In this document: positions 1 to 34,594 of the stretch, one piece after another
Numbering within the stretch: the stretch's first letter is position 1
Layout of the letters: every line of letters begins with the position of its first letter
IMG/VR virus record: IMGVR_UViG_3300043465_000643
Span: 1-34,594 of that record
Reading direction: 5' to 3' (one strand)
Length of the DNA: 34,594 bases
From: a virus
The notes under the pieces: model-generated
The model's input: only the letters and a program-made list of their open reading frames with translations
Databases searched by the model: none
Told to the model about the DNA's origin: nothing
Position numbers and translations under genes: made by a program

Positions 1-1
1 A

Positions 2-1207
2 AAACCTTTAATTTTTAAATTAAATGGGGGGTCAAATAATAAATTATATGAATATCTTAAATTACGAGATTTATCGTTAACATACGATAACAAATTAGAT
101 GAAAATTTCTCAACAAGTTTTAATACTTTTTATTATGACAATCCAAACGTTATTACTCATAACAATGTCGAGTATAATGTAAATTATAATGAGATTTCTG
201 ATTTAAAAATCCAATCTTTAATTAAAGTCATTTGTTTATCTAACGGTCCAAAAGATAATTGTTCTAATTGGAGATTATTTCAGCCATACGATAGATTTGA
301 AAACGGAATAAATTACGAATTAGTGTTAAGTGCGGATTTTAATTTTGAGAGAGATAAAAATGCGGATGTTGTTATAATTGGTAGACCTCTAATTCATTGT
401 TTAAATTATATTAGACAATTAAAAGAATATAATGTAAAAATTATTATTGATTATGATGATGTATTACCTCTTGTGTGGAATTATGAACCATCTTATTTAG
501 AATCATATATTGAAGTTTTAACGTTAATATTAACGGAATGTGATATGGTTACAACAACTAATGATAAGTTAAAACATTATTATGAACAACATTCACAATT
601 GCCGGTTGAGATAGTGCCGAATATTGTAAAACCTGAATTAATATCTAAAAAAACTAAAAAAAATTCGGATAAAATAACTTTAGGTTGGTATGGTAGTAAC
701 GGACATTTAAGTGGTTTAAAAATTATAAATAAAGACGTTTTACGAATATTAGACGAATTTGATAACGTTTACTTTAATTTATACACTAAAAGTCAGGACA
801 TTGTAAATTTATTTATTCACGAAAAAGTCAATGTAATACCTTACAACGATAATTTTTATGAATTTTTGGAAAGTATAAATGACATAGATATAAACTTATC
901 TCCAATAGAGGAAACCTATGTTAATTTTTGCAAATCAGATATAAGAGTTCAATTAATTGGTCACAAAGGTATTCCAAGTATTGTTAGCGATTTTTCTGAA
1001 TATAAAAGATTTGCCGAATTAAATGGTGGTGCGTTACTTTGTAGAGACAATGAATGGTACGATAAAATTAAGTTGTTAATATTAGATAACGAAAAATATA
1101 ATGATTTAGTTGTAAGATTAAACGAAACAATTGTGGAACATTTTGATTATAAAAAATACTCAGAAATCAATGATAATAAAATAAAAAAATTAATAGGAAA
1201 AAAATGA
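2..1207 (+). CDS. Glycosyltransferase, GT-B fold (GT4-like), 5'-truncated by the window
   Basis: The frame is open from base 2 to the stop at 1207 with no stop codon, so the gene begins before the window; 401 residues are visible. The GTG at 323 is internal to this frame and not the real start. A DYDD motif at about residues 150-153, a TTTND segment followed by VEIVPN, and LGWYGSNGH at about 227 are typical of GT-B (GT1/GT4-like) glycosyltransferases that use nucleotide-sugar donors. The C-terminal half carries the expected donor-side region (about 300-360) but without a clear canonical E-x7-E. It would transfer a sugar in the cytoplasm of the infected cell; substrate unknown. It overlaps the next gene by 4 bases (ATGA), so the two are probably translationally coupled. 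The fold call is fairly sure; donor and acceptor cannot be read from the sequence. Confidence 0.8.
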   Translation, partial: KPLIFKLNGGSNNKLYEYLKLRDLSLTYDNKLDENFSTSFNTFYYDNPNVITHNNVEYNVNYNEISDLKIQSLIKVICLSNGPKDNCSNWRLFQPYDRFENGINYELVLSADFNFERDKNADVVIIGRPLIHCLNYIRQLKEYNVKIIIDYDDVLPLVWNYEPSYLESYIEVLTLILTECDMVTTTNDKLKHYYEQHSQLPVEIVPNIVKPELISKKTKKNSDKITLGWYGSNGHLSGLKIINKDVLRILDEFDNVYFNLYTKSQDIVNLFIHEKVNVIPYNDNFYEFLESINDIDINLSPIEETYVNFCKSDIRVQLIGHKGIPSIVSDFSEYKRFAELNGGALLCRDNEWYDKIKLLILDNEKYNDLVVRLNETIVEHFDYKKYSEINDNKIKKLIGKK

Positions 1208-3585
1208 CAAGAATTGATATTATAAATACATTAATTACCAAACATAATTATAAAACTTATTTGGAAATTGGGGTTAGAAACCCTAATGATTGTCTTAATC
1301 ATATTAATTGTGATTTAAAACACGGGGTAGACCCTGGTGTTGAGGGGGATTATCCGGTCACTTTTAATATGACATCTGATGAGTTCTTTCATATTAACAC
1401 CTCAACCTATGATATAATTTTCATAGATGGGTTACATATTGACGAACAAGTGGAAAGAGATATTATTAATAGTTTAAATGTTTTAAGTAAAAATGGTACA
1501 ATTGTTTTACACGATTGTAATCCTCCTCAAATTCATCACGCCAGAGAAGATTACGGTGACCATTCAACTAGTGCCGGTGGAAATTGGAATGGAACGACTT
1601 GGAAAGCAATTGTTAAAGTTAGAAGTGAAATTAATGACATATACACAAGTGTGGTTGATACAGATTGGGGTGTGGGGATTATTCAAAAATCAGAAACACC
1701 AAATATGATTGTTAACGATAACCCATATTTTTCATATAATAAATTTTCTGAAAATAGAAAACATTACCTCAATTTAATATCCCCTGAGGAATTTTTTTAT
1801 CAACACATTAACATTGTTGACTCTAAAAAAAAAAGATTAACGTGGTTGGCGAAATATGATGATTACGCATCAATGGGTATATTATCCCAAAAGATTCTTC
1901 AAAATTTAAAAACCACAGATTTGTCCTGTAAAGAAATTATTGGTCAAACAGAAACAAATAATGTCTTAATTCATAACTTAATTAAAAAACCAATAAATCA
2001 CGAGTTAGGTATTATGTTTGCTTATCCGGATTCAATTGGTCAATTAAAGGGGTTTAAAACTAAAGTTATTTATACCGGTGTGGATACTACAGGAGGTATA
2101 CCTAATTTTGCAACAAATATTAACCAAACTGATTATATCTTAACCCCATCAAATCTATCAAAAGATAGGATGATTAAAATGGGTGTTACCAAACCAATTT
2201 TTGTATTTCCACACGGAATAGAAAAGAATGAATTTGTATATAAACCAAGAATTATGGGTGATAAATTTAAATTCCTTTACATTGGTGAATGTAGTGATAG
2301 AAAAGGTATTTTTCATTTATTAAAAACGTTTACATCTCTTTATAAAAATAACCCAAATGTTGAGTTACATTTAAAATCTAACTCAGCAATGTTGTTCTAT
2401 GGTGGTAATGAAGTTCAAAAATATGTTGATGAAAATTCAAATATATTTTGGGATAAATCAGATACGGGTCACGAAAGAATGATAGAACTATATAATGAAT
2501 GTCACGCTTATGTTTACCCATCAAGAGCCGACACTTTTGGTATGACAATATTAGAAGCTATGGGATGTGGGTTACCTGTAATTTCAACATCAGAACCAGG
2601 TGCTTCAGAATTAGTTAAAGGAATGTATTATGAAACACCAACTAAAGAAGTTGCGGTTGTTGGACATCCCTGGATGTTAGGTAATTGGGGGGAACCTGAT
2701 ATGAGAGTATTGAAGAATCAAATGTTAACTTTAGAACAAAACTATAACACTTTGGCAAAACCTGAAAAATTACGAGAAATTTCAGAGTTTGTTAATGAAA
2801 ATTATTGTTGGGAAAAAGTAACTGAAGATTTTGAAAATAATATTTTACCTAAGTTAACTAAAGAAGTTAAAATTTTAACATTATTAACATCATATAAAAG
2901 ACCTAATCACATTAAGAATGTTATTAATTCATTAAAAGAAAATCGTGGCGATGGTTACACTAATGATGTGTATATTGTAGATAATACTGATGATGATTCA
3001 AAAGATGAGGTCACCAAAATTATTAATGAAAATATTGACGATAAATTTACCTTATATTCCTCAAGTTTTAATTTAGGTCAAAGAGGTGCTTTACTTCAAA
3101 TGTTAGATGATATTAATATTGATGATTATGACTTTATTCAATTTACCGACCAAGATAACTTATTAATTGAACCTTTGATTACATATTGTGATATTTTAAC
3201 AGAATATCCTGAAATATTTTTTGTTACAGGTTATATGAGTAAAGAACACGGTGAAATTGGGTGGAGACACACTAGATTTGGTAAATTGTGTGAAAAACGT
3301 TCATTAAGGGCTGGACATATGTTTATGAGGGTTAGTGATTTAAAAAGTCTTTATCCAATTCATTTAGATAGTCAATATGGTAAAGATTATAATTCAATTT
3401 GGTATGCAGGATTAGATTGGGAACTTTTGTCTTGGAACTTAAATTCGCCTTGGAGACATAGAGGCGATAATTTTGTTTTATGTGTTCCTGGTGGTGTTTT
3501 ACATAAAGGTATTGATAGCACATTTGATGTGTGGGATGTTGAAGCAAATGAATATACATTAGAAGAGTTACAAAAGATGAGGTAA
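1204..3585 (+). CDS. Three-domain methyltransferase / GT4 / GT2 fusion protein
   Basis: This 793-residue protein has three enzymatic parts. Residues 1-200 resemble a class I SAM-dependent methyltransferase (Methyltransf_24-like): LEIGVRN at 20-26 is the SAM-binding loop, followed by FIDGLH at 73-78 and LHDCNPP. Residues about 265-550 form a GT4-type GT-B domain, with FLYIGECSDRKG near 357 and PSRADTFGMTILEAMGCGLP near 440, the E-x7-E-like donor site. Residues about 555-793 are a GT2-like GT-A domain starting ILTLLTSYKRP, with a D-x-D (D649-Q-D651) for metal and nucleotide binding. It would add two sugars and a methyl group to one glycan, but the linkage is unknown. It begins inside the stop of the preceding gene (ATGA overlap). 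No stop or frame change breaks it, so the fusion is real in this sequence. Confidence 0.85.
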   Translation: MTRIDIINTLITKHNYKTYLEIGVRNPNDCLNHINCDLKHGVDPGVEGDYPVTFNMTSDEFFHINTSTYDIIFIDGLHIDEQVERDIINSLNVLSKNGTIVLHDCNPPQIHHAREDYGDHSTSAGGNWNGTTWKAIVKVRSEINDIYTSVVDTDWGVGIIQKSETPNMIVNDNPYFSYNKFSENRKHYLNLISPEEFFYQHINIVDSKKKRLTWLAKYDDYASMGILSQKILQNLKTTDLSCKEIIGQTETNNVLIHNLIKKPINHELGIMFAYPDSIGQLKGFKTKVIYTGVDTTGGIPNFATNINQTDYILTPSNLSKDRMIKMGVTKPIFVFPHGIEKNEFVYKPRIMGDKFKFLYIGECSDRKGIFHLLKTFTSLYKNNPNVELHLKSNSAMLFYGGNEVQKYVDENSNIFWDKSDTGHERMIELYNECHAYVYPSRADTFGMTILEAMGCGLPVISTSEPGASELVKGMYYETPTKEVAVVGHPWMLGNWGEPDMRVLKNQMLTLEQNYNTLAKPEKLREISEFVNENYCWEKVTEDFENNILPKLTKEVKILTLLTSYKRPNHIKNVINSLKENRGDGYTNDVYIVDNTDDDSKDEVTKIINENIDDKFTLYSSSFNLGQRGALLQMLDDINIDDYDFIQFTDQDNLLIEPLITYCDILTEYPEIFFVTGYMSKEHGEIGWRHTRFGKLCEKRSLRAGHMFMRVSDLKSLYPIHLDSQYGKDYNSIWYAGLDWELLSWNLNSPWRHRGDNFVLCVPGGVLHKGIDSTFDVWDVEANEYTLEELQKMR

Positions 3586-3588
3586 TTA

Positions 3589-3596
3589 TATTTATA
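3589..3596 (+). promoter_or_regulatory. TATTTATA motif ahead of the first fibre gene
   Basis: Exact TATTTATA, only 3 bases before the ATG at 3600. If it is a -10 type element, the message would start at or inside the annotated start, so this copy may be fortuitous or the start may lie elsewhere. It is listed because the same octamer precedes most late-type genes in this window. Confidence 0.35.
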
Positions 3597-3599
3597 GAT

Positions 3600-5777
3600 A
3601 TGCAGATAATTGAAATCACTAGTTTAACCGGACATTCCCCATATGATATCACAATTTGTGATATCACTAAATCTTATTGTTATATTGTTGCCTCTGGTGT
3701 TACGTCAGCACCAATTATGGTAGATATTCCTACAGAATTATTAGGGACACAAGAATTAATTGTTGTGGTAACAGATTCTACGGGATGTGAAACTTTTTCA
3801 AATTATAATTGTTTTACACCTACACCTACACCAACATTCACTCCAACACCGACTATTACGCCAACAAACATTTCCTGTAATTGTATAACTTTTACAAATA
3901 CAGGAACAACACTTGGTGCGTTTAGTTATATTGATTGTGATAATCAAGAAATTAATTTTAAAATTAATTCCGGAACAACTCTTTATGTTTGTGGGAAATC
4001 ACCATCAATTATTGTTGGTGATGTAACATATTCTATGGGATTACCGTGTGTTAATAATACTTGCATTCCTCCAACGCCAACACCGACATTAACACCGACA
4101 CCAACACCCGTTATTGTGGACTGTTCAACTTACGTTGTTTTTAACACAGGAACTACCGTTTCAAAATATGATATTAACACAAACACTCTAACTCCATTAA
4201 CATTCCCAAACCCATTATATATTGGTGACGTTGCAAATAGTTATGGTAGGTTTTGGTCAACATCGTGGGATATACCATATGCTTTAACGGAATATTCAAT
4301 AATACCATCACCTTTTAGTGCGGTTTATAACAAAACTCTTAACTATACAATAAATTTATCGGGGTTAGTTGCCAAAGATAATACCACTTTAATATCTACA
4401 AGAGCAATAAGTGGTTCATCCAATATGATTGTCGAGTTTGATGTGTCAGGTGACGATGGTAGTTATTTAACGGTAATTGATAAATTTGGGTTACCTGGTA
4501 TTGATAGAAGTGTAGGTGGTGATTTGGCTTACTTACCAACCACAGATAAATTATTTGTTACAAGTAATGGTATTGGTGGGGATTGGATAACTCAGTTTGA
4601 TTATACAACAGGTAATGTGGATTATGATGTTAATATTTCATTACTAGTTGGTAGTAATTATGGGTTATCATCAAAAGACGGATATGTTTATATCTACGCC
4701 TATAATGGTGATGTTTATAGAGTGGATAGTATGTCTGTTCCAACATTTACATTAGTACAAACAACAACCGCTGGTGTTAATGCCGCATCTTCCGACCCTA
4801 GTTGTGCTATAGTACCAACACCAACCCCAACACCGACACCGACACACACAATTAGTTGTGTGACACCTGTCTTAAGTAGTGTAACACAATTATCAGGTTC
4901 AACATACGGTGTAATTTATTCAACAAGTTATGGTTGTACATCTGTTGATATTGAATATTCAAGAGATACTATAACTTGGACTGCAGACACAGGAACTTGT
5001 TCAACATCAAGAATTGTCGACACCGGAGATGGTACAGGTACTTGGTATTTCAGAGTAATTCAATTATGTAGTGGAAATTATTTAACGGGGAATACGTTAA
5101 CCTATATTCCAACATCGCCAAATCCAACCCCAACACCAACTCCAACACCAGCATATCCTTATAATAACTTAGACTATACCTATATTATTCCGGAACCACA
5201 AGACGTAACATCATTAAGTGGTTTAAGTGCTTATATGACAAGTAATGGTAGTACTTTCTTGGGATGGGGTAATAGTGGATTACCATCTACGGTAGGGTAT
5301 TCAAATAATTTAGACATATACATACATTACTCAGGATTTACTGGAGGTAGTGGTAATTTTATTTCTAATGTGGGTAATCTTAAGAGCCCTACTTTAAATG
5401 ACCCAAATACCGGTTTGGATGAATATGGGTGTAACTCTGCCGGTTTTAATACTATCGAAGTTGACCCAACAAATGTTAATCCAAATATACAGTATTTTTA
5501 TACAATATGGGTACCAATTAACGAACCTTTAACCTCCTCAATAAGTAATATATTAGTAAATATTGGTTATGGTGTTCCTTGTACCTCATCAATACTTAAC
5601 AATGGTATACCGGATAGTACTTTGTTTTCTCAAGACGTTTTTGTAACATCAGGGGCTCCAATACCTTCAGGGTATTATAAAGTATTATGGTTAGACCCAT
5701 CTTGCTTGTTACCTACAGTATTACCACCACCCGAATTAGGGTTCCCATTATATTTTAATGGTTCAGGTTTTATATAA
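3600..5777 (+). CDS. Modular fibre/adhesin with Thr-Pro-rich linkers
   Basis: This 725-residue protein is built of globular beta-type modules separated by Thr-Pro linkers. Residues 1-72 are a small Cys-containing module (Y-D-I-T-I-C-D, ending D-S-T-G-C). Linkers of repeated T-P lie at about 73-90, 158-171, 405-416 and 508-517. Residues 92-157 are a Cys-rich module. Residues 172-404 look like a beta-propeller, with recurrent blade-like segments such as MIVEFDVSG, LAYLPTTDKLFVT and ITQFDYTTG. Residues 418-505 resemble a fibronectin III/Ig-like domain that recurs in the second fibre protein. Residues 518-725 form a distinct C-terminal domain of unknown fold. No signal peptide or membrane segment is visible. 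The likely role is a virion tail fibre or receptor-binding protein; assignment rests on architecture, not a recognised family. It sits among glycosyltransferase genes, which suggests it may be glycosylated. Confidence 0.65.
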   Translation: MQIIEITSLTGHSPYDITICDITKSYCYIVASGVTSAPIMVDIPTELLGTQELIVVVTDSTGCETFSNYNCFTPTPTPTFTPTPTITPTNISCNCITFTNTGTTLGAFSYIDCDNQEINFKINSGTTLYVCGKSPSIIVGDVTYSMGLPCVNNTCIPPTPTPTLTPTPTPVIVDCSTYVVFNTGTTVSKYDINTNTLTPLTFPNPLYIGDVANSYGRFWSTSWDIPYALTEYSIIPSPFSAVYNKTLNYTINLSGLVAKDNTTLISTRAISGSSNMIVEFDVSGDDGSYLTVIDKFGLPGIDRSVGGDLAYLPTTDKLFVTSNGIGGDWITQFDYTTGNVDYDVNISLLVGSNYGLSSKDGYVYIYAYNGDVYRVDSMSVPTFTLVQTTTAGVNAASSDPSCAIVPTPTPTPTPTHTISCVTPVLSSVTQLSGSTYGVIYSTSYGCTSVDIEYSRDTITWTADTGTCSTSRIVDTGDGTGTWYFRVIQLCSGNYLTGNTLTYIPTSPNPTPTPTPTPAYPYNNLDYTYIIPEPQDVTSLSGLSAYMTSNGSTFLGWGNSGLPSTVGYSNNLDIYIHYSGFTGGSGNFISNVGNLKSPTLNDPNTGLDEYGCNSAGFNTIEVDPTNVNPNIQYFYTIWVPINEPLTSSISNILVNIGYGVPCTSSILNNGIPDSTLFSQDVFVTSGAPIPSGYYKVLWLDPSCLLPTVLPPPELGFPLYFNGSGFI

Positions 5778-5834
5778 ATTTACCATTTATTATTATTTCT
5801 ATATTATTATCTTTTGTTTAAAAATAAGAGATAT

Positions 5835-7082
5835 ATGAAAATATTTGTGCAGATAGCCGCCTATCGTGACCCCCAACTTATCCCAACTATTAAAAATATG
5901 TTGGAGAATGCTAAGAAACCTAAAAATTTAGTAATCGGAATTTGTCGTCAATATCATCCGGAAGATGGTTTTGATGATTTATCTGAATATGCGAAAGATA
6001 AACGATTTAGAGTTGTTGATGTATTATACACCGAATCTAAAGGTGTGTGTTGGGCAAGAAACCAAGTACAACAATTATATAAAGGAGAAGAGTATACCCT
6101 TCAAATAGATTCTCATATGAGATTTGAAAAGGATTGGGATGATACCTTAATCAAAATGGTTAAACAACTTCAAAAGAAAGGATTTAAGAAACCTTTATTA
6201 ACAGGGTATGTTTCTTCATTCGACCCTGATAATGACCCGGCAGGTAGAGTTAAAGAGCCTTGGAGAATGGCGTTTGATAGATTCATTCCTGAAGGAGCCG
6301 TATTCTTTTTACCTGAAACTATTCCGGGATGGCAAGACCTTAAAGAACCGGTTACCTCAAGATTCTACTCAGCACATATGGCATTCACTGTAGGTGAATT
6401 TAGTGTTGAGGTTCAACACGACCCTGAATTCTATTTTCACGGAGAAGAAATATCAATTGCCGTTAGAGCATTTACTCACGGGTACGATTTATTCCACCCA
6501 CACAAAACAGTTATTTGGCACGAATATACTCGTAAGGGTAGAACCAAACAATGGGACGACGATAAAGAATGGGGTAAGAAAAATGAATTATCTCATAAGA
6601 AAAATCGTCAATTATTTGGTATGGATGGTGAAGAAGTTACTATGGATTTTAGTAAATACGGATTCGGTACTGAAAGAACACTTAAAGACTATGAAATATA
6701 TTCAGGTCTTAAATTCTCAAACAGAGCTGTACAACAATATGTATTAGATAAAAAATATCCACCAAATCCTCAAGTATATGAGTCTGATGAAGAATGGTTA
6801 GCAAGTTTCGCTAGTATCTTTAAACATTGTATTGATATTGGATTTACTCAAGTACCTGAGAAAGATTATGAATATTGGGTTGTTGCATTTCACGATGAAA
6901 AAGATGAGACTATCTATAGAAAAGATGCGGATATCAATGAGATTAATAATATGATGAGAGACCCTGATGGGTATTGTAAAGTATGGAGAGAATTCCAAAC
7001 CACTCATAAACCAAAGTATTGGGTTGTTTGGCCGTATAGTAAGTCAAAAGGTTGGTGCGATAGAATAACAGGTAATCTATAA
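5835..7082 (+). CDS. Skp1-type GlcNAc-transferase-like glycosyltransferase (GT60-like)
   Basis: The start chosen is ATG 5835, giving 415 residues; the frame extends 7 codons further upstream to a TTG, but homology begins at MKIFVQIAAYRDP. That opening, the DSHMRF motif (IDSHMRF at 91-97), FHGEE at 201-205 and HPHKTVIWHEY at 221-231 are the hallmarks of the GlcNAc family (PF11397), named for the Dictyostelium enzyme that puts GlcNAc on hydroxyproline of Skp1. D92-S-H94 is the likely metal-binding DxH. Residues about 300-415 are an extra C-terminal region of unknown function containing several Trp and Tyr. It is a GT-A fold enzyme expected to use UDP-GlcNAc or a related donor; the acceptor here is unknown. 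The gene follows the Thr-Pro-rich fibre gene, which makes that fibre a candidate acceptor. The stop overlaps the next start by one base. Confidence 0.8.
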   Translation: MKIFVQIAAYRDPQLIPTIKNMLENAKKPKNLVIGICRQYHPEDGFDDLSEYAKDKRFRVVDVLYTESKGVCWARNQVQQLYKGEEYTLQIDSHMRFEKDWDDTLIKMVKQLQKKGFKKPLLTGYVSSFDPDNDPAGRVKEPWRMAFDRFIPEGAVFFLPETIPGWQDLKEPVTSRFYSAHMAFTVGEFSVEVQHDPEFYFHGEEISIAVRAFTHGYDLFHPHKTVIWHEYTRKGRTKQWDDDKEWGKKNELSHKKNRQLFGMDGEEVTMDFSKYGFGTERTLKDYEIYSGLKFSNRAVQQYVLDKKYPPNPQVYESDEEWLASFASIFKHCIDIGFTQVPEKDYEYWVVAFHDEKDETIYRKDADINEINNMMRDPDGYCKVWREFQTTHKPKYWVVWPYSKSKGWCDRITGNL

Positions 7083-7519
7083 TGATTTTAATATCACATA
7101 GAGGTAATATTAATGGAAAGTTTGAATCGTATGAGAATGAGCCAAACTATATTGATTTAGCTTTATCTAAAGGTTATGATGTTGAGATTGATGTTTGGTA
7201 TGTTGACAATTTACTTTATTTAGGTCACGATAAACCACAATATGGGATAAATTTTAGATGGATTCAAGATAGATTTGATAAACTATGGATTCATTGTAAA
7301 AATGTTGAGGCGGTCGTCTATTTTAAAGAATGTGGATATGATGTTAATTACTTTTGGCATCAAGAAGACACTTTAACATTAACAAGTAAAAACCACCTTT
7401 GGGTATACCCCGGTAAACAACCAATAAATAAAAGTATTGCGGTAATGCCCGAAATACATAATGAAGATACAACCAATTGTTTTGGGGTATGTTCAGATTA
7501 TATTGAGAACTACAAATGA
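7082..7519 (+). CDS. Short glycerophosphodiester phosphodiesterase-like protein
   Basis: A 145-residue protein that opens with the GDPD/PI-PLC-like signature: HRG at residues 6-8, EID at 35-37 and HD at 49-50, which in GDPD enzymes supply the catalytic His pair and metal ligands. Full GDPD domains are about 230-250 residues, so this is a shortened barrel and may lack part of the C-terminal metal site. Similar short HRG proteins are found beside HAD phosphatases and nucleotidyltransferases in surface polysaccharide loci, and that is the case here. It may act on a glycerophospho-substituent of a glycan or be a non-catalytic relative. It overlaps both neighbours (one base upstream, ATGA downstream), so it is in a tight operon. 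Confidence 0.65.
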   Translation: MILISHRGNINGKFESYENEPNYIDLALSKGYDVEIDVWYVDNLLYLGHDKPQYGINFRWIQDRFDKLWIHCKNVEAVVYFKECGYDVNYFWHQEDTLTLTSKNHLWVYPGKQPINKSIAVMPEIHNEDTTNCFGVCSDYIENYK

Positions 7520-8883
7520 TAAAAACTATAATATTTGATTTAGACGGGGTATTGGTTGAAGCTAAAAAACTTCATTACGATTGTTTAAACAACGCTTTAT
7601 TTGAGGAAGACCCTAAATTCATTATTAAATGGAACGAACATTTAAGTTTATATGATGGATTAAAAACAAATCAAAAATTAGATTTGTTACATTCTAATAA
7701 AGGGTTACCTAAAGACTCTTTTATAAGGGTGTGGGAAAAGAAACAAAAATTAACTTTAGAGTCTTTGCAAAATTTACTCCCATCACAAGAATTAATTTAT
7801 TGTATGAAAAAATTATCTGAGGATGGATATAAGATTGTTTGTTGTAGTAACAGTATTAGAAAAACAATTTTAACTGTTTTAAGTAAATTAGACATTATTC
7901 AATATTTTGATTTAATACTTTCAAACGAAGACGTTAAGAATAGTAAACCTCACCCGGAAATATATTGGAAAGGAATATCAATGATGGAATGTTTACCAGA
8001 AGAAACTTTAATTATTGAAGATTCACCATACGGATTATTGGCTGCAAGTCGAAGTAATTCAAATATATTAAGAGTTAAAGAACCTAGTGATGTTACATAT
8101 TCATTAATAATTAATAAAATAAATAAATTAAAAAATACAAACCTTATGAGTACACCAAAATGGTCTGATAATAAACTAAATGTTTTAATACCTATGGCAG
8201 GTGCGGGTAGTCGTTTTGAAAAAGCGGGGTATACATTTCCAAAACCATTAATCGATGTTAAAGGTAAACCTATGATACAAGTTGTTGTGGATAATTTAAA
8301 TATGGACGCTAATTTTATTTTTATTGTTCAAAAATCTCATAGAGAAAAATATAATTTAGATACATTGTTGAATCTAATCACACCTAATTGTAAAATAATG
8401 GAAGTTGAGGGTATTACTGAAGGAGCCGCTTGCACAACATTATTAGCCAAAGAATTTATTGATAATGATAGTCCGTTAGTTATGGCTAATTCTGACCAAT
8501 TTGTGGAATGGGATTCAAATGAGTTTATGTATAAAATGAATGAGACGGATTGTGATGGTGGTATAGTAACATTTAAGTCAACTCACCCTAAATGGTCTTT
8601 CGCTAAAATTGACGATTCCGGTTTTGTAACAGAAGTTGCGGAAAAAAATCCAATATCCGATATCGCCACAGTCGGTGTTTATTATTGGAAAAAAGGTTCT
8701 GACTATGTAAAATTTGCCGAACAAATGATTCAAAAAAATATAAGAGTTAATAATGAATTTTATGTTTGTCCGGTATTCAATGAAGCAATATTAAGTGATA
8801 AAAAAATTAAAACATTTGACATCAAACAAATGTGGGGGTTAGGTACTCCTGAAGATTTAAATTATTATTTAGAAAATAAGTAA
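7516..8883 (+). CDS. HAD phosphatase fused to sugar nucleotidyltransferase
   Basis: A 455-residue two-domain enzyme. Residues 1-205 are a HAD-superfamily phosphatase of the beta-phosphoglucomutase-like type: FDLDGVL at 7-13 with nucleophile D8 and acid D10, CCSNS near 114, SKPHPE near 143 supplying Lys, and IIEDS near 169 as the acidic motif. Residues about 220-455 are an NTP_transferase (sugar-phosphate nucleotidyltransferase) domain: IPMAGAGSRF at about 225 is the nucleotide-binding loop, PKPLI about 15 residues on, and ANSDQF near 322 carries the catalytic-type Asp. The pair would supply an activated sugar or polyol, with the HAD part removing a phosphate. The exact sugar cannot be inferred. 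Its start lies within the preceding stop (ATGA), and the next gene begins 3 bases after its stop. Confidence 0.85.
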   Translation: MIKTIIFDLDGVLVEAKKLHYDCLNNALFEEDPKFIIKWNEHLSLYDGLKTNQKLDLLHSNKGLPKDSFIRVWEKKQKLTLESLQNLLPSQELIYCMKKLSEDGYKIVCCSNSIRKTILTVLSKLDIIQYFDLILSNEDVKNSKPHPEIYWKGISMMECLPEETLIIEDSPYGLLAASRSNSNILRVKEPSDVTYSLIINKINKLKNTNLMSTPKWSDNKLNVLIPMAGAGSRFEKAGYTFPKPLIDVKGKPMIQVVVDNLNMDANFIFIVQKSHREKYNLDTLLNLITPNCKIMEVEGITEGAACTTLLAKEFIDNDSPLVMANSDQFVEWDSNEFMYKMNETDCDGGIVTFKSTHPKWSFAKIDDSGFVTEVAEKNPISDIATVGVYYWKKGSDYVKFAEQMIQKNIRVNNEFYVCPVFNEAILSDKKIKTFDIKQMWGLGTPEDLNYYLENK

Positions 8884-8886
8884 TAT

Positions 8887-9549
8887 ATGATAGTAATTGC
8901 GACAAATAATGGTATAGATTTTTTACCAAATTTATTATCTGATTTAGAAAAATTTAACATAACGGAAGAAATATCAATAATTGATACTCAATCAAGTGAT
9001 TCTGAATTTATTAATTACTTAGAGAATTTAAAATCCTTTAATAAATTTAAATTAAAAATTAATATATATAAAACACCATATAAAGGATTTGACACCGGAG
9101 CATATATTTACGCAATTCAAAATTTAAAATCAGATAGATTTATATTTTTACAAGATTCAATTAGGATTAAAAGTGTGGATTTTTTTAATTTAATAGAGGA
9201 AAAATTAAAAATATCAAATGTAGTAACAATATTAACATTTGATGGTAATTGGTGGGATAATCAAATTCAAAAAGATTTTTCATTAAAACATTTTGGGACA
9301 ACAATATTTGAAACGGGTATTTTTGGACCAATGTTTACTATATCATATTTAGACTCACAAAAAATAGAAAAAAACTTATTAATTTATCCTGAAAATAAAG
9401 AACAACAAAAAGCTATGGAAAGATGTTGGGATATTATTTTTAAAAAAACTAGTTTAACTGTTGATAACCTTGAGGGTAATCACAATGATTTAAAAATAAA
9501 CAACGATGGTTATCAATATTTTACAAAAATAAAACCTTACAGAATTTAA
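8887..9549 (+). CDS. Putative GT-A glycosyltransferase
   Basis: A 220-residue protein starting MIVIATNNG, with the pattern of a small GT-A/GT2-like domain: a first beta strand and Asn-rich loop, IIDTQSSD (31-38) at the usual position after strand 2, YKGFDTGAYIYAI near 65-77, and RFIFLQDS (84-91) in the position of the DxD strand. The canonical D-x-D is replaced by Q-D-S, so metal use is unclear. There is a Trp-rich loop (GNWWDN) near 117. The protein is shorter than many GT2 enzymes but no frameshift is evident. It starts 3 bases after the HAD/nucleotidyltransferase gene and leads, with a short A-rich gap, to a GT10-like gene. Acceptor and donor are unknown. Confidence 0.6.
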   Translation: MIVIATNNGIDFLPNLLSDLEKFNITEEISIIDTQSSDSEFINYLENLKSFNKFKLKINIYKTPYKGFDTGAYIYAIQNLKSDRFIFLQDSIRIKSVDFFNLIEEKLKISNVVTILTFDGNWWDNQIQKDFSLKHFGTTIFETGIFGPMFTISYLDSQKIEKNLLIYPENKEQQKAMERCWDIIFKKTSLTVDNLEGNHNDLKINNDGYQYFTKIKPYRI

Positions 9550-9560
9550 ATTAAAAAAAA

Positions 9561-10457
9561 ATGATAGAAATTACGTTAAACGATAATAGTTTTGGGCATC
9601 AAACATATTTAACACCTTATTTAAATTCTAAAAAAATAATATGGAAAAGAGATGGTGTTAGAAGAAAATTAAATGTATATACCGATAATTTAATTAAAAA
9701 AACACATATTGATATACCAAAAGATGATAATTATAATATTTGCGTTTTATTAGAACCATATACCAATCCTCCGTGGACTGATGTGTATGACTATATTAGA
9801 ACGGATTTTGAAAAATTTGATTTAATAATTACACACAATTTACAATTATTAGGTGATTTAATTGAATCTCGTCCTGATAAATTTTATTATTCCACAAAAT
9901 GTTTAACAACTTCTTGGTTATCAGAAGAACATATTGGATTACATAAAAAAACAAAAAATATTTCTATGGCGTTTTCACATAAAAATTTTTCAGAAGGACA
10001 TAGAATTAGACATTTAATTTATGAAAAATATAAAAATCAAAATATTATAGATTTTTATGGTAGTGGTGTTGATAATTTTTCAGGAGAATTTAGAAACGCT
10101 ATGATAGATTACAAATACACAATTTGTTGTGAGAACTCATTACAAAAAGGGTTTAATTCTGAAAAACTTAATGATTGTTTTTTAACAGGGTCAATACCGA
10201 TATATTGGGGGTCAAGATTAATTGATAAAAATTATAATGAAGAGTCAGTGTTTTATTTTTCACCCAATATTGATAAAGTAGATTTTAATTTTGATGAATC
10301 ATTTTCAAACCTTGATATGATTATTCAATCAATATTAAAAAATGACAATTATTATTCTCACGATAATTCAATTAAACAGAATTACGAATACACTCTTGAC
10401 AAATTAAATAGTGAAGATAATTTGTATGATATATTAAAAGAAAGAAATTTTATATGA
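9561..10457 (+). CDS. GT10-like (alpha-1,3-fucosyltransferase family) glycosyltransferase
   Basis: A 298-residue protein whose residues 185-220 show the GT10 C-terminal donor motif: YTICCENS, then FNSEKLNDCFLTG and SIPIYWG, matching the family pattern F-x-ENS, T/SEK, L/F-x-G, xPIYWG. E191, N192, E201 and K202 correspond to conserved residues used for GDP-fucose binding in known fucosyltransferases. The N-terminal half is divergent, with LLEPYTNPPWTDVY near 63-77 and DLIITHN near 87. Length is in the range of bacterial fucosyltransferases. The donor may be GDP-fucose or another GDP-6-deoxysugar; no GDP-fucose synthesis genes are in this window. The last 4 bases overlap the next gene. Confidence 0.75.
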   Translation: MIEITLNDNSFGHQTYLTPYLNSKKIIWKRDGVRRKLNVYTDNLIKKTHIDIPKDDNYNICVLLEPYTNPPWTDVYDYIRTDFEKFDLIITHNLQLLGDLIESRPDKFYYSTKCLTTSWLSEEHIGLHKKTKNISMAFSHKNFSEGHRIRHLIYEKYKNQNIIDFYGSGVDNFSGEFRNAMIDYKYTICCENSLQKGFNSEKLNDCFLTGSIPIYWGSRLIDKNYNEESVFYFSPNIDKVDFNFDESFSNLDMIIQSILKNDNYYSHDNSIKQNYEYTLDKLNSEDNLYDILKERNFI

Positions 10458-11224
10458 TTAAATGGTTTGGAGAATATCTTTGTGATGCCGGATTTTTAAT
10501 AAATTTAAAGGAAAGAACTGATAGATTATTAGTCGCGGAAAAAGAACTTAATGATTGTGGGATTGAGGGTGTTCAAATATTTGAAGCGGTGTCTATATTA
10601 GACCCAAATTTTAATAAATATGGTTGCACTCAAAGTCATATTGAGATTGCTAAAAAACAGATAGAGAATAATTGGGAATATGTTCTTTATTTAGAAGATG
10701 ATATAAAAACAGAATACTATTATTCTGAAAAAATACCTTTAGAAACTGTAGATAGAAAAAAAGTCTCTAAATCAATAATTGAAGATTTAGAAAAATATAA
10801 ACCCGACGTTTTATGGTTAGGCGTTAGACCTGAAGAAAACACAGAGTATGTTTCCAATAATTTAGTAAAAACTAATAAAACTTTAATGTCTCACGCATAT
10901 ATTGGGTCATTAAAATATGCTAATTTTTTAGTCGAAAATTTACAGTATACCAATAATCAACATTTTAGTTCTAGACTTCCAATAGACTATTTCATTTCCC
11001 AACTAACAGAAAAAAATTGTTGGCAAATTAATTCATTTAAAAATGGTGAAAACATTCTAAACAATGATTTAAAAGTTTATATGTCGTCCCCTTTAATTTT
11101 TAATCAAGGAGCGTCATTTTCTAATATAATTGATAGAGATGTTGATTATTCAACTTGGGTTAGAGGTTGTATTGATACTTATGTGAATATAGATGAATTA
11201 AAAATAAACCCACATTTAAAATAA
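10454..11224 (+). CDS. GT25-like (LPS-type) glycosyltransferase
   Basis: A 256-residue protein with GT25 features: INLKERTDR at 16-24, GCTQSHIEI at 57-65 and YLEDDI at 79-84, where the acidic triplet acts as the DxD-like site. GT25 contains LPS galactosyltransferases and collagen galactosyltransferase relatives, and usually uses UDP-galactose or UDP-glucose. The C-terminal part has SHAYIGS near 151 and QGASFSNI near 219, also typical of this family. It overlaps the GT10-like gene by 4 bases. The family call is firm; donor and acceptor are inferred only by analogy. Confidence 0.8.
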   Translation: MIKWFGEYLCDAGFLINLKERTDRLLVAEKELNDCGIEGVQIFEAVSILDPNFNKYGCTQSHIEIAKKQIENNWEYVLYLEDDIKTEYYYSEKIPLETVDRKKVSKSIIEDLEKYKPDVLWLGVRPEENTEYVSNNLVKTNKTLMSHAYIGSLKYANFLVENLQYTNNQHFSSRLPIDYFISQLTEKNCWQINSFKNGENILNNDLKVYMSSPLIFNQGASFSNIIDRDVDYSTWVRGCIDTYVNIDELKINPHLK

Positions 11225-11253
11225 ATAAAAATAAAAAAATAAATTAAAATATT

Positions 11254-11937
11254 ATGAATAACGCAATAAAATATTGGGATGAAACAATTGTTTTAAGACA
11301 CATTGGGACAGAATTAAAATGGTTATTTGATTATCTTGATTCTAATGATATTAAGAATGTTTCATTCATTGATATTGGGGGGAATGTTGGTAAATTTTAT
11401 GATGAAGTGTCTAAAAAATATAAAGTAGATAAATGTATAATCGTTGAGGCGTCTAAAAGACTTAGTGAGTATATGGTTAAAAAATTTGAAAATAATCCTG
11501 AGGTGACTGTACATAATTTTGGATTGTCAGATGTTGAGGGGGAGTTTTTTTTCGACGATTCTGGAATTGATTATTGGTTAAATAAAGATTTAGATGATAG
11601 TATCAATTTAGGTTTATCTAAAATTTCAAAATCTAATGGTGAGACTAAATTTTATAAAATGGATTATTTTTTAGAAAACATAAATACTATTTCACCAAAT
11701 GAAATTACATTTATTAAAATAGATACTGAAAATAGAGATTTACCAATTATAAAAGATATGATGGGATATTTGATAAAAAATAACATAAAACCATTTATTT
11801 TATTTGAAAATAATTTTCATAACGATTTAACTTTAGATGAAGCTAAAAAAATAATTAATGATTTTTCAGAAAAATGTGGGTATTATCCAGTTGATATATC
11901 AATAAGTGGAGATTCATATCTAAAACCAATAATATAA
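11254..11937 (+). CDS. FkbM-like SAM-dependent methyltransferase
   Basis: A 227-residue class I methyltransferase with the SAM-binding motif FIDIGGNVGKF near 38-48 and the acidic motif IIVEAS (62-67). VHNFGLSD near 87 and FIKIDTEN near 153-160 are typical of the FkbM family, which O-methylates sugars and polyketides. Within a glycosyltransferase cluster its likely role is O-methylation of a glycan residue. A 29-base A/T-rich gap precedes it and no Shine-Dalgarno box is visible. The next gene starts 4 bases after its stop. Confidence 0.78.
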   Translation: MNNAIKYWDETIVLRHIGTELKWLFDYLDSNDIKNVSFIDIGGNVGKFYDEVSKKYKVDKCIIVEASKRLSEYMVKKFENNPEVTVHNFGLSDVEGEFFFDDSGIDYWLNKDLDDSINLGLSKISKSNGETKFYKMDYFLENINTISPNEITFIKIDTENRDLPIIKDMMGYLIKNNIKPFILFENNFHNDLTLDEAKKIINDFSEKCGYYPVDISISGDSYLKPII

Positions 11938-11941
11938 AAAA

Positions 11942-12619
11942 ATGAAAAAAATATATGAAATGGTTCATAATTTCAAAATTGATAAGAAATTTTGGACATA
12001 CGATGGTTTAACCGGTGAGGATTATGATTTTAAACGGTCTAAGCCCGCATATTACATAAAGAAAGCGATAGAAATTGCTAAATATTTAGAAATGAAAACG
12101 GTTGTCGAAATTGGTTCAACAAGACTATCTGTTACACAAGGATGTGTTGATTATTACAATAGTGAAAACAATCCTTACTTATCACCACCTTGTTGTTGTG
12201 ACGGTCACGGAGGTTTTTTTTGGACTGAAGCTGGTTTTGATGTCTACACTGTTGACATTGACGTGAATTGTATTAATGGTGTTAAATACTCTTATTCTAA
12301 TTTGGGTAAAGAAGTACCAAACAATTTAAAAATTATAATACCAAAAGATGGTATTGAATTTTTAAAAGAATTCTCAGGGAAAATTGATGTTTTATTTTTA
12401 GATGGTTGGGATAAAGGAACCGATATGTACGCTGAAAAACATTTAGAGGCATATCTATCCGCAAAGGATAAATTATCTGACACAAATTTAATTTTGATTG
12501 ACGACACTGATTATATAACAAATGATGGTGGTAAAGACGCTTTACTATCCCCCGTTCTATTAGAGGAAGGATACATACCATTATTCAATGGTAGACAAAC
12601 TTTGTTTTTAAAAAAATAA
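11942..12619 (+). CDS. Putative SAM-dependent methyltransferase (Methyltransf_24-like)
   Basis: A 225-residue protein with TVVEIGST at 53-60 as a SAM-motif I variant, VYTVDIDV at 101-108 as the acidic strand, DVLFLDGW at 149-156 and LILIDDTD at 183-190 as later Rossmann strands. An unusual Cys cluster (CCC at 84-86, in SPPCCCDGHGG) lies in the loop after motif I; with the neighbouring Asp and His residues it might bind a metal, but this is speculation. The order VEIGS ... FLDGW ... IDD matches the Methyltransf_24 type seen in the N-terminus of the 1204-3585 protein. A sugar or small-molecule substrate is likely from context. It could be a non-catalytic Rossmann protein. Confidence 0.65.
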   Translation: MKKIYEMVHNFKIDKKFWTYDGLTGEDYDFKRSKPAYYIKKAIEIAKYLEMKTVVEIGSTRLSVTQGCVDYYNSENNPYLSPPCCCDGHGGFFWTEAGFDVYTVDIDVNCINGVKYSYSNLGKEVPNNLKIIIPKDGIEFLKEFSGKIDVLFLDGWDKGTDMYAEKHLEAYLSAKDKLSDTNLILIDDTDYITNDGGKDALLSPVLLEEGYIPLFNGRQTLFLKK

Positions 12620-12638
12620 ATAAAAAATACAACATAAT

Positions 12639-13397
12639 ATGGAAAAAATAATTATTAGTTTAACAACTATACCTTCAAGACTTAATTACCACGACCCAAA
12701 TGGTGGGTTACGACCGGTTCTAAATAGATTATTGACCCTGTCATATTCTGATTATGAAGTTCATCTTAACATACCTTACATTGTTAAAAAAACAAATGAA
12801 GAATATTCTATACCTTCTTGGTTAACAGAAATTACTGACTCAAAATTAAAAATATTTAGAACTGATGATTATGGTTCTATGACTAAAATATTACCAACAA
12901 TTTTACGTACTGATGAAAATGATAATATTATCATCATAACCGTTGATGATGATTTGTCTTATGAAGACGGATTTATTGAATATCATTTGGAAAAGAGAAA
13001 ACAATATCCAAATGCTGCGATTGGGTTTGCGGGGATTTCAGCAATAAACGGAATTTGTCATTTTTGTACAACCGTTAAGGAAGATGTTAGGGTTAAAATA
13101 ATTGAAGGTTATAAAACGGTCTCTTATCGACGAAGTTTTTTTAAACCGGATTTCTTTAGTGAATTTGTTGGAGAATCTTGGAGTGACGATATTATTTTAT
13201 CGGCATATATGGGAAAACATAATATTGAAAAATGGGTGGTTAGTTATGATAAGGACGAAGATTACACCCCAAGAGTAGAATCATTTCCTATTATCGGACA
13301 TTTACCAAATGATAGAGGTGGATGTTGGTGGTACCGTTCAGAAAGTGCATCAGACAACGCAGATAAGTTCTATAAATTACAATACTTAGAAAGATAA
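12639..13397 (+). CDS. GT2-like (GT-A) glycosyltransferase
   Basis: A 252-residue protein opening IIISLTTIPSR, with a D-x-D strand IIIITVDDDLSY at about 97-108 (VDDD at 102-105). SLTTIPSR followed by a VDDD strand is characteristic of a family of capsule-type glycosyltransferase-like proteins. The C-terminal part has GESWSDDIILSAY near 178, resembling the catalytic-base region (E/D-D) of GT-A enzymes, and a Trp/Tyr/Arg-rich tail (GCWWYRS). It lies 19 bases after the methyltransferase gene and ends 1 base before the next gene. Substrates unknown. Confidence 0.7.
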   Translation: MEKIIISLTTIPSRLNYHDPNGGLRPVLNRLLTLSYSDYEVHLNIPYIVKKTNEEYSIPSWLTEITDSKLKIFRTDDYGSMTKILPTILRTDENDNIIIITVDDDLSYEDGFIEYHLEKRKQYPNAAIGFAGISAINGICHFCTTVKEDVRVKIIEGYKTVSYRRSFFKPDFFSEFVGESWSDDIILSAYMGKHNIEKWVVSYDKDEDYTPRVESFPIIGHLPNDRGGCWWYRSESASDNADKFYKLQYLER

Positions 13398-13398
13398 T

Positions 13399-15075
13399 AT
13401 GAGTTCAATTACATTAGTTACCGGTTTATGGGATATAGGTAGAGGTGACCTTCAAGAAGGATGGTCACGTTCATTCCAACATTATTTAGATAAATTTGCA
13501 CAACTATTACAAGTTGATGTTAATATGATAATTTTTGGAGATGAAGAATTAGAACAATTTGTCTCAAGTAATAGACGTAGTGAAAATACTCAATTTGTTC
13601 GTAGAGATTTATCTTGGTTTAGAAATAATGAGTTTTACAATAAAATACAAAATATACGAACTAACCCTGATTGGTATAATCAAGTTGGTTGGTTAACAGA
13701 ATCAACTCAAGCTAAATTAGAGATGTACAATCCTTTAGTTATGTCAAAAGTATTTTTGTTACACGACGCTAAAATTTTAGATAAATTTGATTCTGAATAT
13801 ATGTTTTGGATTGATGCTGGTTTAACAAACACAATACATCCGGGATATTTTACTCACGACAAAGTTTTAGATAAATTACCTAAGTTAGTTAAGAGTTTTC
13901 ACTTTGTTTGTTTCCCATACGAAACTAGTTTGGAAATACACGGATTTAAATATGATAAATTATGTGATTTAGCCGGAGCTGAGGTTAATAGGGTTGCAAG
14001 AGCGGGTTTCTTTGGGGGTAAGAAAGATTCAATATCCGAAATTAATAATATCTATTATGGATTAATGGATAGTACCTTATCAAGTGGATTGATGGGTACT
14101 GAAGAATCTTTATTCACAATTATGACATACAAATACCCATCATTAATTACTTATTCTGAAATAGATGGTAATGGGTTAATGGGTAAGTTTTTTGAAGATT
14201 TAAAAAATACAACCGTTGAGGTTAAATCGGAAGCATCAAAAGATGCGACTATCAATAATTTAGACACATCAAAAGTGGGTCTTTATGTAATAGCGTTTAA
14301 TTCACCAAAACAATTTGAAGTTTTAATAGATTCAATGTTAGAATATGATAAAGATTTTATAGATAAACCTAAAAAATATTTATTAGACAATTCAACTGAT
14401 TTATCTACAACACCAAGATATCTTGAACTATGTGAACAATATGGTTTTGAACATATTAAAAAAGATAACATTGGGATTGTTGGGGGTAGAGTATTTGTTG
14501 CAGAACATTTTAATGAAACTGATTTAGATTGTTATTGGTGGTTTGAGGATGATATGGCATTTTACCCTAAAAAAGATGAGGTTTGTCGAAATGGGTTTAA
14601 TAGATATGTTGGTAATTTATATCAAAAATCTTTAGACATCCTCCAAAAAGAAAATTTTGATTTTCTTAAGTTAAATTTTAGTGAGTTTTTTGGTGACAAT
14701 AGTGTACAATGGAGTTGGTATAACGTACCTCAAGATTTTAGACAAAAACATTGGCCAAATAACCCTAAGTTACCAGTACAAGGATTAGACCCTAATTCAC
14801 CTAAAACACAATTTAAAGAAATAAAAACACATAAAGGGTTACCATACGCAACCGGAGAAATTTATCTATGTAATTGGCCTATAGTATTAACAAGAGAGGG
14901 TAATTATAAATGTTATTTAGAAACAAAATGGGCTCACCCTTTTGAACAAACATTAATGAGTTATTGTTATCAGGAGACTGTTAAAGGAAATATTACATCG
15001 GGATTATTATTATTAACACCGACTGAACATAATCGATTTGAACATTATGACGGTTCATTGAGAAAAGAAAGTTAA
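13399..15075 (+). CDS. HtrL/YibB-like domain fused to a GT2-like glycosyltransferase
   Basis: A 558-residue two-domain protein. Residues 1-260 match the HtrL/YibB type (PF09612): ITLVTGLWDIGRGD at the start, VNMIIFGDEE near 41, and YMFWIDAGLTN near 134, where D-A-G stands in the DxD-like position. These proteins are regarded as glycosyltransferases of LPS or capsule loci. Residues about 290-558 begin VGLYVIAFNSPKQF and contain YWWFEDDMAFY near 378-388, a GT-A-like acidic strand, so a second transferase domain is likely. A poorly conserved linker (SEASKDATINN) joins them near 275. It is the last enzyme of the island; the Thr-Pro-rich second fibre gene follows after 39 bases. Confidence 0.72.
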   Translation: MSSITLVTGLWDIGRGDLQEGWSRSFQHYLDKFAQLLQVDVNMIIFGDEELEQFVSSNRRSENTQFVRRDLSWFRNNEFYNKIQNIRTNPDWYNQVGWLTESTQAKLEMYNPLVMSKVFLLHDAKILDKFDSEYMFWIDAGLTNTIHPGYFTHDKVLDKLPKLVKSFHFVCFPYETSLEIHGFKYDKLCDLAGAEVNRVARAGFFGGKKDSISEINNIYYGLMDSTLSSGLMGTEESLFTIMTYKYPSLITYSEIDGNGLMGKFFEDLKNTTVEVKSEASKDATINNLDTSKVGLYVIAFNSPKQFEVLIDSMLEYDKDFIDKPKKYLLDNSTDLSTTPRYLELCEQYGFEHIKKDNIGIVGGRVFVAEHFNETDLDCYWWFEDDMAFYPKKDEVCRNGFNRYVGNLYQKSLDILQKENFDFLKLNFSEFFGDNSVQWSWYNVPQDFRQKHWPNNPKLPVQGLDPNSPKTQFKEIKTHKGLPYATGEIYLCNWPIVLTREGNYKCYLETKWAHPFEQTLMSYCYQETVKGNITSGLLLLTPTEHNRFEHYDGSLRKES

Positions 15076-15092
15076 TATTTGATAATTTGAAG

Positions 15093-15100
15093 TATTTATA
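15093..15100 (+). promoter_or_regulatory. TATTTATA motif ahead of the second fibre gene
   Basis: Exact TATTTATA, with 14 bases between it and the ATG at 15115. The spacing suits a -10 type element with a short leader. It falls in the only clear intergenic gap between the glycan-enzyme operon and the fibre gene, suggesting that the fibre is transcribed separately. Confidence 0.55.
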
Positions 15101-15114
15101 ATAAAAAACTTTAG

Positions 15115-16974
15115 ATGGATTTTTTTATAAAGAAAAACGCAACATTACCGGTATTAAAACTTCAAGTAGTTAAAGACGGAAGAAGTGAGTATAATAATTT
15201 TATGGAATTATTAGAGACTTCTTCTATTTTCTTTTCTATGGTTAATATTGAGACCGGTATTCCAAAAATAATGTCTAAGACAGCGGGTATTGTTTCAAAA
15301 ACTTTTGATGACCCAAATACCCCAACAGAATATTATATTTACTATCAATTTACTTCAACAGATACAAATGTGTCTGCAAGATATGAAGGACAATTTTTAA
15401 TTAAAAACGATGATGGTAATTTAATTCTACCAATTAATGAACGATTGTTTATTAATATTCAAGAATCGTTTATTGCTGATGATTTAGAGTATGATAATTG
15501 TTATACATCCGTCTATCCTTGTTGTGTAGTGCCTTATACACCTATATATCCTAGTGTTACACCTACAACGACACCTACAACGACACCTACAATGACACTT
15601 ACAATGACACCTACAATGACACTTACAATGACACCTACAGAAACGCCAACAAATACACCTACAGAAACGCCAACAAATACACCTACGGAAACCCCAACAA
15701 ATACTCCTACGGAAACCCCAACAAATACTCCTACTCCAACAATAACTCCAACAATAACACCTACGGAAACTCTTACGCCAACACCAACATTCTCATACTG
15801 TGGAATACAATTAGATAGTGTTACATATGATAGTGGAAATAATTGGATTTATACTTTTACAAACTTATTTGTTAGTTGTTCTCAATTATTTTTAGAATAT
15901 TCTCAAGACTTTGGTGATAATTGGGAAGCTGTTGATTGTGGTTGTGCATCACCTCAAACATATAATATAGGTATTGATTTACACGGAGCAACTTTATTTA
16001 GAATAACTCAAGTTTGTGACGATTCAACAACAACATATTCAAATGTTCTATCTTATGATATAACTCCAACTCCAACCCCAACACAAACTTTAACCCCAAC
16101 ACCAACTCTAACTGAAACACTTACACCTACACCAACTTTAACATTAACACCTACGGAAACACCTACTGAAACCCCAACAAATACTCCGACAGAAACGCCA
16201 ACCCCAACCCCAACTGAAACAGTTACAGAAACGCCAACACCAACTCCAACTGAGACGGAAACACCTACTCCAACACCAACTCTAACTGAAACTCCAACAA
16301 ATACTCCGACAGAAACGACAACACCAACTCCAACTGAGACGGAAACACCTACGCCAACACCAACTCTAACTGAGACGGAAACACCTACGCCAACACCAAC
16401 CCCAACTGAAACTCCAACTGAAACTCCAACAAACACACCAACTGAAACCCCAACTGAAACTCCAACAAACACACCAACATTAACCCCAACTGAAACTCCA
16501 ACAAACACACCAACATTAACCCCAACACCTACACTTACACCGAGTCCAACTCCAGTGACTGGTGTAACGTTCTCACAAGCATTCACGGGTGCAACTGCAC
16601 CATCATCCGCAATAGAAACTGCTTGGAATACATTTAGAAGTCAATTAACAGGTTCATATACTCAATTTGTATGGTCAAGTACAAATGGAAATTCAATAAC
16701 TGTTAGTGACCCAACCTTAGTACAGTCCTTAGCAAATGGGTTAAGAACCGCCACAGTAACCGCAGAAACTATTAATAGTGTGTCTTGGAGAGTTGGTATA
16801 GGATGTGGCACACCTAAAATTGGTGGGGTTGCCGTTGAGTTCTCAAACATTGTCAGTTGTGATGTATCTAGTACATATGCTCTTAGACCTATGATTGATA
16901 ATGCAAACTGGGGTGGTACCAATCAATATACGGTAGGTGCTCCATCACAAACAATAACACTCACATTTAGTTAA
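15115..16974 (+). CDS. Thr-Pro-rich (mucin-like) fibre/adhesin protein
   Basis: A 619-residue protein. Residues 1-148 form an N-terminal globular domain (begins [28 protein letters not shown] near 41) that recalls baseplate-attached N-terminal domains such as BppU_N, but the match is only suggestive. Residues 149-225 and 317-480 are almost pure Thr-Pro repeats with interspersed Glu and Asn (TPTETPTN units). Residues 226-316 are an Ig/FN3-like domain ([32 protein letters not shown]) matching the one in the 3600-5777 protein. Residues 481-619 are a C-terminal domain rich in Ser and Thr, probably receptor binding. No signal peptide. The stalks carry a high density of Thr hydroxyls, suited to O-glycosylation. 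It is inferred to be a virion fibre; the next gene begins 2 bases after the stop. Confidence 0.7.
15559..15726 (+). repeat. Tandem DNA repeat, 12-base then 24-base units
   Basis: Six 12-base units of the form ACACCTACAAYG (15559-15630; variants differ at one or two bases) are followed by four 24-base units ACACCTACAGAAACGCCAAC+AAAT (15631-15726). Units 1 and 2 of the 24-base set are identical; units 3 and 4 differ by up to three bases. Unit lengths are multiples of 3, so copy-number change would keep the reading frame and alter stalk length of the fibre. Confidence 0.9.
16063..16554 (+). repeat. Degenerate Thr-Pro coding repeat array
   Basis: About 490 bases encode [11 protein letters not shown] units with higher-order blocks, for instance CCAACTGAGACGGAAACACC recurring near 16247 and 16329, with a near copy near 16368. 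The repeats are more degenerate than the upstream array, consistent with older duplications. They also create a long open frame on the opposite strand that is an artefact. Confidence 0.85.
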
Positions 16975-16976
16975 TT

Positions 16977-17114
16977 ATGGTTACTTACGATGTCATAGAA
17001 ATAGAAACAGGAAATATAGTCTTGTCGGACACAACACAAGAAGAATGTGTTAATTGGATTAAAGAATACGGTAATATTATTGATTACACTATACAAGAAC
17101 ACCAAATATTTTGA
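16977..17114 (+). CDS. Small protein of 45 residues, unknown function
   Basis: ATG 16977 to TGA 17114 encodes MVTYDVIEIETG... ending HQIF. It starts 2 bases after the stop of the fibre gene, so it is probably translated from the same message. The sequence is compact and acidic, with no membrane segment or Cys pair; TQEECVNWIKEYG looks like one amphipathic helix following a beta hairpin (YDVIEIETGNIVLSDT). Short proteins with this hairpin-helix layout are common in T4-like phages, but no function is known to me. The codon pattern (ATA, GAA, AAT, ATT) matches the neighbours, supporting a real gene. Confidence 0.6.
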   Translation: MVTYDVIEIETGNIVLSDTTQEECVNWIKEYGNIIDYTIQEHQIF

Positions 17115-17260
17115 GGTGATAGCATATAGTTACTGTATTTAATAATAACCCACTAAAAAGTTAATATGGGGAATATTAGGTTTAGGTACAACATTTACAA
17201 TTAAAAATAATATTTGTCTAAATGACGTGTTATCATTAAATGTTTTTCCAAACTAATAAA

Positions 17261-17289
17261 TTGACATCTAATTAATTTTTGAATATATT
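17261..17289 (+). promoter_or_regulatory. Sigma70-like promoter for DNA polymerase gene
   Basis: TTGACA (17261-17266) is followed after exactly 17 bases by TATATT (17284-17289), close to the bacterial consensus TTGACA-N17-TATAAT. It lies 61 bases before the ATG at 17351, leaving a leader of about 50 bases. It would be read by the host housekeeping RNA polymerase if the host uses that consensus; Bacteroidota hosts use a different one, so this cuts against or qualifies that host guess. Confidence 0.5.
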
Positions 17290-17293
17290 TATA
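17286..17293 (+). promoter_or_regulatory. TATTTATA motif ahead of DNA polymerase
   Basis: Exact TATTTATA overlapping the -10 hexamer of the sigma70-like promoter, 57 bases before the ATG at 17351. It is the farthest copy from its gene among the set. Confidence 0.4.
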
Positions 17294-17350
17294 GAAACAA
17301 GACAAACCCGATTTAAATCGGTGCTAATATGTCATTCTAAAAAATATATT

Positions 17351-20140
17351 ATGGTAACACAAGAAGAAATTAAGGCGTTCCTTGAAGGGAATGACCCAGA
17401 AGAGCACATAGTTGCTATCGAGTATGATTACGTCACCGACGCAATTTACAAAATCAAAGAAATCCCGGGTCAGGGAAAAATAATCAAAAAAGATACATTT
17501 ACGGCATTTGCTTGGGTTGGAGACTTGAAAGATTTGAATTTTTATTCAAAATCTAAAGACTTACAAAAAGAGGCGATGAAAAAACACGGAATCATCATTG
17601 ATAAGTTAGAAACCAAAGGTAATGAAAGATTAGAGAAAGGTCTTAAATTTATGGTTAAATCAATGAGAGGTTATCGTTCACTTATCCAATTCTTTAAAGA
17701 AGGTGGTGTTGACCCGTGGGGTGAGAAAACAAAAGGAAAACTAACGGTACTTCCACCGGTTGAACAGTTCCTTATATCAAGAGAGAAGAGATTATTCAAA
17801 GGGTATGAGGAATACAACGACATCACGAGACTCGGATTTGACTTGGAGACGACCGCTTTGGAACCAAAGGATGGTCGTATATTTATGATTGGAATCAAAA
17901 CTAATAAAGGATACCAAAAAGTTATTGAGTGTGCTGACGAAGACCAAGAGAGAAGAGGATTGGTGGAATTCTTTAACATCATTGATGAACTTAAACCATC
18001 AATCATTGGTGGATACAATTCTGCAAACTTTGACTGGTTTTGGATATTTGAGAGATGTAAAGCTCTTAACTTAGACATCAAAAAAATTGCTAAATCTTTA
18101 AACCCGGCAAGACCCATCTCTCAAAAGGATGGTATGTTAAAGCTTGCTAACGAGGTAGAAAGATTCTCACAAACTCAATTGTGGGGTTATAACATCATTG
18201 ATATTATTCACTCTGTTCGTAGAGCTCAGGCAATCAATTCAAGTATTAAATCTGCGGGTCTTAAGTACATTACCCAATACATAAAAGCCGAGGCTCCTGA
18301 CCGAGTTTATATTGACCACTTAGAGATTGGACCGATGTATGCCAAAAAAGAGGAGTATTGGTTAAATGTTGAGAATGGAAAATATAAGAAAGCTGATAAT
18401 CCGGACTTCAATAATTTAGATACAAGATTTCCGGGTAAATACCTAAAGGTTACTGGAGATAACATTGTGGAGAGATATCTTGACGATGACTTGGAAGAAA
18501 CGTTAACGGTGGATGATGAATTCAATCAGGGGACGTTTCTATTAGCATCGATGGTACCAACAACATATGAAAGAGTTTCCACAATGGGAACCGCAACTTT
18601 ATGGAGAATGATTATGTTAGCTTGGTCATTCAAGAACAATTTGGCTATTCCAGCAAAAGAAGAGAAGACAGACTTCGTAGGAGGACTTTCAAGACTACTT
18701 AAGGTGGGTTACTCTACCAACGTACTAAAACTCGATTACTCTTCCCTATACCCCTCTATTCAGTTGGTTCACGACGTGTTCCCTGAGTGTGATGTAATGG
18801 GTGGGATGAAAGGAATGTTAACATATTTCCGTAATGCTCGTATTATGTATAAAAACTTAGCGTCGGAATACAAATCAATTGATTCTAAAAAATCTCTTTC
18901 ATATGATAGAAAACAATTACCATTAAAAATCTTCATTAACTCGATGTTTGGTGGATTATCTGCACCACACGTTTATGAATGGGGTGAAATGAATAGTGGT
19001 GAAAGAATTACTTGTACCGGAAGACAATATCTTCGTCAAATGGTGAAATACTTTGTTAAACGAGGATACACACCTTTGGTACTTGATACGGATGGTGTTA
19101 ACTTTAGTTTACCTGAAGGTGGTGTTGATGATAGAGTTTATATTGGAAAAGGATTAAATTGGTTGGTTGAAGAAGGTAAAGAATACAGAGGTTATTATGC
19201 CGACACCGCAGAATACAACGACTTGTTTATGAAAGGTGAGATGGGGTTAGATTGTGACGGAACTTGGGATTCTTGTATTAATTTAAGTAGAAAGAATTAC
19301 GCCACAATGGAATCTAATGGTAAGATTAAATTAACCGGAAACTCAATTAAATCTAAAAAATTACCATTATATATTGAGGTTTTTTTAGATAAAGGAGTAA
19401 AGTTATTATTAGAAGGAAAAGGACAAGAATTCATTGAGTGGTATTTTGAATATCACCAAAGGATATACGACCAACAAATACCATTAAAACAAATTGCTCA
19501 AAGAGCGAGAGTTAAATTATCGGTTGAGGACTATAAAAAAAGATGTGAAATGAAAACAAAGGCGGGTTCGTTGATGAGTAGAATGGCTCATATGGAATTG
19601 GCAATCAAACACAATTTAAAAGTTTCATTGGGTGATGTAATTAGTTATGTTAATAATGGATTGAAAGCGTCACACGGGGATGTTCAAAAAATCACCAAAA
19701 GTAATTATACTAAAAAAGCATTAGATTTGTTCACTTCGGTAAATGGTGTAGAACCTGAAGATAAGTCTACATCAACAATACAATTAAATTGTTATATGTT
19801 AGACCAAACTGAAATTGAAAATAATCCTGACTTAACAGGTGATTACAATATTGCAAGAGCAATCTCAACATTTAATAAAAAGGTTGAACCATTGTTGATT
19901 GTTTTTAATAAAGAATTAAGAGAAAGTTTGTTAATTGCTAATCCGGAAGATAGAGGATTCTTTACCAAAACTCAATGTGAATTAATTGGGGGTATCCCTA
20001 ATAAAGAAGGTGACCAAGATACAATTGAAGATTTATTAACAATAACTGATTTAGAATTAAAATTTTGGGAAAGAGTTGGTGTTAGTTCTGAATATATTTA
20101 TGAATTAGCCGAGACTGGTTGGGAAGAACATATTAATTAA
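17351..20140 (+). CDS. Family B DNA polymerase with 3'-5' exonuclease
   Basis: ATG 17351 (929 residues) is preferred; the frame runs 24 codons upstream to a TTG at 17279 lying within the promoter region. Exo I is FDLETT near 163 and Exo II is GYNSANFDWFWI near 220-231, giving the proofreading domain. The polymerase domain has motif A LDYSSLYPSI (D462), motif B KIFINSMFGG (K526, N530) and motif C LDTDGVNFS (D579, D581). DTDG replaces the usual DTDS. The distance from motif A to motif B is short, about 64 residues, so the fingers are reduced compared with T4 gp43. It would replicate the phage genome. Codon use shifts along the gene: CTT, CTA and ATC are common in the first half, whereas TTA dominates the second. 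It has its own promoter and a terminator just downstream. Confidence 0.93.
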   Translation: MVTQEEIKAFLEGNDPEEHIVAIEYDYVTDAIYKIKEIPGQGKIIKKDTFTAFAWVGDLKDLNFYSKSKDLQKEAMKKHGIIIDKLETKGNERLEKGLKFMVKSMRGYRSLIQFFKEGGVDPWGEKTKGKLTVLPPVEQFLISREKRLFKGYEEYNDITRLGFDLETTALEPKDGRIFMIGIKTNKGYQKVIECADEDQERRGLVEFFNIIDELKPSIIGGYNSANFDWFWIFERCKALNLDIKKIAKSLNPARPISQKDGMLKLANEVERFSQTQLWGYNIIDIIHSVRRAQAINSSIKSAGLKYITQYIKAEAPDRVYIDHLEIGPMYAKKEEYWLNVENGKYKKADNPDFNNLDTRFPGKYLKVTGDNIVERYLDDDLEETLTVDDEFNQGTFLLASMVPTTYERVSTMGTATLWRMIMLAWSFKNNLAIPAKEEKTDFVGGLSRLLKVGYSTNVLKLDYSSLYPSIQLVHDVFPECDVMGGMKGMLTYFRNARIMYKNLASEYKSIDSKKSLSYDRKQLPLKIFINSMFGGLSAPHVYEWGEMNSGERITCTGRQYLRQMVKYFVKRGYTPLVLDTDGVNFSLPEGGVDDRVYIGKGLNWLVEEGKEYRGYYADTAEYNDLFMKGEMGLDCDGTWDSCINLSRKNYATMESNGKIKLTGNSIKSKKLPLYIEVFLDKGVKLLLEGKGQEFIEWYFEYHQRIYDQQIPLKQIAQRARVKLSVEDYKKRCEMKTKAGSLMSRMAHMELAIKHNLKVSLGDVISYVNNGLKASHGDVQKITKSNYTKKALDLFTSVNGVEPEDKSTSTIQLNCYMLDQTEIENNPDLTGDYNIARAISTFNKKVEPLLIVFNKELRESLLIANPEDRGFFTKTQCELIGGIPNKEGDQDTIEDLLTITDLELKFWERVGVSSEYIYELAETGWEEHIN

Positions 20141-20143
20141 AAC

Positions 20144-20176
20144 AAAAAAGGTGTCGAATATGACACCTTTTTTTTT
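20144..20176. terminator. Bidirectional rho-independent terminator
   Basis: A perfect 12-base-pair stem (20144-20155 with 20162-20173, core GGTGTC/GACACC) with a 6-base loop GAATAT and A/T tracts on both sides. It sits between the convergent DNA polymerase gene (plus) and the minus-strand block, so it can stop transcription from both directions. Confidence 0.92.
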
Positions 20177-20519
20177 ATTCTAATTTTAAACCATCTGAAC
20201 TAAGGATATACCAATTCCCATCAACACGAAAAAACTCAACGGCAGCACCTCTATCTATTAGTATTTCATCGTATTGCTCATCAATGAGACCCATAAACGG
20301 TACTATTAAAACTTTTGTTAAAGCTTTAATTACAATGTGTTCCGTATTACTTTGGTCTAAAATAATTTTACTATTAGGAACTTCTTTAACCAAAATAAAT
20401 TCTTCCCCGTTAGTTCTATATTCGGGAGTTGTAACAATTTGAATAGGGTCTGATGTGTTTAAGTTGGACATTGACCCAAATAATTTGTTTCCAATCTTTT
20501 TTCTTGTTATAAATGTCAT
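20175..20519 (-). CDS. Small protein of 114 residues, probably virion-associated
   Basis: Begins MTFITRKKIGNKLFGS. It is predicted to be beta-rich: short strands such as EEFILVKEV, EHIVIKAL, KVLIVPFMG and GAAVEFFRV alternate with turns. No family is recognised. It follows the gp13-like neck gene by 5 bases with no promoter between, so it is expressed with it and probably has a structural role at the head-tail junction; that is inference from position. It ends inside the T-tract of the bidirectional terminator. Confidence 0.6.
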   Translation of the reverse strand: MTFITRKKIGNKLFGSMSNLNTSDPIQIVTTPEYRTNGEEFILVKEVPNSKIILDQSNTEHIVIKALTKVLIVPFMGLIDEQYDEILIDRGAAVEFFRVDGNWYILSSDGLKLE

Positions 20520-20524
20520 ATAAA

Positions 20525-21646
20525 TTAAATTACGTATATTTGTCTTGGCATTGCTCGGAACTTTAATTGTTTGTTAAGATTTTCCGCAATTTGTGCCTCA
20601 CGTTCCATTACTTTTTCTGGTTTAAGTCTTGTTAATCTTCCTTCCGTACCAATTAATTCCTCAATTAATTTTGTTTTTTCATCTTTAGCTTCTGTTGCCA
20701 ATGATTGATAATCCATAGTTAACTCACTATCAGGTGTTTTAACATTACCACTAAATTTACCTCGAACTCTTGATAGGGTTTCTTTAACATAAGCGGTGAA
20801 CCAACGACGAATCCAAACTTGTGCGGGATTATTTAAATCCGCCCAATCAATTTCTTCAAATGGAACATCAGAAGGTAATTTAATTATATCCGGATTGTCT
20901 TTTAAACATTTATCTCTATCAGCTGGCCCAACATCATAATACCAATACCATACCTTACCTCTCATTAAATTTGAATTTCCAAAATCAAATTTACCACCCG
21001 GTGTTTGCATTAAATGTAACGCCTTTTTTCCTTCAGGTAAAGCTGTAATTTTATATGTCATATCTCCGGCGATTATTCGTCTTTGAATATTTATTTCTTG
21101 CATTCTTAATAACATATCAAAAGCCGGCGCCATAAAGAATGACCCTGTCATCCCCATTTGTGCACTACCTGCGGCACCACCAATTCCAATACCACCTAAT
21201 GAACCAAAAGACCAGGGGTCAAATAATAGATTATTAAGAGTTGCGGGTGAATACCATAACACTTCATTTATTTCTCTTCCGGCAGGAATTTCATAAATTT
21301 GTTGTCCTTGAACTAATTGTACGTAATCTTTTTTAATTTCCCAATCACCCCCTGCTTGTAATCCAACAATTTTAGAATAAGCGTAAGTATAACGAGTTTC
21401 ATAATCCAAACTTTTAGTTATGAATGCTCGCGATAAAGATTGTGTGTCTAAATTTAAGTTTGCCAATGATGTCCATTGGGATTCAATTAACCAATCTTGG
21501 ATGTATTGTGAATAGTCACTAATAGATAGTTCCAATAAACTATCCATCATCTCATCTTCGATTTCAACTGAACGAAGAGGTGCTCCAAGTAAGTGTTTAA
21601 TTCTTGTATAGAGTTTGGTTCTTTCCGGTTCTGCAATAATAGCCAT
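20525..21646 (-). CDS. Neck protein, gp13-like
   Basis: A 373-residue protein with an N-terminal region TRIKHLLGAPLRSVEIEDE (14-32), then DYSQYIQDWLIESQW, resembling the start of gp13-type neck proteins of T4-like phages, which open with a helix, R-x-LGAP and an acidic patch. A YVQLVQGQQIYEIP segment near 108-121 and a Gly/Ala/Met-rich loop at about 148-168 follow. The C-terminus is helical and charged (LKPEKVMEREAQIAENLNKQ). gp13 joins the head to the tail after packaging. The protein is longer than T4 gp13 (309 residues). The call depends on the N-terminal pattern and the neighbouring tail genes. A TATTTATA motif sits 17 bases upstream of the start. Confidence 0.65.
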   Translation of the reverse strand: MAIIAEPERTKLYTRIKHLLGAPLRSVEIEDEMMDSLLELSISDYSQYIQDWLIESQWTSLANLNLDTQSLSRAFITKSLDYETRYTYAYSKIVGLQAGGDWEIKKDYVQLVQGQQIYEIPAGREINEVLWYSPATLNNLLFDPWSFGSLGGIGIGGAAGSAQMGMTGSFFMAPAFDMLLRMQEINIQRRIIAGDMTYKITALPEGKKALHLMQTPGGKFDFGNSNLMRGKVWYWYYDVGPADRDKCLKDNPDIIKLPSDVPFEEIDWADLNNPAQVWIRRWFTAYVKETLSRVRGKFSGNVKTPDSELTMDYQSLATEAKDEKTKLIEELIGTEGRLTRLKPEKVMEREAQIAENLNKQLKFRAMPRQIYVI

Positions 21647-21663
21647 ATAGATTTGTGTTTCTA

Positions 21664-21671
21664 TATAAATA
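21664..21671 (-). promoter_or_regulatory. TATTTATA motif ahead of neck gene
   Basis: On the minus strand the bases read TATTTATA, 17 bases before the ATG of the gp13-like gene (start at 21646). Same orientation to the gene as the plus-strand copies. Confidence 0.55.
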
Positions 21672-22556
21672 TCATCTAAGAGTATAAATTAAACTTTTTT
21701 CAGGGAAAACGAAATTACCACCAAAAATTGTTGTTTCGTTATTATCAAATATTAAAATTTCTTTATTATTTTTAGAAAAAATTAACCAGTCGGTATTGTA
21801 TTTTTTAACATTACCTGAACCTAAGACAACGATAAAGTGATGTTCTTCACTGATAGATGAGAAAGGTTTAATTTGTGCGGTTTTGGTTACACCATCAACA
21901 ATTATTTCACAATCTATTCCTCCAATCATATCTTCGCTACTTCCAAGTTTCCCAACAGCGTTAACGTTATCTTCACCAAATTGTTTTTTAAGTATTTCTA
22001 CTGTTGTGTCTTCCCTTTTTTGACCCCAAGCGTGAGTTTGACCCAACACCATCATAAGAGATTGGAATGTTGATGATTCAGGATTAAAGATTCTTGTTTT
22101 ATATTGGTCAATTATACTAACAAATCGTTTAACTTGGTTAATTTGTTCGTAAGCGTTTAAGTTTTGAAATGAAATTGGTTGTTGTCTTTGTGAAACTAAA
22201 ACTTTATTAACATCTCTAAGTAATACGCAAAAACAACTATAATTTGTGTTTAATTTATTAATAACTGAACGACCTTCTTGTTCTAAGTCGTATATTCCGG
22301 ACATTTCACCTTCACCATATGCACCTCTATTATAGTAATTGTCGGGAAAGACATCTCTTAATATTCGGTTGATTGCAAATTTAAATAAATCTTTAACTTT
22401 TGGATTTGTATTAAATACTTGTCTTATTTCTTCAACTTTAGATGTTGAACATTTCTCAGCTTTGGATTCAGATAACATTAAAGTTATTTTTCTATCCGTT
22501 TCGTTTTTTTTAATCTCTTCAATAATGAGATTAACTTTGTTTTCTGTATTTTTCAT
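21672..22556 (-). CDS. Putative PD-(D/E)XK-type nuclease
   Basis: A 294-residue protein. The C-terminal half carries a restriction-endonuclease-like core: a helix with E187 (DTTVEILKKQFG), then SSEDMIGGIDCEIIV with D215, then KTAQIK with Q228-x-K230, i.e. the D-x(n)-(E/Q)-x-K pattern that binds metal in PD-(D/E)XK enzymes. QxK is a known variant of ExK. The N-terminal 170 residues are helical and charged, with no recognised domain. It lies between helicase and neck genes, and could process DNA during recombination, repair or packaging. The family call rests on motif spacing, not on clear family identity. A TATTTATC motif is 18 bases upstream. Confidence 0.55.
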   Translation of the reverse strand: MKNTENKVNLIIEEIKKNETDRKITLMLSESKAEKCSTSKVEEIRQVFNTNPKVKDLFKFAINRILRDVFPDNYYNRGAYGEGEMSGIYDLEQEGRSVINKLNTNYSCFCVLLRDVNKVLVSQRQQPISFQNLNAYEQINQVKRFVSIIDQYKTRIFNPESSTFQSLMMVLGQTHAWGQKREDTTVEILKKQFGEDNVNAVGKLGSSEDMIGGIDCEIIVDGVTKTAQIKPFSSISEEHHFIVVLGSGNVKKYNTDWLIFSKNNKEILIFDNNETTIFGGNFVFPEKSLIYTLR

Positions 22557-22574
22557 ATAGGCTTGTGTTATTAT

Positions 22575-22582
22575 GATAAATA
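22575..22582 (-). promoter_or_regulatory. TATTTATC motif ahead of the nuclease-like gene
   Basis: On the minus strand TATTTATC, 18 bases before the ATG (22556). It differs from the common octamer in the last base only. Confidence 0.45.
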
Positions 22583-22596
22583 TCTGAACAACCGAA

Positions 22597-24399
22597 TTAA
22601 CTTCGGTTATTGATTTTATTCATAATGTTTGAGATGAAATCTCCTTTCTCTTCTAAATCATCACCCATAACGGTTCCGATGTTTTGTTTCTTTCTATTTA
22701 CCATATCGTAAATTATCCCCTCAATTGAATTATCAAAGATTGGATAGTAAACTGATACAGAATTTTTTTGTCCGTATCTGTATGCTCTATCTTCCGCTTG
22801 TGCTAAATCACCCGGGACAAATGATAGGTCATTAATGATTACTGCTTCAGCCGCAGTTAAAGTAATACCAACACCCGCAGCTTTAACATTCCCAACAAAC
22901 ACTTTAATCTTATCGTTATCTTGGAATTGGTCAACAGCGTATTGTCGTTGAGGTTTTGATGTTGAACCATCCAGTCTAACGGCTTGTTTCCCAAAATGGT
23001 CGGCAATTCTGTTTAATGTTTCGGTAAAGTTGGTAAAAATAATAACTTTTTTGTCTTGTTCTAAAATATTTTCCGCTAATTCTATGGTGTCTTTGATTTT
23101 TTCTTCAGCAATAACCTGACGAACCTTCATTAACTTACTAAATTGAACAGTCAAAGAAGAACTCTCATCAGGATTCTTATTATACCAATCATAATATTCA
23201 CCCATCAATCCTTCATAAAGTTTTGACTTTAATCTCAGATAAACAGGTGTGATGATTTTTTCAGGTAAATCTAAAACCTCAGTTTTTAATCTTCTTAAAA
23301 CTTGTCGAGATGTTCTATCTCTTAATTCTTCCAAGTTTGACGCCCCGGTAACATTCCATATCTTACGAGTTCCTGCCATAAATTGATAGCCTTGACAATA
23401 TCTAATAGCGTAAGCCATCCAATTTTGAGAAACAGGACTTTCAACTAATGATAATAAGTTGAAATAGTTCATTGGTCGGTTAGTCATTGGTGTCCCCGTT
23501 AATAACCATACTCTTTCACATTTTTTAGAAAAACTATTAACTAATTTTGTTCTTGCCGCTTGTCCATTACTAACATAATGAGCTTCATCCAATATAATTA
23601 AATCAAAATTTCCTTGTGTGATTAAAGAGTTATCCTTGTCTTTTAGGTCGTAAAAGTTTTTAAGAATATCATAATTAACAATTACAAAATCGTGTTCAAT
23701 TGAAAAATTCTTACCTTCAGAAATATAAACACTTCTATCTGAATAGTTCTCAATCTCTCTCTGCCAGTTAATTTTCAATGATGCCGGACAAACAATTAAG
23801 ATTTTTTTAGCACCTGTCTCTAACGCAGCAATAATTGTTGAAGTTGTCTTCCCAAGTCCCATATCGTCGGCAAGAATAAATCTTTTGGAACCAGCAAGTT
23901 TTTCAATCGCCTCTTTTTGATGTTCAAGTGGTGGTCTGTGAGAGTATTTTGAATAATCCACAACAATATCTTTTATTGTGTGTGTTTTAATCAGTGCACC
24001 TTTTGGTAGCCAAAAATCGTGGATAGTTTCAGAATCTAACACTTTTCCCCAAACGTGGTAGGATTTTTCTTTCTCAACTAATAGCTTTTCCACCCATACC
24101 TGTTCGGGGATTTTAAGTAACAATTTTTCGTCGGCAATTTTTTTGGCAAAGTAGGGGTCTAAATCAACCCATCGTTTGGCCACCTTAGGTGTAACTTCGT
24201 AATAATTTATAATGTAATCACATTGAGCCCTTGTAGGAAAAAATCTTTTGTTGGTCTCTTTTTGGTGTTTTAATTTTAAGATATAGTTATTTGCCCCCTG
24301 ATAAGTTTCAAGGAGAGATATTGCTCGTTGTTCGATTGTAAGATTAGTATTTTCTGGGGGATTGTTCTCCAAAATAATTCTTTTATAGAAATATAACAC
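22597..24399 (-). CDS. SNF2-family DNA helicase/translocase
   Basis: A superfamily 2 ATPase of 600 residues. Motif I is ADDMGLGKT at 177-185, motif Ia PASLKINWQ near 205-213, motif II DEAH at 271-274, motif III LLTGTPM near 299-305. The second RecA-like lobe has VIIFTNF, VRLDGSTS and QAEDRAYRYGQ (motif VI). DEAH, LTGTP and RAYRYGQ together mark the SNF2/SMARCAL1 type. Residues 1-150 form an accessory domain seen in phage SNF2 proteins (FFPTRAQCDYIINYY). It likely remodels forks or recombination intermediates, comparable to UvsW in T4. The start is a GTG at 24399, just 22 bases from the divergent gene at 24422; a TTG at 24372 is an alternative, and no ATG lies in frame near the start. Confidence 0.88.
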   Translation of the reverse strand: MLYFYKRIILENNPPENTNLTIEQRAISLLETYQGANNYILKLKHQKETNKRFFPTRAQCDYIINYYEVTPKVAKRWVDLDPYFAKKIADEKLLLKIPEQVWVEKLLVEKEKSYHVWGKVLDSETIHDFWLPKGALIKTHTIKDIVVDYSKYSHRPPLEHQKEAIEKLAGSKRFILADDMGLGKTTSTIIAALETGAKKILIVCPASLKINWQREIENYSDRSVYISEGKNFSIEHDFVIVNYDILKNFYDLKDKDNSLITQGNFDLIILDEAHYVSNGQAARTKLVNSFSKKCERVWLLTGTPMTNRPMNYFNLLSLVESPVSQNWMAYAIRYCQGYQFMAGTRKIWNVTGASNLEELRDRTSRQVLRRLKTEVLDLPEKIITPVYLRLKSKLYEGLMGEYYDWYNKNPDESSSLTVQFSKLMKVRQVIAEEKIKDTIELAENILEQDKKVIIFTNFTETLNRIADHFGKQAVRLDGSTSKPQRQYAVDQFQDNDKIKVFVGNVKAAGVGITLTAAEAVIINDLSFVPGDLAQAEDRAYRYGQKNSVSVYYPIFDNSIEGIIYDMVNRKKQNIGTVMGDDLEEKGDFISNIMNKINNRS

Positions 24400-24408
24400 A
24401 TTTTATAA

Positions 24409-24416
24409 TATTTATC
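24409..24416 (+). promoter_or_regulatory. TATTTATC motif between divergent genes
   Basis: TATTTATC lies 5 bases before the first ATG (24422) or 11 before the second in-frame ATG (24428), which may therefore be the true start. The 22-base divergent gap also serves the SNF2 helicase gene on the other strand. Confidence 0.4.
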
Positions 24417-24421
24417 AACAT

Positions 24422-24739
24422 ATGAGTATGAATCCAAAGACGATAGAAAAATTAATAAATAAAATGATAAATGTTATCAAACCTAATGGTGTTTCTAAAC
24501 TTGATTATAAGTTAAAACCTATTGATGATATTAGTCAGGAATATTATATGACAGTTACTTATGTTATCCCTAACGATAGTATTATATTAAAAAGTCGAAA
24601 TTTAATTAACCAAACTAGAACTAATTGGAATTTAGAAATAGTTAAAACAATTAAAAATTATTTTGGTGTTGACGTTATAATTAATTCATCAGGAACACAA
24701 TCTGAATCATACTATAATAGACAAAAACGATATGAATAA
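24422..24739 (+). CDS. Small protein of 105 residues, unknown function
   Basis: Begins MSMNPKTIEKLINKMINVI; ATG 24428 is an equally possible start two codons later. It is basic, with a helix at each end and a central beta hairpin (EYYMTVTYVIPND). No family is recognised. Its last 8 bases overlap the gene for the neck-like protein, so the two are likely co-translated. It may be an early member of the neck/tail operon. Confidence 0.55.
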   Translation: MSMNPKTIEKLINKMINVIKPNGVSKLDYKLKPIDDISQEYYMTVTYVIPNDSIILKSRNLINQTRTNWNLEIVKTIKNYFGVDVIINSSGTQSESYYNRQKRYE

Positions 24740-25244
24740 TAAAGTACCAATTACAAGAATAAGTAAGTTCTTCGGAGCGGAGGATTTTAAGTTAGAACAA
24801 GACTTCGGAACTGAATGGTTACACGGGGATATGAACTTTACATTAGTTCTATATCGTGTTGATAGATATAAGACCAAAACGGACGATGTTTATGGTGAGA
24901 CCGTATCTGATGGTATTAAGTTTTTACCACCGGTCGAATTCAAAGGGTATGTTCAGATTATGGCCCCTGAGAACAAATATTTGGGGAATTCTAAAATTGA
25001 CCAAATGGAACCGGGTAATCTTAAAGTGTCTGTTTATCAAAGAGATTTGGAAGAATTAGATATTGATATTAGTTATGGAGATTACATAGGATACTATGAA
25101 ACAGAAGATAAAGTAAGATACTATACGGTTAATAACGATGGAAGGGTTACTTCTGATAACAAACATACTTTGGGTGGATACAAACCATTCTATAGAACTA
25201 TTATGGCGTCACCGGTTACAAATAACGAATTTAGAGGATTATAA
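24732..25244 (+). CDS. Putative neck/head-closure protein (gp14-like)
   Basis: A 170-residue protein with FKGYVQIMAPE (about 64-74), then LKVSVYQRDLEELDI and SYGDYIGYYE near 116-125, the pattern of small beta-barrel head-closure proteins that contain a G-D-x-I strand and an aromatic ligand-like loop. It lies in the place where gp14 occurs in T4-like neck modules. No direct match was made, so gp14 is a positional guess. It overlaps the next gene by one base. Confidence 0.45.
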   Translation: MNNKVPITRISKFFGAEDFKLEQDFGTEWLHGDMNFTLVLYRVDRYKTKTDDVYGETVSDGIKFLPPVEFKGYVQIMAPENKYLGNSKIDQMEPGNLKVSVYQRDLEELDIDISYGDYIGYYETEDKVRYYTVNNDGRVTSDNKHTLGGYKPFYRTIMASPVTNNEFRGL

Positions 25245-25660
25245 TGAAAATAATTATAACAGAAAATAAATTAACTAATTCAATTTATAACTATATTGAT
25301 GAAACCTTTAACCCAAATAATATGGATTGGGTTTATGGTCTTGGTGAAGATGAAGATGGGTATTTAGATATTGATAAGGAAAATGAAAACTTTTTAATTT
25401 TTTTTAATGGTGAGTGGGAAGGTGAAGAAGATTCTGATTCTGTTTTTCATTATTTTGATGTTGACTTCTATGATAAAAATGACCCTTCACATAAACCTTT
25501 TAGAGACAAAACACCAATTTTAGAAGTTTTGGGTGAGTATGCGAGACACTTAGACACTATGTTTGATAACCATTGGCACGAACCAATGAAAAAATGGTTC
25601 CAAGATAATTTTAATTTACCGGTTAAAACATTGTCAACATATTACAATTATGGAAATTGA
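25244..25660 (+). CDS. Conserved-type small acidic protein, unknown function
   Basis: A 138-residue acidic protein opening MKIIITENKLTNS, an N-terminus often seen among small proteins of T4-like environmental phages. It has a strongly acidic centre (GLGEDEDGYLDID, then GEWEGEEDSDS) and aromatic residues at the end (HWHEPMKKWFQDNF). No catalytic motif is evident. It might be a virion or inhibitor-type protein, but nothing supports a choice. It overlaps the next gene by 11 bases. Confidence 0.55.
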   Translation: MKIIITENKLTNSIYNYIDETFNPNNMDWVYGLGEDEDGYLDIDKENENFLIFFNGEWEGEEDSDSVFHYFDVDFYDKNDPSHKPFRDKTPILEVLGEYARHLDTMFDNHWHEPMKKWFQDNFNLPVKTLSTYYNYGN

Positions 25661-26042
25661 AAATAATCATATAAATAAAAAAGTAATGGTGTATTATAAT
25701 TTAAATAAACACACATTCTCAATAACATATAAAAATAAATTAATCTCACACGCAGACCACGTCAAATTAAACGATGTTGAATTTAGAGTTAGACCGGGAG
25801 GTAGAGCAAGAGTGTTAAAAGATAAAAGAAAAAATGTTCACGCATTTGTAATCGGAACATTAAAAGAATATTGTAAATATCCTTGTAAGAGTTTACCTAA
25901 TGACATAAATGATAACATTGTTACCTATGACCCATACAAGTATAGTTCTTATGTAATGAAAGATACCAAAGAACCAATATATAATGTGGGGGAAGTAGAA
26001 ATGATAAATTCGAGAAACAAAATATTTATAACAAAACAATAA
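25650..26042 (+). CDS. Conserved hypothetical protein (phage family)
   Basis: A 130-residue basic protein. From VMVYYNLNKHTFSITY, through HADHVKLNDVEFRVRPG and ARVLKDKRKNVHAFVIG, it matches a widespread family of phage and plasmid proteins that I recognise by pattern but whose function is not established. The R-x-R-V-L-x-D/E-K-R-K-N-V-H-A segment at about 53-69 is its most conserved part. ATG 25650 overlaps the previous gene by 11 bases; an in-frame ATG at 25686 is an alternative start nearer the conserved region. The C-terminus carries a TATTTATA motif in its coding sequence. Confidence 0.65.
   Translation: MEIENNHINKKVMVYYNLNKHTFSITYKNKLISHADHVKLNDVEFRVRPGGRARVLKDKRKNVHAFVIGTLKEYCKYPCKSLPNDINDNIVTYDPYKYSSYVMKDTKEPIYNVGEVEMINSRNKIFITKQ
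26023..26030 (+). promoter_or_regulatory. TATTTATA motif ahead of tail-completion-like gene
   Basis: Exact TATTTATA inside the last codons of the preceding gene, 13 bases before ATG 26044. It could add a second, independent promoter for the next gene. Confidence 0.45.
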
Positions 26043-26043
26043 A

Positions 26044-27084
26044 ATGGGTTTACCTAAAAAAATAAAGAAACATATTCCATTAACAGAGTCTAAAACTCTT
26101 TTACCAAGAAGAGAAGAACTTTTGGAAAAAATCAATAAAGACGGAACTTATCTTCCAAAATCTTTATTGCACGCTGATTTGGATAGAGGGTTTTTAGATT
26201 TTGTTAAAGACGACTTAAAAGTTGTTATTGAAGGTAAAACAATCCCGACTGTTGATATTTTGGTAACAACCCAAAATTGGGCCCAATTTACCGAAACTTG
26301 GAATTTTCAAAATATAGATAAAAATGCTGAACCACCATTTATTACAGTTGTTAGAACACCTGAAGTTAAATTTGGTAGTAATCCGGCTCTTGTTTATAAT
26401 ATCCCTAATAGAAGACAATATTTTTATGCTCAAGTACCAACTTGGGACGGTCAAAGAAATGGGATGGATATTTACACAATACCTCAACCGGTTCCGGTAG
26501 ATATTACCTATTCAGTTAAGATTATTTGTAATAGAATGAGAGAGTTAAATAAACTTAACCAAATCATTTTAGAAAAATTTGCATCGAAACAAGCATACGC
26601 TGTTATCAAAGGTCATTATATTCCAATTGTTATGGGTAACATTACCGATGAATCAGTATTTGATGTTGAAAAAAGAAAATATTATATTCAAACATACGAA
26701 TTTACTATGTTAGGGTTTTTAATTGATGAAGACGAGTTTGAAGTTGCTCCGGCAATAACTCGAGTGTTGACATCTGTTGAGTTTGATTCTAATAATCCTA
26801 AAAGGAGAAGAAAAAATAATAATGAAGATAGTAAAAGTTTTCAAACAGATGTGTTATTTGTTGTAGGAAACGATACTTTAAGTCAAACAATAAATTACAT
26901 CGTCGATATAAGAGTTGGAGATTCAATTAATGTAGATAGTTTTGACGTGTACATTAATGGAGACTATTATGGTACTGATTTAACGTTAATACAAATCAAC
27001 ACAAATGATGTGTTAAGAATTGATGTGGTTAAAAATGATAATAGTAAGGAAAGTATTCTCCAACTATTAGACTTATTACTTTAA
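26044..27084 (+). CDS. Probable neck/tail-completion protein
   Basis: A 346-residue protein. Its central part (about 100-235) has the features PSLHAD-like LLHADLDRGFLDFV, YFYAQVPTWDG, VPVDITYSVKI, CNRMRELNKLNQI and MGNITDESVF followed by YIQTYEFTMLGFLIDEDEF. The VPVD-x-Y strand and following helix resemble tail-terminator or gp15-like completion proteins, which cap the sheath and tube at the neck. The C-terminal 90 residues (after about 255) are a separate domain of alternating strands preceded by a basic linker KRRRKNNNEDS. Position just before the sheath gene supports a tail-completion role. Confidence is limited since I matched pattern and position only. Confidence 0.5.
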   Translation: MGLPKKIKKHIPLTESKTLLPRREELLEKINKDGTYLPKSLLHADLDRGFLDFVKDDLKVVIEGKTIPTVDILVTTQNWAQFTETWNFQNIDKNAEPPFITVVRTPEVKFGSNPALVYNIPNRRQYFYAQVPTWDGQRNGMDIYTIPQPVPVDITYSVKIICNRMRELNKLNQIILEKFASKQAYAVIKGHYIPIVMGNITDESVFDVEKRKYYIQTYEFTMLGFLIDEDEFEVAPAITRVLTSVEFDSNNPKRRRKNNNEDSKSFQTDVLFVVGNDTLSQTINYIVDIRVGDSINVDSFDVYINGDYYGTDLTLIQINTNDVLRIDVVKNDNSKESILQLLDLLL

Positions 27085-27245
27085 TCCTCACCGTAGACAT
27101 CTTTCTTTGTCTTACATTTCTCAATAATTAGTCTTTCCAAAAACCGATACATTTTAATACCCCTCTTTTCACAGTAGGTTTTAAGAATCTCGTGTGTTTC
27201 CACAGATATCTTTAAATTTTTAATCTTTTTGATGTCTTTATCCAT
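27081..27245 (-). CDS. 54-residue ribbon-helix-helix-like protein
   Basis: ATG at 27245 to TAA at 27081-27083 on the minus strand encodes MDKDIKKIKNLKISVETHEI... ending DVYGED. The pattern LKISVETHEILKTYCEKRG (a strand then a helix) plus KMYRFLERLIIEKC (second helix) fits a ribbon-helix-helix DNA-binding fold. Such small proteins of phages usually act as dimeric repressors or autoregulators. It is divergent to the sheath gene and its stop overlaps the end of the tail-completion-like gene by 4 bases. A TATTTATA motif lies 35 bases upstream on its own strand. It may regulate the divergent sheath promoter; that is inference. Confidence 0.65.
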   Translation of the reverse strand: MDKDIKKIKNLKISVETHEILKTYCEKRGIKMYRFLERLIIEKCKTKKDVYGED

Positions 27246-27280
27246 AAGTAGAAAAAAGGCAGAAAATAATCTACCTAAAA

Positions 27281-27288
27281 TATAAATA
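27281..27288 (-). promoter_or_regulatory. TATTTATA motif ahead of the small regulator-like gene
   Basis: On the minus strand TATTTATA, 35 bases before ATG 27245. It and the sheath motif at 27325-27332 lie 36 bases apart and point in opposite directions. Confidence 0.5.
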
Positions 27289-27324
27289 GTTGCTACGAAG
27301 TAAAGTATTTTGATTTTTTTTTAA

Positions 27325-27332
27325 TATTTATA
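27325..27332 (+). promoter_or_regulatory. TATTTATA motif ahead of the sheath gene
   Basis: Exact TATTTATA, 30 bases before ATG 27363, in a strongly A/T-rich leader with no Shine-Dalgarno box (repeated AAAC just before the start). Confidence 0.6.
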
Positions 27333-27362
27333 TATAAAATAAATTAATAAACAAACAAACTA

Positions 27363-30300
27363 ATGGCAACAAACAGTAAAGTATTCGTATCTCCTGGGGT
27401 ATATACATCCGAAGTTGATTTGAGTTTCGTAGCACAGAGTGTGGGTGTAACCACATTAGGTATCGTTGGTGAGACCCTAAAAGGTCCTGCATTTGAACCT
27501 ATTTTTATACGTAACTTTGATGAATTCTCAACTTATTTCGGAGGTACTTCTCCTGAAAAGTTTATAAATACACAAATCCCGAAGTATGAAGCTTCGTATA
27601 TCGCAAAATCTTATTTACAACAATCAAACCAATTGTTTGTTACAAGAATTTTGGGATTGTCAGGATATGACGCAGGACCATCTTGGTCTATAAAAACGGT
27701 GGCGAACGTTGATAAAACAACAGTAGATTTTTATTGTACAAGTTATGTTACAATTGATTGTCAACAAGATTGTGACGCATTTTTAGAATATACCTATAAC
27801 ATTCCTTTTTCGGGTTGTGATAATAGTATAGATACAATAGTGTTTGGTGCAATAACTGGAGACGATTCAATCCTATCAAACAAATTTACATCATCATATG
27901 AGAATTTTAACGGTACAACATCAACACTTAGTAGCGACTTTAAACAACAAATTTATGATGTAATTTTATCATCAACAACATTATCCACATCAGCAACGTC
28001 AATTAACGTTTACGGGGCAATTTTAGGAACAGACTATTCTGATTTAGTAATGTTAAGTGGTTATACAGGTGTAACAAATGTGTTTAATATTAATAGTGTT
28101 GATTCAAGTGTTTGTGATTACACATCACCGGATACCGATGTTTGGTATTACTCGATGTTTGATAATAATGGTAATTTTAATTACAGTGGTAGTTCATTCT
28201 ATAGTGTAATTGATAATTTAGTTCAAACAAGTACATTATCTAATTGTGCTAGTTTTAATAGTTTTAGTGTAAGTGGACACGGAGCTAGTATTAATTATAA
28301 CACACAAACAATTAATGTTTACATACCACAAGGAACTGATTTAACAAATATTATTTGTGATTTTAGTGCTTGTACAAGTACTGTTTTAATTGATTGTGTT
28401 GACCAATATAGTGGTGTAACAGAAAATGATTTTTCTGCAACAGGTTGTTTAGAATATCAATTAGTTTCAGAAGATTTAACGGTTTCTACTTTGTGGAATA
28501 TATGTATGGTTGAAATTGACCTTTGTAATCCTGCAACAACAGGACATACCGGTTCTCAATCTATTGGTAACATTAAAACTTGTTATTCTGGTAATGTTAC
28601 CGGAAAAATTTATGTTTACACAGGGACATCATACACCGATTTTGATGATGTAGTTATTACAACTTTACGTTCAAGAGGTTTATCAACTTATAGTACATCA
28701 TCTGATGGACCAACTTACCAAGTAAATGATATTGCAAATGTAACATTAAATTGTACAGGAAACTATTCAACAGTTAAAAATAACCCATATTCTGAATTTG
28801 GTATTAATGTAACAGATAAAGATGGTAATACTTTCTTCTTTGAGACATCCCTTAGTGATTCAGATTCAAAGAATGTTAGTAAAGTTTTTGGAACATCTAA
28901 CTTTGGTAAACCAAGAACCACTGTTCCATTATTTGTTGAAGAAAACTTCCAATCGTTATTAAATTATTCATACAATAAAGGATACATTAGAGGATTAAAT
29001 TGTGATTTAACTGCATTACCAAGAGCGAATAATGAAGATAATGACTCTTCTTCTATAGCGTTTTATTTAGAACAATATCAAACACCGGTATCTCCGTGGA
29101 TTGTTTCTGAGTTAAGAGGTAGTAAAGTTTACAATTTATTTAGATTTGCAACAATTTCTGATGGTGAATCAGCAAATAGTGAAGTTAAAATATCATTAGT
29201 TAATATGTCATTTTCAAACCAAACATTTGATGTATTGGTTAGAGATTTCTTTGATAGTGATGCAAATCCTGTTGTTTTAGAAAAATTCACAAATTGTTCT
29301 ATGAACCCAAACAGTAATTCATTTATTGGTGTGAAAATAGGTACAGTTGGCGGTGAATATACATTAAACTCTAAATATATAATGGTTGAAATGAACGAAG
29401 ATGCTCCGATAGACGCACTTCCTTGTGGATTCCAAGGTTTCAAATTTAGACAATATGGAACATCTCAATCACCATTCCCTATTTATAAAACTAAATACGA
29501 CTATCCGGGTGAGGTAGTGTTTGACCCACCATTTGGTAACGCTTCAGGTGGTAATGTAACACAATCAAGTCCTGGTGATAATGTTCGTAGAACTTATTTA
29601 GGTATTTCTACAGGATACGGTGCGGGTTACGATGTTGATTTCTTTAATTATAAAGGAAAACAACTTCCATTAGATTTATGTAAAGTAAGTGATTACGCGG
29701 AATGGAATGTTCAAACAAGAGGTTTCCATATGGATATAAATGCGGCATCAATCGTTTATCCGGGAACAAATAAACCAGAATTCTTTGTTGGTTCAGCACC
29801 TTTCGTTACAGACCCTGATAGTACGGCAAACCCATACTATAACATTTATGCACGTAAATTCTCATTATTAGTACAAGGTGGTTTTGATGGTTGGGATATC
29901 TATAGAGAATCAAGAACTAACACTGATAATTTCAGAATAGGTCAATCTCAATTCTTAAAAGGTTTCTGTCCGGACTTTAGATACCCTACAGCAACAGGTT
30001 GGGGAGCATTTAAACAAATAACAGTTGGTCATAATACTCAAGATTGGGCAAATTCTGATTATTACGCATACTTATTAGGTCAACAAACATTCTCAAACCC
30101 TGAGGCTGTAAATATTAATTTATTTGTAACACCTGGTATTGACGCTGTTAATCACGGTGACTTAGTTGGTAGTGCTATTGAGATGATTGAATACAATAGA
30201 GCGGATTCATTATATATTTGTACAACACCTGATTACCAAATGTTTGTACCATCAACAACTAATCCAACGGATTTAATTTATCCACAAGAAGCTGTTGATA

Positions 30301-30938
30301 GTTTAACTGATATTGACTCTAACTATACTGCAACATATTACCCTTGGATTTTAGTAAAAGATAGTGTGAATAACACACAAATCTATTTACCACCAACAGG
30401 TGAGGTTGTTAAAAACTTGGCGTTAACGGACAACATCGCATTCCCTTGGTTCGCAGCTGCGGGTTACACAAGAGGTATTGTAAACGCTATTAAAGCGAGA
30501 AAGAAACTTACTCAAGAAGATAGAGACGTACTTTATCAAGGACGTATTAATCCAATTGCGACTTTCTCTGACGTTGGAACAGTAATTTGGGGTAATAAAA
30601 CTCTACAAGTAGCTCAATCAGCTCTTGATAGAATAAACGTTAGAAGATTATTACTTCAAGCTCGTAAATTGATTTCAGCGGTATCTGTAAGATTATTGTT
30701 TGAACAAAACGACCAAAAAGTAAGACAAGACTTCTTAAACGCGGTTAACCCTATCTTAGATGCAATCAGAAGAGACAGAGGTTTATATGATTTCCGAGTA
30801 ACAGTTTCTTCAGACGCTGCTGACTTAGATAGAAATCAGTTAACAGGTAAGATTTATATCAAACCAACCAAATCGTTAGAATTTATAGATATCACATTCT
30901 ATATTACTCCAACCGGAGCATCTTTCGAGAATATATAA
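27363..30938 (+). CDS. gp18: Tail sheath protein, gp18-like, with a large insertion
   Basis: The N-terminus (VFVSPGVYTSEVDLS, then GIVGETLKGPAFEP and RNFDEFSTYFGG) and the C-terminus (NVRRLLLQARKLIS, DFRVTVSSD, NQLTGKIYIKPTKSLEFID) are typical of T4-type sheath subunits. VSPWIVSELRGSKVYNLFRF near 574 is also a standard sheath segment. At 1191 residues it is far longer than T4 gp18 (659). The excess lies mostly between about residues 115 and 570, a region of Cys-bearing beta-type sequence; near 315-330 it has an Ig-like pattern with NVYIPQGTDLTNI. It probably forms surface-exposed decoration of the sheath. Subunits polymerise around the tube and contract on infection. No frameshift is seen. 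A strong hairpin follows the stop. Confidence 0.93.
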   Translation: MATNSKVFVSPGVYTSEVDLSFVAQSVGVTTLGIVGETLKGPAFEPIFIRNFDEFSTYFGGTSPEKFINTQIPKYEASYIAKSYLQQSNQLFVTRILGLSGYDAGPSWSIKTVANVDKTTVDFYCTSYVTIDCQQDCDAFLEYTYNIPFSGCDNSIDTIVFGAITGDDSILSNKFTSSYENFNGTTSTLSSDFKQQIYDVILSSTTLSTSATSINVYGAILGTDYSDLVMLSGYTGVTNVFNINSVDSSVCDYTSPDTDVWYYSMFDNNGNFNYSGSSFYSVIDNLVQTSTLSNCASFNSFSVSGHGASINYNTQTINVYIPQGTDLTNIICDFSACTSTVLIDCVDQYSGVTENDFSATGCLEYQLVSEDLTVSTLWNICMVEIDLCNPATTGHTGSQSIGNIKTCYSGNVTGKIYVYTGTSYTDFDDVVITTLRSRGLSTYSTSSDGPTYQVNDIANVTLNCTGNYSTVKNNPYSEFGINVTDKDGNTFFFETSLSDSDSKNVSKVFGTSNFGKPRTTVPLFVEENFQSLLNYSYNKGYIRGLNCDLTALPRANNEDNDSSSIAFYLEQYQTPVSPWIVSELRGSKVYNLFRFATISDGESANSEVKISLVNMSFSNQTFDVLVRDFFDSDANPVVLEKFTNCSMNPNSNSFIGVKIGTVGGEYTLNSKYIMVEMNEDAPIDALPCGFQGFKFRQYGTSQSPFPIYKTKYDYPGEVVFDPPFGNASGGNVTQSSPGDNVRRTYLGISTGYGAGYDVDFFNYKGKQLPLDLCKVSDYAEWNVQTRGFHMDINAASIVYPGTNKPEFFVGSAPFVTDPDSTANPYYNIYARKFSLLVQGGFDGWDIYRESRTNTDNFRIGQSQFLKGFCPDFRYPTATGWGAFKQITVGHNTQDWANSDYYAYLLGQQTFSNPEAVNINLFVTPGIDAVNHGDLVGSAIEMIEYNRADSLYICTTPDYQMFVPSTTNPTDLIYPQEAVDSLTDIDSNYTATYYPWILVKDSVNNTQIYLPPTGEVVKNLALTDNIAFPWFAAAGYTRGIVNAIKARKKLTQEDRDVLYQGRINPIATFSDVGTVIWGNKTLQVAQSALDRINVRRLLLQARKLISAVSVRLLFEQNDQKVRQDFLNAVNPILDAIRRDRGLYDFRVTVSSDAADLDRNQLTGKIYIKPTKSLEFIDITFYITPTGASFENI

Positions 30939-30945
30939 TAATAAA

Positions 30946-30978
30946 AATTATGACCCATTATAATAGTGGGTCATAATT
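30946..30978 (+). terminator. Strong hairpin after the sheath gene
   Basis: A perfect 12-base-pair stem (30946-30957 with 30967-30978, core TGACCCA/TGGGTCA) and a 9-base loop, starting 7 bases after the sheath stop. There is no T-tract on its 3' side, so it may be a weak terminator, an mRNA-stabilising hairpin or a processing site that raises sheath levels relative to the next gene. Confidence 0.6.
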
Positions 30979-30996
30979 AAGCCTTAATTTAAATGT

Positions 30997-31815
30997 ATGT
31001 TAAAAAATAAAATAGTCGAAGGTATTGATGAAACGGGAGCACCGGATGAAAAATATTACGCATTTGATTGGGATGATAATATTGTCTCAATGCCAACTAA
31101 AATATTGTTAAAAGATGAAGAGGGGGATACTGTAGGAATGTCAACCGAAGATTTTGCCACATATAGAGAAGAGATTGGTAAAGAACCTTTTGAGTTTGAC
31201 GGGCATAAAATTGTTGGTTTTTCCGACCAACCATTTTTTTATTTTGGTGTTAATGGTGACAAACAATTTATTATAGATGCTATGACGGCTAAACCAGGTC
31301 CTGCTTGGGATGATTTTGTTGAGGCAATTAATAATGGTTCTATATTTTCAATTGTTACCGCAAGAGGACATACACCGTCAGTTATAAAAGAGGCTTGTTA
31401 TAATTATATCATTTCTAATTATAACGGTATAGATTCAAATGAATTAGTTAAAAATTTAGAAAAATATAGAGATTTAAATGATGAAGACAGCATTTCTAAA
31501 AGAGAAATGATTAGAGAATATTTGGATTTATGTAAATTTTACCCTGTAAGTTATGGAGAAGGTTCCGCAACTAATCCGGAGGAAGGTAAAATTAAAGCGT
31601 TAAAAGAATTTGTGGGGTATGTTAAAGAAATGTCTAATTATATTCAAAAGAAGGCGTTTTTAAAAAATAAAATAAGTAATTATTTTGTCCCTAAGATTGG
31701 ATTTTCAGATGACGATTTAAAAAATGTGGATGTTGTAAAAAAACATTTTGAGCAAGACCCAGAGAATATAATTAAAACATATTCAACAGCAGGAGGAATA
31801 AAAAAAGAATATTAA
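30997..31815 (+). CDS. HAD-superfamily phosphatase-like protein
   Basis: A 272-residue protein with HAD motif I FDWDDN at 23-28 (nucleophile D24 and acid D26), motif II SIVTARGH at 118-124 (T121), a Lys-containing stretch PEEGKIKALKEF near 194-205 and an acidic GFSDDD at 235-240 for motif IV. TARGH and the acidic pair are also found in phage polynucleotide kinase/phosphatases and other phage HAD proteins. A large helical cap lies between motifs I and II. The substrate could be a nucleotide or a nucleic-acid end. It sits between the sheath and tube genes and the start is 58 bases after the sheath stop, with the hairpin between; a structural-gene location for an enzyme is unusual. Confidence 0.75.
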   Translation: MLKNKIVEGIDETGAPDEKYYAFDWDDNIVSMPTKILLKDEEGDTVGMSTEDFATYREEIGKEPFEFDGHKIVGFSDQPFFYFGVNGDKQFIIDAMTAKPGPAWDDFVEAINNGSIFSIVTARGHTPSVIKEACYNYIISNYNGIDSNELVKNLEKYRDLNDEDSISKREMIREYLDLCKFYPVSYGEGSATNPEEGKIKALKEFVGYVKEMSNYIQKKAFLKNKISNYFVPKIGFSDDDLKNVDVVKKHFEQDPENIIKTYSTAGGIKKEY

Positions 31816-31944
31816 AATAATTATTATAATAAAAACTATTTAATAAATAAAAACTATAAAATAAATATTAATATAAAAACTAGGATTTCTAGAATGATAA
31901 ATATTTTAATTTTAAAAGTCAAGTGATAAAATTTAAATAGGTTA

Positions 31945-31952
31945 TATTTATA
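31945..31952 (+). promoter_or_regulatory. TATTTATA motif ahead of the tube gene
   Basis: Exact TATTTATA, 41 bases before ATG 31994, in the 178-base noncoding stretch 31816-31993, which is otherwise A/T-rich and holds no other recognisable feature. Confidence 0.55.
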
Positions 31953-31993
31953 ATAAACAAGATAAAAAATAAAATTTAAAAAACAAATAGACA

Positions 31994-32482
31994 ATGGCTG
32001 ATTTATTAATGAAAATGCCCATACCGTATGAACCAAAAAGACAAAATAGGTTTATTGTACGATTCCCTTCAGCTTTAGGGATTAACGAATGGTTCGTAGA
32101 ATCGGCTGCTAGACCACACGTAACTATAACTCCGGTGGCGATACCTTTCTTAAATACTGAAACATATGTTGCAGGACGTTTTGTTTGGAGTACTATACCA
32201 GTTAAATTTAGAGACCCAATTGGACCTTCTGCGTCTCAAGCTCTTATGGAGTGGGTTCGTTTATGTGCGGAGTCTGTAACAGGACGTATGGGATACGCAG
32301 CGGGATATAAAAAGAATGTTGACCTTGAAATGTTAGACCCAACAGGTGTTGTTGTGGAAAAATGGATTTTGGAAGGTTCTTGGTTAAGTGATGTTAACTT
32401 TGATGCTTTACAGTATAGTTCAGATGCTTTAGCGACTATCAGTGCGACATTAAGAATGGATAGATGTATTTTAGTATACTAA
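31994..32482 (+). CDS. gp19: Tail tube protein, gp19-like
   Basis: A 162-residue protein, essentially the length of T4 gp19 (163). Residues include RQNRFIVRFPSALGI, then VESAARPHVT, PVKFRDPIGPSASQALMEWVR, and KNVDLEMLDPTGVVVEKWILEG followed by a SWLSDVNFDAL strand. These are the conserved strands and helix of T4-type tube subunits (T4_gp19). Hexamers stack to make the inner tail tube that injects DNA. It is followed by a terminator, so tube can be made in large amounts as a separate transcript. The start ATG has an A-rich leader only. Confidence 0.92.
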   Translation: MADLLMKMPIPYEPKRQNRFIVRFPSALGINEWFVESAARPHVTITPVAIPFLNTETYVAGRFVWSTIPVKFRDPIGPSASQALMEWVRLCAESVTGRMGYAAGYKKNVDLEMLDPTGVVVEKWILEGSWLSDVNFDALQYSSDALATISATLRMDRCILVY

Positions 32483-32503
32483 TATTATTATAAAATAAAA
32501 ATT

Positions 32504-32527
32504 AATCCCACATTAGTGGGATTTTTT
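32504..32527 (+). terminator. Rho-independent terminator after the tube gene
   Basis: An 8-base-pair stem (AATCCCAC/GTGGGATT, 32504-32511 with 32516-32523), 4-base loop ATTA and a six-T tract. It lies 21 bases after the tube stop. Confidence 0.88.
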
Positions 32528-32534
32528 ATTTATA
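32527..32534 (+). promoter_or_regulatory. TATTTATA motif after the tube terminator
   Basis: Exact TATTTATA directly overlapping the end of the terminator T-tract and 53 bases before the next ATG. A second copy lies closer to that gene, so this one may be chance. Confidence 0.3.
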
Positions 32535-32563
32535 ATACTTTATATAAATTTTTAACTAACTAT

Positions 32564-32571
32564 TATTTATA
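32564..32571 (+). promoter_or_regulatory. TATTTATA motif ahead of the chaperone-like gene
   Basis: Exact TATTTATA, 16 bases before ATG 32588, in the gap after the tube terminator. Confidence 0.55.
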
Positions 32572-32587
32572 ATAAAAACAAAATTAT

Positions 32588-33343
32588 ATGGAACAAGATA
32601 TTGTAAACGCTGGAACCGAAAATTTCAATTTACCACACGATGTTGTGCAATTACCTTCAGGGGGGATTTTTTATAAATCAAAAAAGAAATCAATAAAAGT
32701 AGGTTATTTAACTGCAACAGATGAAAACTCGTTAATGTCGGGTCAAGGAACTAATGATAATATTATTATGTCATTACTTAGAAATAAAATGTATGAACAC
32801 GACCTAAGACCGGAAGAGTTAATTGACGGGGATGTTGAAGCGATTTTATTATTCTTAAGAAATACATCTTTTGGTCCTGAATATACTGTAAGTTTAACTG
32901 ACCCTCAAACAAAAAAACCTTTTTCACATTCGGTTATTTTGGATGAATTAGATATTAGAAAAACTGAAGTTAAACCGGATGAAAATGGATTATTTACAAC
33001 AAAATTACCAAAATCAGGTGTTACTGTTAAATTAAGACCATTAACATACGCAGATACTTTGGAAATAAGTTCAATAGTTGATACTTATCCTGTTGGTAGA
33101 ACAGCACCAATAGTAACACTTAGATTAATGAAACATATTGTGGAAGTTAATGGTGATTCCGATAAATCAAATATTGCGATATTTGTAAGTACCCTACCGA
33201 TTATGGATTCAAAATATATCCGTAAATTTATTAGAGATAACCAACCATCGTTAGAATTAACGAGAGCCGCAATCGCCCCATCAGGAGAAAAGATATCATT
33301 TGAGATATCGTTTGGGGTGGAGTTTTTTCGGCCTTTCTTCTAA
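32588..33343 (+). CDS. Baseplate hub/tail-assembly protein (gp26-like), frame 0 product
   Basis: A 251-residue protein. VVQLPSGGIFYK near 20, KVGYLTATDENSLMSG near 38, LIDGDVEAILLFLRNTSFGPEY near 79-99, and VKLRPLTYADTLEIS near 148 fit the T4_baseplate/gp26 family (PF12322), a chaperone or hub component with the pattern LPSxG-x-Y ... T-x-x-DE ... L-x-GD-x-x-A-x-L-x-x-LR. Its short C-terminus GVEFFRPFF is probably a decoy: the reading frame continues downstream in another frame (see 33327-33485). That would give a long and a short product, as in tail-assembly chaperones that come before tape-measure genes. Here the next gene after the extension is the tape-measure-like one. The gp26 role is from family pattern, the frameshift from sequence. 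Confidence 0.7.
   Translation: MEQDIVNAGTENFNLPHDVVQLPSGGIFYKSKKKSIKVGYLTATDENSLMSGQGTNDNIIMSLLRNKMYEHDLRPEELIDGDVEAILLFLRNTSFGPEYTVSLTDPQTKKPFSHSVILDELDIRKTEVKPDENGLFTTKLPKSGVTVKLRPLTYADTLEISSIVDTYPVGRTAPIVTLRLMKHIVEVNGDSDKSNIAIFVSTLPIMDSKYIRKFIRDNQPSLELTRAAIAPSGEKISFEISFGVEFFRPFF
33323..33331 (+). other. Candidate +1 (or -2) ribosomal frameshift site
   Basis: TTT TTT CGG in frame 0. Phe tRNA on TTT could slip one base forward to TTC while the rare Arg codon CGG waits in the A site. The result is FGLSSNHRQLL, continuing to the stop at 33485 and making a product of about 298 residues. The -2 alternative gives 299. A -1 shift does not enter this frame. Confidence 0.55.
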
Positions 33344-33485
33344 TCACAGACAACTTCTGATTGAAGAATATTACTTTATGGCGAAATTTATTAGAACTTC
33401 ATATACTGAATTCTTTCAAATTCCGACATATGTTAGAAAATACCTTATAGATAGGATAATTGAAGATAATACACCAAAGACGTAA
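33327..33485 (+). CDS. Frameshift extension of the chaperone-like gene
   Basis: This 52-codon segment reads FGLSSNHRQLLIEEYYF... QIPTYVRKYLIDRIIED... to TAA 33485. It has good coding character and a helical, charged pattern like the T-domain part of tail-assembly chaperones. An independent start is possible at ATG 33300 (inside the upstream gene) or ATG 33378 (MAKFIRTSY, only 35 residues), so a separate small gene cannot be excluded. The ATG at 33300 would duplicate in another frame part of the gene upstream, which makes it a weaker choice than the frameshift. The tape-measure-like gene follows 45 bases after its stop. Confidence 0.55.
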   Translation, partial: FGLSSNHRQLLIEEYYFMAKFIRTSYTEFFQIPTYVRKYLIDRIIEDNTPKT

Positions 33486-33506
33486 TTTAAAACTACTCTT
33501 TGGTGT
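33471..33506 (+). terminator. Inverted repeat ahead of the tape-measure-like gene
   Basis: A perfect 10-base-pair stem, ACACCAAAGA (33471-33480) with TCTTTGGTGT (33497-33506), and a 16-base loop. It overlaps the end of the preceding coding segment and leads directly into a TATTTATG motif. There is only a short T-run, so it could be a terminator or a regulatory hairpin. Confidence 0.5.
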
Positions 33507-33513
33507 ATTTATG
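33506..33513 (+). promoter_or_regulatory. TATTTATG motif ahead of the tape-measure-like gene
   Basis: TATTTATG, 17 bases before ATG 33531, a last-base variant of the common octamer. It begins at the last base of the inverted repeat at 33471-33506. Confidence 0.45.
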
Positions 33514-33530
33514 TATAAAACACATTTGTT

Positions 33531-34594
33531 ATGGCAGGAGAAGAAACCGGTGGAATAGGTGATATGGCGGGAAAAATGGGAAAAGAATTAGGTAAAGCAT
33601 TTACCGATAATTTTAACCCCGCTGTTATTCTAGAGACATTAAGACAAGTTGATGATGGTGCGGCTAAAGTATTAGGTACGTTTGGTGCTAGTAGAGAGGC
33701 GGTTGCGGCTATTAGACAAAACCTTGCGAATGCGATTCCGGATGTTACTGAATTAGGTGGTGGTTTTGAAGAAATTCTTCGAATCCAACAGGATGTCTCA
33801 TCAACATTAGGAAAAAATTTAGTTTTATCTACCGACGCTTTCAAAGAGATGTATTCAACAATGAAGGCTTCCGGTCAAGACGCATCAACAATTACTAAAT
33901 CGTTTAAAGATGTTGGTATATCTGTTTATGATGCCACAAAACAAATGGGTGATGTTGTTAATATTGCAAGAGCGTCCGGTGTCAACGCAAGTGCGGTTTC
34001 AGGACAGGTGCTACAAAATATGGAGGCTCTTAACAAATATAATTTTGAAGGGGGTGTTCAAGGATTGGCAAAAATGGCCGCACAAGCAACGAGTTTAAGA
34101 ATTGATATGAAAGATTCGTTGGCTTTTGCAGAAAAAGTTTTTGACCCTGAAGGTGCTATTAATATGGCCGCGTCAATGCAACGATTAGGTGTTGCTCAAA
34201 GTGATTTGTTAGACCCATTAAGAATGATGGACTTAGCTCAAAATGACCCTGGAGAGTTACAAAACCAAATTGCCAAAATGTCTCAACAATTCGTTCAATT
34301 GAAAAAAGACGGTACCGGTTTTGAGATTATGCCGGGGGCTAAACGTCAAATGAGAGAGATTGAAAAAGAAATGGGATTACCATTAGGTCAATTATCTAAA
34401 ATGGCGTTAGCAAGTGCTGATTTGGACGATAAGATGAAGAAGATTAAGTTCCCTACAGCAACTGACGAACAAAAAACAATGATTGCCAATATGGCGGAAA
34501 TGAAAGGTGGTCAATATGTTGTTAATTTTACAGATAAAGATGGTAAAGCTCAAGAAAAGGCGGTATCTGAATTAAATCCTGACGATATGCTGGC
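33531..34594 (+). CDS. Tape-measure-like tail protein, 3'-truncated by the window
   Basis: ATG 33531 opens a frame with no stop to the window end: 354 codons are visible. The visible part is largely helical and rich in Ala, Met, Gly and Gln (MAGEETGGIGDMAGKMGKEL; SREAVAAIRQNLANA; DMKDSLAFAEKVFDPEGAINM), with repeated coiled-coil-like stretches. This, plus its place right after the chaperone-like gene with the probable frameshift, is the standard setting for a tail tape-measure protein, which sets tail length and threads the tail tube. No transmembrane segment is evident in the visible part. The minus-strand frame at 33509-33844 is an artefact of this gene. Confidence 0.7.
   Translation, partial: MAGEETGGIGDMAGKMGKELGKAFTDNFNPAVILETLRQVDDGAAKVLGTFGASREAVAAIRQNLANAIPDVTELGGGFEEILRIQQDVSSTLGKNLVLSTDAFKEMYSTMKASGQDASTITKSFKDVGISVYDATKQMGDVVNIARASGVNASAVSGQVLQNMEALNKYNFEGGVQGLAKMAAQATSLRIDMKDSLAFAEKVFDPEGAINMAASMQRLGVAQSDLLDPLRMMDLAQNDPGELQNQIAKMSQQFVQLKKDGTGFEIMPGAKRQMREIEKEMGLPLGQLSKMALASADLDDKMKKIKFPTATDEQKTMIANMAEMKGGQYVVNFTDKDGKAQEKAVSELNPDDML

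Follow-up and report, generated by a model that had tools for sequence, protein, structure and literature searches.

What would a polypeptide glycosyltransferase modify in a phage? The initiation of mucin-type glycosylation is usually told as a eukaryotic story. In the stretch of viral DNA analysed here (the window; IMG/VR record IMGVR_UViG_3300043465_000643, 34,594 nucleotides), an enzyme of family PF11397 lies directly downstream of a gene encoding threonine-proline (Thr-Pro) tracts and is surrounded by other sugar genes (Table 1). Since such pairs of enzyme and Thr-Pro gene are found again in other phages and in bacteria, this large, uncultured phage and its relatives probably carry mucin-like sugars on their surface fibres. 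The PF11397/Thr-Pro pairing is unusual and, as far as found in the open-access literature, undescribed; no paper there was found to link PF11397 to phages or to Thr-Pro tracts, or to name an acceptor.

Table 1. Features of the window that bear on the proposed glycosylation system.
Position	Strand	Feature	Details
323..3585	+	Upstream sugar genes	GT-like ORF; Methyltransf_24 + GT4 + GT2-like multidomain protein
3600..5777	+	Thr-Pro-tract protein 1, proposed acceptor	725 aa; tracts start at residues 71, 157, 405 and 504
5835..7082	+	PF11397 polypeptide glycosyltransferase, GT60-like	415-aa ORF from ATG 5835 to a stop codon closing at 7082; residues 1-295 GT-A domain, ~325-415 beta-sandwich
6108..6116	+	D92-S93-H94 (DXH) codons, presumed metal and sugar-nucleotide site	Sequence, conservation, GT27 analogy
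6519-6521	+	H229 codon, presumed third ligand	Invariant in 61 homologues, GT27 analogy
6732..7079	+	C-terminal region, immunoglobulin/FN3-like beta-sandwich	Not covered by the PF11397 model
7082..13397	+	Variable sugar cassette	GDPD-like, HAD plus nucleotidyltransferase, GT10-like, GT25-like
7082..13397	+	Variable sugar cassette, further members	FkbM methyltransferase, second methyltransferase, two short GT-like ORFs
13399..15075	+	HtrL_YibB-type protein (PF09612) with second domain	Conserved enzyme partner
15115..16974	+	Thr-Pro-tract protein 2, second proposed acceptor	619 aa; 65 TP dipeptides

Family and conserved motifs of the enzyme

The initial annotation had placed the gene in PF11397 and named a profile search as the check; that search, once run, gave a clear match, with E=9.6e-71 and a score of 239.5 bits where the cut-off is 21. 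The alignment consists of two stretches, reaches profile position 350 of 352 and ends at residue 294 of the enzyme, with residues 300-415 lying beyond the model. The phage glycosyltransferase family phrog_24687 matched with 566.7 bits, aligning residues 2-412 to profile positions 3-406 of 409, and a single scan returned 409 viral relatives; with so many relatives and a phage family of its own, the ORF is far from a chance reading frame. An in-frame TTG at 5814, upstream of the ATG, would extend the protein by seven residues. By itself, placement in PF11397 is an ordinary family assignment.

Two motifs, AYRDP at the start of the protein and DSHMRF at residues 92-97, had been singled out as family hallmarks, and both proved strongly conserved across 61 diverse homologues: D92, H94, R96, F97 and H229 are invariant, and Y10, R11, D12, P13 and S93 are at least 90% conserved. 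The metal site of GT27 enzymes is formed by a DXH motif plus a distal histidine; by analogy, the DXH motif of the phage enzyme is presumed to be its metal and sugar-nucleotide site, with H229 as the presumed third ligand.

Predicted fold

An AlphaFold2 model of the enzyme, built from the 61-sequence alignment with the XacN1 and RAS14 rows left out, had a mean pLDDT of 93.6. The leading 44 Foldseek matches in the PDB were polypeptide GalNAc-transferases, the best with E about 1e-10. VIA-align likewise ranked 29 ppGalNAc-transferase entries first, with Z scores of 19.3-22.6 and, for most of them, 258-282 aligned residues and an rmsd of 3.3-3.7; other GT-A enzymes followed at 17.8 and below. As modelled, the fold is nearest to that of the mucin-type polypeptide GalNAc-transferases, and because several of the top PDB entries hold mucin peptides, a peptide acceptor groove in the predicted structure is plausible. 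A profile search with the 61 sequences returned no GT27 chain at E up to 10 among PDB chains; a T7 RNA polymerase match at E about 0.005 in a single-sequence PDB search was gone with the profile and was attributed to chance. The combination of a GT27-like fold with no GT27 sequence match suggests an enzyme that works like GT27 while being classed in PF11397.

The C-terminal part, about residues 300-415, had been described as lying outside the usual domain. This is true of the Pfam model, but the region is present in phrog_24687, XacN1, RAS14 and many bacterial homologues; being conserved in phages and many bacteria, it is no peculiar extra of this phage. Modelled alone, the domain was predicted as a beta-sandwich (pLDDT 93.8) whose likeness to FN3 or Ig domains appears only generic: the best Foldseek match had E 0.06 and the best VIA match, to FN3 domains, Z 7.8, and the two fold searches listed no firm structural relative and no beta-trefoil. 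A Thr-Pro gene neighbours 8 of 33 bacterial enzymes with this domain versus 3 of 45 enzymes lacking it. The domain was also considered as a Thr-Pro recognition module, for which independent pairs on the tree were unsupportive (median p=1), leaving a weak lead only.

Pairing with Thr-Pro genes in phages

Thr-Pro genes were called at a threshold of 5 in 30 aa, with thresholds of 4-7 all reported; a stricter threshold of 8 in 40 aa misses the window's own Thr-Pro gene. This gene ends 57 bases before the ATG of the enzyme, as had been noted at the outset. A Thr-Pro ORF stands within 500 bp of the enzyme, typically at 26-120 bp, in 71 of 80 close viral loci versus 20% for other genes there, a count that overstates the evidence since these loci represent one lineage. 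The corresponding figure for distant viral loci was 31 of 80 versus 8%, and the distant phage set alone, taken as 70% clusters, gave 2/15 versus 8%, which is not significant. Mapped on a tree of 99 rows, the adjacency label requires 16 changes, and the arrangement is therefore recurrent rather than the product of a single inheritance.

The association was also visible at the level of whole records. Thr-Pro tracts were found in 22 of the 23 GT-bearing phage records above 130 kb, the exception being G125 (175 kb), versus none of three controls above 130 kb and one of nine above 57 kb. No TPTPTP tract occurs in G125, in six PF11397 records of 59-122 kb, or in L264. Contigs chosen for a Thr-Pro tract contained PF11397 in 12 of 59 cases, versus 1 of 48 chosen by a random 14-mer; the remaining 47, many of them fragments, had no visible PF11397. 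A tandem PF11397 pair on a contig without a Thr-Pro tract was noted for L264/L325, L264 being the sole control contig with PF11397.

DNA polymerase, used as a route to isolate relatives, led no closer than distant matches in Salinibacter and cyanophages. In related large phages (L493, L494, L497), Thr-Pro proteins or their neighbours contain repeats of the SprB, Fib_succ_major or BspA type; such repeats would suit adhesins or fibres and hint at Bacteroidota hosts.

Pairing in bacteria

The bacterial scan, with one genome per species, yielded 175 relatives in genomes and metagenome-assembled genomes (MAGs), and 79 loci were read; some of these contigs derive from MAGs, and L440, L470 and L442 may be viral. 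Thr-Pro genes adjoin the enzyme in contigs of Bacteroidota, Gemmatimonadota, Acidobacteria, Verrucomicrobia, Sphingomonas and Desulfobacterales. Nine of the 19 Thr-Pro genes in bacterial loci lie within 500 bp of the enzyme, where random placement expects 1.8, and for enzymes with the C-terminal domain, counted as 70% clusters, the frequency was 7/27 versus 4.3% (p=0.0002). Several bacterial Thr-Pro proteins have twin-arginine-like N-termini, as read from sequence, a type IX secretion sorting domain forms the end of one, and in Gemmatimonadota the Thr-Pro protein carries a fused PqqD-like domain.

A PqqD-like protein adjoins PF11397 genes in L436, L439 and L483 (Gemmatimonadota) and in L452 (Methylococcaceae), and an HPr-kinase-like P-loop protein lies beside them in L436, L439 and L452. 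In L436, L439 and L483 the PqqD-like domain and a twin-arginine-like stretch are parts of one fused protein, with Thr-Pro tracts in L436 and L483.

Candidate acceptors and tract composition

In Pfam and PHROG profile searches, neither Thr-Pro protein of the window matched a structural-protein family, and the one beside the enzyme had no family match at all; we infer the fibre identity of this protein, whose relatives occur in 62 of 80 close viral loci. The proposal that this adjoining protein is an acceptor candidate is supported, as the pairing recurs and the nearest solved folds are those of peptide Thr/Ser glycosyltransferases. The minus-strand ORF at 16053-16586 is no gene: its VGVGVSVGV repeats mirror the Thr-Pro tracts encoded on the opposite strand.

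Within proline-dense tracts of the close phage loci, the residue before proline is threonine in 76% of cases and serine in 3% (T:S 3688:148, or 25:1, against a background of 1.1), while the two residues are about equally common outside the tracts. Replication slippage was rejected as the source of these tracts, with neighbouring hexamers hardly more alike than independent codon draws; because the codons are mixed approximately as in independent draws, the tracts look kept by selection at the protein level.

A YibB-type partner and an exchangeable sugar cassette

Among the sugar genes of the window, only the YibB-type ORF (PF09612; E=7.5e-18, 65.5 bits versus a cut-off of 24.1) is a constant companion of the enzyme. 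It was found in 73 of 80 close and 65 of 80 distant viral loci, in XacN1 and RAS14, and in 15 of 69 bacterial loci, at a spacing from the enzyme of 0 to 7 kb, and it is present in 18/19 GT-bearing records versus 0/10 controls. In contigs of Acidobacteria and Myxococcales, PF11397 and YibB, in some cases together with a methyltransferase, are fused in one chain, and a Thr-Pro protein adjoins one of the PF11397-YibB fusions. No other sugar gene of the cassette exceeds 15 of 80 viral loci in either set; the enzyme and YibB form a fixed frame around an exchangeable sugar cassette.

Individual ORFs of the window also drew attention. The short ORF at 7082-7519 has an HRGN start like that of glycerophosphodiester phosphodiesterases, belongs to phrog_34507 (unknown function) and possibly provides a sugar-phosphate step, and the ORF at 7516-8883, which joins a HAD hydrolase and a sugar-phosphate nucleotidyltransferase in a single chain, probably produces an activated sugar. 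The tail sheath protein (27363-30938) is unusually long at 1191 aa, its best sheath family match covering only residues 901-1189.

XacN1 and the virion

XacN1 is the best-matching isolate, with 48% identity to the enzyme, and its gene set comprises the enzyme (ORF334), YibB (ORF330) and ORF325, a protein of 3313 aa with two Thr-Pro tracts near its C-terminus. ORF325, encoded immediately after the baseplate wedge genes, matches a virion structural protein PHROG (E=5.6e-73). At least two virion glycoproteins have been reported for XacN1, and its authors suggest that the phage glycosyltransferases make them (PMC5852040); as the main text leaves these glycoproteins unnamed, they can be linked to ORF325 only tentatively. 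The enzyme and the Thr-Pro gene are not adjacent in XacN1 and its closest relatives but lie ~9-10 kb apart. XacN1 ORF333 (L083:13409-15706), a carbamoyltransferase directly after the PF11397 gene, suggests a carbamoylated sugar.

Proposed function and alternatives

We consider it likely that the enzyme is a mucin-type initiator acting on the Thr-Pro tracts of the phage's own surface or fibre-like proteins. As a soluble, cytoplasmic enzyme it would use a UDP-HexNAc donor, probably UDP-GlcNAc, and place the first sugar on tract threonines of both window Thr-Pro proteins; the YibB-type protein and the variable glycosyltransferases and methyltransferases may then extend and cap the glycan, presumably in this order. 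Since phages assemble their parts in the cytoplasm, modification would require no prior export. The glycan would be displayed on the virion, where it may serve in receptor binding or in shielding. For phage and bacterial members of this PF11397 subfamily, no biochemistry was found. A broader reading, to which we give even chances, would see a Thr-Pro "mucin", a PF11397 initiator with beta-sandwich and a YibB extender as a mobile, cytoplasmic, prokaryotic module of mucin-type O-glycosylation, serving twin-arginine-like secreted proteins in bacteria of several phyla and, through exchangeable cassettes, variable fibre glycans in large phages.

The enzyme and its cassette could instead modify host lipopolysaccharide or capsule, for example to block superinfection, with the Thr-Pro genes being neighbours through a shared late, fast-changing region. 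The cassette does resemble polysaccharide loci (GT4, GT10, GT25, FkbM, HAD-nucleotidyltransferase), and htrL-type genes are mentioned for lipooligosaccharide outer core loci (PMC4172580, PMC10327509). Yet the nearest folds are polypeptide transferases, and the Thr-Pro pairing recurs in several bacterial phyla, away from phage late regions, which makes this explanation unlikely. The same folds, together with bacterial relatives that adjoin secreted proteins, argue against glycosylation of phage DNA, which we regard as highly improbable even though other phage glycosyltransferases act in this way (DNA glycosylation in phages is noted in PMC5852040).

Alternatively, the enzyme could act on a peptide at hydroxyproline, the residue used in Skp1, or away from the tracts, which would then be plain rigid linkers. 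Hydroxyproline is the acceptor of the founding PF11397 member (PMC6939170), the analogy drawn in the initial annotation, and Thr-Pro tracts also occur in phages in which no PF11397 was seen. However, prolyl-hydroxylase-like genes (PF13640) were present in only 2 of 19 related phage records, which makes a Skp1-like acceptor unlikely, a host hydroxylase being possible, and linkers would tolerate Ser, Ala or Glu, contrary to the strong bias for threonine before proline. We judge this alternative distinctly unlikely; threonine rather than hydroxyproline is the likely acceptor residue, and the Trypanosoma cruzi mucin (Thr) branch of GT60 fits better than the Skp1 analogy.

If mucin-type initiation on Thr-Pro tracts is correct, a phage and bacterial counterpart acting on repeat-rich acceptors of its own would offer a soluble, easily assayed system, bear on the origin of the GT60/GT27 fold, and account for the sugar-gene arrays beside fibre-like genes in many large phages. 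The YibB family, of "unknown function", would become a glycosyltransferase candidate. Hypothetically, a variable fibre glycan coat could also affect host recognition and environmental persistence.

Comparison with known systems

The phage enzyme shares its Pfam family, PF11397, with CAZy GT60. The founding branch of GT60 is Skp1 Gnt1 of Dictyostelium and Toxoplasma, which adds GlcNAc to hydroxyproline (PMC6939170), and the T. cruzi UDP-GlcNAc:polypeptide alpha-GlcNAc-transferase of GT60 is implicated in starting mucin-type glycans on threonine (PMC8724618, PMC6939170). Like cytosolic Skp1 Gnt1, the phage enzyme is soluble and has no export signal; unlike the Skp1 Gnt1 system, it comes from phages whose relatives have few prolyl-hydroxylase-like genes. 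From the eukaryotic GT60 members in general it differs in the additional C-terminal beta-sandwich, the phage and bacterial home, the Thr-Pro tract partner and the YibB partner.

The closest solved fold is that of the GT27 ppGalNAc-transferases of animals and Toxoplasma (Z up to 22.6 for the predicted model), with which the enzyme shares the DXH motif plus distal histidine and a layout in which the catalytic domain precedes a beta-type C-terminal domain; by sequence, it matches no PDB chain significantly. The C-terminal domain of GT27 is a ricin-type lectin domain (PMC8724618), whereas that of the phage enzyme looks, in its best VIA match (Z 7.8), like an Ig/FN3-type sandwich, although a fold search leaves room for other families.

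Among phages, capsid glycosylation of the F1 mycobacteriophage Maravista has been tied to its glycosyltransferase genes (PMC11256854), and the present system resembles XacN1 (PMC5852040) and Maravista (PMC11256854) in having phage-encoded glycosyltransferases, with virion glycoproteins reported or proposed. Finally, the window's partner ORF is a member of HtrL_YibB (PF09612), which appears here as the constant companion of a protein glycosyltransferase and, in some bacteria, is fused to it.
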